DNA of 64,000 nt, taken from the NCBI RefSeq assembly GCF_003634695.1, contig NZ_RBWV01000011.1, positions 310,001 through 374,000 on the forward strand. The letters run 5' to 3'. Under the pieces are notes generated by a model that made no database searches, had not been told where the DNA came from, and saw only the letters and a list, made by a program, of their open reading frames with translations. This document shows, piece by piece, positions 1-64,000 of the stretch (position 1 is its first letter; the number at the start of each line of letters is the position of its first letter). The DNA is from Motilibacter peucedani (lineage in GTDB: Bacteria > Actinomycetota > Actinomycetes > Motilibacterales > Motilibacteraceae). The position numbers and the translations under genes are program-made.

Positions 1-193
1 CATGCGTCTGCAGAGCCGCTCGCGCGTCTGACGCTCCAGGCGTCGCAGCCCAGCAGCACCTCTCGCGCCCGGCCGGGCGCCGTCCCGCGGACTCCCGCCG
101 GGCGGTCACCGGCCGGGCGCGCTGCTGTGCGCTCGGCCGCTCCGAGCAGCGGCTCGGCGGGGTCGTTCACCTTCGTCGGCTACCGTCCCTCCA
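1..193. other. intergenic, no gene seen
   Basis: I see no convincing reading frame here. The stretch contains a perfect 16-bp GC palindrome at 65-80, and its right-hand 12 bases recur at 109-120. Either could be a terminator of an upstream gene outside the window. A TACCGT hexamer at 181-186 lies 7 bases before the GTG of the next gene and could be a -10 box for a leaderless transcript, but no good -35 box is visible. Confidence 0.4.
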
Positions 194-730
194 GTGTTCG
201 TCCTGGCCCGCCACGCCCATGCCGGTGACAAGAGCGCGTGGAGCAGCGACGACAGCCTGCGCCCGCTGACCCGCAAGGGTCGCGAGCAGGCCGCCGGTCT
301 CGCCCACGAGCTCGGTGACTGGCCGCTGCGCCGTCTGCTCACGAGCCCCTACGTGCGCTGCCGCGAGACCCTCGCGCCCTTGTCGCAGCGCCTCGGCCTG
401 GCGGTCGAGAGCAGCGACCTGCTGCTGCCCGGCGCCGACCCCGACGTGCTGGCCGGCTTCCTGCTCGACCCGGCGCAGGAGGGCACCCTCGTGTGCGCCC
501 ACGGCGAGACGCTGCACGCGCTGTTGGCCCGCTGGGACCGCACCGGCGAGGTCGCCGTGCCGCCGGGCCGGGTGCCAGGCGAGCCGCCGGTCACCAAGAA
601 GGGCGCGTGCTGGCTGGTGCAGGACACCGGCAGCGGCCTGACGGCGCACTACCTGCGCCCGTCGCAGATCGTCTCGGCCGACCTGGTGAACAGCGCGCAC
701 CGGCACGACGAGGAGCAGCTGCCGTCGTAG
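194..730 (+). CDS. SixA-type histidine phosphatase
   Basis: Small cytoplasmic histidine phosphatase superfamily protein of 178 residues, resembling SixA, which removes phosphate from phosphohistidine. The N-terminus carries the catalytic RHA box (LARHAHAG, about residues 4-11). It is followed by an LTRKGREQA segment, the TSPYVRCRETL box near residue 55, and CAHGE near residue 102 supplying the second active-site histidine. Length fits SixA. The GTG at 194 is chosen because the family begins directly with the RHG strand. No ribosome binding site is visible; a TACCGT hexamer 7 bases upstream suggests a leaderless message. The substrate protein is unknown. Confidence 0.85.
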   Translation: MFVLARHAHAGDKSAWSSDDSLRPLTRKGREQAAGLAHELGDWPLRRLLTSPYVRCRETLAPLSQRLGLAVESSDLLLPGADPDVLAGFLLDPAQEGTLVCAHGETLHALLARWDRTGEVAVPPGRVPGEPPVTKKGACWLVQDTGSGLTAHYLRPSQIVSADLVNSAHRHDEEQLPS

Positions 731-756
731 AAGGGGCGCGCGGCTAGGCTGCGGGC

Positions 757-1287
757 GTGGTCGGCAGTCGTGGGCTCGGGCAACCGGCCCGCACGCTGTC
801 CTCCGTCGCCACCTGCACCGCCCTGGCGCTCGGCGGGCACGTGCTCGGCGGCGGACCGGTCGCCGGGCCGCGCGCAGCGCTGCTCGTCGCCCTCGGCCCC
901 GCGCTCTTCTGCACGCTCGTGGCCAGCGCGCGCTGGACCGGGCCGCGCCTGCTGGTAGCCCTCGCCGGCGCCCAGGCGACCGCCCACCTCCTGCTCGCGG
1001 TGGCCGAGCCGCACGACGCCATGGGCTCCCTGCTCCAGATGCTGGCCTGGCACGCGGTCGGCACCCTGCTGACCGCGGCGGCGCTGGTCCACGCGGAGCT
1101 CCTGGCCGACGCCGTCGCCGGCGCCGTCGGGTCGCTCGCGTACGCGGTGCGGCGTCCCGCGCCCGAGACCGTCGCAGGCGCGACGGGCCGCTGCGTACCC
1201 GTCGCGTCGCGCGGGTGGGTGCCGCGGGCGCTGCTGCTCACCGCCGGCGCGCCGCGCCGCGGGCCTCCGGCGCAGCCCGCTCGCTGA
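757..1287 (+). CDS. small membrane protein of unknown function
   Basis: This 176-residue protein is hydrophobic with about four predicted membrane segments (roughly residues 18-35, 40-56, 62-80 and 92-115) and a basic, low-complexity C-terminal tail. I do not recognise a named family. It starts at GTG 757, exactly 7 bases after a TAGGCT hexamer at 745-750, which suggests a leaderless transcript. Its position directly before the YcnI-like gene resembles actinobacterial arrangements in which a small membrane protein accompanies a DUF1775 protein, so a role in copper or metal handling is possible but only inferred. Confidence 0.6.
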   Translation: MVGSRGLGQPARTLSSVATCTALALGGHVLGGGPVAGPRAALLVALGPALFCTLVASARWTGPRLLVALAGAQATAHLLLAVAEPHDAMGSLLQMLAWHAVGTLLTAAALVHAELLADAVAGAVGSLAYAVRRPAPETVAGATGRCVPVASRGWVPRALLLTAGAPRRGPPAQPAR

Positions 1288-1375
1288 GCGCGCCACCGGA
1301 GCCGGACCCAGCGTCCGACCCGCGGTGCCGGCGAGCCCTGCCCTCCCCCGCACCTGCGCACCAGACGGACGACCC

Positions 1376-2050
1376 ATGACACCGACCCCTGCCCGATCCC
1401 TCCTCCGCGGCGCCGGCACCGCCGGCGCGGCCCTCCTGCTCGTCGTGGCGGCCGCCGCTCCGGCCTCCGCCCACGTCCGCGTCACCTCCGCCGACGCCTC
1501 CCCCGGCGGCTACGGCGTCATCGTGTTCCGAGTCCCCACCGAGTCCGACACCGCCTCCACGGTGCAGCTGGCGGTGACCCTCCCGGCCGACACGCCCTTC
1601 GCGTCGGTCGCCGCCCAGCCGGTCGCCGGGTGGACGGTCAGCGCGCCCGAGACCCCGCTGCCCAGGCCGGTCACGGCCGGCGGCTTCACGCTGACCAAGG
1701 CGGTGCAGACCGTCACGTGGAAGGCCGGCACGGACGCCGGCGTCGCGCCCGGCGAGTTCCAGCAGTTCGCGCTCTCGGTCGGACCGTTCCCGAAGGGCGC
1801 GCGCTCGATCGCCTTCCCCGCCGTGCAGACCTACTCCGACGGCACCGTCGTGCACTGGGACCAGCGGACGACGCCCGGCGCCGAGGAGCCGGAGGACCCG
1901 GCGCCCGTGCTGGCGCTGCTCCCGGCCGCGACGACGGCCGACGACGGCAGCACCGACGGGACGGCCCGCGCGCTGGCCGCCGCCGGTCTCGTCGTGGCCG
2001 TCCTCGCCGCCGGGCTGGCCGGACTCTCGCTGCGCCGGCGGACCCGGTGA
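1376..2050 (+). CDS. YcnI-like DUF1775 exported protein
   Basis: Secreted, membrane-anchored YcnI-like protein of 224 residues. A signal peptide ends in PASAHVRV; the histidine after cleavage is the usual N-terminal metal ligand of DUF1775 proteins, which in Bacillus YcnI binds copper. The beta-rich DUF1775 domain spans about residues 30-165, with the Trp-containing motifs AGWTVS and VTWKAG. A C-terminal membrane helix (about residues 195-216) is followed by RRRTR, a typical anchor. The ATG at 1376 is preferred over an upstream GTG because it starts right at the signal peptide. It faces the NicO gene tail to tail with only 11 bases between. Confidence 0.88.
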   Translation: MTPTPARSLLRGAGTAGAALLLVVAAAAPASAHVRVTSADASPGGYGVIVFRVPTESDTASTVQLAVTLPADTPFASVAAQPVAGWTVSAPETPLPRPVTAGGFTLTKAVQTVTWKAGTDAGVAPGEFQQFALSVGPFPKGARSIAFPAVQTYSDGTVVHWDQRTTPGAEEPEDPAPVLALLPAATTADDGSTDGTARALAAAGLVVAVLAAGLAGLSLRRRTR

Positions 2051-2061
2051 GGGGCCTCGGC

Positions 2062-3153
2062 TCAGTCGAGCGCCCGGGCGGTGCGTGCCTCCCAACGCGC
2101 CTCGACCGCGGCGAGCTTCCAGTAGCCGATGGCGACCGCCCAGACCACGACGAAGAGCCCGGCGACCGTGTAGCCGACGTGCTGCAGGTCGAGGCCCGCG
2201 ACCCAGCCCGTCACGGGGTCCTCGAGGCCCAGCTGCTCGTGGAAGACGCCGACCAGCTCGATGGTGCCGATGAGCATCGCGACGGCGACCGAGAGCCCCG
2301 TGATGGTCAGGTTGTAGTAGATCTTGCGCACCGGGTTGGCGAACGCCCAGCGGTAGGCCACGGTCATGAAGGCGCCGTCGAGCGTGTCGAACAGGCTCAT
2401 GCCGGCGGTGAACAGCAGCGGCAGCACGAGCACCGCGTACCACGGCAGCCCGCTCGCAGCACCGGAACCGGCGAGCACGAGCAGCGTCACCTCGGTCGCG
2501 GTGTCGAAGCCGATGCCGAACAGCAGCCCGATGGGGAACATCTGCACCGGGCGGGTGATCGAGCGCATCAGCGGGCGCAGCACGCGGGTGATGAGGCCGC
2601 GGGAGTCGAGCGCCTCCTCGAGGGCGTGGGCGTCGTAGCCCTCGGAACGCGCCCGCCGGTAGACCCGCACGATGCCCGTCAGCGCGGCGAGGTTGAGCAG
2701 GCCGATCGCGTAGAGGAAGACGCCCGAGACCGAGGTGCCGAGCAGGCCCAGCACGTGGTGCTCGCTCGAGCCGTCGTCGGTCAGCGACGACACGGCTCGC
2801 GCGCCGACCGCCGTGAGAGCCGCCAGGAGCACGACGACGCTCGAGTGGCCGAGGGCGAACCAGAAGCCCACCGAGACCGGTCGGGTGCCGTCAGCCATCA
2901 GCTTGCGAGTGGTGTTGTCGATGGCGGCGATGTGGTCGGCGTCGAAGGCGTGGCGCATGCCGAGCGTGAACGCCGTCACCCCGAGGCCCACGCCGAAGAC
3001 CTGGGTGCCGATCTGGAGGTGCTGGGGGCGCACGACGGCGACCAGGACCACCCAGGCGACGACGTTCATGAGCACGACCACCGTCAGCACGGCGGCGAGC
3101 CCGCCCCGCTCTCCACGGGTCGGGCGGACGGCGCTGCGCGCAGGCAACGGCAT
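2062..3153 (-). CDS. NicO/HoxN-family nickel-cobalt transporter
   Basis: Integral membrane permease of 363 residues for uptake of Ni2+ or Co2+. The family signature for metal recognition, HAFDADHIAAIDNTTRK, lies in the second membrane segment. A second signature, GIGFDTATEV, lies mid-protein. About eight hydrophobic segments are visible, separated by a charged cytoplasmic loop. An AAGAGGAA ribosome binding site precedes the ATG at 3153. A cobalamin riboswitch lies directly upstream on the same strand, so the gene should be shut off when B12 is abundant. This makes cobalt the more likely substrate than nickel. Confidence 0.92.
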   Translation of the reverse strand: MPLPARSAVRPTRGERGGLAAVLTVVVLMNVVAWVVLVAVVRPQHLQIGTQVFGVGLGVTAFTLGMRHAFDADHIAAIDNTTRKLMADGTRPVSVGFWFALGHSSVVVLLAALTAVGARAVSSLTDDGSSEHHVLGLLGTSVSGVFLYAIGLLNLAALTGIVRVYRRARSEGYDAHALEEALDSRGLITRVLRPLMRSITRPVQMFPIGLLFGIGFDTATEVTLLVLAGSGAASGLPWYAVLVLPLLFTAGMSLFDTLDGAFMTVAYRWAFANPVRKIYYNLTITGLSVAVAMLIGTIELVGVFHEQLGLEDPVTGWVAGLDLQHVGYTVAGLFVVVWAVAIGYWKLAAVEARWEARTARALD

Positions 3154-3195
3154 GGGGTTCCTCTTCCAGCACCTCGTGGACAGGGTGACGCAGTG

Positions 3196-3380
3196 CCGTG
3201 GCCGGTCTCCTGGCTGACGGACCCCACCCTCGACGAGGGTGGGCGCTGCGACCCGCCTTCCCAGGCGCGCGAGCGCGCCCAGTGGCTCCCTCTCGGGAGG
3301 GCCTCAGCTTCTCCGAACACAGTGGCGAGGGCCGTGCCGGAATCCCACCGGCTTCCCGAGCACCACGGCACCAGCACCGT
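3196..3380 (-). ncRNA. cobalamin riboswitch
   Basis: Read on the minus strand, this leader contains the hallmarks of a cobalamin riboswitch in order. They are a GGTGCT start, GGGAAGCCGGTGGGATTCC, CGGCCCTCGCCACTGTG, a GGGAAGG stretch preceded by GCCACTGG, and the AGCCAGGAGACC block (3204-3215) near the 3' end. It sits in the leader of the NicO-family transporter gene (start 3153) and ends about 40 bases before the start codon. This suits translational or termination control by adenosylcobalamin. Confidence 0.93.
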
Positions 3381-3441
3381 ACGGTCCGCCGCCCCGGCCC
3401 GGCAAGCGCCCGGGCGGACCCGCCTCCTGGAAGGACGTCCC

Positions 3442-3843
3442 ATGACCCTCGCCCGCCGCCGCGCCGCCACCGGCCTGCTCACCGTGGCGGCCGCGCTCGC
3501 GCTGACCGCGTGCTCCTCCGCGAGCACCGCCGACGGCGGCTCGTCCGGGGCCACGACCGCCGGCAGCAGTGCGACCACGACCGAGCTGACCTACGCCGTC
3601 GCCGACGGCAAGGTCACCCCGCCCACCTCCACGGTGACCGTGCCGAAGGGCCGGACCATCCGGCTCACGGTCACCAGCGACCATGTCGACGAGGTCCACG
3701 TGCACGGCATCGACGAGGAGATGGAGCTCCCGACACCGGGTACGCCGGGGACCCTCGTCTTCACGGCCTCGCTCACCGGGTCGTTCGAGGTCGAGACCCA
3801 CAAGACCGACCTGCTGCTCTTCAAGCTGGACGTGACCGGCTAG
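3442..3843 (+). CDS. cupredoxin-like lipoprotein
   Basis: Exported lipoprotein of 133 residues. A lipobox (LTAC) ends the signal peptide near residue 22 and is followed by a Ser/Thr/Gly-rich linker. The C-terminal domain has a cupredoxin-like beta fold with the motifs EVHVHGID and EVETHKTD, whose histidines could bind metal. The Cys and Met ligands of a classical blue-copper site are not evident, so this is the cupredoxin-like family rather than a proven electron carrier. GAAGGACG precedes the ATG. It diverges from the riboswitch-controlled NicO gene and precedes kdp. Confidence 0.75.
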   Translation: MTLARRRAATGLLTVAAALALTACSSASTADGGSSGATTAGSSATTTELTYAVADGKVTPPTSTVTVPKGRTIRLTVTSDHVDEVHVHGIDEEMELPTPGTPGTLVFTASLTGSFEVETHKTDLLLFKLDVTG

Positions 3844-3872
3844 GGGTCCGGGGCCCGAGGGAGCGGCGCCGG

Positions 3873-3922
3873 CGTCAAGGACGCGTCAAGACGTGCGGGC
3901 CCGGCGTCAAGGTCGCGTCAAG
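3873..3922 (+). promoter_or_regulatory. probable KdpE operator (two tandem repeats)
   Basis: Four copies of CGTCAAG lie at 3873, 3884, 3905 and 3916. Each pair has an 11-bp period and the pairs are 32 bp apart, about three helical turns. Tandem half-sites about one turn apart are how OmpR/PhoB-type response regulators bind. The only such regulator in the neighbourhood is KdpE at 13085, and the repeats lie about 100 bp before the first kdp gene. The assignment to KdpE is inference. Confidence 0.7.
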
Positions 3923-4023
3923 CGCGGCACCGGCGCCGCTGCGCGGCGGTTGGCTGGCTCCGTGGCCGGCAGCGTGCCGGCCTGAGGCGGAGCGTCCCGC
4001 TCCCCGAAGATCCGGAGGGTCCG

Positions 4024-4107
4024 ATGGCTGATGTCGTCCTCGTCCTGCTCGCACTGGCGTTCTTCGCCCTGTGCGGCCTGCTGGTGCGGGGGGTCGAGCG
4101 GCTGTGA
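4024..4107 (+). CDS. 27-residue membrane peptide before kdpF
   Basis: Short reading frame of 27 codons beginning ATG GCT GAT, preceded by CCGGAGGG as ribosome binding site. The product is one hydrophobic helix (roughly residues 4-20) with a short basic end, GVERL. Its stop overlaps the GTG of kdpF in a GTGA junction, so the two are probably translationally coupled. It is similar in size to KdpF and may be a second single-helix Kdp accessory subunit. I know no named family for it. Confidence 0.55.
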   Translation: MADVVLVLLALAFFALCGLLVRGVERL

Positions 4108-4193
4108 GCGCCTCCGACGTCGTCGGGCTCGTCGTGGCCGTGGTCCTGGTCGGCTACCTCGTCGTGGCGCTGGTCGCACCGGAGCGGTTCTGA
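4104..4193 (+). CDS. kdpF: KdpF small subunit of the potassium ATPase
   Basis: Single-helix membrane peptide of 29 residues that stabilises the KdpFABC potassium pump. The hydrophobic core [15 protein letters not shown] is followed by the family's typical ending PERF. The start GTG lies inside the stop of the preceding 27-residue frame. One base separates its stop from the kdpA ATG, with GGAGCGG inside the kdpF end as the likely kdpA ribosome binding site. Confidence 0.85.
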
Positions 4194-4194
4194 G

Positions 4195-5859
4195 ATGGGC
4201 GAGACGTTCTCCTTCGTCCTGACCACCGGCTCGCTGGTCGCCGTCCTCGCGCTCGTGCACCGGCCGCTCGGCGACTACATGGCTGCGGTCTACTCCTCGC
4301 CGAGGCACCTGCGCGCCGAGCGCGCGGTCTACCGGCTGGTGGGCGTCGACGCCGACACCGAGCAGCGGTGGCCGGTCTACCTGCGCGCGGTGCTGGCCTT
4401 CTCGGCGGTCAGCGTCCTGGCGCTGTACGCGCTGCAGCGGGTGCAGGACCGCCTGCCGCTCTCGCTCGGGTTCGCGCCCATCGCCCCGGACCAGGCCTTC
4501 GACACGGCCGCGTCGTTCGTCACGAACACCAACTGGCAGTCGTACTCGGGCGAGGCCGCGATGGGCCACCTGACCCAGATGGCCGGTCTGGCAGTGCAGA
4601 ACTTCGTCTCCGCCGCCGTCGGCATGGCCGTCGCCGTCGCGCTCGTGCGCGGCTTCGCCCGCTCGCGCACCGACCGGCTCGGCAACTTCTGGGTCGACCT
4701 GACCCGCACCTGCCTGCGCATCCTGCTGCCGCTCGCGCTGCTCGCCGCGGTCGTGCTGCTCGCCTGCGGCGTGGTGCAGGACCTGCACGGGTTCACCGAG
4801 GCGCACACGCTCGCAGGCGGCACCCAGAGCATCCCCGGTGGTCCGGTCGCCTCGCAGGAGGCCATCAAGGAGCTCGGGACCAACGGCGGCGGCTTCTACA
4901 ACGCCAACTCGGCGCACCCCTTCGAGAACCCGAGCGCCTTCAGCAACTGGTTCGAGGTCCTGCTGCTCCTGGTGATCCCCTTCAGCCTGCCCCGCACCTT
5001 CGGCCGCCTCGTGGGTGACGTGCGGCAGGGGTACGCGGTGCTCGCCACCATGGGTGTCATCTGGCTCGCCGCGGTCGGGGCGATGTACGCGGTGGAGGCC
5101 GCGCACCACGGAACGGTGCCGACCGCGGTCGGCGCCAGCACGGAGGGCAAGGAGACCCGCTTCGGCGTCGGTGCGTCCTCGCTGTTCGCGGTGTCGACGA
5201 CCATGACCTCGACGGGCGCGGTGAACTCCTTCCACGACTCGTTCACCTCGCTCGGCGGCGGCATCACCCTCGTCGACATGCAGCTCGGCGAGATCACGCC
5301 CGGGGGCACGGGATCGGGCCTCTACGGGATCCTCGTGCTGGCCGTCGTCGCGGTGTTCCTCGCCGGCCTGATGGTCGGACGGACGCCGGAGTACCTCGGC
5401 AAGAAGCTGGCGCCCCGCGAGATGAAGCTCGCCTCGCTCTACATCCTCGTGACGCCGGCGACGGTGCTCGTCGGCACTGCGGTGGCACTGGCGTTCCGCA
5501 CGCCGCGCTCCTCCATCCTCAACCCGGGGGCGCACGGCCTCTCGGAGGTGCTCTACGCCTTCACCTCCGCCGCCAACAACAACGGCAGCGCCTTCGCCGG
5601 CATCAGCGTCAACACGCACTTCTACAACACGGCGCTGGGCATCGCGATGCTCGTCGGCAGGTTCGTGCCGATCGTGCTCGTGCTGGCCCTGGCCGGGTCG
5701 CTGGCCCGGCAGGTGCCGGTGCCGGCGAGCTCAGGAACCCTGCCGACGCACCGGGGGCTGTTCGTCGTGCTGCTGGGCGGCACCATCGTGGTCGTCACGG
5801 GCCTGACCTACCTGCCGGCGCTCTCGCTCGGCCCGCTCGCAGAAGGGCTCCACCGATGA
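4195..5859 (+). CDS. kdpA: potassium-transporting ATPase subunit KdpA
   Basis: Potassium-binding, channel-like subunit of the high-affinity KdpFABC pump (554 residues, normal length). Four pore-loop regions related to the K+ channel selectivity filter are visible: TNTNWQSY near residue 110, [10 protein letters not shown] near 229, [11 protein letters not shown] near 334, and [11 protein letters not shown] near 457. About ten membrane segments are present. It overlaps kdpB by an ATGA junction. No defects are seen. Confidence 0.97.
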
Positions 5860-7898
5860 CCACGACCCTGCTCGACCCTGCCCTGCTCGTCCGCTCGTCC
5901 CCGGACGCCGTGCGCAAGCTCGATCCGCGGGTGATGGCCCGCAACCCCGTCATGCTCGTCGTCGAGGTCGGCTCGGTCCTCACCTCCGCCCTCGCCGTCT
6001 GGCACCCGAGCGTCTTCGCCTGGGTGATCACCGCGTGGCTCTGGCTGACCGTGCTGTTCGCCAACCTGGCGGAGGCCGTCGCCGAGGGGCGCGGCAAGGC
6101 CCAGGCCGACACGCTGCGCCGGGCTCGCACCTCCACGACGGCCCGCCGGCTGCTTCCCGGCGGCGGCGAGGAGGAGGTGCCCGGCACCGGACTCCGGGTC
6201 GGCGATCTCGTGGTCGTCGAGGCGGGGCAGGTGGTGCCCGGTGACGGCGACGTCGTCGACGGCGTCGCGAGCGTCGACGAGTCGGCGATCACCGGGGAGT
6301 CGGCTCCCGTGGTGCGGGAGTCCGGCGGCGACCGGTCAGCCGTGACCGGCGGCACGCGCGTGCTCTCCGACCGCATCGTCGTGCGCATCACCAGCAAGCC
6401 CGGTGAGACCTTCCTCGACCGCATGATCGCGCTGGTCGAGGGCGCTGCGCGGCAGAAGACGCCCAACGAGGTCGCGCTCGACATCCTGCTCGCGAGCCTC
6501 ACGCTCGTGTTCCTCCTGGCGGTCGTGACGTTGCAGCCGCTGGCCGCCTACTCGCAGGCGAAGCAGTCGCTCGTGGTCCTGGTCGCGCTCCTGGTCTGCC
6601 TCATCCCGACGACCATCGGCGCGCTGCTCTCGGCCATCGGCATCGCCGGCATGGACCGGCTGGTGCAGCGCAACGTGCTGGCGACCTCAGGGCGGGCGGT
6701 CGAGGCGGCCGGTGACGTGAGCACCCTGCTGCTCGACAAGACAGGGACCATCACCCACGGCAACCGGCGGGCCAGCGAGTTCGTCGCCGCCCCGGGTGTC
6801 GAGCCCCACCGCCTCGCCGACGCCGCGCAGCTCGCCAGCCTCGCGGACGAGACGCCGGAGGGCCGCTCGGTCGTCGCGCTCGCCCAGGAGGCGTACGCGT
6901 TGCGCGAGGACCAGGCCGGCGGACTACCCGGCGCGCACGTGATCCCCTTCACCGCCCAGACCCGCATGTCCGGCATCGACCTCGACGACGGGCGCGGCGG
7001 TCTGCGCGAGGTGCGCAAGGGTGCGGCCTCCGCCGTCGTCCGCTGGGTCCTCGACCGCGGCGGTCGTGTGCCGGCCGAGGTGGAGGCCTCGGTCGACCGC
7101 ATCTCGGGCCGCGGCGGGACGCCGCTCGTGGTCGCCGAGGCTGACGCCGACGGGGCCCGCGTGCTGGGCGTCATCCACCTGAAGGACGTCGTCAAGGACG
7201 GCCTGCGCGAGCGCTTCGCGGAGCTCCGCGCCATGGGCATCCGCACGGTCATGGTCACGGGCGACAACCCGCTGACGGCTGCGGCGATCGCCGCAGAGGC
7301 GGGGGTCGACGACTTCCTCGCCGAGGCCACGCCCGAGGAGAAGCTGGCGCTGATCCGGCGCGAGCAGTCCGGCGGCCGGCTCGTCGCCATGACCGGCGAC
7401 GGGACCAACGACGCACCGGCGCTCGCCCAGGCCGACGTCGGCGTGGCCATGGGCTCCGGGACCTCGGCCGCCAAGGAGGCCGGCAACATGGTCGACCTCG
7501 ACTCGGACCCGACCAAGCTCATCGACATCGTCGGCATCGGCAAGCAGCTGCTGATCACCCGCGGCGCCCTGACGACGTTCTCGTTGGCCAACGACATCGC
7601 GAAGTACTTCGCCATCCTGCCCGCGATGTTCGCCAGCAGGTTCCCGGGGCTCGACCGCCTCAACGTCATGCACCTGCACAGCTCGCAGTCCGCGATCACG
7701 TCCGCAGTGGTCTTCAACGCCCTCGTGATCGTGGCGCTGATCCCGCTCGCCCTGCGCGGCGTCCGATACCGGCCGGCATCGGCGTCAGCGCTGCTGCAGC
7801 GCAACCTGCTCGTCTTCGGGGTGGGCGGCGTCGTCGCACCCTTCGCCGGCATCAAGCTCCTCGACCTGCTCGTCCAGCACCTTCCCGGGATCGCGTGA
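5856..7898 (+). CDS. kdpB: potassium-transporting P-type ATPase subunit KdpB
   Basis: Catalytic ATP-hydrolysing subunit of KdpFABC, a P-type ATPase of 680 residues. The actuator motif TGES is at about residues 146-149. The phosphorylated aspartate is D294 in DKTGTIT. The hinge motif MVTGDN and the [12 protein letters not shown] phosphatase-like motif follow, then C-terminal membrane helices. In E. coli KdpB the Ser of TGES can be phosphorylated to inhibit the pump; that serine is present here. It starts inside the kdpA stop. Confidence 0.97.
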
Positions 7899-7904
7899 CC
7901 ACCT

Positions 7905-8570
7905 ATGACCACGACAACCTCTCAGACCACTACACGTCCGGTGCCCACCACCGAGGGGCGCACGCCGCCGGCCCGCGCCTCGTGGGCGCCCCAGGCGCTC
8001 GCCGCCCTCCGGGCCCTGGCCCTCCTGACCGTCGTGCTCGGCATCGCGTACCCGCTGCTGGTCACCGGCATCGCGAAGGTCGCTCTCCCCGGCCGTGCGG
8101 ACGGCTCTCTGCTCACCCGTGACGGGACCGTCGTCGGCTCCAGCCTGCTCGGTCAGTCCTTCTCCGACCCGCAGGGGAAGCCGCTGCCGCAGTGGTTCCA
8201 GCCCCGTCCCTCAGCCGCGGGCGACGGCTACGACGCCGCGAGCAGCTCGGCCTCCAACCTCGGCCCGGAGAACCCCGACCTGCTCCGGGCGGTGGAGGAG
8301 CGGCGCGCCGCCGCCGCAGCGGCCGACGGGACCGCGCCCGCAGACGTACCCCCCGACGCCTTGACCGCGAGCGGCTCCGGCCTCGACCCCGACATCAGCC
8401 CCGAGTACGCCCGCCAGCAGGTGGCCCGCGTCGCGCGGGCACGCGGCCTGGACCCGGCGGTGGTGCGCCGGCTGGTCGACGCCCACGTGACGGGCCGGAC
8501 GCTCGGGTTCCTCGGCGAGCCGCACGTCCGGGTGCTCGAGCTCAACCTGGCGCTGGCCCGCCTGCGGTGA
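7905..8570 (+). CDS. kdpC: potassium-transporting ATPase subunit KdpC
   Basis: KdpC subunit of 221 residues. It has one membrane helix (about residues 38-60) followed by a periplasmic-side domain with the family's conserved pieces: GSSLLGQSF, WFQPRPSA, ASNLGPENPDL, DALTASGSGLDP and ISPEYA. The N-terminus has a Thr-rich extension before the helix. Six bases separate it from kdpB. It probably stabilises the KdpA-KdpB complex. Confidence 0.96.
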   Translation: MTTTTSQTTTRPVPTTEGRTPPARASWAPQALAALRALALLTVVLGIAYPLLVTGIAKVALPGRADGSLLTRDGTVVGSSLLGQSFSDPQGKPLPQWFQPRPSAAGDGYDAASSSASNLGPENPDLLRAVEERRAAAAAADGTAPADVPPDALTASGSGLDPDISPEYARQQVARVARARGLDPAVVRRLVDAHVTGRTLGFLGEPHVRVLELNLALARLR

Positions 8571-8602
8571 GGACGGCCGGCGCGCAGGGCACGATGGGCT
8601 GC

Positions 8603-11110
8603 ATGGCACGCGGTCACCTGCGCATCTACCTGGGCGCCGCGCCGGGGGTGGGCAAGACCTACGCCATGCTCGACGAGGCGCAGCGCCGGCTCGCGCGCGG
8701 GGGCGCGGTGGTCGTGGGCGTCGTCGAGACCCACGACCGGGCCCACACGGCCGCCCTGCTCGAGGGCCTTCCGGTCGTGCCGATGCGCCGGGTCGAGCGC
8801 CGGGGCATCGTGCTGCGCGAGATGGACCTCGACGGGGTGCTCGAGCGACGGCCCGAGCTGGTCCTGGTCGACGAGCTGGCGCACACCAACGCACCGGGGT
8901 CGCGGCACGAGAAGCGCTGGCAGGACGTCGAGGAGCTGCTCGCCGCCGGCATCGACGTCCTCTCGACCGTCAACGTGCAGCACCTGGAGTCGCTCAACGA
9001 CGTGGTGCAGAAGATCACTGGCGTGCCGCAGCGCGAGACGGTCCCGGACGCGGTGGTGCGCCGGGCCGACCAGGTGCAGCTGGTCGACTCCACCCCGGAG
9101 GCGCTGCGCCGGCGCCTCGCGCACGGCAACGTCTACCCGCCCGAGCGCGTCGACGCCGCCCTCTCGAACTACTTCCGCCCCTCCAACCTCACGGCGCTGC
9201 GCGAGCTCGCGCTTCTGTGGCTGGCCGACAAGGTCGACGACGGGCTCCAGGAGCTGCGGCTCGACCTCGGCGTCACCGACACCTGGGAGACCCGCGAGCG
9301 GGTGCTCGTCGCCCTGACCGGCGGGCCGGGCGGCGACACGCTGCTGCGGCGGGCGGCGCGCATCGCCGACCGCGCCAGGGGCGCGGAGCTGCTCGCCGCC
9401 TACGTCGCCCGCTCCGACGGCCTGGCGGCCGGCTCCCCCGACTCCCTCGCGCGGCAGCGGGCCCTGGTCGAGTCGCTCGGCGGGACCTACCACGTGCTGG
9501 TCGGCGACGACGTCGCCGACGCCCTGCTGCACTTCGCCCGGGCCGAGAACGTCACGCAGCTCGTGCTCGGCACCAGCCGGCGCTCGCGCCTGCGCCGGAC
9601 CCTCGGCCGCGAGTCGGTGAGCGCGAGCGTCCTGCGCAGCTCCGGCGACATCGACGTGCACGTGGTCACCCACGAGGAGGCCGCGGGCAGCCGGCAGCTG
9701 CCCCACCCGTCGAGCGGGGTCGCCCGGCGCCGGCGGGTGTGGGGGCTGGTGCTCGCGGTCGTGCTCCCCGTGCTGGTCACCGCTGCCCTGACCCGTACGC
9801 GCAGCTCGGTCAACCTCACCAGCGAGGCGCTGCTGCTGCTGCTGGCAGTGGTCGCTGCGGCGCTCGTCGGGGGAGCGGTGCCGGCCGCCGTCAGCGCCCT
9901 GCTCGCCGCCTCTCTGCTCAACTGGTACTTCACCCCGCCGTTGCACACCTTCACGATCGGCGAGCGCAACAACGTGCTGGCCGTGCTGGTCTTCCTCGTC
10001 GTGGGCGCCGCCGTCAGCGCGGTCGTCGACGTGGCTGCGCGGCGCACGAGCCAGGCGGCGCGCGCGTCCGCGGAGGCGGCGGTGCTGTCCGCGGTCGCCG
10101 GCAGCGTGCTGCGGGGCGAGAGCGCGCTCCCGGCGCTGCTCGACCGGCTGCGCGACACCTTCGCGGTGTCGTCGGTCGCCCTGCTGGAGCGCGCGGGCCC
10201 GCTGGAGCCGTGGTCGTCGGTGGCCAGCAGCGGACCCGACCCGGCCCGCTCGCCCGACGAGGGCGAGGTGCTGGTGCCCGCGGGCGACTCGCTGGCGCTG
10301 GTCCTGCGCGGACGCCCGCTGCCGGCGGAGGACCGCCGCGTCCTGACCGCGTTCGCCGCGCAGGCGGCCGTCGCGCGCGAACGGAGCCGGCTGGCGAGCG
10401 CCGCGCAGGGTGCGGAGACCGTGCGCGAGGCCGACCGGGTGCGTACGGCGCTGCTGGCCGCCGTCGGACACGACCTCCGCACGCCGCTGGCCGCCGCGAA
10501 GACGGCGCTGAGCACCCTGCGGGCTCCGGACCTGCACCTCGACGACGAGGACCACGACGAGCTGCTCGCCAGCGCCGAGGAGTCGCTCGACCGGCTCACC
10601 CGGCTGGTCAGCAACCTGCTCGACCTCAGCCGGCTGCAGGCCGGCGCCATGAGCGTGCTCCTGCGCGACGTCGCCCTCGACGACGTCGTGCCGCTGGCCC
10701 TCGACAGCCTCGGACCCGCTGCTGCGCGGGTGACCTGCGACGTGCCCCCCACCCTGCCGCAGGTGCGCGCCGACGCGGGGCTCCTCGAGCGCGTCGTGGC
10801 CAACCTGGTGGCCAACGCGCTGCGCTACTCGCCGCCCGGTGCGGCACCGCACCTGGCGGGCAGCGCGCTCGGCGGCCGCGTGGAGCTGCGCGTCGTCGAC
10901 CGCGGGCCGGGAGTGCCCACGGCCGAGCGCGAGCGGATCTTCGTCGCCTTCCAGCGCCTGGGCGACACCGACAACACCACGGGCGTCGGGCTGGGGCTGG
11001 CGCTGTCGCGCGGGCTGGCCGAGGCGATGGGAGGCACGCTCACCGCTGAGGACACCCCGGGAGGAGGCCTCACCATGGTGCTCGCGCTCGAGGAGGCGAC
11101 CCGGTCATGA
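8603..11110 (+). CDS. kdpD: sensor histidine kinase KdpD
   Basis: Turgor/potassium sensor kinase (835 residues). The N-terminal KdpD domain begins with the Walker A motif GAAPGVGKT (lysine 18) and contains [15 protein letters not shown] Usp-like domain follows at about 230-350, four membrane helices (DUF4118) at about 378-480, then a GAF-like region. The HisKA domain has the phosphorylated histidine near residue 623 (VGHDLRTPL), and the HATPase domain ends with [13 protein letters not shown] chose ATG 8603 because homologues begin [14 protein letters not shown] 8594, three codons upstream, is possible. Its partner KdpE is encoded one gene downstream. Confidence 0.95.
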
Positions 11111-13062
11111 CCAGCACGTCGGCACGCGGCACCGCAGCACCGCGCCTGCGCTCCTGGCTGCTCGAGGGTGAGGAGGGCCGGGCCGCCCGGCTGCCCGGCC
11201 CGCACGCGAAGCCCGCCCCGGCGCACCGCGCGCAGGCGTGGTGGCGCGTGATGTGCCTGACCGGCGTCGACTACTTCTCGACCCTGGGCTACCAGCCGGG
11301 CATCGCGGCCCTGGCGGCGGGCGCGGTCGCACCCGTGGCCACGCTCGTGCTGGTGGCGCTGACGCTGGTCGGGGCACTGCCGGTCTACCGCCGGGTGGCC
11401 CGCGAGAGCCCCCACGGCGAGGGCTCGATCGCCATGCTGGAGCGGATCCTGCCGTGGTGGGCGGGCAAGCTGTTCGTGCTGGTGCTGCTGGGCTTCGCCG
11501 CGACCGACTTCCTCATCACCATCACGCTCTCGGCGGCCGACGCCTCCGCCCACGCGCTCGAGAACCCCTACGTCCCCGACTGGGCGCACGGGCACCAGGT
11601 GCTGCTGACCGCGGTGCTGCTCGCCGCCCTCTCGGCCGTCTTCCTGCGAGGGTTCCGCGAGGCCATCGGCATCGCGGTCGTCCTCGTCACCGCGTACCTC
11701 GCCCTGAGCGCCGTCGTCGTGGCGGACTCGCTGCTCGAGGTCGCCCGCCACCCTCAGCTCGTGCGCGACTGGCACGCGCTGCTGGTGAGCGAGCACCCCG
11801 ACTGGCTCGGCGTGCTGGGCACGGCGCTGGTCGTCTTCCCCAAGCTCGCGCTGGGCCTGTCCGGCTTCGAGACGGGCGTCGCGGTCATGCCGCAGATCGC
11901 GGGCGGCTCCGACGACACCCCGGCACGGCCGCTCGGGCGCATCCGCGGCGCCCACCGCCTGCTCACGACCGCGGCGGTGGTCATGAGCGTCTTCCTCGTG
12001 CTGTCGAGCTTCACCACCACGGTGCTGATCCCCCCGGCGGAGTTCCGCAGCGGCGGGCAGGCCAGCGGCCGGGCGCTCGCCTACCTCGCGCACGAGCACC
12101 TCGGCAGCGCGTTCGGCACCGCCTACGACATCAGCACGATCGCGATCCTGTGGTTCGCCGGCGCCTCGGCCATGGCCGGGCTGCTCAACCTGGTGCCGCG
12201 CTACCTGCCGAGGTACGGCATGGCGCCCCGGTGGGCCAAGGCGTTGCGCCCGCTGGTGCTGGTGTTCTCGGCCGTCGCGCTGTTCGTCACCTGGTGGTTC
12301 GACGCCAGCGTCGACGCGCAGGGCGGCGCCTACGCCACCGGCGTCCTCGTGCTCATGACCTCGGCGACCGTCGCCGTGGCGCTGTCCGCGCGGCGGCTGC
12401 ACCAGCGGGGGGCGGCGCTGGGCTTCGCCGCCGTCGCGGCGGTGTTCGCCTACACGACGGCCACCAACGTCGTGGAGCGGCCCGACGGCGTACGCATCGG
12501 CGGGTGCTTCATCCTCGCCATCCTCGTCGTGTCGCTGCTCTCACGCGTGCGCCGCGCGTTCGAGCTGCGGGCTGCCAGCGTCAGCTTCGACGCTGCCGCC
12601 GAGCGCTACCTGCTCGAGGCCGCGCGCTCCGGCGCGCTGCACGTCGTCGCGAACGAGCCCGGACGCCGCGACGCCCGCGAGTACCGCGAGAAGGCCGACG
12701 AGGCGCGCCGTCTGAGCAACCTGCCGCGCTTCGCGCCGCTGGTCTTCCTCGAGGTCACCGTCGACGACGCCTCCGACTTCGAGACCGACCTGCGGGTGCG
12801 CGGCGAGGAGCGGTTCGGCCACCGCATCCTCACGGTGCACAGCTCGGTCATCCCGAACACCGTCGCCGAGCTGCTGCTCGCCGTCCGCGACCGCACCGGC
12901 ACCCTGCCGCAGGTCTACTTCTCCTGGACCGAGGGCAACCCGCTCCTGCACCTGCTGCGCTTCCTCTTCTTCGGCGCCGGCGAGGTCGCCACCGTCACCC
13001 GCGAGGTGCTGCGGCAGGCTGAGCCCGACCCGGCGCGCCGGCCGGTCGTGCACGTCGCCTGA
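11107..13062 (+). CDS. APC-family permease within the kdp operon
   Basis: Integral membrane transporter of 651 residues related to the amino acid/polyamine/organocation superfamily. About twelve membrane segments are seen (first near residues 52-70), and the N-terminal motif [15 protein letters not shown] resembles the unwound helix 1 of APC proteins. A soluble C-terminal region of about 150 residues follows. The gene overlaps kdpD by ATGA and precedes kdpE by 22 bases, so it belongs to the operon. Its placement suggests a second potassium-related transporter, comparable in concept to KimA, but no substrate can be read from the sequence. Confidence 0.8.
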
Positions 13063-13084
13063 GCACCCGGCCGAGAGGAGCCCC

Positions 13085-13768
13085 GTGACCCGCGTGCTGG
13101 TCGTCGACGACGAGCCGCAGCTCGTGCGCTCGCTGCGCATCACGCTGCGGGCCCGCGGGTTCGAGGTGCACACCGCCACCACCGGCGCCGAGGCGCTGGC
13201 GGAGGCGGCCCGCGCCCACCCCGACGTCGTCCTGCTCGACCTGGGGCTGCCCGACATGGACGGCGTGGACGTCGTGCGCGGGCTGCGCGGCTGGAGCGAC
13301 GTGCCGGTCATCGTGCTGTCCGGCCGCAGCGACAGCCTCGACAAGGTGGAGGCGCTCGACGCGGGCGCCGACGACTACGTCACCAAGCCCTTCGACGTCG
13401 ACGAGCTGCTGGCCCGCACCCGGGCGGTGAGCCGCCGGTCGGCTCCTCCGGAGGCGCGGCCGGTGGTCCGGTTCGGCGAGGTCGTGGTCGACCTCGCCGA
13501 CCGGCGGGTCACGCGTACCGGCGCCGACGACGAGCCGGTGCGGCTCACGCCGACGGAGTGGCGGCTGCTCGAGGTGCTGGTCCGCCACCCCGGCCGGCTG
13601 GTCACCCAGCAGCAGCTGCTCCGCGAGGTGTGGGGGCCCGCCTACGGCGAGGAGACCAACTACCTGCGCCAGTACGTCGCCCAGCTGCGGCGCAAGCTGG
13701 AGCCCGGCGCCGACCGGCCGAGGCACCTGCTGACCGAGCCGGGCATGGGCTACCGCTTCCAGCCCTGA
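13085..13768 (+). CDS. kdpE: response regulator KdpE
   Basis: OmpR-family response regulator of 227 residues controlling kdp. The receiver domain has acidic residues D8/D9, the phosphoacceptor D52 (LLDLGLPDMDG), a switch Ser (VLSGR) and K near residue 101 (VTKPFD). The winged-helix DNA-binding domain spans about 130-225 and ends with MGYRF. It starts at GTG 13085 after a GAGAGGAG ribosome binding site. Its likely target is the tandem repeat at 3873-3922. Confidence 0.93.
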   Translation: MTRVLVVDDEPQLVRSLRITLRARGFEVHTATTGAEALAEAARAHPDVVLLDLGLPDMDGVDVVRGLRGWSDVPVIVLSGRSDSLDKVEALDAGADDYVTKPFDVDELLARTRAVSRRSAPPEARPVVRFGEVVVDLADRRVTRTGADDEPVRLTPTEWRLLEVLVRHPGRLVTQQQLLREVWGPAYGEETNYLRQYVAQLRRKLEPGADRPRHLLTEPGMGYRFQP

Positions 13769-13861
13769 CGCGCGGCGGCCCGGTCCACCGCTCGCTGCGC
13801 CGACGCCCGGTCACGCAGGACGAGCGGGCTCGGAACCCCGTACGGCGCTACGGTTCCCGCC

Positions 13862-14545
13862 ATGGAGCGAGGAGACGACGTGACGGCGTGGGGAGAGCAC
13901 CTGGCCGCGCTCGACGACGAGCTGGCCCGCCGCGAGGCGGAGGCGCTCACGTCCGGCACGTGGACCCCGCGCGAGCTGGCGGCGCTGGCGAGCGAGCGCG
14001 ACGCCCTGGCCGAGCAGTGGGACGAGCTCGCGGCGGTGCACGACGCGCGGGCCACCCGGCGCGACGAGGCCGCTCTCGCCCGCGACGTCGAGGCCACCCG
14101 GCGGGGACGGCGCCGCGACTCGGGGGCGGGCGCGCACGACCCGGCCGGCGAGCGCTTCCTCGCGGCCCGCGAGCGCGACGCTGCCCTGGTCGAGCGGGAG
14201 GGGTCCCGCGCGGAGCGCCAGCACGCCAGCGACGACCGCGGCCGCGGCGCCCGGGCCCGCGAGCGCGCCGCGGCCGACCGCGACCAGGCGGTGCAGCGCG
14301 CCGAGGCGGGCGACGCCGAGGTCTCGGCCCTCCACCAGGCGCTCGAGACCAGCCGGCAGGTCGGCATGGCCCGGGGGATGCTCATGGAGCGGCACGGCGT
14401 CGACGGCGACGGCGCCTTCCGACTGCTCGCCGCGCTCGCCCGGCAGGCGGCCAGCACGGTGCCGGAGGCCGCGGCGGTGCTCGTCGCCGCGGCCGGCGCA
14501 CGCGGTGCGGGTGCCGGTCAGCCGGCGGACGCGCCCGGCGGGTAG
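13862..14545 (+). CDS. ANTAR-domain protein with long coiled coil
   Basis: Protein of 227 residues. The first two thirds are highly charged, Arg/Glu/Ala-rich and probably a long coiled coil. Residues about 155-205 form an ANTAR RNA-binding domain (SRQVGMARGMLMERHG, then AFRLLAALARQ), which in other proteins prevents transcription termination at two-hairpin RNAs. No receiver or GAF domain is present, so the sensory input is unclear. ATG 13862 lies 7 bases after TACGGT (13849-13854), consistent with a leaderless message. It sits between kdpE and an ABC transporter. Confidence 0.7.
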   Translation: MERGDDVTAWGEHLAALDDELARREAEALTSGTWTPRELAALASERDALAEQWDELAAVHDARATRRDEAALARDVEATRRGRRRDSGAGAHDPAGERFLAARERDAALVEREGSRAERQHASDDRGRGARARERAAADRDQAVQRAEAGDAEVSALHQALETSRQVGMARGMLMERHGVDGDGAFRLLAALARQAASTVPEAAAVLVAAAGARGAGAGQPADAPGG

Positions 14546-14550
14546 GCGGG

Positions 14551-14602
14551 CGTCACGATCACGTCACGAGGGGTGCCCTGCCGTCGGTCCCCCCGATAGC
14601 GT
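14551..14602 (+). promoter_or_regulatory. promoter with 11-bp tandem repeat
   Basis: Two copies of CGTCACGA lie at 14551 and 14562, 11 bp apart, followed by a TAGCGT hexamer at 14597-14602, 7 bases before the GTG of the ABC permease gene. There is no good -35 box. The repeat ends about 40 bases before the expected transcript start, where an activator of the OmpR/PhoB type would bind. The half-site differs from the kdp boxes by one base (CGTCACG versus CGTCAAG). Confidence 0.5.
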
Positions 14603-14609
14603 CGTCGCC

Positions 14610-17450
14610 GTGCGCCCGCCGTCCCCGCTGTGGCTCTCGGCGGCGCTCCGCCTGCCGGGCAGCGGCGTCTGGGGCCTCCTGGTCGTCGCGGCGTTCACCG
14701 TGCTCTCGGCCGCCGCCGCGTCCGAGCCGCTGTTCGCCGAGGCCGGTCGCAACGCGGCCATGCGCTCGGCGCTCGAGGCCGTGCCGCCCGGGGCCCGGGC
14801 CGCGGACGCGCCGGTCGTGCGCGTGGTGGGCGGCGGCGGCACGCGCAGGAGCACCGACGACCTCGCCGAGCGCCTGCGCCGCATCCCGGGCCTGACGCCG
14901 CCGCACACCACCGCTGTGTCGGTCGCCGCCGAGCTGCGAGGGCGGGACTCCGGCTACACCTTCGCCGTCGAGGCCGGCGGCCGCTCGGTCGCCTCGCGGG
15001 TCGTCGGCATCGAGGACCCGGGCACCCACCTGGTGGCGGCCGGGGCGTCGAGCGGCGCGGTACCTGCCGCCGGCGTCTGGCTGCCCGCCGACGTCGCCTC
15101 GCAGCTGGGCGTACGGCCGGGGTCCCTCGTCTCGCTGGTGCTCCGCGCCCGCCACCTCAGCGCCGCGACGGCGACCGCGACGGTGGCCGGCACCTACCGC
15201 ACCGGGGCCGACGGGCGCCGCCCCGCCGACCGGCCGGGCGCCGACTACTGGGCGCTGCTGCGCGGCGCGCTGCCGTCCGACGTGCAGTTCGCCAGCGACA
15301 CCGCCCACCTGGTCGTCGCCGACACGGCGACCGCCCGGGCCGTCTCCGACCAGACCGGCGACGAGCTGCTGTGGCTGGTGGACGCGGCCCTGCGCGCGGA
15401 CAACGACACGCTGGCCGGCGTCGGGCGCACGGCGGCCGGGGTCGAGGCGCTGCGCGCCCAGGTCGTCGACCAGGACGCGCTCCCGTCCGACCTCTCCCCC
15501 GTCTCCCCCTCGGTCGTCTCGGGCATCGCGATCGTGCACGGCGCCGCGCAGGAGGTCGCCGACGCCACCGAGCACCGCGCCGGCACCCTGTCGAGCGCCG
15601 CCGTCGCGCTCGGCGTCGCCGCGGTCGCCGCGGTCGCGGTGCTGGGGCTGCGGCGCAGGCGCACCGAGCAGCGGCTGGCGACGGGGCTCGGGCTGCGCCC
15701 TGCCTTCCAGGCGGCCCTGGCTGGGATCGAGCACCTGCCGGCCGCAGTGCTCGGCGTCGCCGCCGGGGTGCCGCTGGCGTACGCGGTGATCCGGGCCGTC
15801 GGCCCGCCCGGCCGGATCCCGGGGACGACGGTCCACCAGGCCGCCGTGCGCGGCGCGGTCACCGCGGGCGCAGGCCTCGTGGTCGTCGTGGCGGTCGCGC
15901 TGGTGGCGGCGCTGGTGGTCGTGCGGCCGAGCGCGGGCACCGTGCGCCGCCGGGTGCCGTGGGAGGCGCTGACCGTGGTGGCGGCGGCCACGGCGTCCGC
16001 CGGGCTGCTCACCGCCTCGCCCGAGGGCGCCAGCTCGAGCGGGCTCTCGCTGCTGGTGCCGCTGCTCGTGACCGCGGCCGTCGGGGCGGTGGGCGGCCGG
16101 GTCGTCACCTGGTCGACGGCCCAGCTGCTGCGGCGCCGCAGCGCCACTTCTTCCGGGCGCCGGGCGTCCTGGGCGGGCTGGCTCGCCCTGCGCCGCCTCG
16201 CGGCACCGGGCGCGGAGCGGGCGGGCGTCGTCGCCGTGCTGTCCTCGGGCCTCGGTCTGCTGCTCTTCGCGCTGTGCGCGGCGACCTCCACGACGGCCAC
16301 GACCGGGGACCGCGTGGCGGTCACCTCGGGCGCCCGGGCGACCGCCGACATCGAGGACTCCTCCGCCCTCGACCCGTCACCGCCGCGTCGGCCGACCGGG
16401 CGCGCGGCGCAGGAGGCGGTGCCGCCGGCCGAGGAGCTCGCGCAGGTGCACCCACCGCCCGTCGCGCCGTGGCAGACCGTGGTCTGGCGCACGCGTGTCG
16501 GCATCGGCGGCTCGTCCGGCAACATCGAGGTGCTCGCCGTCGACCCCGACCGCTTCGCCGCGGTCGCGAGCTGGGGCACCGGCTCGGAGCTCGCCGCGGC
16601 GCGCCGGCTGATGGCCCCGCTCGCCACCGGCGACCGCGAGGCGCTGCGGCTGCTGGCCGCCGGGCAGACGCCGGTGACGGTGCCCGTCGTCGCCGTCAAC
16701 TACCCCGGCATGCGCACCGGTTCGCGCGTCTCGGTGCAGACCCTGGCGACCGACGTGCCGGTGCAGGTCGTCGGCACCGCCCGCGCCTTCCCCGGGCTGG
16801 GGACGATGCCCATGCTCGTGGCGCCGCAGGCGAGCATGCTCTTCCAGGCCGGACCCGCGGATCCCCGCTACGCCAACGGCGGCACGAGCTCCATGGCCGG
16901 CTACTTCGGTGCCTCGCTGTGGTCGTCGCGGGGGGCCGCGGACGTCGACGAGACGCTGCAGGCGCACCACGTCGAGCCGGTGCGTACCTCCTCCGAGCTC
17001 GTGGCGCGGCAGCAGCCGCAGCTCGTGGCGGCGGCGCGCGGGCTGGGGTACCTGCGCACGCTCGGCCTGTGCGCCGGGCTGATCGCGCTGCTCGCGTTCG
17101 CCATGCACGCCGACCGGTCGGCGGCGCGGGCGCGCGCCACGGAGCTGATGCTGCGCCGCGTCGGGCTCGGCGCGCGCGGCGTGTGGGCCGCCCGGCTGCT
17201 CGAGCTGGCGGCCATGGCCGCCGCCGCGGTGCTGCTGGCCGCGGCGGGCTGGGCGCTGGTGGCTCCGATGGCGGCGCGCCTGCTCGACCCGCAGCAGGGG
17301 CAGGTCGTGGCCTTCGACTTCGGCCTCGACGCCGGCAGCCTCGCGGCCACCGCCGGCGCGGCGGTGCTGGCCGTCGCCGTGGCTGCCGTGGTGGCGGGTG
17401 CGCGGGCGCGCGCCGAGGGGGACGAGCAGGTGCTCCGTGGCGCCGAGTAG
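14610..17450 (+). CDS. FtsX-like ABC transporter permease
   Basis: Large membrane protein of 946 residues with the duplicated layout of MacB/FtsX-type permeases. It has an N-terminal helix (about 18-36), an extracytoplasmic domain, a block of helices in the middle (about 325-540), a second extracytoplasmic domain and a C-terminal group of three helices (about 810-940). GTG 14610 is chosen because it gives a short N-terminus before the first helix and lies 7 bases after a -10-like TAGCGT. The two following genes encode its ATPases. Such systems usually act as mechanotransmitters or export lipids or peptides; the substrate is unknown. Confidence 0.82.
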   Translation: MRPPSPLWLSAALRLPGSGVWGLLVVAAFTVLSAAAASEPLFAEAGRNAAMRSALEAVPPGARAADAPVVRVVGGGGTRRSTDDLAERLRRIPGLTPPHTTAVSVAAELRGRDSGYTFAVEAGGRSVASRVVGIEDPGTHLVAAGASSGAVPAAGVWLPADVASQLGVRPGSLVSLVLRARHLSAATATATVAGTYRTGADGRRPADRPGADYWALLRGALPSDVQFASDTAHLVVADTATARAVSDQTGDELLWLVDAALRADNDTLAGVGRTAAGVEALRAQVVDQDALPSDLSPVSPSVVSGIAIVHGAAQEVADATEHRAGTLSSAAVALGVAAVAAVAVLGLRRRRTEQRLATGLGLRPAFQAALAGIEHLPAAVLGVAAGVPLAYAVIRAVGPPGRIPGTTVHQAAVRGAVTAGAGLVVVVAVALVAALVVVRPSAGTVRRRVPWEALTVVAAATASAGLLTASPEGASSSGLSLLVPLLVTAAVGAVGGRVVTWSTAQLLRRRSATSSGRRASWAGWLALRRLAAPGAERAGVVAVLSSGLGLLLFALCAATSTTATTGDRVAVTSGARATADIEDSSALDPSPPRRPTGRAAQEAVPPAEELAQVHPPPVAPWQTVVWRTRVGIGGSSGNIEVLAVDPDRFAAVASWGTGSELAAARRLMAPLATGDREALRLLAAGQTPVTVPVVAVNYPGMRTGSRVSVQTLATDVPVQVVGTARAFPGLGTMPMLVAPQASMLFQAGPADPRYANGGTSSMAGYFGASLWSSRGAADVDETLQAHHVEPVRTSSELVARQQPQLVAAARGLGYLRTLGLCAGLIALLAFAMHADRSAARARATELMLRRVGLGARGVWAARLLELAAMAAAAVLLAAAGWALVAPMAARLLDPQQGQVVAFDFGLDAGSLAATAGAAVLAVAVAAVVAGARARAEGDEQVLRGAE

Positions 17451-18282
17451 CCAGCCGGTCGAGGAGCCCGTCGCCGTGTGCGCGGGCCTGCTGAAGATCT
17501 ACGTCTCGGCCACCGGCGAGACGCACGCGCTGCGGGGCGTCGACGCGCGCTTCGCCCGCGGCACCGTGACCGCGGTGACCGGGCCGTCGGGCAGCGGCAA
17601 GTCGAGCCTGCTGGGCGTCCTCGCCCTCCAGGAGCGCGCGAGCGGCGGCGAGCTCACCGTCCTCGGGCGGCCGGTCGGCGGCCTGTCGGGCCGGGCGGTC
17701 ACCTCGTTGCGCCGGCGCCACGTCTCCTGGGTGGCCCAGCGGCCCAGCCACTCGCTGTTCCCGCGGCTCACCGCCGCCCAGCAGCTGCGGCAGGTCGCGG
17801 GCCTGCGCGGCGACGACCCGCGTACGCCGGTGCAGGCGCTCGACGAGCTCGGGCTGGCGCCGCTGGCGGGCTCGCGCCCGGGCGAGCTGTCCGGCGGCGA
17901 GCAGCAGCGGCTGGCTGTGGCCGTCGCCACCTGGGGCGCGCCCGACCTGCTGGTGGCCGACGAGCCGACCGCGGAGCTCGACGACGAGTCGGCGGTCCTG
18001 GTGCTCGAGCAGCTGCACCGGGCCGCCGCGGCGGGCAGCGCGGTCGTGCTCTCGACGCACGACGCCCGCGCCGTGGGAGCCGCCGACCGCGTGCTGGCGC
18101 TGCGGCACGGGGTGCTCTCGACCGAGCGCGACCGGGGCGGCCGGGTCACCGCGCCGATCGACTCCACGGGCCGGCTCCAGCTGCCCGCCGACGCCCTGGA
18201 GCTCTTCCCCGGAGGTCGCGCGCTGGTCGAGCGCGACGGCGACGGCCTGCGCCTGCGCCCGGTGGCGGAGGGCGACCGGTGA
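17437..18282 (+). CDS. ABC ATPase with AbrB-like C-terminal tail
   Basis: ATP-binding subunit (281 residues) of the LolD/MacB type. Walker A is GPSGSGKSS near residue 48, the signature is ELSGGEQQR near 150, Walker B is DLLVADEPTAEL, and the H-loop is STHDAR. After the ATPase core, residues about 242-280 form an IDSTGRLQLPADAL segment that looks like a SpoVT/AbrB-type swapped hairpin, which is unusual for an ABC ATPase. It starts at GTG 17437, overlapping the permease by 14 bases, and ends with a GTGA overlap to the next ATPase. Confidence 0.88.
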   Translation: MAPSSQPVEEPVAVCAGLLKIYVSATGETHALRGVDARFARGTVTAVTGPSGSGKSSLLGVLALQERASGGELTVLGRPVGGLSGRAVTSLRRRHVSWVAQRPSHSLFPRLTAAQQLRQVAGLRGDDPRTPVQALDELGLAPLAGSRPGELSGGEQQRLAVAVATWGAPDLLVADEPTAELDDESAVLVLEQLHRAAAAGSAVVLSTHDARAVGAADRVLALRHGVLSTERDRGGRVTAPIDSTGRLQLPADALELFPGGRALVERDGDGLRLRPVAEGDR

Positions 18283-18917
18283 GCGCCGCGCCGGTGCTCG
18301 TCGTGCGCGCGGTCAGCCACGTGGCGGGCGCGGGGCGCCATGCCGTACCCGTCCTCACCGACGTCAGCGTGGTCGCACACCGCGGCGAGCTGGTCGCCCT
18401 CGCCGGACGTTCGGGCTCAGGCAAGACCACGCTGTGCCACTTGGTCGCGGGTGCGATGAGGCCCGGCAGTGGCGAGGTCCTCGTCGAGGGACGCCCGGCC
18501 GACAGCATCGACGACTGGGCGGTGCGGGCCTTCCTGCCGCAGCGGCTCGGTCTGGCCGAGGAGCTCACCGTCGAGGAGAACGCCCACCTGCCGGCGCGGC
18601 TGCGCGGCGCGACGCCTGACGCCGGCCTCCTGGCGCGGCTGGCGCTCGACGCGATCGCGGCTCAGCCGGCCGTGCAGACCTCACTGGGCGAGCAGCAGCG
18701 CACCGGCCTCGCACGGGCGCTCTGCCTCCGTCCGGGGCTGCTCGTCCTCGACGAGCCGACGGGGCACCAGGACGACGCCAACGTCGACCGGGTGCTGGGC
18801 GAGCTGCAGCGCGCTGCAGCGACGGGTACGACTGTGCTGGCCGCCACGCACGACCCCCGTGTCATCGCGGTGGCCTCGCGCGTGGTTCGCCTCGAGGGCG
18901 GCCGAGTCGACGGCTGA
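18279..18917 (+). CDS. second ABC ATPase of the same system
   Basis: ATP-binding protein of 212 residues. Walker A is GRSGSGKTT, the signature motif is degenerate (TSLGEQQRTGLARA), Walker B is LLVLDEPTG and the switch histidine is in ATHDPR. Because the first ATPase has a canonical LSGGE signature and this one SLGEQ, the two may form a heterodimer with asymmetric sites on one permease. The gene is coupled to the preceding one by GTGA. It is convergent with the following minus-strand gene, 24 bases apart. Confidence 0.87.
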   Translation: MSAAPVLVVRAVSHVAGAGRHAVPVLTDVSVVAHRGELVALAGRSGSGKTTLCHLVAGAMRPGSGEVLVEGRPADSIDDWAVRAFLPQRLGLAEELTVEENAHLPARLRGATPDAGLLARLALDAIAAQPAVQTSLGEQQRTGLARALCLRPGLLVLDEPTGHQDDANVDRVLGELQRAAATGTTVLAATHDPRVIAVASRVVRLEGGRVDG

Positions 18918-18941
18918 CCGGCGCCGTCCGCGGCTCCGCGA

Positions 18942-19259
18942 TCAGCGGTCGGCCACCAGTCCGTCCCAGCGTCGGGCGAGGCCGCGCACGACCTCCGCGT
19001 CCTCGCGCAGCCGCTGGATGGTCGGGCCGTGGTCCACGCCCGCCGACTCCCCGATCAGCTGCAGGCCGAGGGCCTGTGAGTTCAGCGCCTTCTCCGCCGA
19101 CCAGAGCGCGCGCCGGACGGCCTGCGCCTGGTCGTGCTCGAGCTCGGGGACGGTGAACGTGTGGCCGCGTTCGGAGCACTCGACCGTCTGAGGCTCGGCG
19201 GCCTGGCGCAACGGCCCCGCGCAGGCTGGGCACTCGCCGACGTACGCCGTGGACTCCAT
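18942..19259 (-). CDS. small zinc-ribbon protein, unknown function
   Basis: Protein of 105 residues with CPAC near the N-terminus and a further Cys and His in ECSERGH, suggesting one small metal-binding knuckle. The rest is helical and acidic, with a predicted amphipathic segment. The ATG at 19259 is chosen because an upstream in-frame start would reach into the divergent promoter region. No known family is recognised. It is divergent from the desaturase gene. Confidence 0.6.
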   Translation of the reverse strand: MESTAYVGECPACAGPLRQAAEPQTVECSERGHTFTVPELEHDQAQAVRRALWSAEKALNSQALGLQLIGESAGVDHGPTIQRLREDAEVVRGLARRWDGLVADR

Positions 19260-19282
19260 ACGGACAGTGTGCCCTCGTTGAC

Positions 19283-19322
19283 GGTTCGCAACCACAGTCT
19301 ACGGGTAATGTCTACACTGTAG
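19283..19322 (+). promoter_or_regulatory. possible sigma-B/F promoter and palindrome
   Basis: GGTTC (19283-19287), a 15-bp spacer and GGGTAA (19303-19308) match the pattern of actinobacterial stress sigma-B/F promoters (GTTT-like -35, GGGTA-type -10). Just downstream at 19312-19322 is a perfect 11-bp palindrome, CTACA-C-TGTAG, a plausible repressor operator. GTCTAC also occurs twice, 13 bp apart (19297 and 19310). The desaturase gene starts about 60 bases later. Confidence 0.45.
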
Positions 19323-19381
19323 AGCGGCAGTCGGCCGCACCTGCGTCCTCTCCCGCAGCGTCTCCTGGTCGAAGGGCCGCC

Positions 19382-20434
19382 ATGGCACCGTCCGCACGCT
19401 TCGCCGTCGGCAGCGAGTACGCCGAGCTGTCGCGCCAGGTGCGCGCAGCCGGCCTGCTCGCCAGGGACCGCGGCTTCTACTGGCGCCGCGCGAGCGGATG
19501 CATCGCCGTCTTCGCGGCCTGCTGGGCCGCGTTCGTCCTGCTGGGCAACTCCTGGTTCCAGCTCGCCGTCGCCGCAGTGCTGGCCGCCGTCGTCACCCAG
19601 TTCGGCTTCCTCGGCCACGACGGCGCCCACCGGCAGGTCTTCGACTCGCCGCGGTGGAACGAGTGGTCGGCGCGGATCCTCGCCGGTGCGTTCGCCGGAC
19701 TCAGCTACAGCTGGTGGGCGAGCAAGCACAACCGGCACCACAGCGGCCCGAACCAGCAGGGCAAGGACCCCGACATCGGCCCCGGCGTCCTCGCCTTCAC
19801 CCCCGCGGTCGCCGCGGGACGCAGCGGCCTGGCCGCCTGGCTGACCCGTCACCAGGGCTGGGCCTTCTTCCCGCTGCTGACCCTCGAGGGGCTGCACCTG
19901 CACATCGCGAGCGTGCAGACCCTGGTGCAGCAGAAGGGTGCGCCGCACCGCTGGACCGAGCTCGGGCTCGTCACCGGACGGCTCGCCGCCAACCTCGCGG
20001 TCGTGCTCGTCCTGCTCCCCCCGGGCAAGGCCGCGGCGTTCCTGGCCGTGCAGCTCGGCCTCACGGGGGTCTTCCTCGGCGGGTCCTTCGCACCCAACCA
20101 CAAGGGCATGCCGCTCGTGCCGCGAGACGCGCGCATCGACTTCCTGCGGCGCCAGGTGCTGATGTCGCGCAACGTCGACGGCGGCCGGTTGACCGACTTC
20201 GCCATGGGCGGGCTCAACTACCAGATCGAGCACCACCTCTTCCCGAGCATGCCGCGGCGCCACCTGCGCCTGGCCCAGCCGATCGTCCGCCGCTTCTGCG
20301 CCGAGCACGGCGTCGCCTACACCCAGACGAGCCTGCTCAGCTCCTACGGGATCGTCGTGCGCTACCTCAACGCGGTCGGCCTGCGGGCGCGCGACCCGTT
20401 CACCTGCCCGCTCGTCGCTCTCTACCGCGCCTGA
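19382..20434 (+). CDS. fatty acid desaturase
   Basis: Membrane-bound di-iron fatty acid desaturase of 350 residues that introduces a double bond into acyl chains. The three histidine boxes are present: GHDGAH (about residue 79), HNRHH (about 118) and QIEHHLFPSMPRRH (about 281). Two pairs of hydrophobic segments lie near residues 38-75 and 185-225. The QxxHH third box is typical of front-end or acyl-lipid desaturases of actinobacteria. A possible stress sigma promoter and palindrome lie upstream, and a STAS protein gene follows 52 bases later. Confidence 0.93.
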   Translation: MAPSARFAVGSEYAELSRQVRAAGLLARDRGFYWRRASGCIAVFAACWAAFVLLGNSWFQLAVAAVLAAVVTQFGFLGHDGAHRQVFDSPRWNEWSARILAGAFAGLSYSWWASKHNRHHSGPNQQGKDPDIGPGVLAFTPAVAAGRSGLAAWLTRHQGWAFFPLLTLEGLHLHIASVQTLVQQKGAPHRWTELGLVTGRLAANLAVVLVLLPPGKAAAFLAVQLGLTGVFLGGSFAPNHKGMPLVPRDARIDFLRRQVLMSRNVDGGRLTDFAMGGLNYQIEHHLFPSMPRRHLRLAQPIVRRFCAEHGVAYTQTSLLSSYGIVVRYLNAVGLRARDPFTCPLVALYRA

Positions 20435-20486
20435 CGCCCACAGCGCGCCACCGCATACGTCCCTGCACCACCTCGAGGAGATTCCT

Positions 20487-20867
20487 ATGGATCCGACGAT
20501 CAGCAGCCGGAGCGAAGGCGGCGTGATCATCGTCGAGGCCACCGGCGAGCTCGACACGCACGCGGCGCCACGCCTTCTCGGGACGCTGCGCGACCTGTCG
20601 ACCCAGGGTCGGCAGCGCGTCGTCGTCGACCTCACGGGCGTGACGTTCGTGGACTCGGCGGCCCTGGGCGTGCTCATCGGTGCGCGCAAGCGGGCGCGCC
20701 TCGGCGACGGGGAGCTCCACCTCGTCGTCACCCACCCCCACGTCCTGCGGCTGCTGCACATGACGGGCCTGCACAAGGTGTTCGACGTGCACGGTACGGT
20801 CGACGCGGCCCTGGCAGCGGTGCAGGCCACCGCCGCCGACGCGCCGGCACACCGGTCCGGCGTGTAG
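20487..20867 (+). CDS. STAS-domain anti-sigma factor antagonist
   Basis: Single STAS-domain protein of 126 residues, like SpoIIAA/RsbV. These proteins bind an anti-sigma kinase and release a sigma factor. The conserved serine that is phosphorylated to switch it off is S57 in TFVDSAALG. The N-terminal strand GGVIIVEATGELD is typical. A GAGGAG ribosome binding site precedes the ATG. No partner kinase or sigma factor gene is in the window. Confidence 0.9.
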   Translation: MDPTISSRSEGGVIIVEATGELDTHAAPRLLGTLRDLSTQGRQRVVVDLTGVTFVDSAALGVLIGARKRARLGDGELHLVVTHPHVLRLLHMTGLHKVFDVHGTVDAALAAVQATAADAPAHRSGV

Positions 20868-20903
20868 GCACTCGGGAACCTCGCCGGAAGGACGTCCGCA
20901 CCG

Positions 20904-21560
20904 ATGCCCGCACGCCGGAGCACGCTGAGCCGCGAGCAGGTCATGGTCGCCGCGCTCGAGCTGGTCGACGCCGAGGGCCTCGACGCCCTCACGATGCGAC
21001 GGCTGGGCAGCAGGCTGGGCCGCGACCCCATGACGCTCTACCGCTACGCGCCGAGCCGCGCCGACCTGCTCGACGGCGTCGCCGAGCTGGTGCTGGCGCA
21101 GCTCACCATCCCGCAGGCTCCGGCTGACTGGGCCGAGCAGCTGCGGTGCACGGCCCACGACCTGCGCACACTCGCCCTCGCGCACCCGCACGTCGTACCC
21201 CTGCTGGTCACCCGCCCGCTGGCCACGCCGCTCGGGCTGCGCCCGCTGGGCACCCTGCGGCCACTCGAGCAGCTGCTCGCGCTGCTCACCGCCTCGGGCT
21301 TCAGCCCGGTCCAGGCGCTGCAGGTCTACCGCGCCTACGTCGGCTTCTTGTTCGGGCACCTGCTCACCGAGCTGCAGGAGGTGGTGGCGGACCCCGACGA
21401 GACCGACGACCTGCTCCGGCTGGGGCTGCACCGGCTCCCGCCGCGCGAGTTCCCGTTGCTGCGTTCCCTGGCGAGCGAGCTCGCTCGCTACGACGGCGCG
21501 GCCGAGCTCGAGCGCGGGCTCGACGTCCTGCTCGTCGGCCTCGCGGCGCTGCGGGGCTGA
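20904..21560 (+). CDS. TetR-family regulator (TetR_C type)
   Basis: Transcriptional regulator of 218 residues. The N-terminal helix-turn-helix covers about residues 8-52 (LTMRRLGSRLGRDPMTLYRYAPSR is its recognition region, residues 29-52). The C-terminal ligand domain resembles the TetR_C class (SGFSPVQALQVYRAYVGFLFGHL, residues 131-153). GGAAGGACG precedes the ATG. Its target is unknown; candidates are the adjacent membrane protein gene or itself. Confidence 0.88.
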   Translation: MPARRSTLSREQVMVAALELVDAEGLDALTMRRLGSRLGRDPMTLYRYAPSRADLLDGVAELVLAQLTIPQAPADWAEQLRCTAHDLRTLALAHPHVVPLLVTRPLATPLGLRPLGTLRPLEQLLALLTASGFSPVQALQVYRAYVGFLFGHLLTELQEVVADPDETDDLLRLGLHRLPPREFPLLRSLASELARYDGAAELERGLDVLLVGLAALRG

Positions 21561-21687
21561 GCGCGGCCCGAGGAAGAGTCCGCGACTCGCGAGTGGCACA
21601 CCCCCACGGATGGGCACAGGATGGACGTATCGCCCGTTGCCGGGAGCAGTCGCTGACCGGCCCACCTCGTCCACCTGGAGTTCACGC

Positions 21688-22242
21688 ATGGCGCGCAACA
21701 CCCTGTCCCGCTCGCTCCACGACGTCGGCCTCGCCGCCTGGTTCGGCGGCACCCTCGCCAACGCCGTCGCCCTGAACCCCGCCGCGGCCGCCGCCGGCAG
21801 CGACCGCTCGACCGGAGCTGTCGCCAACGCCGGCTGGGACCGCTGGACCCCGGTCAACGCCGCCGCGATCGGCGCCCACCTCATCGGCAGCGTCGGCCAG
21901 CTGGTCGGCAACAAGAGCCGTGTCGCCGGCCAGAGCGGCGTCGCCACCATGTCGGTCGTCAAGACCGGCCTCACGGTCGGCGCCCTCGCCGCCACCGGCT
22001 ACAGCCGCGTGCTCGGCAAGAAGGTCTCGGACGCCGGGGCGGTGCCCGCCGGCTCGGGAACCGCGCCCGCCGCCGGCACGCCGTCCGAGGTGGCCGACGC
22101 CCAGCGCCAGCTCCGCCTGCTGCAGTGGGCCATCCCGGCCCTGACCGGCGCGCTCGTCGTGGTCAGCGCCTTCGCCGGCGAGCAGCAGCGCGAGACCGAG
22201 GTCAAGACCGGCGTGCTGAAGCGCTTCACGCCGGGCGCCTGA
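21688..22242 (+). CDS. membrane protein of unknown function
   Basis: Protein of 184 residues with hydrophobic segments near residues 12-28, 58-75, 88-105 and 145-165. It begins MARNTLSRSLHDVGLAAWFG and carries a conserved-looking NAVALNPAAA segment. Similar small proteins of unknown function are common in actinobacteria, but I cannot assign a function. A CTGGAG ribosome binding site is present. In the 127-base gap upstream I see no convincing promoter. Confidence 0.65.
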   Translation: MARNTLSRSLHDVGLAAWFGGTLANAVALNPAAAAAGSDRSTGAVANAGWDRWTPVNAAAIGAHLIGSVGQLVGNKSRVAGQSGVATMSVVKTGLTVGALAATGYSRVLGKKVSDAGAVPAGSGTAPAAGTPSEVADAQRQLRLLQWAIPALTGALVVVSAFAGEQQRETEVKTGVLKRFTPGA

Positions 22243-22250
22243 CCCCGTCG

Positions 22251-22267
22251 CGCCCGCCGGACGGGCG
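22251..22267 (+). terminator. GC hairpin, possible terminator
   Basis: A 6-bp stem CGCCCG/CGGGCG with a 5-base loop directly follows the stop of the preceding gene. No U-tract follows, as is usual in high-GC actinobacteria. Confidence 0.35.
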
Positions 22268-22322
22268 GCCCTGGTCCTCCTGGTCTACTGACCGGGTCGT
22301 CCGAGACCAGGAGCCGCCCGTC

Positions 22323-24482
22323 ATGCCGCACCTCCCCCCACGCGTCCTGTTCGGCGCCGCCTACTACGCGGAGTACCAGCCCTACGACCGGCTGGAGACC
22401 GACCTCGACCTGATGGCGCAGGCGCGGTTCAGCGTCATCCGGGTCGGCGAGTCGGTGTGGTCGACGTGGGAGCCCGAGGACGGCCGCTTCGAGCTCGAGT
22501 GGCTCGCACCCGTGCTGGACGGCGCCCACGCGCGCGGCATCTCCGTCGTCCTCGGCACGCCGACCTACGCCGTCCCACCGTGGCTCGCGCGCCGCTACCC
22601 GGAGATCGCGGCGGAGCGGCGCACGGGGCAGCGCATCCCGTGGGGCGCCCGTCAGGAGGTCGACTACACGCACCCGGCCTTCAGGTTCCACGCCGAGCGC
22701 GTCGTGCGCCAGGTGGTCGGGCGCTACGCCGGGCACCCGGCAGTCCTCGGCTTCCAGGTCGACAACGAGCCGGGGCTCGAGATCTTCCACAACGAGGGCG
22801 TCTTCCAGCGCTTCGTCGACTCCCTGCGGTCTACCTACGGCGACGTCGAGACGCTCAACCGCGAGTGGGGACTCGTCTACTGGTCGCACCGGCTGACGAC
22901 CTGGGCCGACCTCTGGCGGCCCGACGGCAACGCGCAGCCGCAGTACGACGTGGCCTGGCGCGCGTTCCAGGCCCAGCTCACGACCGAGTTCATCGCCTGG
23001 CAGGCGCAGGTCGTGAGGGAGTACGCGCGCGACGACCAGTTCGTGACCACGTGCCTGGCCTACGAGCGGCCGGCGGTCGAGGACGACCGGCTCACGGGCG
23101 CCCTCGACGTCACGGCGAGCAACCCCTACTACGAGATGCAGGACTCGCTCGCTCTGCCCGACCGTCGCTCCCCGCGACAGACGTGGACGAGCAGCGGCAC
23201 CTGGGCGGTCTACCTCAACGCCGACCGCATGTTCTCCTCGCGCCAGGAACCGTTCCTCGTCACCGAGACCAACGCCGGCGGCATCGGCCCGGCGTGGGAC
23301 AACCGGCCCGCCTACGACGGGCAGTGGCGTCAGGTGGCCTGGGCACTGGTATCACGAGGTGCCCGCATGGTCGAGTACTGGCACTGGCACACCCTGCACT
23401 TCGGCGCCGAGACGTGGTGGGGCGGCGTGCTCCCGCACACCGGGCGCCCGGGCCGCACCTACCGCGAGCTGGCGCGGCTGGGCGCCGAGCTCGAGGCCGC
23501 CGGCGACCTCGTGGCCGGCCTCGTGCCCGACGCCGACGTGACCCTGGTCTTCTCCATGCCCACCAAGTGGTTCATGCAGCAGCACCCTGCGCTCTCGCAC
23601 CCTGACGGCGGTCCTGACGAGCGCGCCTACCACGGCCTGTTCGACCCGTTCTACCGCGGCGCGTTCGACGCCGGGCGGCAGGTGCGCGTCGTGCACGTCC
23701 GCCAGCTGGTCGGCGGGCCGTCGGCGCTGACGCCCGAGCAGGGAGTCCAGCAGCACCCGGTGCTGGTGGTCCCCGGCCTCTACCTCGCCGACGACGCGAC
23801 GCTCGACTGGCTGCACGCGTACGCGGTTGCCGGCGGCCACCTCGTCCTCGGTCCGCGCACCGGTTACGGGGACCAGCTCGGCCGGGCGCGCACCGACGTC
23901 CAGCCCGCGCGCCTCGCCGAGGCGGCCGGCGTCTGGTACGACGAGTTCACCAACCTGCTCGACGACGTGGCGGTCGTGCCCGGCGAGGGCGACCTCCCGC
24001 TCCCCGGCGAGCCGGCCGGCACCCGGTGGGTCGACGGCCTGGTCGCCGAGGACGCCACGGTGCTGGCCCGCTACGACCACCCGCACCTCGGTCGGTGGCC
24101 TGCGGTCACGACCCGCGAGGCCGGTCGGGGCCGGATCACCTGCGTCGGCACGGTGCCGAGCCTCGACCTGGCCGCGGCGCTGCTCGCGTGGGCGACGCCC
24201 TCGGGCGGTCCGGGCTGGGGAGAGCTGCCGCCCGCGGTCCGGGTGACCGGTGCCACGGCGCCGGACGGGCGGCGCGTGCGCTTCGTGCACAACTGGTCGT
24301 GGGTGCCGGCCGAGGTGCGCGTCCCCGTCGTGCTCGACGACGCGCTGGGCGGCGGCGCGCTCGCGGCGGGCGACGTGCTGGCGCTCGGCGCGTGGGACGT
24401 CCGGGTCCTGGTCGAGCGGGAGGAGCAGGTCCTCGACGGCGTCACCGGCACGACCTCTGCCGGCCCGGTGTCGCCGAGCTAG
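22323..24482 (+). CDS. GH42 beta-galactosidase
   Basis: Cytoplasmic glycoside hydrolase family 42 enzyme of 719 residues that releases galactose from beta-galactosides. The TIM-barrel domain starts FGAAYYAEY. The acid/base glutamate is E149 in FQVDNEPG, and the probable nucleophile is E315 in LVTETNAG. A trimerisation domain at about residues 390-600 and a C-terminal beta domain follow. No signal peptide is present. The ATG at 22323 is preceded by GAGACCAGGAG. The next gene, an XRE regulator, starts 10 bases after the stop. Confidence 0.92.
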   Translation: MPHLPPRVLFGAAYYAEYQPYDRLETDLDLMAQARFSVIRVGESVWSTWEPEDGRFELEWLAPVLDGAHARGISVVLGTPTYAVPPWLARRYPEIAAERRTGQRIPWGARQEVDYTHPAFRFHAERVVRQVVGRYAGHPAVLGFQVDNEPGLEIFHNEGVFQRFVDSLRSTYGDVETLNREWGLVYWSHRLTTWADLWRPDGNAQPQYDVAWRAFQAQLTTEFIAWQAQVVREYARDDQFVTTCLAYERPAVEDDRLTGALDVTASNPYYEMQDSLALPDRRSPRQTWTSSGTWAVYLNADRMFSSRQEPFLVTETNAGGIGPAWDNRPAYDGQWRQVAWALVSRGARMVEYWHWHTLHFGAETWWGGVLPHTGRPGRTYRELARLGAELEAAGDLVAGLVPDADVTLVFSMPTKWFMQQHPALSHPDGGPDERAYHGLFDPFYRGAFDAGRQVRVVHVRQLVGGPSALTPEQGVQQHPVLVVPGLYLADDATLDWLHAYAVAGGHLVLGPRTGYGDQLGRARTDVQPARLAEAAGVWYDEFTNLLDDVAVVPGEGDLPLPGEPAGTRWVDGLVAEDATVLARYDHPHLGRWPAVTTREAGRGRITCVGTVPSLDLAAALLAWATPSGGPGWGELPPAVRVTGATAPDGRRVRFVHNWSWVPAEVRVPVVLDDALGGGALAAGDVLALGAWDVRVLVEREEQVLDGVTGTTSAGPVSPS

Positions 24483-24492
24483 CGTTGACCGG

Positions 24493-25377
24493 GTGAGGCA
24501 CGAGGACGACGCCGGCGGCTCCGGCGCGAGAAGCACGGAGACCTCTGCCGCCGTCTCCTCGCTCGGCGGCTTCCTGCGCGGTGCCCGTAGCCGGGTCTCG
24601 CCCGACGACGTCGGGCTGCCCACGACCGGGCCGCGGCGCGTGCCGGGCCTGCGCCGCGAGGAGGTGGCGCTGCTGGCCGGCGTCAGCGCCGACTACTACG
24701 TGCGCTTGGAGCAGGGCCGGGAGCGTACGCCGTCGCCGCAGGTCGTCGACGCCCTCGCCGTCGCGCTCCGCCTCGACCACGACGGCCGCAGCCACCTCTA
24801 CCGGCTCGCGGGCCTGGCTCCGCGACTGGCCACGAGCGGCCCGGTGCCGGCCGAGCTGGTGGCGCTGGTCGAGGGCTGGCCCGACAACCCGGCGCTGGTC
24901 TTCGACCGGTCCAACGACGTGCTCGCCGCCAACCGGCTCGCGCGCGCCCTCTTCGACGAGTTCGCCTTCTCCGGCAACCTCATGGAGATCGTGTTCCTCG
25001 ACCCGGCCGCGCACGAGTTCTACGACGACTGGCCTGCTGTGGCGGCCAACTCGGCCGCCGGCTTCCGCCTCGGGCACAGCGAGGCCTACGACGACCCCCG
25101 CGTGCAGGAGGTGCTCCATGGTCTGCTCGGCCGCAGCGCGGAGTTCCGCGAGCTGTGGCAGGCCAACGACGCCCGGGGCAAGACGCTGGAGAGCAAGACC
25201 TTCCGCCATCCCGAGGTCGGACGCCTGACGCTGCACATGCAGGCGTTCGACGTGCGTTCGGGGCCCGGGCTGCAGCTCGTCGTCTACTCGGCAGACCCGG
25301 GCACGCCGAGCGCCGAGGCGCTGCGGCTGCTCGGCACCCTGGCGGCGACGCGCGACGTCGAGGCCCGCCGGGGCTGA
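24493..25377 (+). CDS. XRE-family regulator with MmyB-like domain
   Basis: Regulator of 294 residues. The N-terminal helix-turn-helix (about 45-100) has the class signature VPGLRREEVALLAGVS and YYVRLEQGRE. The C-terminal MmyB-like, PAS-type ligand-binding domain includes NDVLAANRLARALF. GTG 24493 is supported by a TAGCGT hexamer at 24480-24485 that overlaps the stop of the GH42 gene, giving a leaderless start 8 bases on. It may regulate the GH42 gene or a distant target. Confidence 0.88.
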   Translation: MRHEDDAGGSGARSTETSAAVSSLGGFLRGARSRVSPDDVGLPTTGPRRVPGLRREEVALLAGVSADYYVRLEQGRERTPSPQVVDALAVALRLDHDGRSHLYRLAGLAPRLATSGPVPAELVALVEGWPDNPALVFDRSNDVLAANRLARALFDEFAFSGNLMEIVFLDPAAHEFYDDWPAVAANSAAGFRLGHSEAYDDPRVQEVLHGLLGRSAEFRELWQANDARGKTLESKTFRHPEVGRLTLHMQAFDVRSGPGLQLVVYSADPGTPSAEALRLLGTLAATRDVEARRG

Positions 25378-25381
25378 GGAG

Positions 25382-26050
25382 CTACTGGAGCACGCTGAGC
25401 ACCTCGCCGGACTCGGCGTGCAGCTGCCACAGCCGCTCTGCGACGGCGGCCGGCTCGTGCTTGCGACCCGGCCCCACTGCACCCACGATCACCAGCTGCG
25501 CGACGGTGATGCCGTAGGCGGCCACCGCCTCGTGCAGGAGGCGGACGTACACGCTCTCCGCGGCATTGGCCACCGCACTGGCTGCGCGGTCGGGGCTCGG
25601 CGCGACCGCTGCGCTGCCGGTCGTGAACAGCAGCGTCCCCGCGCCCCGCTCGAGCATGCCGGGCAGCACGGCCTGCGCCGCCCGCACGGCGGCGGTGACG
25701 CCGAGGGCGAGAGCCCCGGCAATGTGATCTGGCGTGGTCTGCACCACCGGCTGGATGAGGGCGACGTCTGGAAGCGGGGTGAAGGCGAGCACCACCACCG
25801 GCCCGTGCCGCGCGGTGAGCGACGCGACGGCGGCGGCGAACGCCGCGTCGTCGCGGACGTCGGCGAGGGCGTAGTCGGCCACGGCGCCGCCAGCCCGCAG
25901 CTCCTCGGCGTTGCCGGCGAGCCGCTGCTCGTCACGGGCGACCAGGCCCACCGGGTGGCCGTGCGAGGCGAAGGCCCGCGCGGTGGCGAGCCCGACCCCC
26001 GGGCCCGCCCCGGCGACGAGCACCAGGCCGTCGGCCGGCCCGCCGCTCAC
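25382..26050 (-). CDS. SDR-like protein lacking the YxxxK motif
   Basis: Rossmann-fold protein of 222 residues of the short-chain dehydrogenase superfamily. The nucleotide-binding GAGPGVG is present at about residues 14-20, and TTGSAA could hold the active-site serine. The usual catalytic Tyr-x-x-x-Lys is not found: the corresponding region reads SAVANAAESVYV. It may be a non-catalytic or divergent SDR. It begins at GTG 26050, overlapping the stop of the upstream SDR gene (GTGA), so the two are co-transcribed. Confidence 0.75.
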   Translation of the reverse strand: MSGGPADGLVLVAGAGPGVGLATARAFASHGHPVGLVARDEQRLAGNAEELRAGGAVADYALADVRDDAAFAAAVASLTARHGPVVVLAFTPLPDVALIQPVVQTTPDHIAGALALGVTAAVRAAQAVLPGMLERGAGTLLFTTGSAAVAPSPDRAASAVANAAESVYVRLLHEAVAAYGITVAQLVIVGAVGPGRKHEPAAVAERLWQLHAESGEVLSVLQ

Positions 26051-26889
26051 CCGGCCTCCTTAGCCGGTGCGGCGTCGCCCTGCGCCCGGCGCGCGGTGTC
26101 CTCCCACGCGGCCCACTCGGCGAGCCGGCGCTCGTAGACGCTCCTGACCAGACCCGGCGCTGCCGAGCCGAACAGCACGCGCAGCGGTGGTTCCGGAGCG
26201 TCGACGACCTCCAGGAGTGCCTGCGCAGCGGCCTCCGGGTCGCCGGGCGCGGCCGCGCCGCGGCGCGCTGCAACCGCGTCCCACATGGCGGCGTAGACCT
26301 CCAGCCGCTCCGAGCGCCGCGCCGACGCGCCGGCCCAGTCGGTCGCGAAGCCGCCGGGCTCGACGATGGTGACCCGGATGCCGAAGCCGGCGACCTCAGC
26401 CGCCAACGACTCGCTCATGGCCTCGAGCGCCCACTTGCTCGCGTGGTAGGCCGAGAGCCCGGCGAAGGCGCCGACGCCGCCGATGCTCGACACCTGCACG
26501 ACGTGCCCGCTCCCCTGCGCGCGCAGGATCGGCAGCGCCGCCTGCACCACGCGGAAGGGGCCGAGCACGTTGGTGTCGAGCTGAGCCACGAGCTCGTCCT
26601 CGGTCAGCTCCTCGAAGGCGCCGAAGTGCCCGTAGCCCGCGTTGTTGACGACGACGTCGAGCCGACCGAAGCGCTGGTGCGCCGCCTGCACCGCGCCTGC
26701 GGCGTCGGACGCCCGGGTGACGTCGAGCTCGAGCGGCAGGAACCGCTGGGGGGACTCCGCGGCGACCGCGGCGAGCGGCGAGGCGTCGCGCGCGGTTGCG
26801 GTGACGTTGTCACCCCGCCGCAGCGCCGCCGTGGCGAAGGCCCTGCCGAAGCCGCGTGATGCTCCTGTCACGAACCAGTTCTTGGCCAT
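26047..26889 (-). CDS. SDR-family oxidoreductase
   Basis: NAD(P)-dependent short-chain dehydrogenase of 280 residues. The cofactor motif is TGASRGFG (residues 8-15), then NNAGYGHFG, active-site serine in VSSIGG, and YHASK. The C-terminal part resembles the group of SDR enzymes often annotated as oxidoreductases next to TetR regulators. Two close relatives occur in this window at 43568 and 53719. Substrate unknown. Between it and the next gene upstream is a 109-base gap with no clear signal. Confidence 0.9.
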   Translation of the reverse strand: MAKNWFVTGASRGFGRAFATAALRRGDNVTATARDASPLAAVAAESPQRFLPLELDVTRASDAAGAVQAAHQRFGRLDVVVNNAGYGHFGAFEELTEDELVAQLDTNVLGPFRVVQAALPILRAQGSGHVVQVSSIGGVGAFAGLSAYHASKWALEAMSESLAAEVAGFGIRVTIVEPGGFATDWAGASARRSERLEVYAAMWDAVAARRGAAAPGDPEAAAQALLEVVDAPEPPLRVLFGSAAPGLVRSVYERRLAEWAAWEDTARRAQGDAAPAKEAG

Positions 26890-26998
26890 CCCGGCCGCTC
26901 CTCTGCTCTGTCGCCTCGTGTCGCCCTCCAGTCTTCGTGCGGCTCGCCGGGCGCACCAGGGCCGGCCTGCACCTAGGAGCAGCGCACCCGCCCGGACG

Positions 26999-27445
26999 TC
27001 AGCGGGCGCCGGCGGCCAGTGCGTCCAGCGCGGCGGGCACCCCGACGTCGAGCATCCTGCGGCGCACCCGGCCGAGCAGTCGAGACATCACCAGTCCGCC
27101 AAGACCGGTGAAGCCGGTGTGGTGGTAGGTCAGCCGCGCGCCGCCGGGTGCTGGCTCGACGAGGTAGGTGACCACCGTGGTCGCACCGCCGTCGCCACCG
27201 GTCCAGGAGTAGCGCAGCAGCCGTGGTGCCTCGACCTCCAGCACCTCGCAGTCGACGACGCCGCTCCATCCGGGCTTGGGCTCCGCGACGAACCGGAAGC
27301 GCGTGCCCACCACGGGCGCAAAACCGTCAGCCCGCGCACCGGCTCCTGTCGCTGTCCACAGCGGGATGAGCTCGGGGTCGGTCATCACCCGCCACACGTC
27401 TTCGGGCGGGGCGGGGTAGTCGCGGGTGAGGGAGATGGTGCTCAC
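26999..27445 (-). CDS. SRPBCC-family protein
   Basis: START/Bet v1-like protein of 148 residues (SRPBCC superfamily, similar to polyketide cyclase/dehydrase or AHSA1 groups). It begins with TRDYPAPPEDVWRVMTDPEL, the usual first strand and helix. The fold surrounds a hydrophobic ligand pocket; the ligand is unknown. It starts at GTG 27445 with a GGAGGC ribosome binding site. It is divergent from a TetR regulator with an operator-like palindrome between them, so it is probably that regulator's target. Confidence 0.82.
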   Translation of the reverse strand: MSTISLTRDYPAPPEDVWRVMTDPELIPLWTATGAGARADGFAPVVGTRFRFVAEPKPGWSGVVDCEVLEVEAPRLLRYSWTGGDGGATTVVTYLVEPAPGGARLTYHHTGFTGLGGLVMSRLLGRVRRRMLDVGVPAALDALAAGAR

Positions 27446-27475
27446 GGGAGCCTCCTGCGTCGATGGGCAGAGATT

Positions 27476-27510
27476 GTTACAGTAACCGTAAGTTGCAGCC
27501 GCTGTAAACT
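27476..27510 (+). promoter_or_regulatory. TetR operator and promoter
   Basis: A perfect 11-bp palindrome GTTAC-A-GTAAC lies at 27476-27486. The half TTACAG (27477-27482) is also inverted as CTGTAA at 27502-27507. A TAAACT -10 hexamer at 27505-27510 lies 6 bases before the ATG of the TetR gene. The palindrome falls over the expected -35 position, suiting autorepression and control of the divergent SRPBCC gene. Confidence 0.6.
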
Positions 27511-27516
27511 CTCGCC

Positions 27517-28203
27517 ATGACGCTCGACTGGACCGCGCTGGCTGCAGGACCAGAGCCGGCCGGCGAGGGGCTCCGGGAGCGCAAGAAGCGGCAGACCCGC
27601 CGGCTGCTCTCAGCGACCGCGACGCGGCTCTTCCTCGAGAACGGCTTCCACGCCGTGCGGGTGGCCGACGTGGCCGCCGCGTGCGGCGTGTCCGAGAAGA
27701 CGGTGTTCAACTACTTCCCCACCAAGGAGTCGCTGCTCCTCGACCTGTGGGCGGGCACCGCCGGGTCCCTCGAGCGGCTGCGCGAGCCCGGTGCCTCCCC
27801 CGTCAAGGTCGTCCTCGACGTGCTGGGCGCCGAGCTGGACGAGCTGACGGCGTGGCTCGGCGCGCAGCCCGACCCGGACGCCGCGGCGCAGGGGTTCCGC
27901 AGGTTCGGCCGGATGCTGCGAGAGACGCCGTCGCTGCGCGCCTACCAGCGCGACACCTTCGACCGGCTCACGGGCGTCGCCGCAGCCGCGCTGGCCGAGC
28001 GTTCGCGCGCGGAGCCCGGTGACCTCCGTCCGCTGGCCGCCGCGCACGCGCTGCTGGGGCTCTGGAGCGTGCAGTTCGCGAGCCTCGCGCGCCACGTGGG
28101 CACGCAGCGCGCACCCGCGCCGCTGGCAGCGGCGGTCACCGCAGACGTACGCCGCGCCGCCGCGCTCCTCGTCGACGGCCTCGCGACGCTCGACGGGCCC
28201 TGA
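27517..28203 (+). CDS. TetR-family regulator
   Basis: TetR/AcrR-type regulator of 228 residues. The DNA-binding domain (about residues 20-70) contains RKKRQTRRLLSATATRLFLE and CGVSEKTVFNYFPTKESLL. The C-terminal helical domain is a ligand and dimer domain of unknown specificity. It starts at ATG 27517, probably leaderless. It probably represses itself and the divergent SRPBCC gene (possibly with the SDR genes behind it). Its stop is 2 bases from the stop of the convergent PucR-type gene. Confidence 0.9.
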   Translation: MTLDWTALAAGPEPAGEGLRERKKRQTRRLLSATATRLFLENGFHAVRVADVAAACGVSEKTVFNYFPTKESLLLDLWAGTAGSLERLREPGASPVKVVLDVLGAELDELTAWLGAQPDPDAAAQGFRRFGRMLRETPSLRAYQRDTFDRLTGVAAAALAERSRAEPGDLRPLAAAHALLGLWSVQFASLARHVGTQRAPAPLAAAVTADVRRAAALLVDGLATLDGP

Positions 28204-28205
28204 GC

Positions 28206-29327
28206 TCAGGCCGCCTTGCGCAGGCCGTGCAGCCGCCAGAGGATCGCCGCCGTCTGCGCGCGCAGGCGGCCGGCGGGGTCGTCGACCGAGACGCCCAGGG
28301 CCGCCTCGACGTGGCGCAGCCGGTTGGTGATCGAGCTGTGGTGCAGGTGCAGCTCGGCGGCCGCCTGCCGGGCCGAGCCGCTCCACGTGAACGCGAGCAG
28401 GATGTCGATGTCGAGCTCGCCGCTCGAAGTCCGCGACATCTCGGCCAGGGCGCGGACGTCAGGGTTGCTCAGGGCGACCTCCGCAGGGCACGAGGCCAGG
28501 GTCGCGAGCGCCCCCAGGTCGTCCCAGACGACGAGGCGCTCGTCGCGCCACGCGCCGGCGAACTGGCCGGCGACGCGCGCCGAGGTCCACGAGTCCTGGG
28601 CGCGCGAGGCGGGTACGCAGGGGCCGACGCCCACGTGGATGCGGGCCGGGCGCTCGGCGCCGGCCGCCGCGGGCGCGCAGCGGAGCAGCTCGAGCGGGTC
28701 GCCGGGCGCCTGCAGCACCACCGCGCCCACCATGCCGACGCGGGCGGCTCGGGCGACCCCGCCCAGCGCCGAGACCGAGGCGACGACGGAGGCGATGGCC
28801 GGCCCGAGCTCCCCGTCGGATGCCGAGACCGCGGCGACCCGGAGCGAGCGGGCCGGCGACAGGCGCAGGAGGCGCAGGGCCCGCGCCCGCTCGTCCTCGT
28901 CGGTGTCGGCCGCGATCAGCAGGCCGACCAGTGCGACGTCGGTGCTGCCGGCAGTGGAGGTCAGCGGGCGCCAGCGCGCGGCCGCGGTCACGGCCATGCG
29001 CTCGACGAGGATCTCGTCGAGGGGCTGGACCTGCTGGCGCTCCAGCCACACGTGGCCGACCGTCACCTCGCCGACGACGACGGGCGCCTCGATCGCCACT
29101 GGCAGCTCGAGCGGCGGCGCCGAGCCACCCTTGTCGTCGAAGCGGATGATCTGGCCGGAGGCGGCGTCGCGCAGCCCTGCGGTGCAGCACGCGAGGGCGG
29201 CGGCGGCTCGGGTGAGCGCCTCGAGGCTGACGCCGTTGTTGACCAGGCGGTCGAAGTACTCGATGACCCGAAGCGACGCCTCGGCGTCGGGATCCATGCT
29301 CGACAGACGCAGGAGCAGACCTCGCAC
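28206..29327 (-). CDS. PucR-type C-terminal HTH regulator
   Basis: Regulator of 373 residues of the PucR/CdaR class. Residues about 305-365 form the C-terminal helix-turn-helix (ARQAAAELHLHHSSITNRLR, then AALGVSVDDP). A GAF-like N-terminal half (about 20-120) could bind a small molecule. It is divergent from an ABC sugar-type transporter, which it probably regulates. GTG 29327 is the longest plausible start; ATG 29297 is an alternative that begins MDPDAEAS. Confidence 0.85.
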   Translation of the reverse strand: MRGLLLRLSSMDPDAEASLRVIEYFDRLVNNGVSLEALTRAAAALACCTAGLRDAASGQIIRFDDKGGSAPPLELPVAIEAPVVVGEVTVGHVWLERQQVQPLDEILVERMAVTAAARWRPLTSTAGSTDVALVGLLIAADTDEDERARALRLLRLSPARSLRVAAVSASDGELGPAIASVVASVSALGGVARAARVGMVGAVVLQAPGDPLELLRCAPAAAGAERPARIHVGVGPCVPASRAQDSWTSARVAGQFAGAWRDERLVVWDDLGALATLASCPAEVALSNPDVRALAEMSRTSSGELDIDILLAFTWSGSARQAAAELHLHHSSITNRLRHVEAALGVSVDDPAGRLRAQTAAILWRLHGLRKAA

Positions 29328-29382
29328 GCCTCCGAGGCTAGGGCGTCACCCCACGAGCGGGCACCGACCCGCCGCATCGTTA

Positions 29383-29395
29383 CGCAAGCGTTGCG
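29383..29395. promoter_or_regulatory. inverted repeat between regulator and ABC operon
   Basis: CGCAA-GCG-TTGCG lies in the 211-base gap between the PucR-type gene and the substrate-binding protein gene. It is a plausible operator for the PucR-type regulator. The rest of the gap shows no clear -10/-35 pair. Confidence 0.4.
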
Positions 29396-29538
29396 CGTCC
29401 GCGCCGTCTGGCGGGCACGGCAGCCCCGATCAGCGACGCGTGGCGGATGACGCGGACGCCGCGCCGCTCGACACTTCTCGCACGGCAGGCAGCACGAGCG
29501 TGTCGCCGCCGAACTCCCAACGATGCGAGGAGCCCCGC

Positions 29539-30588
29539 ATGTCCCACCCCATCGTCCGTCGTCGACGGCTCGTCGCGGGCGCGCTGCCGCTCGTGCTCGC
29601 CGCGACGCTCGGCCTCAGCGCCTGCAGTGCGAAGTCGAACGCCGCGAAGGACGCCGCCGCCACCGGCCAGCCCGTGGCCGCCAGCAGCGGCGAGCAGATC
29701 AAGATCGCCTTCGTCTCCGGCCCCCTCAACGACCCGTTCTTCCCGCCGCTCTACCAGGGCGCCCAGGACGCGGCGAAGCAGCTTCCGATCAAGCTCAACT
29801 ACATCCCCATCGACGAGGCGGACATCCAGGCGAGCTCCGCCCGCACGATGGAGGCCGCCATCGCGTCGAAGCCCGACGCGATCGTGGTCGGCGACTTCAT
29901 CACCAACGTGGTGGACCCGCTCATCAAGAAGGCCGTCGCAGCAGGCATTCCGGTCTTCGTCAACCAGTCGGGCCAGGACAGCTGGGAGAAGGACGGCGCA
30001 CTCGGCTTCATCGGCCAGTTCGGCCCAGACGTGGGCGCCCAGTCCGCCAAGCGCTTCCTCGACGCCGGCAAGAAGAACATCACCTGCGTGGTCAACGTTG
30101 CGGGCAACCCCTACCTCGACGCCATCTGCAAGGGGCTCGGCGACGGCCTGCGCGCGGCGGGCGGCTCGTCCGACGTCTTCACCCTGCCCAGCGGCGACGG
30201 CACCGACCAGAGCAAGACCACCAAGGACCTCAGCGGCTTCCTCGCGACGCACAAGGACGTCGAGGGCGTCATGACGCTCAACAACCTCACCGGCTACGCC
30301 GCGATCGACGCGCTGAACCAGGCCGGCCGCAAGGGTGCACCCGTCGGCTCCCTCGGTGTGGGCAAGTCGGCGATCGACAAGGTCAACAACGGCAGCATGC
30401 TCTTCCTGGTCAACGAGCAGCCCTACCTCGACGGCTACCTCGGCACCATCACCGCCTACACCTACGCGAAGTTCGGCCTCGCGCCGGTCGGCGTCATCAA
30501 GACCGGCCCGCAGTTCGTGGACAAGTCGAACGTCGAGAAGATCTCGGCCGTCTTCGACAAGTACCCGAACGTCATCGGCCCGAAGTAG
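29539..30588 (+). CDS. ABC substrate-binding lipoprotein, RbsB type
   Basis: Periplasmic-type binding protein of 349 residues (Peripla_BP_4/RbsB-like, family of sugar and autoinducer-2 binders). It has a signal peptide ending in a lipobox (LSAC, cysteine near residue 29). The core begins IKIAFVSGPLNDPFFPPLYQ. GAGGAG at 29527-29532 lies 6 bases before the ATG. It is the first gene of a three-gene ABC transporter. The ligand is unknown: it could be a sugar, polyol or nucleoside. Confidence 0.88.
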   Translation: MSHPIVRRRRLVAGALPLVLAATLGLSACSAKSNAAKDAAATGQPVAASSGEQIKIAFVSGPLNDPFFPPLYQGAQDAAKQLPIKLNYIPIDEADIQASSARTMEAAIASKPDAIVVGDFITNVVDPLIKKAVAAGIPVFVNQSGQDSWEKDGALGFIGQFGPDVGAQSAKRFLDAGKKNITCVVNVAGNPYLDAICKGLGDGLRAAGGSSDVFTLPSGDGTDQSKTTKDLSGFLATHKDVEGVMTLNNLTGYAAIDALNQAGRKGAPVGSLGVGKSAIDKVNNGSMLFLVNEQPYLDGYLGTITAYTYAKFGLAPVGVIKTGPQFVDKSNVEKISAVFDKYPNVIGPK

Positions 30589-30617
30589 AACCCCTCCCGC
30601 GCGAGAACGGAACACCG

Positions 30618-31697
30618 ATGGACCTCCCCACCGCCACGGGGCCGGGCACGGCGACGGCGGCACCGGCCCTGCCGCCGGTCGCCGACCCGGCCGGACCAGC
30701 CCAGACCTCCGGCCGCTCCACCGTGCGCCGGCTGCTCACCCGACCCGAGATCGGCGGCGCCGTGTCGGCGCTGGCGCTGTTCGTGTTCTTCAGCATCTTC
30801 GCCGGCGACAACGGCTTCCTGACCCAGGGCGGCACAGCCAACTGGGTCAACGCCGCCGCCGAGCTCGGCATCGTCGCCGTGCCCATCGGGCTGCTGATGA
30901 TCGCCGGCGAGTTCGACCTGTCTGTGGGGGCCATGGTGGGCGTCGGCTCCATGAGCGTCGGCATCACCACCGGCGGCTACGGCGAGCCGGCGTGGCTCGG
31001 TGTCATCGTCGGCTTCGCCATCGCCGTCGCGGTCGGTGTCGCCAACGGCTTCATGGTGGTCCGCACTGGTCTGCCCTCGTTCATCGTCACCCTGGCGACG
31101 ATGATGATGCTGCTGGGCGGCGCGCTGGCCGTGAGCATCTGGGCCACCGGCTCGTCGAACGTGTCCGCCAGCTCCAGCGGCCTGACCCACGCGCTGTTCG
31201 CCAGCAAGTGGATGAACGACCAGCTGGGCGTCGCGCTCGTCTGGTGGGTGCTGCTCCTCGTCGTGTCGGCGTGGATGATGAGCCGCACCCGCTTCGGCAA
31301 CTGGACCTACGCCACCGGCGGCAACGTCGTGGCCGCCCGGCTGGTCGGCGTGCCCACCGACCGGGTCAAGATCTCGCTGTTCGTCGCGACCTCGGTCTGC
31401 GCAGTGCTCACCGGCACCGTGCAGACCCTGACCCTGGGCAACGGCAACGTGACCCTGGGAAGCGCCTTCATCTTCCAGGCCGTCGCGGCGGCGGTCATCG
31501 GCGGCGTCCTGCTCACCGGCGGCTACGGCTCGCCGATGGGCACCGCCTGCGGGGCCGCGACCTACGGCATCATCTCCACCGGCGTGCTCCTGCTGGGCTG
31601 GAACGCCGACCTGACCCAGCTGTTCATCGGCGCGCTGCTGCTCGTCGCCGTGCTCGCCAACCACCGGCTGCGCGCCCTCGCGCTGAGCGGGAGCTGA
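30618..31697 (+). CDS. ABC permease, RbsC type
   Basis: Permease of 359 residues of the branched BPD_transp_2 (RbsC-like) family, with a Pro/Ala-rich N-terminal tail of about 40 residues and about ten membrane segments. The motif GEFDLSVGAMVGVGSM is typical of sugar permeases of this class. The ATP-binding gene starts 5 bases after the stop. It forms the membrane channel for the upstream binding protein. Confidence 0.9.
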   Translation: MDLPTATGPGTATAAPALPPVADPAGPAQTSGRSTVRRLLTRPEIGGAVSALALFVFFSIFAGDNGFLTQGGTANWVNAAAELGIVAVPIGLLMIAGEFDLSVGAMVGVGSMSVGITTGGYGEPAWLGVIVGFAIAVAVGVANGFMVVRTGLPSFIVTLATMMMLLGGALAVSIWATGSSNVSASSSGLTHALFASKWMNDQLGVALVWWVLLLVVSAWMMSRTRFGNWTYATGGNVVAARLVGVPTDRVKISLFVATSVCAVLTGTVQTLTLGNGNVTLGSAFIFQAVAAAVIGGVLLTGGYGSPMGTACGAATYGIISTGVLLLGWNADLTQLFIGALLLVAVLANHRLRALALSGS

Positions 31698-31702
31698 TCC
31701 CC

Positions 31703-32504
<802 letters not shown>

Positions 32505-32533
<29 letters not shown>

Positions 32534-33485
32534 GGCCGGACGGCAGGTGCGCCGCTACGACACCGAGCTGCTCGCCGGTCGCGACCGGCTGCTCGAGGTC
32601 GACCCGGACGCCGACCTGGCGACCCACCGGGCGGCGCTCGCCGAGGCGATGGCCCACTTCGCGCGCGAGTCCGACGACGAGGTCGAGACCCGCGACGTGA
32701 CGGTGGCGGGCGAGGGCCGGCCGCTGCGGCTGCGGGTCCACGAGCCACGCGCCGGCGTCACCGGTGGTCTGCTGTGGCTGCACGGCGGCGCGTTCTCGCT
32801 CGGGGAGCCCGGCGTGGACGACGACCTCTGCCAGGAGCTCGCGGTGCGTCACGGGCTGCTGGTCGCGGCGCCCGACTACCGCCTCGCGCCCGAGCACCCC
32901 TTCCCCGCCGCCGAGCGCGACGCGGCCGTGGCGCTCTCGTGGCTCCAGCGGGAGCTGGCGGCGACCGTCGCGGCGGACGCGCCGTCGCCCCGACGCCTGG
33001 TCGTGGCCGGGGCCAGCGCCGGCGGCTCGCTCGCGCTGCGGACCACCCTGCACGCGGTGGCCGCTGGCTCCGAGGTGGAGCGGCTGGTGCTGGTCTACCC
33101 GGTCGTCCACGACCGGCAGGACTCGGGCTCCATGCGGCGCTACACCACCGCACCGGTGTTCGACTCCGAGCAGGCCGAGCTCATGTGGGACCGCTACCGA
33201 GGACCCGCGGCGAGCGGGCCGTGGCCCTCGCCGCTGCTCGACGACCGGCTGCCGCTGCTGCCGCACACGCTCGTCCTGCTCGCCGAGCACGACCCGCTGC
33301 GCGACGAGGAGCTCGAGCTGGTGCGGGCGCTGCTCGACGCGCGGGTGCCGGTGCACGCGCGGCTCGCGGCAGGCACCTACCACGCCTACGACCGGTTCGC
33401 GCCGCAGAGCCGCGCCGCGGCCGAGCTGTGGCGCGAGGTCCACGAGTTCCTGGCGCGGCCACCGCTCGCCCCCGCGGAGTGGTAG
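32505..33485 (+). CDS. alpha/beta hydrolase, HSL family (first copy)
   Basis: Esterase-like protein of 326 residues of the hormone-sensitive lipase family. The oxyanion-hole motif HGGAF (about residue 93), the nucleophile motif GASAGG, the acid in DPLRDE and the histidine in TYHAYDRF are all present. GTG 32505 is preferred, with GAGGGG about 10 bases upstream; GTG 32484 is possible. It is probably co-transcribed with the ABC transporter and may hydrolyse the imported compound. Confidence 0.85.
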
Positions 33486-33487
33486 CC

Positions 33488-34432
33488 ATGCCTGCAGCAC
33501 AGCACCTGGGGGGACGCATGGACGCCGAGCTGTCGGCAGCGCTGATCATGTTCGACATCGGTGACGGCACCGACCTCGAGGACGGTCGCGAGCGCCTGCA
33601 CGCGATCCACCGCACCAGCAGCCTCACGGTGCCGCACGCCGTCGAGGTCCGGGACATCGCTCCCGGTCCCGACGGCCCGCCCGTGCGGGTGCGCTTCTAC
33701 CGGCCGCGGGGGGCCGCAGACGTACCCGTCATGCTCTGGCTGCACGGGGGCGCGTTCGCGTTCGGCTTCGCCGAGATCGACGACGAGCTGTGCGTGCGGC
33801 TGGCCGAGGACTCGGGCTTCGCGATCGCGTCGCCCGACTACCGACTCAGCCCTGAGCACCCGTTCCCCGCGGCGTTCGACGACGGCTACGGCACCCTCGA
33901 GTGGGTGCTGCGCAACGCCGGCCCGCTGGGCCTCGACACCGGCTGCGTCGCGGTGGGCGGGTCGAGCGCGGGCGGCGCCCTGGCCGCGGGCGTGTGCCTC
34001 CGGGCGCGCGACGAGGGCGGTCCCGAGATCCACCAGCAGCTGCTGATCTGCCCCGTCACCGACGACCGGATGGCCACCCGCTCGATGCAGCTCTACACGC
34101 ACTCGCCGTGCTTCACGCGGCAGGGCGCCGAGCTGATGTGGGACCGCTACCTCGGGCCGTCGCGCGACGAGCCGCCGCGCTACGCCGCGCCTGCCCGGGA
34201 AGAAGACCTCTCGGGCCTGCCGCCGGCGTTCGTCCTCACGGCCGAGGAGGATCCGCTGCGCGACGAGGGGATCGACTACGCGCTGCGCCTCATCGCCGCC
34301 GGCACGTCCACCGAGCTGCACCACGTGCCAGGCACGTTCCACAGCTTCGACAGCATCGTGCCGACGGCCGGGGTGTCGCAGCGGGCCTACGCCGACTACC
34401 TGGCGGCGCTCCAGCGCTGCCGCACGCGGTAG
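33488..34432 (+). CDS. alpha/beta hydrolase, HSL family (second copy)
   Basis: A second HSL-family hydrolase of 314 residues directly downstream, clearly related to the preceding one (shared HGGAF, SPDYRLSPEHPFPAA, GSSAGG, LMWDRY and DPLRDE). The catalytic Ser, Asp and His are all present (GSSAGG, DPLRD, TFHSFD). The pair looks like a tandem duplication that has diverged. Both enzymes are probably cytoplasmic because no signal peptide is visible. Confidence 0.87.
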   Translation: MPAAQHLGGRMDAELSAALIMFDIGDGTDLEDGRERLHAIHRTSSLTVPHAVEVRDIAPGPDGPPVRVRFYRPRGAADVPVMLWLHGGAFAFGFAEIDDELCVRLAEDSGFAIASPDYRLSPEHPFPAAFDDGYGTLEWVLRNAGPLGLDTGCVAVGGSSAGGALAAGVCLRARDEGGPEIHQQLLICPVTDDRMATRSMQLYTHSPCFTRQGAELMWDRYLGPSRDEPPRYAAPAREEDLSGLPPAFVLTAEEDPLRDEGIDYALRLIAAGTSTELHHVPGTFHSFDSIVPTAGVSQRAYADYLAALQRCRTR

Positions 34433-34490
34433 CCGGCCGGAAGGGCACGACTGCTGGCGCCGAGGCGCTCGATGCTGGTTCGCTGTGCGC

Positions 34491-35147
34491 ATGACGCTCC
34501 TGCGCCCCCGCCCTGCTGCCCTCGCCGCCGCGACCGCCCTGCTCGTGGTGGGCGGTGCCGGCGGCGGCGCCGCCGTGGCGGCCACCCGGACGCCGCGGCT
34601 GCTCAACGTGTGCGTCGGCACGAAGAGCCACGCCGTGACGAAGCCGACCGGCGGTCGGTGCGCCAAGGGCACGACGCTGTACGCGGTGGGCGCGGCCGCC
34701 ACCCGCGGAGCGCGCGGGGCTGCCGGCGCGCAGGGGCCGCAGGGCGTGCCCGGACCGCAAGGCGCGTCAGGTGCGCAGGGGCCGCAGGGTGCACCCGGCG
34801 CCCAGGGCCCGGCGGGCGCCGTCGGGCCGCAGGGGCCCGCGGGGGGCGCGAACGCGTACGTCGTCAACTGGCTCGCCGGCTCCGGGCTGGTCCACGCGAC
34901 GCCCGGAGTGACCGTGGTGAGCAGCAGCGCGAGCGCGACGAACCTCGGTGTCACGCTGCAGCTCCCCGTCGCCGACGTGCGGCACTGCGGAGCAGCGGCG
35001 ACGGTGCTGGGCAGCGACTCCACCTACGCGCGCACGCCGGTCGCCCAGGTGGCACTGCTCAGCGCGACACCGAGCCGGCTCTACGTGTCCACGACCTGGG
35101 ACGGCGGCTCCCCCACCGGCTTCTCCCTCACCGTGACGTGCCCGTGA
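34491..35147 (+). CDS. secreted collagen-like protein
   Basis: Exported protein of 218 residues (start ATG 34491; GTG 34485 possible). A signal peptide is followed by a short Cys-containing module (LNVCVGTKSH ... GRCAKGTTL) found in actinobacterial collagen-like proteins. About fifteen Gly-X-Y triplets follow (from about residue 73), many of them GPQ, GAQ or GPA. A C-terminal beta-rich domain has two cysteines (RHCGA and the last VTCP). It is probably a surface or secreted trimeric protein. Its stop overlaps the GTG of a racemase gene. Confidence 0.85.
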   Translation: MTLLRPRPAALAAATALLVVGGAGGGAAVAATRTPRLLNVCVGTKSHAVTKPTGGRCAKGTTLYAVGAAATRGARGAAGAQGPQGVPGPQGASGAQGPQGAPGAQGPAGAVGPQGPAGGANAYVVNWLAGSGLVHATPGVTVVSSSASATNLGVTLQLPVADVRHCGAAATVLGSDSTYARTPVAQVALLSATPSRLYVSTTWDGGSPTGFSLTVTCP

Positions 35148-35845
35148 CGGCGCCGCGCACCCTCGGGCTGCTCGGCGGGATGAGCTGGGAGAGCAGCGCG
35201 GAGTACTACCGCCTGGCCAACGTGCTGGTGCGCGAGCGCCTCGGTGGCCTGCACTCGGCCCGGCTGCTGCTGGCATCGGTCGACTTCGCCGAGATCGAGG
35301 CCCTGCAGGTCTCGGACCGGTGGGACGAAGCGGGCGAGCGGCTCGCCGAGGTCGCCCGGAGCCTGGAGCTCGGCGGCGCGGACGTCCTGCTGCTGTGCAC
35401 CAACACCATGCACCTGGTGGCCGAGCAGGTGCAGACCGCCGTCGACGTGCCGCTGCTGCACATCTGCGACGTCACCGCTGCGGCTGTCCGCGCCCGGGGC
35501 GTGCGCCAGGTCGGCCTGCTGGGCACCGCTTTCACCATGGAGCGCAGCTTCTACCGCGAGCGCCTCGAGGCCGGCGGCCTGTCCGTCCTGGTGCCGGAGG
35601 TCGACGACCGGGCACTGGTGCACCGGGTCATCTACGAGGAGCTCTGCCTGGGCATCGTCCGCGAGGAGTCGCGCGACGCGTTCCGCGCGCTCATCGAGCG
35701 GCTGGTGACCCGAGGCGCCGAGGGCGTCGTGCTCGGTTGCACCGAGATCGAGCTGCTCGTCGGGCAGGCCGACAGCAGCGTCCCGGTGTTCCCGACGACG
35801 CGGCTCCACGTGGAGGCCGCGCTCGAGCTGGTGCTCAGCACCTAG
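35144..35845 (+). CDS. aspartate/glutamate racemase family protein
   Basis: Enzyme of 233 residues of the Asp/Glu/hydantoin racemase superfamily. The N-terminal TLGLLGGMSWESSAEYY is typical of the aspartate-racemase subgroup. The two catalytic cysteines are in LLLCTNTMH (about residue 85) and VLGCTEIE (about residue 197). It interconverts L- and D-aspartate or glutamate, or a related compound. It starts at GTG 35144 inside the collagen-like gene's stop codon. Confidence 0.9.
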   Translation: MTAPRTLGLLGGMSWESSAEYYRLANVLVRERLGGLHSARLLLASVDFAEIEALQVSDRWDEAGERLAEVARSLELGGADVLLLCTNTMHLVAEQVQTAVDVPLLHICDVTAAAVRARGVRQVGLLGTAFTMERSFYRERLEAGGLSVLVPEVDDRALVHRVIYEELCLGIVREESRDAFRALIERLVTRGAEGVVLGCTEIELLVGQADSSVPVFPTTRLHVEAALELVLST

Positions 35846-35875
35846 CCCGGGCGCGGCCTCCCCCCGAGGCGTCGG

Positions 35876-36961
35876 TCAGCTCGCCGCGACGAAGGCCGAC
35901 GGGTTGACCTTCAGCACCTGCCCGGCGTGCGCCATGCCGACCATGCCGGCGATGCTCCACGCGGTGGAGTAGAGAGCGCCGTCGTGCCAGACGATCCCGG
36001 CCGGCATCGGCACCGGTGCGTAGCTCATCGCGCCGGTCGTCGACACCTTGACGATGCGCCCGACGGTCGAGGGGTCGAAGCCCTTCGGCGGGTTGCCCTC
36101 AGGAGCGCCGTGCAGCAGCTCGCTGGCGTAGATCGTGCCGTCGTCGGCCACCGCGACGCCCGTCAGGCCCTCACCGAAGCCGGTCCACGTGCGCAGCACC
36201 GCGCCGGTGCGGCCGTCGAGCTGGAAGACGGCGCCCTCGACCTCGGAGCCGAGCGCGGAGACGTAGAGCGACCCGTCGGGTCCCCATGCCATGCCGGTCG
36301 GCACGGGGTCGCAGCCGACGTGCTTCTTGTCGTTGTTGGGAACGGTCTTGCACTTCCCGGCGGTGATCAGCGGGAGGGCGGCGAACAGCGAGGTCGCTCC
36401 TCGGCTGTTGATGCGCAGGATGTCGTTGCCGCCCGCGTCGGCCAGGAGCACGTAGCCGTGCGGGTCCGGCAGCAGGTAGTAGGGGTTCGAGAGCGCGTCC
36501 AGCGGCACGCCCTTGGCATTGAACTGCTGCTGCCCGTCGGGGTTGTGGCGCAGTTCGAAGCGCTGCGGGTCCGAGAGCAGCTTGCGCGTCGGGAAGGCGA
36601 AGGAGACGACGGTGGCGCTCAGGCCGCGCGGCGGCAGCTTCGTCGCGTGCTCGTCGGGCTCCGCCGCCCCCACCGCGGCGAGGACGGAGCCGCCGACGAC
36701 GGCGACGCCCTGCGTCGAGCCGAGCCGGGACAGCACAGCCTGCGACTTGCCGTCGGCGGTGAGGGTGCGCACCTGGCCGTCATCGGAGTCGGCGACGTAG
36801 GCGTTGGCGCCGTCGAAGAAGAGCTGGCGCGGCCCCTCGAGGCCGGTGGAGACGATCGTCCCGACGGCGCCGGAGGGCGCGGCCGAGGCGGGTGCCGCGA
36901 GCGGGGCGACGGCCAGGCCGGCGGCGGCGAGCATGGACACTGCGATGGTGCTGCGTCTCAT
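35876..36961 (-). CDS. ScyD/ScyE-family exported beta-propeller protein
   Basis: Secreted protein of 361 residues. A signal peptide ends in APASAAPSG, followed by a propeller-like domain with repeated strands such as GPRQLFFDGANAYVADSDDG and GMAWGPDGSLYVSALGSEV. These match the ScyD/ScyE family, named after cyanobacterial scytonemin genes but common in actinobacteria with unknown role. ATG 36961 is the start just before the signal peptide. It is convergent with the racemase gene. Confidence 0.82.
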   Translation of the reverse strand: MRRSTIAVSMLAAAGLAVAPLAAPASAAPSGAVGTIVSTGLEGPRQLFFDGANAYVADSDDGQVRTLTADGKSQAVLSRLGSTQGVAVVGGSVLAAVGAAEPDEHATKLPPRGLSATVVSFAFPTRKLLSDPQRFELRHNPDGQQQFNAKGVPLDALSNPYYLLPDPHGYVLLADAGGNDILRINSRGATSLFAALPLITAGKCKTVPNNDKKHVGCDPVPTGMAWGPDGSLYVSALGSEVEGAVFQLDGRTGAVLRTWTGFGEGLTGVAVADDGTIYASELLHGAPEGNPPKGFDPSTVGRIVKVSTTGAMSYAPVPMPAGIVWHDGALYSTAWSIAGMVGMAHAGQVLKVNPSAFVAAS

Positions 36962-37073
36962 CGACGACTCCCTCGGGTGCTCGGGCCGGGTGCGCCGTTG
37001 CGTCCCGGTGGCCAGATCATGGCCTCGAGCACCCGGCCGCGCCAGGGTTTCGCCCGAACTCGTGCCCCCCCGG

Positions 37074-37769
37074 TCACCAGGGCGCGACGCCGTGCCGGTC
37101 ACGGAAGGCACCGGTCGGGCCGTCGGCGCCGATCGAGGCCAGCTCGACGATCGCGTCGGTCCCCTCCGTGACGGTCTGGGGACCGCTGTGGCCGTTGAAG
37201 TCCGTGGCGGTATAGCCCGGGTCGGCCGCGTTCACCTTGATGTCGGGGAAGGCCCTGGCGTACTGCGTGGTCAGCATGGTGAGCGCCGCCTTCGAGGCGG
37301 TGTAGAAGGGCGACACGACGCTCGACTCGACGCGCTCGGGGTCGTGCGTCGCGGCGAACGACCCCATCCCGCTGGAGACGTTGACGACGACCGGGGAGCC
37401 GGAGCGCCGCAGCAGCGGGAGGAAGGCGTGGAAGACGCGCACCGCGCCGACGACGTTGACGTCGAGCACGGCGCTGAGGTCCGCGGCGCTCAGCTGCTCC
37501 ACGGGGACGTGCGGGGCGTTGACGCCGGCGTTGTTGACGAGCACGTCCACGACGCCCTCGTGCGCGAGCACGTCGGCCGCGGCCGCCGCGACCGACGCGT
37601 CGTCCGTGACGTCGATCTGGACGAAGCGGGCGCCCAGCGCCTCGGCGGCCGCGCGGCCGCGCTCCGGGTCACGCGCGCCGACGAGGACGGTGTGGCCCGC
37701 GAGCACGAGCCGGCGGGCGGTCTCGTAGCCCAGGGACTTGTTGGCTCCGGTGATGAAGGTGGTGGTCAT
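37074..37769 (-). CDS. SDR-family oxidoreductase
   Basis: Short-chain dehydrogenase of 231 residues. Motifs are TGANKSLG (cofactor), NNAGVNAPH, VSSGMGS with the active serine, and YTASK. The cofactor loop with GARDPERGR suggests NADP(H). Substrate unknown. The ATG at 37769 lies 9 bases from a long inverted repeat (37778-37818). Confidence 0.9.
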   Translation of the reverse strand: MTTTFITGANKSLGYETARRLVLAGHTVLVGARDPERGRAAAEALGARFVQIDVTDDASVAAAAADVLAHEGVVDVLVNNAGVNAPHVPVEQLSAADLSAVLDVNVVGAVRVFHAFLPLLRRSGSPVVVNVSSGMGSFAATHDPERVESSVVSPFYTASKAALTMLTTQYARAFPDIKVNAADPGYTATDFNGHSGPQTVTEGTDAIVELASIGADGPTGAFRDRHGVAPW

Positions 37770-37777
37770 GCATCCAT

Positions 37778-37818
37778 CGTCGAGCAGGGCCGGCACGCTC
37801 GCCAGGCCCTGCTCGACG
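37778..37818 (-). terminator. 14-bp perfect hairpin
   Basis: CGTCGAGCAGGGCC (37778-37791) and its exact reverse complement (37805-37818) enclose a 13-base loop. On the minus strand it lies 26 bases after the stop of the sedolisin gene and 9 bases before the ATG of the SDR gene. It is probably the terminator for the sedolisin transcript, and could also affect SDR translation. Confidence 0.65.
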
Positions 37819-37844
37819 GGTGGACTGCGAGTACCACCGTGGGC

Positions 37845-40800
37845 TCAGCGGTGCGGTCTCTTGACCTTCGGCGCCACGGTGACGCTCACCGGCACGACCA
37901 GGTCGCTGTAGGGGTCGTCGCTCGCGACGTAGAGCGCCGCGGTGTAGGTGCCGAGGCCCCTCAGCGCAGGGTCGGAGGTGTCGACGCGGATGCGTACGCG
38001 CTTGCTCGCACTCGGTGCGAGCGTGAAGGTCGTGCGCCGCACCTGCATCCAGCTCAGGTCGACCGGCCCTGAGGTCCAGCCCGGCAGCACCTCGGCCGCC
38101 GGCGTCGGCGCCCCGGGCGCCGCCGCTCCGCCGATGGCGTAGAAGCCGGGCGCCGAGCCGCCGCGGTAGAGCGCGTTCAACGCGTTCGGCAGGGCGGACC
38201 ACCGCTCGGTCTTGGTGTCATAGGCCCAGGTCGCGTTGGTCAGCGCGTTGCCGACCACACCACTCGAGACCACGAGCTGACCGTTGGCTGCTGCGTAGAA
38301 CGCACCCCAGGCACTGGTCGGCTGGTCGGCGATCGGTGTCCACACCTTCGTGGCCGGGTCGTAGACGTAGGCCGAGGTGAGGTCGGCCTGGGTGACCGTG
38401 CCGCCGGAGCAGTAGAGCTTGCCGTCGATGCCACCGCATGCCTCCCAGCCGACGTACTCCGGGTAGTACGTGGGCTGCGACCACGAGTCGCTGACCGGGT
38501 CGTAGACCTGCACCTCCTGGGCTCCGCAGTCGTACCTGCTGCACCCGCCGACGAGCCACAGCTTGCCGTCGAGCACCGCGGTGCCCATGGCGGCGTAGGG
38601 CACCGGCAGGTAGGCGCCGGAGCTCCACGTGTCGGTGACCGGGTCGTAGACGTCGGTCGACCCCTCCTCGTAGCCCTGCGGCGAGAAGCCGCCGGTCACG
38701 ACGATCTTCCCGTCGAGCCAGGCCGCGGACGCGGCTTCGCGCGGGTGCGGGATGGGCGCACGGGTCGCCCACGTCTGGGACGCAGGGTCGTAGCGGTAGA
38801 GCGCGTCGGTGTCCTCGGTCCCGTTCCAGCCGGCCACCGACCACACGTAGCCACCACCGGAGACGACGGCGTTGTCCTGCAGCGGCACGGGCGGGCCGGG
38901 GATCCCCTTCCACCCCTCCGGCGACGCGGGCGCCGGTGTCGGTGCGGGCTTCCGCACGCCAGCGGCGGTGCGGGCCGCTGCTGCGTGCGACGTGCGGCTC
39001 ACGACCGCCGGCACGCGAAGGGCGGGTACGCCGCTGGTCGCGGCCGGTGTGAAGGTGCCGGGCCGCTCGGTGACCGTCACCGACACCGGCGCCGTACCGG
39101 TGTTCGACAGCGTGACGTCGGCGTGCCCGATGCCGCCCGGCTGCTCGGTGACGCCGATCCCGGTCGCGCTCGACGCCACCCGGCCCGCCTTCAGCGCGAC
39201 GTCGAGTGGCACCACGGCGTCCGGTCGCAGGGCGACCGGGCGCACGGCGGTCTGGTAGTTCTTGCGAGTCAGCGTGACGCTGCGGCTACCGGCGCTCGGC
39301 ACGAAGAGCTCGTAGAAGCCCTTCCCCACGGCCGGGTCGTCGCTGCTGGAGGTGGTGGTGCTCCGCGTCGGGTCGTCGGTCAGAGCCGCGCCGGCGCCGT
39401 CGACGGGTCTGGAGTCGTTCGCGTCGGTCACCGTGCCGGCGACCAGACCACCTGCGACCGGAACCTGCTGGCGGTCGCCCAGGTGGATGTCGTCGAGCTC
39501 CCACCACTTCCCGAACAGCACGGTGTCGTCGTAGTGGAAGCGCACGCGTACGCGGCTCTGGTGCGCGGCGGCGTCGAGCGGCACGAGGACGTGCCCGGTC
39601 AGCAGCTCGGAGCCCGGGTCGGTGGTGTCCCACGCCGTCTGCCACGTCGAGCCGCCGTCGGTGCTGAGGTCGACGGTCGCGACCTGGCCGTCTGACAGCA
39701 GCAGCCAGGTGTCGAACTCCAGCAGGGGGTGCGAGGCGTCGCTGAAGTCCGTCGGTGGGCTGGTCAAGGTCGACTCGAGGCGGGACCCCGCGGGCGTGCT
39801 GCTCGTGTCGACGAGGGCCATGCCGCCCGTGCCGCCGGTGAGGTTCTCGTAGCCGCTGGGGTTGTCGAGCACCCAGCCGGTGCCCGAGCCGGTGGTGTCG
39901 ACGGTCCACCCGGGCAGCTGACCGGTGTCGAGCGTCTCCACGGTGCCGGTGTCGGCGCGCGAGTAGCCCGCGACGTCCTCCAGCAGCGCGTCGACCGGCA
40001 GCTCGAGGTCCTCGACGGTGCCCGACGCTGCGACACGGACCTGCCGCGTGACCGGCGCGTAGCCGGGGGCGCGCGGTGTGACGTGCACGGTGTAAGGACC
40101 GCCCGCCGGCAGGTCGATGCTGTAGTGGCCGGAGTAGGGCGACGTGTGCAGCGTCCCGCCCGGGACGTCGTCCACGGTCACCGCCGCGGGCAGCGGCCAG
40201 CCGTGGCCGGAGCCGTCGCGCACCGTGCCCGAGAGCGTCGCCGTGGGCGCCTTGCGCATCTCCACGTCTCGCCTGACGGTGGCACCGTCGGCGACGACGA
40301 CAGTGCCGAGAGGCACGGCGTAGTAGCCGAAGGCCGACACCGTGGCGGTGTAGGTGCCGACGCGCAGGTGGGCGTCGTACGCGCCGGTGCCGTCCGCGTC
40401 GACACTCGTCTCCTGCTCCTGGCTGGTGAGCCGCAGCTGGGCCCCGGGCACCGGGCGGTGCGTCGCCGCGTCGAGGACGCGGCCGGTCAGCTCGCCGTGC
40501 GGCCCGGCCGCGAAGGCGCTCGTGCCGTCCGGCGTACCGAGGCCGGTCGGGCCGTCGTACCCGGCGTCGGCCGTGCACAGGTAGCGCGGCGAGCAGAACC
40601 CGTTGGCACCGGCAGTGACGTCGAACAGCGTCGCGCCAGGGGTGAGGTAGGGGTAGGACGCGGGGTCGGTGCCGGGCACCGGGGCGCCGGCCACGGCGTA
40701 CGTCGCGGTGACCAGCGGCGCGGACATGCTCGTGCCGCCCACCTGCTGCCACCCGCCGCCGTCGAAGGAGTTGTACATCGCAATGGCGGTGTCGGGGTCG

Positions 40801-41750
40801 GCGTCGGCCGAGACGTCGGCGACCGTGCGCTGTGCGCACCCGGAGTCGTGCTGCCAGGCGGGCTTCGGCTCGTAGACGGAGCACCCGCTGCCCGGGCCGC
40901 CGCCGTGGCTGTCCCAGACGGTCTCCTTCCACCCGCGCGGCGACGAGGGGTCACGCACGAGGCTGGTGCCGCCGACCGCCGTGACGAACGGCGCGGCCGC
41001 CGGCCACGAGACGCCGTAGTGGCTGTCGCCGGTGCTGGCGACCATGACGACGCCCGGGTGGTGGTAGTAGGCCTCCTGCCAGGTCAGCTCGATCGGGTCC
41101 TCGCCGCTGCCCGGGTCGAAGCTGTACCCGGAGCCGTAGCTGTTGGAGACGTACTTCGCCCCCAGGGCGACCGCCTGGTTGACGGCCTCACCCATGTCGA
41201 GGAAGCCCGGGGTGTCGGCCTCGACGAGGATGATGTCGGCCTCCGGCGCGACCGCCGTGACCGAGTCGACGTCGAGGGCGATCTCGCCCGCCCACCCGGC
41301 GTCGGAGGCGGGCGGGTAGTCGGTGCCGCCGCGCTGGTCGACCTTGCGGAACTGGCCCGGCCGCAGCGGCGGCAGCCCGAAGGTCGCGCGGTAGACCGCG
41401 AGGTCGGACTCGATGCCCGGGTTGTCGTAGGCGTCGACGATGGCGATCGTCGCGCCGGCGCCGCCACCGGCCGGAAGGCCGTAGGCGTCGCGGACGTCGG
41501 CGGGGGTCAGGCCCTCGGGCGTCGCGGTCGTCCGGACCTCGCCGTCCTGGGCCACGGCCTCGGCGAAGCAGCGGGCGACGCCCGGGCCGACCTCGGTGTC
41601 GCAGAGCGGGACGGTGTGCGGCTGGGGCGCGCGCGGCACCTGGCGCGGCGTCGCCGCCTCGGCGGGTGCCGTCAGCGTCGCGCACGCGAGCGCGGCGACC
41701 GCGCCGGTGACCAGCACCCGGCGGATCCGGGCGAAGGGGGTCGTAGTCAC
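37845..41750 (-). CDS. secreted S53 sedolisin with Kelch repeats
   Basis: Very large exported protein of 1301 residues. A signal peptide (ending APAEAA, about residue 33) is followed by a sedolisin protease domain (about 60-415) with catalytic E156/D160 (GEIALDVD), the oxyanion Asp in STGDSHYG and serine S341 (GGTSMSAP). Two carboxypeptidase-regulatory-like beta domains, a jelly-roll domain, another regulatory-like domain, about five Kelch repeats (about 965-1205) and a C-terminal Ig-like domain follow. It starts at GTG 41750. It should be an acid or serine-carboxyl protease acting outside the cell, with adhesion-like domains. The long stretch of add-on domains is unusual. Confidence 0.85.
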   Translation of the reverse strand: MTTTPFARIRRVLVTGAVAALACATLTAPAEAATPRQVPRAPQPHTVPLCDTEVGPGVARCFAEAVAQDGEVRTTATPEGLTPADVRDAYGLPAGGGAGATIAIVDAYDNPGIESDLAVYRATFGLPPLRPGQFRKVDQRGGTDYPPASDAGWAGEIALDVDSVTAVAPEADIILVEADTPGFLDMGEAVNQAVALGAKYVSNSYGSGYSFDPGSGEDPIELTWQEAYYHHPGVVMVASTGDSHYGVSWPAAAPFVTAVGGTSLVRDPSSPRGWKETVWDSHGGGPGSGCSVYEPKPAWQHDSGCAQRTVADVSADADPDTAIAMYNSFDGGGWQQVGGTSMSAPLVTATYAVAGAPVPGTDPASYPYLTPGATLFDVTAGANGFCSPRYLCTADAGYDGPTGLGTPDGTSAFAAGPHGELTGRVLDAATHRPVPGAQLRLTSQEQETSVDADGTGAYDAHLRVGTYTATVSAFGYYAVPLGTVVVADGATVRRDVEMRKAPTATLSGTVRDGSGHGWPLPAAVTVDDVPGGTLHTSPYSGHYSIDLPAGGPYTVHVTPRAPGYAPVTRQVRVAASGTVEDLELPVDALLEDVAGYSRADTGTVETLDTGQLPGWTVDTTGSGTGWVLDNPSGYENLTGGTGGMALVDTSSTPAGSRLESTLTSPPTDFSDASHPLLEFDTWLLLSDGQVATVDLSTDGGSTWQTAWDTTDPGSELLTGHVLVPLDAAAHQSRVRVRFHYDDTVLFGKWWELDDIHLGDRQQVPVAGGLVAGTVTDANDSRPVDGAGAALTDDPTRSTTTSSSDDPAVGKGFYELFVPSAGSRSVTLTRKNYQTAVRPVALRPDAVVPLDVALKAGRVASSATGIGVTEQPGGIGHADVTLSNTGTAPVSVTVTERPGTFTPAATSGVPALRVPAVVSRTSHAAAARTAAGVRKPAPTPAPASPEGWKGIPGPPVPLQDNAVVSGGGYVWSVAGWNGTEDTDALYRYDPASQTWATRAPIPHPREAASAAWLDGKIVVTGGFSPQGYEEGSTDVYDPVTDTWSSGAYLPVPYAAMGTAVLDGKLWLVGGCSRYDCGAQEVQVYDPVSDSWSQPTYYPEYVGWEACGGIDGKLYCSGGTVTQADLTSAYVYDPATKVWTPIADQPTSAWGAFYAAANGQLVVSSGVVGNALTNATWAYDTKTERWSALPNALNALYRGGSAPGFYAIGGAAAPGAPTPAAEVLPGWTSGPVDLSWMQVRRTTFTLAPSASKRVRIRVDTSDPALRGLGTYTAALYVASDDPYSDLVVPVSVTVAPKVKRPHR

Positions 41751-41943
41751 TGGGCCTGCTTCCACGAGACGGAGGGCGAGCGACGACCGGGTCGCGGCGC
41801 CCGCGGGACGAGGGGCCACGCCGCCCACGTCGGCACCCTCACACCGGCGGCGCCCGCTCCACAAGGGACAGCAGTGGCGTCTTCCTGCCAGGTGACCGAT
41901 CTCGCCAGGTCGGATGTCGTCGAGGTGTCGCGGGTGTGACGGC

Positions 41944-42906
41944 TCAGACCCAGCCGCGCTCGCGGGCCCGGACGCCTGCCTGGAACCGGGTCGCCACACC
42001 GAGCTGCTGCATGAGCGCCTGCACGCGGCGCTGCGCCGTCCGCGGGCTCATCCCGAGGGCGCGCGCGATCGCCTCGTCCGTCGAGCCGGACGCGAGCAGC
42101 GTCAGCAGCGCGGCCGTCCCGTCGTCAGGGGCGCCTGGCCCCTGCGTCGCGACCGGCAGGGCCCGCTCCCACACCGCCTCGAACAGCGCAGCCAGGGCGT
42201 CGAGCAGGGCACCGGGATGCACGAGGTAGGCGGCGGCCGGGTCGGTGGAGCTCAGCGGGATCAGCGCCGCGCGGTCGTCGGCGATCATGAGCTTCACGGG
42301 CAGCGTCGCCGCGACCCGCGACTCCTCGCCCGCGTTCTCCGCCACGAGGATGTCGCTCTCGAGGCGGCCGGGCCACGCCGCCGCGTCGCGGTCGTAGACG
42401 GTGCGCACGCGTACGCCGTCGGCGACCGCCGCCGCCTGGTCGGGGTTGACCTCGCCCGCCGGGTCAGCGAGGTAGGGCGGCTTGTCGAAGCCGCGCAGCT
42501 GGGTGCGCGCCAGGCGCTGCACGTCGGCGAAGCGCTGCGCGACGGCGTCCGCGCCGACCACCAGCTCGACGACGTCGGCGGGGCGCGGGAACCGCACCGC
42601 CGCGCGGTGCATCTCGTCGAGCGCCCGCAGCCCGGCCCGCGCCTCACGCAAGCGCGCCTCCTGCTCGGCGACGCGTGCCCCGAGCACCAGGTCGGGGCTC
42701 GCGGCGGCGAGCGCACCGTCGGTGCGCGCCAGCAGACCTGCACCCTGCAGCTCGCGCACGGCCGCCTCGGCCGCGCCCGGCTCGAGCCCGGCCCGGCCGG
42801 CGAGCTCGACCGCGTCGGCGGCGGGCTCACGCACGAGCTCGACGTAGGCGGCGCCGGCGTCGTCGCTCAGGCCGAGGGTGGACAGCCAGCCGGCCGGCGA
42901 GCTCAT
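41944..42906 (-). CDS. regulator with TrmB-like and LuxR-type HTH
   Basis: Regulator of 320 residues. The N-terminus resembles a TrmB winged helix (LSDDAGAAYVELVREPAADA). The middle is a ligand-binding or coiled-coil region, and residues about 265-310 form a LuxR-type helix-turn-helix (DEAIARALGMSPRTAQRRVQ). This architecture is known from actinobacterial regulators. Its start overlaps the stop of the upstream TetR gene (ATGA), so the two are co-transcribed. The stop of this gene lies 194 bases from the sedolisin start, and that gap shows no clear promoter. Confidence 0.78.
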   Translation of the reverse strand: MSSPAGWLSTLGLSDDAGAAYVELVREPAADAVELAGRAGLEPGAAEAAVRELQGAGLLARTDGALAAASPDLVLGARVAEQEARLREARAGLRALDEMHRAAVRFPRPADVVELVVGADAVAQRFADVQRLARTQLRGFDKPPYLADPAGEVNPDQAAAVADGVRVRTVYDRDAAAWPGRLESDILVAENAGEESRVAATLPVKLMIADDRAALIPLSSTDPAAAYLVHPGALLDALAALFEAVWERALPVATQGPGAPDDGTAALLTLLASGSTDEAIARALGMSPRTAQRRVQALMQQLGVATRFQAGVRARERGWV

Positions 42907-43478
42907 GAGGCCGCGGGCGGCACCCGGACCAGCCCGGCGACCGCCGCCTCGATGCCCGCCCTCGCCTGCTCCGCGGCGCCGGGGCCGGTGTGGAGCGCCT
43001 TCAGCGACCACGAGGCCGTGTCCCAGCTGATGACCAACGCCAGGACCATGGCCAGCAGCTGCGGCGCGGGGATGTCGGCGCGCACGGCGCCGGCCGCCTG
43101 CGCCTCCTCGACCGCCCCGACCTTCGTCCGGTAGACCTCGACCTCGGCGTCGACCGGCTGCGGCCGCTCGAGCGAGGACCACAGCGTCAGCCGGCGCACG
43201 TGCGGGCGGTGCTCGAGCAGCTCCCAGAGCTCGCCGGCGTAGCGGGGCAGGTCGGTCGCATCGAACCGCACGGCCTCGGCGAGCTGGAGCAGCCCGTCGG
43301 CGACCACCCGGTCGAAGAGCTCCTCCTTGGTACCGAAGTGCACGTAGATGGAGCGCTTGTTGGCGGCGGCGGCCTCGGCGATGCGGTCGACCCGAGCGCC
43401 GGCCAGCCCGAACCGGGCGAACTCGTCGACGGCCGCCTGCAGGAGGCGCTGCTTCGTCGCGGTCGCGTCGGGTGGCAT
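42903..43478 (-). CDS. TetR-family regulator
   Basis: TetR regulator of 191 residues. The DNA-binding part (about 6-50) includes TKQRLLQAAVDEFARFGLAG and NKRSIYVHFGTKEELF. ATG 43478 is preferred because a TACGAT hexamer (plus-strand 43486-43491) lies 7 bases upstream, which also rules out the ATG at 43487 that falls inside it. It is probably leaderless. It is divergent from an SDR gene with an operator-like sequence between. Confidence 0.88.
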   Translation of the reverse strand: MPPDATATKQRLLQAAVDEFARFGLAGARVDRIAEAAAANKRSIYVHFGTKEELFDRVVADGLLQLAEAVRFDATDLPRYAGELWELLEHRPHVRRLTLWSSLERPQPVDAEVEVYRTKVGAVEEAQAAGAVRADIPAPQLLAMVLALVISWDTASWSLKALHTGPGAAEQARAGIEAAVAGLVRVPPAAS

Positions 43479-43528
43479 GCCGCCCATCGTAGGAGGGGCT
43501 TGCGCACTGCGGCCGACCCGGCGCACGA

Positions 43529-43550
43529 TGTAACCAACCAGTTAGATACA
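43529..43550. promoter_or_regulatory. candidate TetR operator
   Basis: TGTAACCAACCAGTTAGATACA contains an imperfect palindrome, with TAAC at 43531-43534 and GTTA at 43541-43544. It lies between the TetR gene and the divergent SDR gene. It resembles operators of small TetR regulators that control an adjacent SDR. Confidence 0.5.
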
Positions 43551-43567
43551 ACTCTTGAGGAGCACCC

Positions 43568-44422
43568 ATGCCTCGCACCTGGCTCATCACCGGCACGTCC
43601 TCCGGCTTCGGCCGGGAGCTGACCGAGCAGCTGCTCGCCCGCGGCGAGCGCGTCGCGGCGACGGCCCGCCGGCCGCAGGCGCTCGACGACCTCGCCGCGG
43701 ATGCGGGCGACCGGCTGTGGCGCCGCAGCCTCGACGTGACCGACACGGCGCAGCTGCGCGAGGTGGTCGACGGCGCGTTCGCCGAGCTCGGCCGCATCGA
43801 CGTGGTCGTGTCGAACGCCGGCTACGGCCTGTTCGGCGCGGCGGAGGAGCTCAGTGACGCCCAGCTCGAGCAGCAGCTGGCGACCAACCTCACCGCGCCG
43901 ATCCAGCTCGCCCGCGCCGTGGTGCCGCACCTGCGGCGCCAGGGCGGCGGCCGGGTCGTGCAGGTGGCGAGCGTCGGCGGGCAGGTGGCGTTCCCCGCCA
44001 TGAGCCTGTACCACGCGACCAAGTGGGGCATCGAGGGCTTCTGGGAGTCCGCGGCCGCGGAGCTCGCACCTTTCGGCATCGGCGTCACGATCGTCGAGCC
44101 CGGCGTCGCGCGCACCGCCTTCGCCGGAGGCAGCGCAGTGCTCGCTGACCCGCTGCCTGACTACGCCGACGGCCCGTCGGGGGAGCTGCGCCGCCGGTTC
44201 GCGGGCGAGCTCCCGCCGCTGCCCGCGCCGGGCGACCCGGCGAAGATCGCGTCGGCGATCATCACCTCCGTCGACTCGCGCGAGGCACCGTTGCGCCTGA
44301 CGCTCGGCTCCGACGCGTACGCCTTGGCGACCGCCGCGCTACGGAGCCGGCTCGAGGCGCTGGAGTCGGCTCGCGAGCTCGCCTTCTCGACCGACGCCGA
44401 CGACGTCCGCGCCGCCAGCTGA
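43568..44422 (+). CDS. SDR-family oxidoreductase
   Basis: Short-chain dehydrogenase of 284 residues. Motifs are TGTSSGFG (cofactor), SNAGYGLFGAAEEL, VASVGG with the catalytic serine, and YHATK. It is of the same group as the genes at 26047 and 53719. TTGAGGAG is the ribosome binding site. It is probably repressed by the divergent TetR regulator. Its last 84 bases overlap the 3' end of the convergent diguanylate cyclase gene. Confidence 0.92.
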   Translation: MPRTWLITGTSSGFGRELTEQLLARGERVAATARRPQALDDLAADAGDRLWRRSLDVTDTAQLREVVDGAFAELGRIDVVVSNAGYGLFGAAEELSDAQLEQQLATNLTAPIQLARAVVPHLRRQGGGRVVQVASVGGQVAFPAMSLYHATKWGIEGFWESAAAELAPFGIGVTIVEPGVARTAFAGGSAVLADPLPDYADGPSGELRRRFAGELPPLPAPGDPAKIASAIITSVDSREAPLRLTLGSDAYALATAALRSRLEALESARELAFSTDADDVRAAS

Positions 44423-45811
44423 CGCTGCGCGCGTCCGCTTGTCGGCGAACATCGCCGCGTCGGCGGTGAGCAGCAGGTGCTCACCGTCCGATCCCACGCC
44501 GCCCGCCGTGCCGATGCTCACGCCGACCCGCACGGGCACGCCGCCCAGGAGCACCGGCTCGCTCACGCTGCGCCGCAGGCGCTCGACGAGCCCGTCGACG
44601 TCGGTCGGGTCCAGGTCCTCGCAGAGCACCACGAACTCGTCGCCGCCCATGCGGGCCACGAGGTCGTGCGGCCGTACGCCGGCGCGGAGCCGCTCCGCGA
44701 CGGCGCCCAGCACCGCGTCGCCGGCGGAGTGCCCGTACTCGTCGTTGACGGCCTTGAATCCGTCGAGGTCCAGGTAGAGGACGAGCACGCCGGCGCCCGA
44801 CGACAGCGCCGCGGACACGCGGTCGAGCAGCACGCGGCGGTTGGCCAGCCCGGTGAGGGGGTCGCGGTCCGCCACCCGAGCCAGCTCGCGCTGGGCGCGT
44901 GCCTGCTCGCCGATGGCGAGGGTGAAGCGGGCGAGGGCGAAGGTGACGGTCACCAGCGAGCCGAGCCCGAGCGCGACCCGCTCGCCCGGCGCGAGGGTGC
45001 CACGCAGGGCGAAGATCAGCGGCCCGCAGGCGAGCGCCGCACCGAGGAACAGCACGCGCGCCCGGTGCGGCCGCTCCGGCCGCGGCTCGCTCGCGGTCAG
45101 CAGCTCGGCGTCGCGCTGGGGCGAGACGACCGCCAGCATCAGGAACGCGTTGGACATCAGGAAGACGGCGTCGAAGTGGACGAGCACGCTGTCGCCGACG
45201 ACGTCGGCCAGCACGCTGAGCACGGTGTCGCCGACCTGCATCACCGCTGCTCCGAGCACGAGCAGGACGACAGGGGCACCGCGCCGGCCTGGCGTGAAGA
45301 GCAGGAACAGCACCGCGGACAGCACGACGACGTCACCCAGCGGGTAGGCCACCTGCACGACGGAGGCGAGCGCCGACGAGGCGTCCATGCCCGGCGACAC
45401 GATGAGGACCCACATCGTCATCGCGACCGCGCTGGTGAGCGTCAGCCCGTCGAGCACGCCGGCCCGCGCCGAGTGGGGCGCGCGGTGGCGCACGACCACG
45501 AACAGCGCCGCGGCCAGCATGGGGTAGCCGGCGATCCACAGGACGTCGCAGACGCTGATGTCGGGCGAGTAGCCGCAGATGTTCATTCCCGCGTAGACCG
45601 TGTCGCCGAGCAGCCACGTGGTCAGGGTCGCCGCGAGCAGGGCCCACGGCAGGCGGGTGCGGCTGCTCGGCCGGGCGACCGCCCTCCAGGCCAGCACGAC
45701 GAACGCGACGGAGCAGCCGAAGTACGCCGTGCGCCCGACCGGCGCCTCGGGCTGCCACGCCACGAGGCCCAGGCAGGCCACGAGCGTGGCGACGGCTGCG
45801 CGGGACGACAT
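44339..45811 (-). CDS. membrane diguanylate cyclase (GGDEF)
   Basis: Protein of 490 residues with an N-terminal membrane region of roughly nine to ten helices (about 1-300) and a C-terminal GGDEF domain that makes cyclic di-GMP. GGDEF itself is intact ([11 protein letters not shown]). The inhibitory I-site RxxD (RPHD) is in the correct place, five residues before GGDEF, so product inhibition is expected. Other motifs include [10 protein letters not shown] and LDGFKAVND. No EAL domain is present. ATG 45811 lies 7 bases after a FliA-like -10 box, probably leaderless. Confidence 0.93.
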
Positions 45812-45817
45812 GCCTCC

Positions 45818-45845
45818 GCATCGGCAGCCGAGTGCCCGGGTTGAG
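45818..45845 (-). promoter_or_regulatory. FliA-type promoter of the GGDEF gene
   Basis: Minus strand: CTCA (plus 45842-45845), a 16-bp spacer, then GCCGATGC (plus 45818-45825). This fits the actinobacterial motility sigma pattern CTCA-N15-17-GCCGATAA as reported for Actinoplanes FliA. The -10 lies 7 bases before the ATG. Confidence 0.6.
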
Positions 45846-45871
45846 CATCACGACCACGCCGTCGCTCGGCG

Positions 45872-45899
45872 CTCAAGTTCCAGCCGCCACGGCCGATCC
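45872..45899 (+). promoter_or_regulatory. FliA-type promoter of the chemoreceptor gene
   Basis: CTCA (45872-45875), a 16-bp spacer and GCCGATCC (45892-45899). The same region read as TCAAGTT-N12-GCCGAT also fits the classic enterobacterial FliA pattern. It lies about 40 bases upstream of the chemoreceptor start. With its divergent partner it has the same spacer length. Confidence 0.65.
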
Positions 45900-45935
45900 T
45901 CCGCACGACAACTTGCTCGACGGGGGTCCGAGGAT

Positions 45936-47882
45936 GTGATCGCGGTGCGTCTGCTGTTGGCCCCCGGCCGTTCGTTGATGGCGCGCCTGCCCTACGCGGG
46001 CAAGCTGCTCGTGCTCACCCTCGTGCTGCTGCTGCCCCTCGGCTTCGTGACGCGGGGCTACCTCGCCGTCGAGGCGTCGCAGAGCGACTTCAGCGCGAAG
46101 GAGCGCATCGGCGTCGCCTACGTGCGGCCGGTGCTCGCGCTCACCTCCGCCGCCGTCGTCGCACGGCACGCAGCCGTACGCGGTGCACCCGTTCCCGACC
46201 TCGGCGCGGCGGTCGCGGCGGTCGACGCCGTCGACGCCCGTGACGGCGGCGCCCTCCGCACCACGGAGCAGTGGCAGGCCGCCAAGGCCGCCCTCGCGAG
46301 CGCCGAGGCACCGGCGGCGGACGCAACCACTGCGTACCAGAAATGGAGCGCGGTGACGTCGGCGCTGCTGGCGCTCACGGTAGCCGTGTCCGACGGGTCG
46401 AACCTGACGCTCGACCCGGACCTCGACTCCTACTACGTCATGGACGCCGTGATGTTCCGGCTGCCGCTGCTGCTCGACACAGCGTCGGGTGCGGTGGACC
46501 GCGTCCAGGTCGCACGATCGGTCGGTACGCCTGCCGCCGCGGACTCCGCGCGCGTCGATCTCGCGGTCGCCAGCGGCGCACTCACCACCACGCTCGCGGC
46601 GGTGAGCTCGGGCATGCAGACCTCCCTGCACCAGACGGCCGACCGGAAGCTGGCTGCGGCAGGACCCGAGGTGCAGCGCGCGACCTCCGCTGCGCAGCAG
46701 GTGCTCGACACCGTACGCAGCGGCGTGGCCAGCGGCCGGGTGACCGACGTCGCGGTCGACGCGGCCGACGCGTCCACCGCGGCAAGCAGCGCGCTGTCGA
46801 GCGAGCTGGCCGGTCACCTCGACGACCTGCTCGTCACGCGGCTCGGCGCGTTTCGCGCCACCGCCCACCGCATCGAGCTCGCGACCCTGCTCGCGCTGCT
46901 GCTGGTGGCCTACCTGCTCGTCTCCTGCTACCTCGCCAGCGTCCCGCCGCTGCGGCGGACGCAGCGCGCCCTCGAGCGGCTTCGCGACGGCGACCTGACC
47001 GCGCGCGTCGAGATCGACACCGCCGACGAGGTGGCCGCGATGGGCCGTGCCCTCAACGAGGCCTCCGCCGAGCTGGCCCGCGCCGTCAGCACGGTGACCC
47101 GGACGGCCGGCGCGGTGTCCGCGGCCTCGGACACGCTGACCGAGTCCTCCGGAGTCCTGCTGGATGCGTCGCGCGGCTCCTCCGCACAGGCTGCCGCAGC
47201 TGCAGCCGGGGTCCGCTCGGTGACGGGCAGCGCCGACACGGTGGCCGCCAGCACGCAGGAGATCAGCGCCGCCATCAACGAGATCGCGCAGGGCTCCGCC
47301 GAGGCGTCGACCGTCGCGGGCGACGCGGCGGTCTCGACGCGCGGGAGCAGCGCGCTCGTGAGCCAGCTCGGCCGGTCGAGCACGGAGATCGGCGACGTGG
47401 TCAAGCTCATCACCGCCGTCGCGCAGCAGACGCACCTGCTGGCCCTCAACGCGACCATCGAGGCCGCCCGTGCCGGTGAAGCCGGCCGCGGCTTCGCCGT
47501 CGTCGCCGGCGAGGTGAAGCAGCTGGCGCAAGAGACGGCCAGCGCCGCCGAGGACATCGTCGGGCGCATCTCGACCATCCAGACCGACGCTGCCGCCGCC
47601 GTCGCGTCCATCGACGACTCGACGCGGATCGTCGAGCGCATCGCCGACATCCAGCAGACCATCGCCGCGGCGGTGGAAGAGCAGCACGCCGCCACCGGCG
47701 AGATGAGCCGCAACGTCTCCGGCGTCGCCGAGGCCAGCGCGGAGATCACGGTCAGCGTCGAGGCGGCCGCGCAGTCGGCACAGCTCGTCGAGGCCAGCGC
47801 GGCCACGACGCGCACGATCGCCGAGGAGCTCGGCTCGGACGCCGAGCGGCTGCGACGGGCGGTCGGCCACTTCATCGTCTGA
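45936..47882 (+). CDS. methyl-accepting chemotaxis protein
   Basis: Chemoreceptor of 648 residues. A membrane helix near residues 22-40, an extracytoplasmic four-helix-type sensor domain (about 45-305), a second helix near 310-330 and a HAMP linker (about 332-385) are followed by the signalling domain. Its hairpin tip is conserved: [20 protein letters not shown] and [20 protein letters not shown] 45936 is the most upstream good start; GTG 45945 or ATG 45978 could be used. The upstream FliA-type promoter links it to motility. No che or flagellar genes are in the window. Confidence 0.93.
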
Positions 47883-47890
47883 TCGCCGAT

Positions 47891-47932
47891 TGTTGCCGGG
47901 TGTTGCATGGTGTTGCAGGTTGTGGCTAGAGT
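47891..47932 (+). promoter_or_regulatory. 10-bp tandem repeats overlapping a promoter
   Basis: TGTTGC recurs at 47891, 47901 and 47911 with a fourth degenerate copy TGTGGC at 47921, an exact 10-bp period. Within it are a -35-like TTGCAT (47904-47909), a 17-bp spacer and a -10 TAGAGT (47927-47932). The start codon at 47939 is 6 bases later, so the mRNA is probably leaderless. The period of one helical turn puts all repeats on one face of the DNA, suggesting cooperative regulator binding. Confidence 0.65.
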
Positions 47933-47938
47933 GCAGCC

Positions 47939-48364
47939 ATGATGGCAACTCGAGAGACCCGACCCCTGCTCGTCCTCATCGCCGGTCCTTACCGGTCAGG
48001 CACGGGCGACGACCCGGACAGGCTGGCCGCCAACCTGGCGAGCCTCGAGGAGGCGGCGTGGCCCGTGTTCCGCACCGGTCACGTGCCGATGATCGGCGAG
48101 TGGGTCGCCCTGCCGGTGCTGCGCGGCGCGGGCGGCACGTCTGTCGCCGACCCGGTCGCGGGCGAGGTCATGTACCCCACCGCGGAGCGTCTCCTGGCGC
48201 ACTGCGACGCGGTCCTGCGGCTCCCCGGCGCGAGTGGGGGAGCCGACCAGGACGTCGCGATCGCGCAGGAACGCGGAATCCCCGTGTGGTACTCGCTCGA
48301 GGAGGTGCCGGGCTACCGCGCCGCTGCCGGCGACCCGGTCTTCGAGCCGGTCGGCGTCAGCTGA
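47939..48364 (+). CDS. DUF4406-like, deoxyribosyltransferase-fold protein
   Basis: Protein of 141 residues with a nucleoside 2-deoxyribosyltransferase-like Rossmann fold as in DUF4406. Motifs are LIAGPYRSGTGDDP at the N-terminus and a later LPGASGGADQDVAIA, followed by GIPVWYSLEEV. It probably binds a nucleotide-like ligand. Reaction unknown. It starts at ATG 47939 (or 47942). Its stop overlaps the convergent SGNH hydrolase gene by 8 bases. Confidence 0.72.
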   Translation: MMATRETRPLLVLIAGPYRSGTGDDPDRLAANLASLEEAAWPVFRTGHVPMIGEWVALPVLRGAGGTSVADPVAGEVMYPTAERLLAHCDAVLRLPGASGGADQDVAIAQERGIPVWYSLEEVPGYRAAAGDPVFEPVGVS

Positions 48365-49256
48365 CGGGCCCGAGGGTCGCCAGCGCGCGGACGACGTGGC
48401 GGACCAGCAGGACCTGGCCCTCGAGGGTCGGGTGCACGCCGTCCGGCAGCCAGAACGAGTCCTCGACCTGCACAGGAGGGCCGACCAGGTCGGGCAGCGC
48501 GGCGGCCAGGGCGGCGAGGGTCTCCTCGAGGTCGGCGCTGCTGAAGCGGGTCGGCGCGCCGTCGGGAGCGGTCGCCTCGTAGCGCGCGTCGTCCATGGGC
48601 GGGGGCGCGAGCGCGACGAAGCGCGCCTGCGCCTCCTGCTCGGCCAGTGCCTTGAGCGCCAGCATGTTGCGCCGCGTCTCCTCCGGGCTGACCGTGCGCA
48701 CGTCGGCAACGGCGCCCTGGCGTCGGCCGTCGTTGGTGCCGAGCATCGTGATGACGCACGTCGGCCGCTCGCGCACCGCCAGGTCGAACATCGCGATCGT
48801 CTCGTTGGTCGTCGCCGCGCTGACAGCGAGGTTCGCGACGCTGGCGGGAGCTCCCCCGGGCAGCGCGTCGAGGCACGCGGCCAGCAGGGTCGCCCAGCCG
48901 AGGCTGTCGGCGGTGATCGAGTCGCCGAGCACGACGACGCGCTGCCCCGTCGCGGCAGGCACGCGGTCGAGGTCGGCGGCGAAGCCCTCGTCGGCGAGCA
49001 GCTGCGCCGCGGCCTCGGCCACTGCCCGCGCGTGCTGCGCGCGGATGTCGCGCAGCTGCTCGGGCGTGCAGCCGACGAAGTGGGCGTCGAGCACCAGCGC
49101 GAGCTCCGCGTCGAGCCCGACCATGGCGTGGAGCGGCAGCCGGCTGTAGTGCGTGTAGCGCGCGATGGTGGCCGCGTCGAGCCAGGCCGGGGCACCGTTG
49201 CCGCGGCCCGGCAGCGGCGCGGGCGCGCTCGACCGGTCGGTCGTCTCGTCGAGCAC
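48357..49256 (-). CDS. SGNH/GDSL hydrolase (esterase)
   Basis: Cytoplasmic SGNH-family esterase of 299 residues. An N-terminal extension of about 100 residues precedes the GDSI block (VVVLGDSITADS, catalytic serine). The block III equivalent is GTND (TMLGTNDGR), and the catalytic Asp/His are in LPDGVHPT. Position at the end of a sugar ABC operon next to a GH120 enzyme suggests deacetylation of imported sugar, for example acetylated xylo-oligosaccharide; that is inference. GTG or ATG starts further upstream are not needed; ATG 49256 follows the permease stop by 6 bases. Confidence 0.82.
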   Translation of the reverse strand: MLDETTDRSSAPAPLPGRGNGAPAWLDAATIARYTHYSRLPLHAMVGLDAELALVLDAHFVGCTPEQLRDIRAQHARAVAEAAAQLLADEGFAADLDRVPAATGQRVVVLGDSITADSLGWATLLAACLDALPGGAPASVANLAVSAATTNETIAMFDLAVRERPTCVITMLGTNDGRRQGAVADVRTVSPEETRRNMLALKALAEQEAQARFVALAPPPMDDARYEATAPDGAPTRFSSADLEETLAALAAALPDLVGPPVQVEDSFWLPDGVHPTLEGQVLLVRHVVRALATLGPVS

Positions 49257-49262
49257 GGCTCG

Positions 49263-50087
49263 TCAGCCCTTGACCGAGCCCTGCAGCAGCGCGGTGACGA
49301 ACTGGCGCTGGAACAGCAGGAAGACGGCGAGCGTGGGGGCGAGGATGAGCACTGATCCCGCGCACAGCAGGGGGATGTCGGTGCCGTACTGGCCCTGGAA
49401 CGCCCCGAGGGCGCCGGCCATCGTGCGCTTGGTCGGGTCGTCGACCAGCACGATCGCCAGCAGGAACTGGTTCCAGGTCCACAGGAACAGCAGCAGCCCC
49501 AGCGACGAGAGCGCCGGCACGGCTAGCGGCACCTGGATGCGCCAGAACTGCTGCCACAGGTTGGCGCCGTCGACGCTGGCCGCCTCCGAGAGCTCCTGCG
49601 GCACGTTGACGAAGTGCGCCCGCATCCACAGCACCGAGAACGGCATGAACAGCCCGATCAGCGGGAGGATGATCGCCCACCGCGTGTTGAGGAGCCCCAT
49701 GTCCCGGACCTGGTAGTAGAGCGGGGTGAGGATGCCCTCGAAGGGCAGCGTGAGCCCGAGGACGAACAGCAGGAACACCGCCCGGTGCCCGGGCATCCGC
49801 AGGTGGCCGAACGCGTACCCGGCCATGGTGCCGAGCAGCAGCGAGGCCGGGACGACGCCCGCGACGATGAGCAGGCTCGAGAGCAGCAGCGTGCCCATGT
49901 GGGCAGCCTCGAAGGCGTCGGCGAAGTTGCCCCAGTGCGGGCTGTCCGGCCACGAGATGCCCTCGGGGTAGGTGCCCGGCTCGTGCAGCGCGGTGACCAC
50001 CAGGCTGACGAAGGGCAGCACCGTGATGACCATGAGCAGGACGAGCAGCACTCGGCCGACGAGGGCCTCGCGACGCTGGACGATCAT
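49263..50087 (-). CDS. sugar ABC permease, MalG type
   Basis: Permease of 274 residues with six membrane helices. The EAA-type loop is present as ELSEAASVDGANLWQQFWRI. It is the second permease of a binding-protein-dependent sugar importer. It overlaps the MalF-type gene by 4 bases (ATGA). No ATPase gene is adjacent, so a shared MsiK-like ATPase elsewhere in the genome is likely. Confidence 0.93.
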   Translation of the reverse strand: MIVQRREALVGRVLLVLLMVITVLPFVSLVVTALHEPGTYPEGISWPDSPHWGNFADAFEAAHMGTLLLSSLLIVAGVVPASLLLGTMAGYAFGHLRMPGHRAVFLLFVLGLTLPFEGILTPLYYQVRDMGLLNTRWAIILPLIGLFMPFSVLWMRAHFVNVPQELSEAASVDGANLWQQFWRIQVPLAVPALSSLGLLLFLWTWNQFLLAIVLVDDPTKRTMAGALGAFQGQYGTDIPLLCAGSVLILAPTLAVFLLFQRQFVTALLQGSVKG

Positions 50088-51031
50088 TCGTCGCGCTCCT
50101 TGGTGAGCCACTGGACGGGGAGGACGCAGGCGAGCACCAGCAGCATCAGGGCCACGCCCAGCGCGGAGGCCTGGCCGACCTGCCGCTCGGTGAAGGCGAG
50201 GTAGAAGATCTCGAGCCCGGGGACCATGCTCGAGTTGCCGGGTCCGCCCTGCGTCGAGATGTAGATGATGTCGAAGCTCGCCAGCGCGGCGATGACCGTC
50301 ACGGTGACGCAGACGCCGATCTCCTGGCGCAGCGCCGGCAGCGTGATGGAGACGAACTCGCGCACGGCGCCCGCGCCGTCGAGGCGGGCGGCCTCGTAGA
50401 GCGACGGGTCGATCTTCGTCATGCCGGCCAGCAGGAGCAGCGTGCAGAGGCCCAGCAGCACCCAGGCGCCGATGACGCCGACCGCAGGCAGGGCGAAGGT
50501 GAAGTCGCCGAGCCAGGCGCGGGTGACGCCACCCAGGCCCACCCAGCCCAGCACCTGGTTGACGAAGCCGGTCGACGAGAGCAGCCAGCTCCAGACGATG
50601 CCGGCGGCGACCAGCGGGATGACCTGCGGGAGGAACAGCACCGTACGCGCCACGACCGCGAGCCTGCTGGCGGCGATCGCGCGGATGGAGGTCGCGATGA
50701 GCAGGCCGAGCAGCACCGGCACCGCGCTGAAGAAGACGATGAGCTTGAACGCGTTGAGGATCGAGTGCGAGAGCACCGAGTCCGTGAACAGCCTGCTGTA
50801 GTTCTTCAGGCCGACGTAGGTGGAAGCGCCCACGCCGTCCCAGTCGTAGAGCGAGTACTGCACGCTCACGACCATCGGCCGGAGCACGAAGACCGCGTAG
50901 ACCAGCAGCGCGGGAGCGACGAACAGCCACCCGGTCCAGCGGGCGCGCCCGCCACGACGCCGCCGCCGCGGGGCCGGTGCGGACGCCGTGGTCGGCGCCG
51001 CACCGCCCGCCTGCTGCGTCTGCGAGCTCAC
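50084..51031 (-). CDS. sugar ABC permease, MalF type
   Basis: Permease of 315 residues with a positively charged, Ala/Pro-rich N-terminus and six helices. The EAA loop reads SLYEAARLDGAGAVREFVSI. It starts one base after the binding-protein stop. It pairs with the MalG-type protein to form the sugar channel. Confidence 0.93.
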   Translation of the reverse strand: MSSQTQQAGGAAPTTASAPAPRRRRRGGRARWTGWLFVAPALLVYAVFVLRPMVVSVQYSLYDWDGVGASTYVGLKNYSRLFTDSVLSHSILNAFKLIVFFSAVPVLLGLLIATSIRAIAASRLAVVARTVLFLPQVIPLVAAGIVWSWLLSSTGFVNQVLGWVGLGGVTRAWLGDFTFALPAVGVIGAWVLLGLCTLLLLAGMTKIDPSLYEAARLDGAGAVREFVSITLPALRQEIGVCVTVTVIAALASFDIIYISTQGGPGNSSMVPGLEIFYLAFTERQVGQASALGVALMLLVLACVLPVQWLTKERDE

Positions 51032-51032
51032 G

Positions 51033-52466
51033 TCAGCGCTTCAGCTGGGACTGGTAGTCCTTCTGCACCGCCGCGAGCATGCCGTCGCCGGTCTGCTGAC
51101 CGCCGACCATCTTCTGCAGGTTCGGCGTCCAGCTCTTGGCGTAGATCGCTCCTGTGGCGTTGGCGATGAAGTCCATGGCGCCGTTGTCCTGACCGATCTT
51201 CGCGCCCGCCTCGAGGGTGGCCGCCGTGACGGTGCCCTCCTTCACCGGGGGCATGAAGGCGTCGGCCGGGCCCATGGGGTGCGAGCCGCCGACCTCGACG
51301 TCGATGGTCCGTGCCTTGTCGTTCGTCGCGACCCAGTTGAGGAAGAACGCGGCGCAGTCAGGGTGCTTGGCCTTCGCGCCGATGCCGTAGGTCAGCGGGG
51401 CCGACATGGCCGCCTGCTTGCCACCGGCCTGGACCGGAGGCATGAGGAAGAAGCCGACGTTGCCGGCCATCTGCTTGTCGAGGTTGCCCGACTCCCAGTC
51501 GCCGTCGAAGATGAACAGGCTCTTGCCGCCGATGAAGCGGCTCATCATCGCCGCGTAGTCCATAGAGTTGACGTCCTTGGCGAAGTAGCCCGACTTGATC
51601 CAGCCCTGCAGGTGCTGCGCGGCCTGCTTGTTGGTGTCGGTGTCGATCGTGGCGCCCTGCTTGTTGAAGATCCAGTCGTTGATGGGACCCGCCGGGCCGT
51701 AGGCCGCCATGAGGTTCTGCAGCGGGAAGGCGAAGCCGCCCGTGGCACCGCCGTTGAACTGCGCGATGGGCGTGATGCCGGCCGCCTTCGCCTTGCCCAG
51801 CAGGGCGTCGAAGTCCGCGAGGGTCTTCGGAGCCTCGGTCATGCCGATCTGCGCGGCGAGCTTCTTGTTGTAGAAGATGCCGGTCATGCTGAAGTTCAAG
51901 CCGTTGGCGTAGAGCGGGCCGGAGCCGCGGCTGCCGTCGTCGGAGACGCGCAGCTGCTCGAGCTGCGAGGCCGGCCACTGGTCCCACCCGAAGGCCTTGG
52001 CGTAGTCGTCGAGGTCGAGCAGCAGCTTGTCCTTCGCCAGCTCGGACATCTGCGGCAGGCGCATGAGGTCGGGGGCGTTGTCGGCCAGCGTGCGCGGTGC
52101 GTTCTGCGTGATCACCGCGAACTGGTCCTCGCGGATGTCCCACGTGACGTTGGGGAACTGCTTGGTGAACTCGTCGGTCAGCGCCTTCGGCAGCGGGAAG
52201 CCGGTCTCGAAGTAGCCGCTCATGGTGACCGGCGCCGTGCCGCACGACGGGGTCGCGCTGGCCGCGCCGACCGTGCTGGTGGCACCACCACTGGCGCCAC
52301 CCGCCGCGCTGCTGGGCGCGGCGTCGCTGGAGGAGTCGCTGCCGGGACCGCCGCAGGCGGCGGTGAGGGCCAGCGAGAGCACCGCCACCGCGCCGAGCCG
52401 CCACCGTCGACCCTGGGACGGGGCACGGCGTCGACCCATCGACGCTGCGAGCTGACGAGCAGGCAT
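51033..52466 (-). CDS. sugar ABC substrate-binding lipoprotein
   Basis: Extracellular binding protein of 477 residues (SBP_bac_1 class). A signal peptide with a twin-arginine-like basic start (GRRWRLG) ends in a lipobox with AACGG (cysteine near 38), then a Ser/Ala/Gly linker. The core includes NVTWDIREDQ and FIFDGDWESGN. ATG 52466 is supported by AAGGAG 6 bases upstream. Specificity cannot be read, but the locus points to xylo-oligosaccharides. A LacI operator lies at 52567. Confidence 0.92.
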   Translation of the reverse strand: MPARQLAASMGRRRAPSQGRRWRLGAVAVLSLALTAACGGPGSDSSSDAAPSSAAGGASGGATSTVGAASATPSCGTAPVTMSGYFETGFPLPKALTDEFTKQFPNVTWDIREDQFAVITQNAPRTLADNAPDLMRLPQMSELAKDKLLLDLDDYAKAFGWDQWPASQLEQLRVSDDGSRGSGPLYANGLNFSMTGIFYNKKLAAQIGMTEAPKTLADFDALLGKAKAAGITPIAQFNGGATGGFAFPLQNLMAAYGPAGPINDWIFNKQGATIDTDTNKQAAQHLQGWIKSGYFAKDVNSMDYAAMMSRFIGGKSLFIFDGDWESGNLDKQMAGNVGFFLMPPVQAGGKQAAMSAPLTYGIGAKAKHPDCAAFFLNWVATNDKARTIDVEVGGSHPMGPADAFMPPVKEGTVTAATLEAGAKIGQDNGAMDFIANATGAIYAKSWTPNLQKMVGGQQTGDGMLAAVQKDYQSQLKR

Positions 52467-52566
52467 TCGGACTCCTTCGACCGGCGACCAGGGAGGTGCG
52501 CCGGAGGGGGTCCACCGGCGCCGCTGCCCGCAGTCAAGCACAGCGGAGCGCCGTCGCCAAGACCTT

Positions 52567-52582
52567 CTACAAAAGCACTTCG
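52567..52582. promoter_or_regulatory. LacI operator copy 1 (ABC operon)
   Basis: CTACAAAAGCACTTCG lies 101 bases before the binding-protein gene. It shares 14 of 16 positions with the site at 53681 upstream of lacI itself. The core AAGCACTT is near-symmetrical, as for LacI-family sites. Confidence 0.7.
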
Positions 52583-52610
52583 ATCTGCAACCGAGCTGTG
52601 ACATCCCGGC

Positions 52611-53618
52611 TCACGAGGGCACTGTGCCGGTCGTCCCCCTCGTGACCAGCGAGCAGTCGAGGACGGTCACCGTCCGCGGCGCGCGCGGGTCGGCCATCCG
52701 GCTCAGCAGCAGGCGTACGGCTGCGGCCCCCGACTCCGCGAACGGCTGCGCCACGGTGGTGAGGCCGGCCGCGCTGGCCGCGGGCCCGTCGTCGTATCCC
52801 ATGACCGAGACGTCCTCGGGCACCCGCAGGGACAGGTCGCGGGCGGCGTGCAGCGCACCCACCGCCAACTCGTCGTAGTGGGCCATCACGGCGGTGGGCC
52901 GCTCGTCCGCCGACAGCAGCTCGTGCGCCGCCTGCCGGGCCTGCTCCGCAGTCGGTCCGGACGCGGCGACGTGCAGCGTGGTGCCGCCGTGCCGGTCGAG
53001 CGCGTCGCGGAAGCCGTCGAGCCGCTGGCGGGCCTGGGAGTCGTAGTCGGACTCCTGGCGCTCGGTGAGGTAGCCGATGCGCCGGTGGCCCAGCGCCAGC
53101 AGGTGCTCGGCCGCCGTCGCGCCGCCGCGGAAGTCGTCGGTCACGACCACGCTGAACAGCTCGCTGCGCGCGTCGACGAGCACCGTGGGCATGCCCCGCT
53201 CGAGCAGGCGGCGCTCGACCGCCTCCTCGATCCGCTCCCCCATGACGACGATGCCGTCGAGCTGCCCGCGGATCGCCGACGCGGCCAGCGCCGGCGAGGT
53301 GGCTGCGGCCGCCGACGGGATGTCGATGACCCGCGTCTCCTGCCCGGTGTCGCGCAGGGCGGTCAGCACGCCGGTCAGCCGGGCGTAGTAGGAGGCGTAG
53401 GCGGTGAAGGGGGCGAGGATGCCGATGCAGCCGGCGCCGCGGCGGGCCTGCGAGACGGCCGCGGGCTTGGGCACGAAGCCGAGGCGGTCGGCCGCCGAGA
53501 GCACGCGCTCGCGCGTCGCGGCGCTGACCCGGTCGGGCCGGTTGAGCGCGTTCGAGACGGTCGAGATGCTCACCCCGGCGTCGTGCGCCACGTCGTAGAT
53601 CGTGACCTGCTTCGTCAT
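52611..53618 (-). CDS. LacI-family transcriptional repressor
   Basis: Repressor of 335 residues. The N-terminal helix-turn-helix and hinge are canonical (VTIYDVAHDAGVSISTVSNA, then RPDRVSAATRERV). The rest is a periplasmic-binding-like sugar-sensing domain. Two near-identical operator sequences lie upstream of this gene and upstream of the ABC operon, indicating autoregulation. The inducer is probably a sugar released by the locus, such as xylose or xylobiose. Confidence 0.93.
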   Translation of the reverse strand: MTKQVTIYDVAHDAGVSISTVSNALNRPDRVSAATRERVLSAADRLGFVPKPAAVSQARRGAGCIGILAPFTAYASYYARLTGVLTALRDTGQETRVIDIPSAAAATSPALAASAIRGQLDGIVVMGERIEEAVERRLLERGMPTVLVDARSELFSVVVTDDFRGGATAAEHLLALGHRRIGYLTERQESDYDSQARQRLDGFRDALDRHGGTTLHVAASGPTAEQARQAAHELLSADERPTAVMAHYDELAVGALHAARDLSLRVPEDVSVMGYDDGPAASAAGLTTVAQPFAESGAAAVRLLLSRMADPRAPRTVTVLDCSLVTRGTTGTVPS

Positions 53619-53680
53619 GACCTGGGCCCTCTCGCGGCGCTCGACGGACGGCGTGCCGCGCGGAGCCCGGCAGCGAGACC

Positions 53681-53696
53681 CTACAGAAGCACTTCT
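53681..53696. promoter_or_regulatory. LacI operator copy 2 (lacI gene)
   Basis: CTACAGAAGCACTTCT contains the inverted repeat AGAAG-CA-CTTCT. It lies 63 bases before the lacI start, overlapping a TAGGGT -10-like hexamer on the minus strand (plus-strand ACCCTA at 53678-53683). Confidence 0.72.
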
Positions 53697-53718
53697 ACGA
53701 GGGGGCGCGCTGCTGCCG

Positions 53719-54549
53719 TCAGGCGGGGTAGTCCGTGCCCACGCTGGTCCGCTCCCAAGCCGCCAGCTCGGCGAGCTGGGCGTCGAACACGCCGCGGATG
53801 GCGCTCAGCGCGTCGGAGCCGAGCATGAGCAGCGCCGGCGGCTCGTCGGCCTCGACCGCCGCGATGATGGCCTGTGCCGCGCGAGCCGGGTCGCCGGGCT
53901 GCGTGCCGTGGGCAGTGTCGTGCTCCTTGCGCCGCTTGCCCGCCGTCTCGGCGTAGTCGTCGATGGGCGTGGCGGCCTGCTGGAGCGAGCGGCCCGCGAA
54001 GTCGGTGCGGAAGCCGCCCGGCTCCACGACCACCACGGAGATGCCGAGCGGCGCCAGCTCCTTGCGCAGCGAGCCGGACAGCCCCTCGAGCGCCGACTTC
54101 GTCGCCGCGTAGTAGCCGGAGCCCGGAGGGCAGACGCGGGCGCCGATCGAGGAGATGTTGACGATGGCGCCGCTGCGGCGGGCGCGCATGCCGGGCAGCA
54201 CGGCCTTGATGAGCGCGACGGGGCCGAAGACGTTGGTGGCGAACAGCGCCGCCACGTCGGCGTCGTCACCCTCCTCGACCGCCGCGCGGTAGCCGTAGCC
54301 GGCGTTGTTGACCAGCACCTCGATGCCGGCGAAGCGCTCCTCGCCGGCGCGTACGGCTGCGGCCACCTGCTCGTGGTCGGTGACGTCGAGCGCCACCGCC
54401 AGAGCGGTGTCCGGGTACGCGTCGGCGAGCTCCCGCACAGACCCCGGGTCGCGGGCGGTGACCACGGCGTTGTGGCCCGCCTCGAGGACCGCGCGGGCGA
54501 GGTCGCGCCCGAGCCCGGTCGAGCTGCCGGTGATGAGCCAGGTCGCCAT
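53719..54549 (-). CDS. SDR-family oxidoreductase
   Basis: Short-chain dehydrogenase of 276 residues. Motifs are TGSSTGLG, NNAGYGYRAA, ISSIGA (serine) and YYAATKSALEG. Closely similar in type to the SDRs at 26047 and 43568. It is 20 bases downstream of the GH120 gene and probably co-transcribed with it. ATG 54549 has GAGGACG upstream. Its role in the sugar locus is unclear. Confidence 0.9.
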   Translation of the reverse strand: MATWLITGSSTGLGRDLARAVLEAGHNAVVTARDPGSVRELADAYPDTALAVALDVTDHEQVAAAVRAGEERFAGIEVLVNNAGYGYRAAVEEGDDADVAALFATNVFGPVALIKAVLPGMRARRSGAIVNISSIGARVCPPGSGYYAATKSALEGLSGSLRKELAPLGISVVVVEPGGFRTDFAGRSLQQAATPIDDYAETAGKRRKEHDTAHGTQPGDPARAAQAIIAAVEADEPPALLMLGSDALSAIRGVFDAQLAELAAWERTSVGTDYPA

Positions 54550-54569
54550 GGTCGTCCTCTCCTCGTGCG

Positions 54570-56543
54570 TCACCAGACGCGCAGGCGCGCCTCGCCACCG
54601 GCCAGCGAGGTGAGCGGGCCCGCGGGGTAGCTGCTGGCGGCGTCCTTGCGCTCGCCGGTGAGGTCGGCGTCGACGACGAGCGGGCTGCCGTCGCGCTCCT
54701 CGAAGTCGGCGTCCACGAAGCGCGTGCGCTCGAGGTCGGCCGAGGTGACGACCCCGACGCGTACGCCGTCGAAGCCCTGCGGCAGCTGCAGCTGCAGGTA
54801 GACCTCGGTCCCCTCGTCGACGACCTCGAGCGAGGCGTCGCCGTCGAGCACGAGCGGGCTCGACTCGCCGTCAGAGGCGCGAGCCCCTGCGGCGTAGACG
54901 TTGTCGCGCAGGTAGACCGGCTGCTTCACGCCGGGGAAGCGCTGGTGGTCGCCGGCCGGCTGGGCGTCGACGCGTGCGAGGTACTCGTCGAAGCTCGTGG
55001 GGTGGCCGTCGAACACGGCGGTGCCGTGCCCGACCGGGCCCTGGAACGGGAAGCCGTCGGGGGCGTAGGCGTGGTCGACGTCGCCGCCGAGGAAGACGTT
55101 GCCGATGAAGCGGTCGTCCCCGCCGTAGATCACCGCGTAGCCGGCGACCTGCGTGCTGTGGGGAACGTGGTACGGCGTGGCTCGGTCCCACACCGGCTCC
55201 CACCGCAGCGTCCCGCCGAACAGGTTGTTGACGAACGCGCCGCCCTGGCTGAAGGACTCGAACGACACGGGCGAGGCGAGCACGTTGTGGTCGACGACGT
55301 AGGGGCCGTGGCTGACCTCGACGAACAGGTCGCGGTTGTTGCGGTAGAAGACGTTGCGCGAGATGCGGGTGCCCTGCGTCTCCCAGTCCAGCCAGGTGCC
55401 CAGCGAGCAGTCGTGGATGCGGTTGTGGACGATCTCCACGTCGATCGCGGCGTGGAGCTTGATGCCGCCGATCTCGTAGCCGTAGAACTCGCGCTTGAGC
55501 GCGATGTGGTGGATGTGGTTGTCCTCGATGGTCGAGAACACGCAGCCGAGGTGGCCCACGATGCCGTTCTGGCCGCAGTCGTAGATCTCGTTGCGGCGCA
55601 CCACGTGCGAGCCCACGTGCTCCCGGTCCCACCCGATGTGGCGGGCGGAGAAGACCGACTCGAGCTGGTACTGGTAGCCCGGCTTGTCGCCGCGGGTGGT
55701 CGCGAAGTTGTGGCCGGTCGATGCCTCCTTGCCCAGGGAGACGGCCGAGCACTTGGCGTCGTGGATGACGTTGTCCTCGATGACCCAGCCCTTGGCCCAG
55801 TTGGGGCCGATGAGACCCGGCTGGTCGGCCGTCGGCGGGGTCCACGGGCACGCCGCCTGCGCCAGCTCGAAGCCGCGCACGGTGATGAAGTCGATGTGGT
55901 GCTCGGTGGGGTAGAAGACCGAGCGGCGCACGTTGATCTCGACCAGCTCGGCGTTGGGGTCGGCCCCCTGGAAGTTGGCCCAGATCGTGGTGGCGTCGTC
56001 GGCCACCTCGGCGTACCAGACGAAGCGGGTCTGCTCGGGGTCGCGCACCTGGTCGGGCAGGCCGGTCCAGTTGTCGACGACCTCGGCGCGCACCGGCGGG
56101 TCGGCGACCTCGTCGGCCGAGAGCACCTCGTAGAAGCTCTTGCCGTTGAGGTAGACGTCGCCGAGGTGCTTGCGGCGCGACTCGCCCTCGGGGTGGACGA
56201 CCCAGTCGCCGACGAGCTCCTCGGCGTAGGGGTTGAAGTCGCCGAAGAGCGTGTTGGGCACGGTGACGCGCCAGACGCTGCCCCCGGCCTGCTCCCACCC
56301 GGTGACCTGCTCCGAGCCCTTGATCGCCACGTGCTCTCCGGGCGCGGCCAGGTAGGTGATCCGGCGCCGGTCGCTCAGGCCGCCGCGGCGCGGCCGCACC
56401 CACTCGCGGTAGACGCCCCCGTGGACGACGACCGTGTCACCGGCCCGGGCGAGGTCCGCCGCACGCTGGATGGTGCGGAGCGGCTGGTCCTCGGCCCCGG
56501 AGGCCGAGTCGGAACCGGTCGTCGCGACGTGCAGGGCAGCCAT
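54570..56543 (-). CDS. GH120 beta-xylosidase
   Basis: Glycoside hydrolase family 120 enzyme of 657 residues, a right-handed parallel beta-helix. It is very similar to the Thermoanaerobacterium XylC beta-xylosidase as I recall it. Conserved pieces include AQAACPWTPPTADQPGLIG, IGGIKLHAAIDV and STQVAGYAVIYGGDDRF. The catalytic pair fits: D386 in GTWLDWETQG and E409 in LFVEVSHGP, exactly 23 residues apart as in XylC (D382/E405). No signal peptide, so it acts on imported oligosaccharide. ATG 56543 gives the expected short N-terminus (MAALHVATTGSD). Confidence 0.88.
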   Translation of the reverse strand: MAALHVATTGSDSASGAEDQPLRTIQRAADLARAGDTVVVHGGVYREWVRPRRGGLSDRRRITYLAAPGEHVAIKGSEQVTGWEQAGGSVWRVTVPNTLFGDFNPYAEELVGDWVVHPEGESRRKHLGDVYLNGKSFYEVLSADEVADPPVRAEVVDNWTGLPDQVRDPEQTRFVWYAEVADDATTIWANFQGADPNAELVEINVRRSVFYPTEHHIDFITVRGFELAQAACPWTPPTADQPGLIGPNWAKGWVIEDNVIHDAKCSAVSLGKEASTGHNFATTRGDKPGYQYQLESVFSARHIGWDREHVGSHVVRRNEIYDCGQNGIVGHLGCVFSTIEDNHIHHIALKREFYGYEIGGIKLHAAIDVEIVHNRIHDCSLGTWLDWETQGTRISRNVFYRNNRDLFVEVSHGPYVVDHNVLASPVSFESFSQGGAFVNNLFGGTLRWEPVWDRATPYHVPHSTQVAGYAVIYGGDDRFIGNVFLGGDVDHAYAPDGFPFQGPVGHGTAVFDGHPTSFDEYLARVDAQPAGDHQRFPGVKQPVYLRDNVYAAGARASDGESSPLVLDGDASLEVVDEGTEVYLQLQLPQGFDGVRVGVVTSADLERTRFVDADFEERDGSPLVVDADLTGERKDAASSYPAGPLTSLAGGEARLRVW

Positions 56544-56657
56544 GCGTACGTGGGCCTTCCGGACGATGCCTCGCACCGCGCCCTTCGGGACGACCCCGAC
56601 GGTGGGTGCCTGTGCCTCCCATTCGACCACGCCGCGCGGGGCCCCAGCAGGGGGGCC

Positions 56658-56676
56658 CGCGCGGGGGGCCCGCGCG
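56658..56676 (-). terminator. GC hairpin downstream of the AKR gene
   Basis: CGCGCGGG-GGG-CCCGCGCG forms an 8-bp perfect stem. It lies in the 146-base gap between the aldo/keto reductase stop and the GH120 start, so it may end the reductase transcript. No U-tract. Confidence 0.5.
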
Positions 56677-56689
56677 TGGGTCCGGCGAT

Positions 56690-57577
56690 TCACCCCTCCG
56701 GGATCGGCCGGTCGTAGAAGTCGCCCCGCGGCTCGTCCGGGTCGGGTCCCGTGCGCATGAGGGTGTCCAGGTCGTCGATCCTGCGCACCTCGTCCGCGTC
56801 GAGCCGGAAGTCGAAGACGTCCAGGTTCTCCGCGATGCGCCCAGGGTTGGTCGACTTCGGGATGACCGAGCGGCCCTGCTGGATCCCCCACCGCAGCATC
56901 ACCTGGGCCGCAGACTTCCCTCGGGCCCGCGCGATGCCGGCGATCGTGGGGTCCTGCATGACGTTGCGGCGGTCCTCCCGCCAGGGCCCGGGGTAGAACG
57001 TGATGCCACCGATCGGCGACCAGGCCTGGGTGAGGATGCCGCGCGCGCGGTCGGCGGCCTGGACGGCGGGCTGCTGGAAGTAGGGGTGCAGCTCGACCTG
57101 GTTTACGGCAGGCACGACGTCGACCTCGGCGAGCAGGCGCTCGAGGTGGTGGGGCATGAAGTTGCTCACGCCGATCGCACGCACGGCGCCGTCTGCCAGC
57201 AGCTTCTCGAGCGCTCGGTAGGCCGCGACGGTCCGCTCGAACTGGCTCGGGCGCGGCTGGTGGATGAGCAGGAGGTCGAGGTGGTCGACGCCGAGCTTGC
57301 GCGTCGACTTCTCGAAGGCGTGCAAGGTCTGCTCGTAGCCGTAGTCGCTCGGGAAGACCTTCGTCTCGACGAAGACCTCCTTGCGCGGCAGTCCGGCACG
57401 GCGCAACCCCTCTCCCACCTCCGTCTCGTTGAAGTAGGCCGCTGCGGTGTCGACGTGGCGGTAGCCCGCCTCCAGGGCGGTCGCCACGGCGGCGGCGGTC
57501 TCCTCGGGCCGGCTCTGGTAGACGCCCAGGCCCAGTGCGGGAAGCGTGACGCCGTTGTTGAGAGTGATCGTCTCCAT
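56690..57577 (-). CDS. aldo/keto reductase
   Basis: NADPH-dependent reductase of 295 residues of the AKR superfamily, closest in style to 2,5-diketogluconate reductase/AKR5 types. The catalytic tetrad is visible: Asp and Tyr in HVDTAAAYFNE, Lys in VETKVFPSD and His in LLLIHQPRP. It reduces a carbonyl, possibly a sugar. It is divergent from the XRE regulator at 57679, which probably controls it. Confidence 0.92.
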   Translation of the reverse strand: METITLNNGVTLPALGLGVYQSRPEETAAAVATALEAGYRHVDTAAAYFNETEVGEGLRRAGLPRKEVFVETKVFPSDYGYEQTLHAFEKSTRKLGVDHLDLLLIHQPRPSQFERTVAAYRALEKLLADGAVRAIGVSNFMPHHLERLLAEVDVVPAVNQVELHPYFQQPAVQAADRARGILTQAWSPIGGITFYPGPWREDRRNVMQDPTIAGIARARGKSAAQVMLRWGIQQGRSVIPKSTNPGRIAENLDVFDFRLDADEVRRIDDLDTLMRTGPDPDEPRGDFYDRPIPEG

Positions 57578-57625
57578 GAGCCCATGGGACTCCGACCGCC
57601 CGGCACGGGGAAGTGGCCGCCGCTC

Positions 57626-57671
57626 GGGGGACTGGCGGTACCCCCCAGCGCCGGCGGTCCGCGCGTACTGT
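57626..57671. promoter_or_regulatory. operator-like repeat and leaderless -10
   Basis: GGGGG and CCCCC flank ten bases (57626-57645) between the AKR gene and the XRE gene, and a TACTGT hexamer at 57666-57671 lies 7 bases before the ATG of the XRE gene. This is a plausible operator and leaderless promoter. Confidence 0.4.
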
Positions 57672-57678
57672 GCCCCGC

Positions 57679-58569
57679 ATGGACCTGCGGACGGAGATCT
57701 CCGAGTTCCTGCGCACTCGCAGGGCGCGGATCACCCCGCAGCAGGCCGGTCTGGGTGCCGGTGCCGGCAGGAGGGTGCCCGGGCTCCGGCGCGAGGAGGT
57801 CGCGGTCCTGGCGTCCATCTCGGTGGACTGGTACGTGCGCATCGAGCGCGGCAACCTCTCCGGTGTCTCCGACGAGGTGCTCGTCGCGCTCGCGACGGCT
57901 CTGCAGCTCGACGACGCGGAGCTGGCGCACCTGCGTGACCTCGCCAGGGCCGCTCGTGCTCCGCGACGCCCGGTGGGCAGCGCGTCACCCCCAGCGCTGC
58001 GCCCCGGGCTGCAGACCGTGATCGACTCGATGCAGGGGCTGCCCGCGTGGGCGCGCGACCACCGGTTCGACATCGTCGCGACCAACGCGCTGGCACGCGC
58101 GCTCTACGACGACCTCCTGCACAGCGAGGTCGCGCAGGGCAACAACGCCCGCTTCACCTTCCTCGACCCCGTCGCCCGAGACTTCTACGTCGACTGGGAG
58201 AAGACCGCCGACGACGTCGTCGCGGTCCTCCGCGGCTACGTCGGCGCCAGCCCGACGGACCGGCGCCTCACGACGCTGGTCGGCGAGCTCGCCACCCGGA
58301 GCACGGACTTCTCCCGGCGGTGGGCGGCGTACGACGTGAAGTACCACCGCACCGGGCGCAAGACGCTGCGCCACCGCGTGGTCGGTGAGCTCGATCTCGG
58401 CTTCGAGGCTCTCGCGCTGCCCGACTCGTCGACCTTGAGCCTGTTCGTCTACCACGCCGCCGACGAGCCGACGCGCGAGAGGCTGCAGCTGCTCGAGAGC
58501 TGGTACGCCGGTGAGGTGCGCGACGACCCGTTCGTCCCGAGGAGCAGCAGTGGTCAGCATCAGCCGTGA
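57679..58569 (+). CDS. XRE-family regulator with MmyB-like domain
   Basis: Regulator of 296 residues of the same class as the gene at 24493. The helix-turn-helix (about 8-75) includes RVPGLRREEVAVLASIS and WYVRIERGN. An MmyB-like ligand domain follows (RFDIVATNALARALYDD). The last 20 bases overlap the next gene. It is probably leaderless, and divergent from the aldo/keto reductase, its likely target. Confidence 0.9.
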   Translation: MDLRTEISEFLRTRRARITPQQAGLGAGAGRRVPGLRREEVAVLASISVDWYVRIERGNLSGVSDEVLVALATALQLDDAELAHLRDLARAARAPRRPVGSASPPALRPGLQTVIDSMQGLPAWARDHRFDIVATNALARALYDDLLHSEVAQGNNARFTFLDPVARDFYVDWEKTADDVVAVLRGYVGASPTDRRLTTLVGELATRSTDFSRRWAAYDVKYHRTGRKTLRHRVVGELDLGFEALALPDSSTLSLFVYHAADEPTRERLQLLESWYAGEVRDDPFVPRSSSGQHQP

Positions 58570-58993
58570 GACGCCCGAGCAGACGCACGCGCGCCTGCGC
58601 TCGGTCCTCGCACGGGCCGAGATGACGGTCTTCGACGGGGTGTGGTCCTTCGCCGAGACGCCGCTCGACGAGCCGCCCCAGCTGAGCGCAGCGACGCTGG
58701 CGGTGGTGCGCGACGAGGACTCGTGGAGCGCCCTGGTGCGCGACGACGTGCAGGACGCCGGGCGCGAGCGCTTCGGCCTCGTGTCGTTCCACTTCCCGGC
58801 CGGCGTGGACAACAGCGGCTTCGTCGGTTGGCTCGCGGGCGAGCTGAAGACGCGCCTGGGGACCGGGGTCTTCGTCGTATGCGGCAGCAACCGCGCTCGC
58901 GGCGGCATCTACGACTACTGGGGGTGCCCGGTCGGGCTGCTCGACGACGTCGTCGGCGTCATCCGCGGGCTGGGCGCGTCGTCCACCAGCTGA
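58550..58993 (+). CDS. DUF6196-like protein
   Basis: Protein of 147 residues that starts at GTG 58550 with GAGGAG 5 bases upstream, overlapping the XRE gene by 20 bases. It begins VVSISRETPEQTHARLR and has a Trp-rich core (FVGWLAGELKTRLGTGVFVV, then GGIYDYWGCP). I associate this with the DUF6196 family, common in cyanobacteria, function unknown. The assignment is from memory. Translational coupling suggests the regulator and this protein work together. Confidence 0.65.
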   Translation: MVSISRETPEQTHARLRSVLARAEMTVFDGVWSFAETPLDEPPQLSAATLAVVRDEDSWSALVRDDVQDAGRERFGLVSFHFPAGVDNSGFVGWLAGELKTRLGTGVFVVCGSNRARGGIYDYWGCPVGLLDDVVGVIRGLGASSTS

Positions 58994-58997
58994 GCGG

Positions 58998-59019
58998 TCA
59001 TCCGCTGGAGCAGCGGTGA
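58998..59019. terminator. hairpin between convergent genes
   Basis: CCGCT-GGAGC-AGCGG with an extending TCA/TGA pairing lies between the convergent stops at 58993 and 59030, and could act in both directions. Confidence 0.4.
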
Positions 59020-59029
59020 CCTGAGCCGA

Positions 59030-60082
59030 TCAGTCGAGGACGAGGCGCGCGGTCATCTCACGGCGGCTCGTGACGCCCAGCTTGGCGAAGACGGCCTTGA
59101 GGTGGTCCTGCACGGTGTGCGGCGACAGGTGCAGGTCGGCGGCGATCGTCGCCGTGCTGGCGCCCTGCAGCACGAGGAGCGCGACGTCCTCCTCGCGGGT
59201 GGTCAGCCCGTGCGCGGCGAGGGAGAGGCGACTGAGCGCCGTGCGCGGCGTGGGCTCGACGGTCACGACGACCTCGCCGGAGGACTCGGGACCTGCGAGC
59301 GGCGCGGCTCGCAGGCTGAGCCACCGTCCGGTCGCTGCTCGGGCACGCGTGTCGGTGTGCTCGCCCCGGGACCGGGTGCTGGCGATGACGGCCAGCAGGT
59401 TGGCCGGGAGGGAGCCGTGGTCCCATCCGCCGAGCTCGTCGACCGCCGCGCGGGCCGCCGGCGTGAGGTGGGTGACGCGGTCCGAGCTGTCGATGACGAG
59501 CACGGCCGGGCCGGCCGTCGGGTCCGCGCTCTGCACCGTGCGGGGACCCGGACCGCTGCGGAACAGGCTGCGCTGAACGGCTTCGGCGACCAGCTCGCTG
59601 ACCGCGCCCAGCTCCTGCACGTCCGGGCCCGTGAAGGGAGGATCCCCCGGCCCGCGGTAGAGGGCCAGGGCCGCCCAGCTCGCACCTCTGGCGGAGAAGA
59701 CGACGCGCAGCTCGTCGGTGAAGCCGAAGCGGGGTGCCATGAAGTCGCGGTGGCGGCGGCAGTGCTCCGGGTGCCCGCCGGTGTCCAGCCAGAGGGCCCC
59801 GGCCGGCAGCCGCCGCCGCGCGATCTCGGCGAAGCTGTTGAGGTCCGGTCCGCCGTACTCCGCCGCCGCGAACTCCTCGTCTCCGATGCCGAGCGAGCGC
59901 GTCTTCGAGGCGCCGGTGATCAGGCCAGTGGCCGGGTCGGTGGTGGCGAAGCATGCGAAGTCGTAGGCGACGCGGCGGGCGACCACGGAGTAGACCGTCT
60001 GCGCGAGTGAGGGCAGGTCGAGCTCAGCGCCGAGCGCGTCGCGGAGCTGCTCGTGCACGGTCCGTCGGGTCCGGTTCGCCAT
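59030..60082 (-). CDS. LuxR-type regulator with GAF/PAS-like sensor
   Basis: Regulator of 350 residues. N-terminal GAF-like domain (about 15-170), a PAS-like region (about 195-275), and a C-terminal LuxR helix-turn-helix (about 290-345: LTTREEDVALLVLQGASTAT, then LHLSPHTVQDHLK). No receiver domain. Ligand unknown. ATG 60082 is chosen; an upstream ATG is also possible. Confidence 0.85.
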   Translation of the reverse strand: MANRTRRTVHEQLRDALGAELDLPSLAQTVYSVVARRVAYDFACFATTDPATGLITGASKTRSLGIGDEEFAAAEYGGPDLNSFAEIARRRLPAGALWLDTGGHPEHCRRHRDFMAPRFGFTDELRVVFSARGASWAALALYRGPGDPPFTGPDVQELGAVSELVAEAVQRSLFRSGPGPRTVQSADPTAGPAVLVIDSSDRVTHLTPAARAAVDELGGWDHGSLPANLLAVIASTRSRGEHTDTRARAATGRWLSLRAAPLAGPESSGEVVVTVEPTPRTALSRLSLAAHGLTTREEDVALLVLQGASTATIAADLHLSPHTVQDHLKAVFAKLGVTSRREMTARLVLD

Positions 60083-60239
60083 GGAACCATGGTGCGCGAT
60101 CTGCCCCCCGGGAGGAGGTGGTCCGCCACAAGTCCCCGGACTTCCGGGATGGGCGCGCCTCCCACCCGGCCGACTGGAGCTGCCCCGGCCAGCGCCCGAC
60201 CCTCCTCCCCCGGCAGCCGTCACCCGGGGACCCGACGGC

Positions 60240-60500
60240 GCGAAGGGCGCCGCCCGCGCCGTCGACCGCCACCTGGCGCTCGTCTGCGACCTGCTCCACC
60301 ACCACCGCGGCAGCAGGAGGCGCTCCTCCGCGTCGGCGCTGCGTGCGTACCTCACCGAGCAGGAGTGGCGGGCGGTCGGTGAGGCCGGCGCCGTAGCGAG
60401 GCTCTCCGCCGCGCCCCTGCTGCCGCGGCTGCTCCTGCCGCGCATCGCGCCCCGCATCTACGCCCGACGCGCCGCGAAGGTGCACGGCACACGCCGACCC
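60240..60500 (+). pseudogene. decayed hemerythrin-like gene
   Basis: One frame reads GAKGAARAVDRHLALVCDLL followed by a His run, as in actinobacterial hemerythrin-domain proteins. The frame then runs out of sense (GSRRRSSAS), while a neighbouring frame reads QQEALLRV. It recovers as LTEQEWRAVGEAG and ends in a family-like RIYARRAAKVHGTRRP. I infer a frameshift and an internal deletion. There is no start codon or good N-terminus. The match is from memory of the family, so the call is tentative. Confidence 0.4.
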
Positions 60501-60541
60501 TGTCCACCTGAGACCACTGGTGCCCGGGCCCGCCGCCATGA

Positions 60542-60802
60542 GCTTCCGACCGAAACGAAGGCGACCTGCCGCGGCTGGTGGGAATGTACGAGTCCGACGC
60601 CGTCCTCGTCCCTGCATCGGGGCGCCGAGCCGCTGCGAGGCCATGCCGCCATCGAAGCGGCCCTCGGCGCGTTCCCCAGCCTGGGCGGCTCGCTCGGCCT
60701 CATCCCTCGCCAGCCCCTCTCGACGGCACCACGGCCGAGGTCGTCCGCCGGCGGCCCGACGGCACGTGGAGGTAGGTCGTCGACCACCCCTTCGCGGGCT
60801 GA
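60542..60802 (+). pseudogene. decayed SnoaL/NTF2-like (DUF4440) gene
   Basis: Three pieces of one small NTF2-like protein are readable. Frame 1 (60542-60622) gives RNEGDLPRLVGMYESDAVLV. After a +1 shift, frame 2 (from 60627) gives EPLRGHAAIEAALGAF. Then frame 1 resumes (60719) with LDGTTAEVVRRRPDGTWR, a TAG stop at 60773, and VVDHPFAG before a TGA at 60800-60802. A tyrosine codon probably became TAG (R-Y-VVDHPFAG). The gene is inactive: two frameshifts and one nonsense change, and a stop just before the first piece. Confidence 0.72.
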
Positions 60803-60956
60803 CGTGCCCGCGGCCGCGGTGTCACCGTGTCGTGCGCCGGGGGAGCTCCGCCCCTCTCGTGCACACGCCCCGCAGCGGCGAGACGACATTGCCTGCGCGG
60901 GACGCACCGGCTCGGGTGAGCTCACTGCTGGATCGCTCGTCCACGGAATGCCCACG
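60803..60956. other. noncoding gap, no gene seen
   Basis: Between the decayed genes and the MarR gene I see no frame with family-like sequence. Confidence 0.4.
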
Positions 60957-60970
60957 TGTGCATGTGTGCA
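60957..60970. promoter_or_regulatory. repeat upstream of the MarR gene
   Basis: TGTGCA-TG-TGTGCA, a direct repeat that also contains TGCA-TGTG-TGCA, lies 33 bases before the MarR gene. It is a possible autoregulatory operator. Confidence 0.35.
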
Positions 60971-61002
60971 ACGCTGGGCACTCGACCTGAGAGAGTGTCT
61001 GG

Positions 61003-61461
61003 ATGGACGACGACGACCTGGACGTCGTGATCAACGGCGGCCGCGTGCTGGTGGGCATTGCGGCTCGATCGCTCGCGGCACACGCCACGGACGCGACACT
61101 GCCCCAGCTGCGCGCGCTCGTGCTCTTGCGCGGCCGAGGCGCGCTGCGCCTCTCCGAGCTCGCCGCAGAGCTCGACGTCGACACCTCGACGGCGACGCGT
61201 CTCGTGGACCGCCTGGTGCGCAAAGGGTTCATCGACCGGCAAGTGGAGCAGTCGGACCGTCGAGCGTTGCGCCTCTCGCTCACGCCCGCGGGCCGCGGGC
61301 TGCTGCGGCGGATGACCGAGTACCGCAAGCGCGAGCTCCGCGAGATCCTGAGTCAGCTCGATCCCGAGGAGCGCCAGCACCTGCGACTCGCCATGGCCGC
61401 CCTCTCCCGAGTGACCGGCGAGGCGCCCGAAGACGCTGGCCCGGTCGCCTGGGACAGCTGA
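61003..61461 (+). CDS. MarR-family regulator
   Basis: Regulator of 152 residues with the winged helix-turn-helix of the MarR family (LRLSELAAELDVDTSTATRL and the wing KGFIDRQVEQSDRRALRLSL). The DR-x-L wing signature (SDRRALRLSLT) is present. It starts MDDDDLDVV at ATG 61003. It is convergent with the VKOR-like gene, 8 bases apart. Target unknown. Confidence 0.9.
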   Translation: MDDDDLDVVINGGRVLVGIAARSLAAHATDATLPQLRALVLLRGRGALRLSELAAELDVDTSTATRLVDRLVRKGFIDRQVEQSDRRALRLSLTPAGRGLLRRMTEYRKRELREILSQLDPEERQHLRLAMAALSRVTGEAPEDAGPVAWDS

Positions 61462-61469
61462 CCCGAACC

Positions 61470-62429
61470 CTACCGGCCAGGGATGCCGCGCTGTCGCACC
61501 AGGTGACGCGCCCACGCGGTGCTGAGGAGCTGAGTCCCTCCGGCCACCAGCGCAACGAGACCTGCAGAGACCTCCGTCCACCACCGGAGCGCGAGCACAC
61601 CGTCGGGCTGCCCGTCGAACAGGAGTGCGGACCCGATGAGCACTCCCCCGGCCAGGAGGGTTCCTCCCCCGCTGCGTCGCGCCCGGAGAGGCGCCCGCAG
61701 CCCCGCGACTCCCCACAGGACGAGCGCGGTCCCGAGGACCAGGTCGCGCCACACCGCGTCAACGCCCGGCTCGGTGAACGCGTACGCGCTGATCGGTAGG
61801 ACCACGAGCGCAGCCCCGTCGAGCGCGGTGAGCGACGCGGCGGTCATGGCACGGGCCTCGGCGATCCGCACAGCGCCCACCGGAGGAGCCGTCCCTGGCC
61901 AGTGGAGCAGAGCATCCACCCGATCCGCACGGGGTTGCTGCCGAAGCCGACGGAGCGCCGCGCGCGACTCACGCAGCCGGCTCAGCCCCAGAGCAGTCAC
62001 CGAGATGCCGGTCGAGACCAGGCACAGGGTGCAGTAGTGGTGCACGACCGCCGCCTGGACGACCAGGAGGACGAGGCCGCCGGTGGCGGCACCCAGCAGC
62101 ACGGCGTCGAAGACGAGGACCACCCACGGCATCCGGCGCCACCGGTCCTCCGGACCCACGAGTGCGAGCACGACCTCCGCGAGGTAGGCCAGCAGGCCGA
62201 GGCCCGCGTCGGGGAAGGGCAGGCTGGAGGAGAACGACGAGTGGAGCACCCGGTCGGACCCGTCCCCCGTGAAGGGGTCCCAGGCGTGGCTGAGCACGTC
62301 GGTCTCGACGAGCGTCAGGTAGCCGGCGACGGCGGCGCCCACGACGGCGAGACCGGCCAGCACGAGGCGGTGCATCCACGCGGAGGGGTTGCACCCGGGG
62401 TCGTGCGAGCTGGCGGCGGACGCGCTCAC
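61470..62429 (-). CDS. VKOR-like membrane protein lacking loop cysteines
   Basis: Membrane protein of 319 residues. The first half (about 20-160) resembles a vitamin K epoxide reductase domain, with the redox pair CTLC in HHYCTLCLVST. The outer loop, which in true VKOR carries a second Cys pair, reads GSDRVLHSSF without Cys. The second half has three more helices. Electron shuttle to a partner is therefore uncertain. It starts at GTG 62429, overlapping the SDR stop (GTGA), so the two are coupled. Confidence 0.75.
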   Translation of the reverse strand: MSASAASSHDPGCNPSAWMHRLVLAGLAVVGAAVAGYLTLVETDVLSHAWDPFTGDGSDRVLHSSFSSSLPFPDAGLGLLAYLAEVVLALVGPEDRWRRMPWVVLVFDAVLLGAATGGLVLLVVQAAVVHHYCTLCLVSTGISVTALGLSRLRESRAALRRLRQQPRADRVDALLHWPGTAPPVGAVRIAEARAMTAASLTALDGAALVVLPISAYAFTEPGVDAVWRDLVLGTALVLWGVAGLRAPLRARRSGGGTLLAGGVLIGSALLFDGQPDGVLALRWWTEVSAGLVALVAGGTQLLSTAWARHLVRQRGIPGR

Positions 62430-63475
62430 GGGTGCGGCCGGCCCAGGAGCGCAGCGGCGAAGTCGCGCCGTCCCTTCGCCACCATCTGCCCTCCGGCCAC
62501 CGCCGCCGCGACGAGGTTCACCGCGCCGGAGAGGAGCCACGGCAGGCGGTTCAGCTCGGCCTGCCACGAGCGGGACTTCGCCTGGGAGTCGAACGAGCCG
62601 TGGGCACCGTGGTCGTGACCGTCGGGTCCGTCGGCGGCCTCCCACAGGTTCGCCTGACGGCCGGGGCGTGCGGGCTCGGAGGTCTGCTGCGACACCCAGC
62701 CGGTCCGGGCGAGGTAGCGGTCGAGCAGTCCGGACGCGAGCTTGTCACCGAGGATCGTCGCGACGGTGCTGGGCCCGACGTAGTACTCGCGCCGACCCGG
62801 GTGCTGTGCGGCCAGGACGACCGCGCGCGCCGCCACCTCGGGCTGGTAGATCGGCGGCACCGGCTGCGGGTGGCGGGGCAGCCGGCTCAGGACCCAGTCG
62901 AACTGCGGCGTGTTGACGGCCGGGAGCTGGACCATCGTCGTGCGCACCGCACTGCCCTCGTGGAGCAGCTCGCAGCGCAGGGCCTCGTTGAAGCCCTGGA
63001 TGGCGTGCTTGGCGCCGCAGTAGGCGGTCTGCAACGGAATCCCCCGGTAGGCGAGGGCCGACCCGACCTGGACGACGACGCCGCCCTCGACGGGCGACAT
63101 GAGGTCCAGCGCAGCGCGGGTGCCGTGCACGTATCCCAGGTAGCTGACCTCGGTGGTGCGCCGGAACTCCTCCATCGCGATCTCGCGGAACGGCGCGAAC
63201 ACGCTGGTGAACGCCACGTTGACCCACACGCGCGGCGTGCCGAGCTCCTGGGCGACGCGCTCGGCTGCCGCGGACACAGCGGGCCAGTCGGCCATGTCCA
63301 CGACGACAGGGAGTGCGCGGACGCCGGCACTGCGCACCTCGGCCGCCGCCGCGTCGAGACCCTGCTGCCCGCGGGCCAGCAGGGCGACGTCCCAGCCCCG
63401 CTCGGCGAAGGCGCACGCGGTCGCACGCCCCACTCCCCCGCTGGCACCCGTCACGACCACCGTTCCGCGGTGCAT
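62426..63475 (-). CDS. SDR oxidoreductase with C-terminal extension
   Basis: Short-chain dehydrogenase of 349 residues. Motifs are TGASGGVG (cofactor), VGSALAYRG with the serine, and YCGAKHAIQGF. The segment VWVNVAFTSVF replaces the usual NNAG. The C-terminal ~110 residues extend beyond the core and include a histidine-rich bit (DGHDHGAHG) and a hydrophobic end (LSGAVNLVAAAVAGG), so it may be membrane-attached. It is coupled to the VKOR-like gene. Confidence 0.88.
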   Translation of the reverse strand: MHRGTVVVTGASGGVGRATACAFAERGWDVALLARGQQGLDAAAAEVRSAGVRALPVVVDMADWPAVSAAAERVAQELGTPRVWVNVAFTSVFAPFREIAMEEFRRTTEVSYLGYVHGTRAALDLMSPVEGGVVVQVGSALAYRGIPLQTAYCGAKHAIQGFNEALRCELLHEGSAVRTTMVQLPAVNTPQFDWVLSRLPRHPQPVPPIYQPEVAARAVVLAAQHPGRREYYVGPSTVATILGDKLASGLLDRYLARTGWVSQQTSEPARPGRQANLWEAADGPDGHDHGAHGSFDSQAKSRSWQAELNRLPWLLSGAVNLVAAAVAGGQMVAKGRRDFAAALLGRPHP

Positions 63476-63524
63476 CCTCTCCTCCTGGTGCTGCGCTCAC
63501 TCGTGGATGGAGGCTGCCCGGCCA

Positions 63525-63542
63525 CACATGTGCTAAACAGCA
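63525..63542. promoter_or_regulatory. palindromes between divergent genes
   Basis: CACATGTG (63525-63532) and TGCT-AAAC-AGCA (63531-63542) lie in the 123-base gap between the SDR gene and the divergent DUF4396 gene. Possible operator; no clear promoter hexamers. Confidence 0.3.
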
Positions 63543-63598
63543 TCAGTTGGTGGTATGCACCGGTCAATGGTGATGCGCGACAGGACGGAGGCCCAGCG

Positions 63599-64000
63599 GT
63601 GGTGCCCACGTGGCTCGATGTCCTGGCCTGGGTGGCGCTACTGAGCGCGCTCACCTGTGCTGCCGAGATCGTGTGGGACATCCGCGTACGCGGCTGGCGC
63701 CAGCACATGGCCGTCATGGAGTGGGTGTGGCCCATCACCGCGCTGTACGCAGGGCCGCTGGCCACCTGGGCCTACCGCGCGTGGGGCAGGGCCGCGACGC
63801 ACCGGGCGGACGACGCAGGCGGCATGCCCGAGAAGCCGTTCTGGGCGGCGGTCGCGGTGGGCACTACGCACTGCGGGGCGGGCTGCACGCTGGGCGACAT
63901 AGCTGCGGAGACGGTGGTCTTCCTGCTCGGACTGCAGCTCGCCGGTTCAGCGCTGCTGGCCGAGTACGCCGGCGACTTCCTGCTCGCACTGCTGCTCGGC
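63599..64000 (+). CDS. DUF4396 membrane protein, partial
   Basis: The reading frame from GTG 63599 (with GGAGG at 63587-63591) runs off the window after 134 codons with no stop. It has a helix near residues 5-20, a second helix after WVWPITALY, then the family signature THCGAGCTLGD (about residue 87), and further helices. DUF4396 proteins are of unknown function; the Cys pair in HCGAGC suggests metal or redox binding. It is divergent from the SDR/VKOR pair. Confidence 0.8.
   Translation, partial: MVPTWLDVLAWVALLSALTCAAEIVWDIRVRGWRQHMAVMEWVWPITALYAGPLATWAYRAWGRAATHRADDAGGMPEKPFWAAVAVGTTHCGAGCTLGDIAAETVVFLLGLQLAGSALLAEYAGDFLLALLLG

Follow-up and report, generated by a model that had tools for sequence, protein, structure and literature searches.

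Does the GH120 gene of Motilibacter peucedani share a sugar pathway with the ABC importer genes that follow it? The minus strand of the window (the whole 64,000-nt stretch analysed here) carries consecutive genes for an aldo-keto reductase (AKR), a GH120 enzyme, an SDR oxidoreductase, a LacI-family repressor, a solute-binding protein (SBP), two permeases of the MalFG type and an SGNH hydrolase (Table 1). The first-pass annotation had placed them correctly, and profile matches confirm its family assignments (GH120, SBP_bac_1, two BPD_transp_1, LacI with Peripla_BP_3, adh_short, Aldo_ket_red and Lipase_GDSL_2). It also read them as one locus for uptake and degradation of acetylated xylo-oligosaccharides (XOS). 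The beta-xylosidase part of that claim is well supported; the union of importer, LacI, SGNH, SDR and AKR in one locus is not. Two independent neighbouring sugar modules are the probable explanation, namely a GH120 xylosidase fed from elsewhere and a LacI-controlled beta-fructoside-type importer with its SGNH hydrolase, because cross-genome conservation and the placement of predicted operators split the locus in two. The observations beneath this reading are gene identities, conservation, predicted-operator placement and the neighbour genes in relatives; the importer substrate we only infer.

Table 1. Genes and predicted operator cores in and next to the locus (window positions).
Feature	Coordinates	Strand	Remarks
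SGNH/GDSL hydrolase	48357..49256	-	Lipase_GDSL_2; GDSI, GTND, DGVHP motifs
MalG-type permease (permG)	49263..50087	-	BPD_transp_1
MalF-type permease (permF)	50084..51031	-	BPD_transp_1
Family 1 solute-binding lipoprotein (SBP)	51033..52466	-	477 aa; SBP_bac_1
Predicted LacI operator core GAAGTGCTT	52573..52581	-	upstream of SBP gene
LacI-family repressor	52611..53618	-	335 aa; LacI + Peripla_BP_3; 78% identical orthologue in G001
Predicted LacI operator core GAAGTGCTT	53687..53695	-	upstream of lacI
SDR oxidoreductase, PRK06180-like	53719..54549	-	adh_short match
GH120 beta-xylosidase (predicted)	54570..56543	-	657 aa; PF21258; 3vst match; catalytic mapping
Aldo-keto reductase (AKR), DkgA-like	56690..57577	-	Aldo_ket_red
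MmyB-type (MLTR_LBD) HTH regulator	57679..58569	+	divergent from AKR

The GH120 assignment and the predicted beta-xylosidase role are well supported. A Pfam search found the GH120 insertion domain PF21258 (E 4.9e-46) within a protein that matches XylC of Thermoanaerobacterium saccharolyticum (PDB 3vst/3vsu/3vsv) over nearly its full length (855 bits against 3vst, residues 4-657). Asp386 (codon 55386-55388) and Glu409 (codon 55317-55319) align with Asp382 and Glu405 of 3vst, which we take to be its catalytic residues, bearing out the Asp/Glu pair announced in the first-pass annotation; around the pair, 81 of 103 residues are identical to the XylC block. By eye, the protein has no signal peptide. 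The beta-xylosidase role gains support because xylose-pathway genes occur in the GH120 loci of some relatives. Both residue types, an Asp nucleophile and a Glu acid/base, are those given for GH120 in the available part of PMC6887791. The SDR gene starts 20 bases past the GH120 stop and is possibly co-transcribed with it, and SDR-like genes at 30-36% identity occur in four other GH120 loci (L027, L031, L040 and L056; one set in this comparison was run without L056 and L058, and L020 duplicates L035). SDR and AKR both belong to generic subfamilies and were rejected as pathway enzymes. We assign the AKR to neither sugar system. A terminator separating it from GH120 was also rejected: the hairpin in that interval is no better than those of shuffled sequences (z -0.99) and the terminator scan found none there.

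GH120 had been called a small family whose loci are little described in actinobacteria. The first statement is only partly right: a scan of GTDB species genomes matched at least 594 stretches. At least 574 of these count as relatives (E<=1e-3), and 80 were kept; 38 of the 41 first-listed matches (L022-L062) bear names of actinobacteria, all except L033, L056 and L058. Within the class sample it is indeed rare (3/393 genomes). The second statement also holds in part only, since GH120 enzymes of the actinobacterium Bifidobacterium are already described in the available text of PMC6887791 and PMC13360511.

In the proposed first module, a cytosolic retaining GH120 enzyme, together with the SDR, would cut xylose off short XOS taken up by other means, most likely through a BxlE-like importer encoded beside a GH3 beta-xylosidase gene on another contig of the same genome (G000, contig C10, near 388,870-390,165). 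The SBP of that system matches 3vxb, presumably the xylobiose-binding BxlE, at E 5.9e-71, and its GH3 protein scores 994 bits against the beta-xylosidase model NF052329 (cut-off 1050) and also matches PDB 7zb3. A GH120-linked SBP in locus L032 likewise matches 3vxb (E 4.3e-92) and the XOS-binding protein 3zkk. For both of these SBPs, 3vxb, 4g68 and 3zkk are among the top matches, whereas the window SBP matches none of the three at E<=1e-3 and is thus not closest to known XOS-binding proteins. As far as it is described in the available part of PMC12772271, the Streptomyces bxl system (BxlEFG, BxlA, BxlR) resembles the C10 locus, with its SBP, two permeases, GH3 and LacI, and not the window importer. 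A BxlR-type site was rejected at both places, since the motif given in that part of the paper, searched in four string forms, is absent from the C10 locus and from the window.

The importer genes are conserved without GH120. A genome of the same genus (G001) keeps the five-gene module LacI-SBP-permF-permG-SGNH and lacks GH120; besides its LacI (Table 1), the SBP is about 86-89%, the permeases are 91% and 89%, and the SGNH protein is about 63-65% identical to the window's. At E<=1e-50, 19 of 296 class genomes, the window's included, encode a relative of the SBP. Only the window's genome is common to this list and the GH120 list of 3/393; that the other genomes belong to the larger sample was deduced from their handle numbers. 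Importer and xylosidase were therefore not found conserved together as an XOS utilisation locus. We fetched 16 of the 18 other SBP-positive genomes (G153 and G234 were left out) and called genes by a GC3 heuristic, which missed GH68 in L136/L137 (recovered by other searches) and fused the SBP call in L140/L141, so that the last 500 residues were used in the SBP comparison. SGNH relatives occur elsewhere in the phylum in 8 of 396 genomes, again counting the window's; the five inspected among the eight other places hold no permease or SBP of the window-importer kind.

What accompanies the importer in relatives points to a fructoside. Close SBP orthologues (57-86% identity) are present in 12 genomes besides G000, and the slot after permG is visible in 11 (the L140 sequence ends before permG). 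Seven of these 11 loci have a GH68 fructosidase gene inside the operon, two a GH32-like gene (within the operon in one case, past a divergent lacI in the other) and two an SGNH gene after permG. A GH68 or GH32-like gene is thus linked to the importer in 9/11 visible loci, and three loci add a fructokinase-like kinase beside it, matching ScrK in L138 and L139 and PRK09434 in L143, all below curated cut-offs. The SBP-permF-permG-GH68 operons (L135-L139, L141, L142) encode SBPs 69-74% and permeases 74-78% identical to the window's, and differ in carrying GH68 (in L138 and L139 also the ScrK-type kinase) where the window has SGNH. Of 166 columns invariant in nine fructosidase-linked SBPs, the window SBP keeps 159 (63 of the 66 polar or aromatic ones) and the G001 SBP 160; five distant SBPs (L145-L149) keep 77-113. 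These genes form a conserved group of actinobacterial importers associated with GH68 or esterase genes, and none of the titles and abstract openings listed by the literature searches describes it. Genes resembling those of L-fucose, L-rhamnose or KDG catabolism also adjoin the importer in L136/L137 and L017.

In the window, as in L017 and L134, there is a predicted operator upstream of lacI and another upstream of the SBP gene. None was found before GH120, SDR or AKR in the window; importer and xylosidase have no predicted operator in common. The pattern GAAGTGCTTY has eight matches in G000, of which only those before lacI and SBP are intergenic by the gene calls; two further matches lie within short called ORFs (99 and 64 aa). 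The site before the L017 lacI falls in a called ORF that is probably spurious. LacI of the window falls into one group with its counterparts in L017, L134, L146 and L147, all with a GAAGTGCTT site, and in all five loci of this LacI group an esterase-type gene directly follows permG.

In the proposed second module, LacI would regulate itself and, by binding these sites, the SBP, permF and permG genes. The SBP has a lipobox-like LTAAC, judged by eye, with its start set at 52466 (the longest ORF starts at 52604). Profile search found no ATPase among ten proteins tested from 47939-58569, and the ATPase would be supplied in trans. The cargo may be sucrose, a short fructo-oligosaccharide or a decorated relative, from which the SGNH hydrolase would remove an ester. 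Its gene lies 6 bases downstream of permG, in the slot usually holding a GH68 or GH32-like gene, and the protein has the hallmark SGNH/GDSL blocks GDS, GxND and DxxH. Sucrose uptake and hydrolysis under a LacI-family regulator is a known arrangement, reported also in one actinobacterial lineage (PMC4052901, available part); the transporters of the regulons described there are permeases, PTS and porins, and the likeness is one of description, not of sequence.

Several observations count against the two-module reading. Profile search with PF00251 and PF02435 found no GH32 or GH68 in G000, which leaves the proposed module without the fructoside-cleaving enzyme one would expect. Both families are likewise absent from G043, which lies outside the genus and also has SGNH in the slot (assembly 87% complete); G001 shows no more than a weak, partial GH32N match. 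The window LacI and operator differ from those of fructosidase-linked loci: the GAAGTGCTT site is absent from L135-L144, and their LacI, where called, is of another group (30-34% identity). G000 shows no enrichment of GAAGTGCTTY, whose 8 matches compare with 17 for the reversed pattern used as control, and no BxlR motif was found at the C10 locus. GH120 and importer are on the same strand, and read-through could link them. The apparent deoxysugar- and KDG-type genes in L136/L137 and L017 also weigh on this side.

A narrower form of the second module, which we regard as unlikely, would make the importer specific for an acylated fructoside (e.g., a sucrose ester) whose acyl groups are stripped before a fructosidase, where present, acts; in the window lineage only the esterase step would still be linked. 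Besides the esterase-type genes of the five loci with the window's LacI type, SGNH near the importer in the window, L017 and L134, Abhydrolase_3/hormone-sensitive-lipase types in L138, L139 and L143, beta-lactamase-fold EstB/LipL types in L144 and the more distant L146 and L147, and EstA-like proteins, recognised by an Ig-like domain only, in L140-L143 are consistent with it (representatives were tested and the remainder assigned by clustering). However, this recurrence was counted without a background rate, no esterase-like cluster was found in L135-L137, and a literature search on this point gave only one unrelated paper. To our knowledge, none of these esterase-like proteins has a known acyl-sugar substrate. 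Doubtful, and a little more so, is the extension to the whole importer family: actinobacteria would use it specifically to take up acylated fructosides (plant sucrose esters, for instance), the partner enzyme would alternate between esterases of several unrelated families and GH68/GH32-like fructosidases, and loci with the window-type LacI would have kept only the esterase step.

We consider it quite improbable that one locus combines an XOS-binding SBP, deacetylation by SGNH and intracellular xylose release by GH120. The genes are indeed on one strand within about 9 kb, the GH120 assignment is real, G000 lacks GH32 and GH68, and Bifidobacterium XOS clusters are similarly composed: the available part of PMC13360511 describes glycoside hydrolases, including GH120 in some strains of B. 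longum, together with an ABC importer and a regulator, and esterases in clusters of other species. The B. longum xyl-xou cluster, with its GH120 XouC, likewise has GH120 close to a regulator and an ABC importer in an actinobacterial genome, but as described there it includes xylA, xylB and two GH43 genes, none of which is among ten window proteins tested around GH120. The single locus is not supported because the module is conserved without GH120 and most close orthologues sit with GH68 or GH32-like genes, because predicted operators precede only lacI and SBP, and because a separate BxlE-like importer with GH3 exists and the window SBP is unlike XOS-binding proteins. On these grounds the importer was rejected as the XOS partner of GH120, and caution is due in naming an importer substrate from an adjacent glycosidase. 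That the importer was instead recruited to XOS in this species, with GH120 replacing a lost fructosidase and SBP specificity changing, is very improbable: G000 lacks GH32/GH68 and in these samples it alone has both GH120 and a window-type importer, but its SBP is 86% identical to that of G001, which has no GH120, the two keep nearly the same invariant columns, and the operator sites are common to G001 with none before GH120.

The first-pass annotation had rightly read a row of AKR, GH120, SDR, lacI, solute-binding protein (SBP), MalF- and MalG-type permeases (permF, permG) and SGNH genes, each assignment being backed by Pfam. The GH120 protein aligns to XylC (PDB 3vst) over residues 4-657 (855 bits), and the catalytic Asp/Glu pair claimed for it was recovered as Asp386 and Glu409, aligned to Asp382 and Glu405 of 3vst. 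Both characterized GH120 enzymes named in a 2019 review are beta-xylosidases (PMC6887791). The window GH120 is an ordinary family member.

The further proposal, that the row is a single uptake and degradation locus for acetylated xylo-oligosaccharides (XOS), is unlikely. The LacI-SBP-permF-permG-SGNH run is complete in a same-genus genome (SBP 86% identical), and among the order's five genomes GH120 was found only in the source genome. Unlike the window's, the neighbors in the same-genus genome are rhaM-like, AKR, sugar kinase, KDPG aldolase, KduD-like SDR, Zn-ADH and GH130 genes. At class level, GH120 occurs in 3/393 genomes and SBP relatives (E<=1e-50) in 19/296; compared by genome handles, the two lists share only the source genome.

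The analysis covered the importer loci of 16 out of 18 further SBP-positive genomes. SBP identity is 57-86% in 12 of them, and among these 12 the slot directly after permG was visible in 11. GH68 is inside the importer operon in relatives' loci L135, L136, L137, L138, L139, L141 and L142, five copies resting on gene calls and Pfam and the L136 and L137 genes being identified separately. Of the GH68 motifs, WD(M/L)WP, RDP and EIERPH occur in all five called copies and EWSGS in four; the L138 copy matches levansucrases in PDB (E 3e-75). In L143 a GH32-like gene is accompanied by a fructokinase-like kinase of the PfkB type, and L144 has an EstB-type gene in the slot with a GH32-like gene behind divergent lacI. 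The ROK kinase of L138 and L139 matches fructokinase ScrK at 244 and 237 bits, below the cut-off of 400. The L142 stretch includes a DUF2961 gene, from a domain family linked to difructose dianhydride enzymes. PMC8605356 describes one family of such enzymes. By gene content the L135-L144 importers are a coherent putative fructoside-uptake group in actinobacteria.

Counted by locus, GH68 follows the importer orthologues in 7 of 10 visible loci of L135-L144 and a GH32-like gene in one, with a fructokinase-like kinase in some. Unrelated esterase-like families also adjoin this importer group (EstA Ig-like in L140-L143; Abhydrolase_3 type in L138, L139 and L143), and EstB/LipL-type genes adjoin the importer in L144, L146 and L147. 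The importer lies beside 2,4-didehydro-3-deoxy-L-rhamnonate hydrolase-like, AKR, SDR, enolase-type and GH29 genes in L136/L137, and beside RhaM-like and KDPG aldolase genes in L017 (the same-genus locus); these neighbors resemble L-fucose, L-rhamnose or KDG catabolism genes.

Nine fructosidase-linked SBPs share 166 invariant columns, of which the window SBP keeps 159, the same-genus SBP 160 and L134 149, and the distant SBPs L145-L149 77-113. In a tree that we chose to root on L145-L149, the window and same-genus SBPs group with L143 (support 0.80), L134 nearby, all beside the GH68 clade; L144 falls outside both. Column conservation and the tree make it likely that the window SBP shares its ligand with the fructosidase-linked SBPs. 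The importer's putative substrate is assigned from gene neighborhood and SBP conservation. A family search of the source genome found neither GH32 nor GH68; sucrose could be cleaved there by other families.

The window holds two copies of GAAGTGCTT, one ahead of lacI and one ahead of the SBP gene (expected number 0.08; two copies in 1/100 shuffles). L017 and L134 have it at both positions, L134 with a third copy within its SBP gene. Genome-wide, GAAGTGCTTY has 8 matches versus 17 for the reversed control pattern, thus the word itself is not enriched, and by our gene calls the window's two sites are the only intergenic ones of the eight. No predicted operator precedes GH120, SDR or AKR. A scan of 17 importer loci finds the site in L017, L134, L146 and L147, each with a window-group LacI, and also in L149, but not in L135-L145 or L148, whose called LacI proteins form another group. 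In every locus with a window-group LacI, permG is followed by an esterase-type gene, which is SGNH in the window, L017 and L134 and of EstB type in L146 and L147. This pattern supports the predicted operator, but it also suggests that the LacI effector of the window lineage may differ from that of fructosidase-linked loci, and for this reason a decorated fructoside is kept as a candidate ligand; an acyl-fructoside is a tentative idea drawn from recurring esterase-like genes.

How GH120 is fed was examined in 41 GH120 loci scanned by gene calling: one SBP-permF-permG cassette type occurs in 11, and none of the 41 has a gene matching the window SBP at E<=1e-10. The cassette SBP of L032 matches 3vxb, 4g68, 8xba and the XOS-binding protein 3zkk. 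Relatives' GH120 loci also hold xylose isomerase and GH3 (L027), D-xylonate dehydratase (L041), GH39 (L055) and, in L028, an FGGY sugar kinase whose similarity to gluconokinase/XylB stays under the cut-offs. The best source-genome relative of the L032 SBP (42% identical), on contig C10, is adjoined by two permeases, LacI and a divergent GH3 that matches beta-xylosidase structures and models, the latter slightly under the curated cut-off. The same-genus genome has the same arrangement (GH3 1018 bits versus a 1050 cut-off). On this evidence the C10 importer is a likelier XOS entry route than the window importer. The BxlR motif of the Streptomyces bxl system was not found at the C10 locus, which counts against a strict bxl assignment.

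Glyco_hydro_88 has two matches outside the window, L001 (G000:C13) and L002 (G000:C10).

Coordinates of the sugar-locus genes and of other genes observed
Feature	Position	Strand	Remark
AKR to SGNH gene row	48357-57577	-	
SBP related to L032	C10:388870-390165		source genome
GH42 beta-galactosidase	22323-24482	+	unrelated to the sugar locus finding
Alpha/beta hydrolases (Abhydrolase_3)	32547-33485; 33518-34432	+	tandem pair
1301-residue protein	37845-41750	-	subtilase match, carboxypeptidase-regulatory-like domain, kelch repeats
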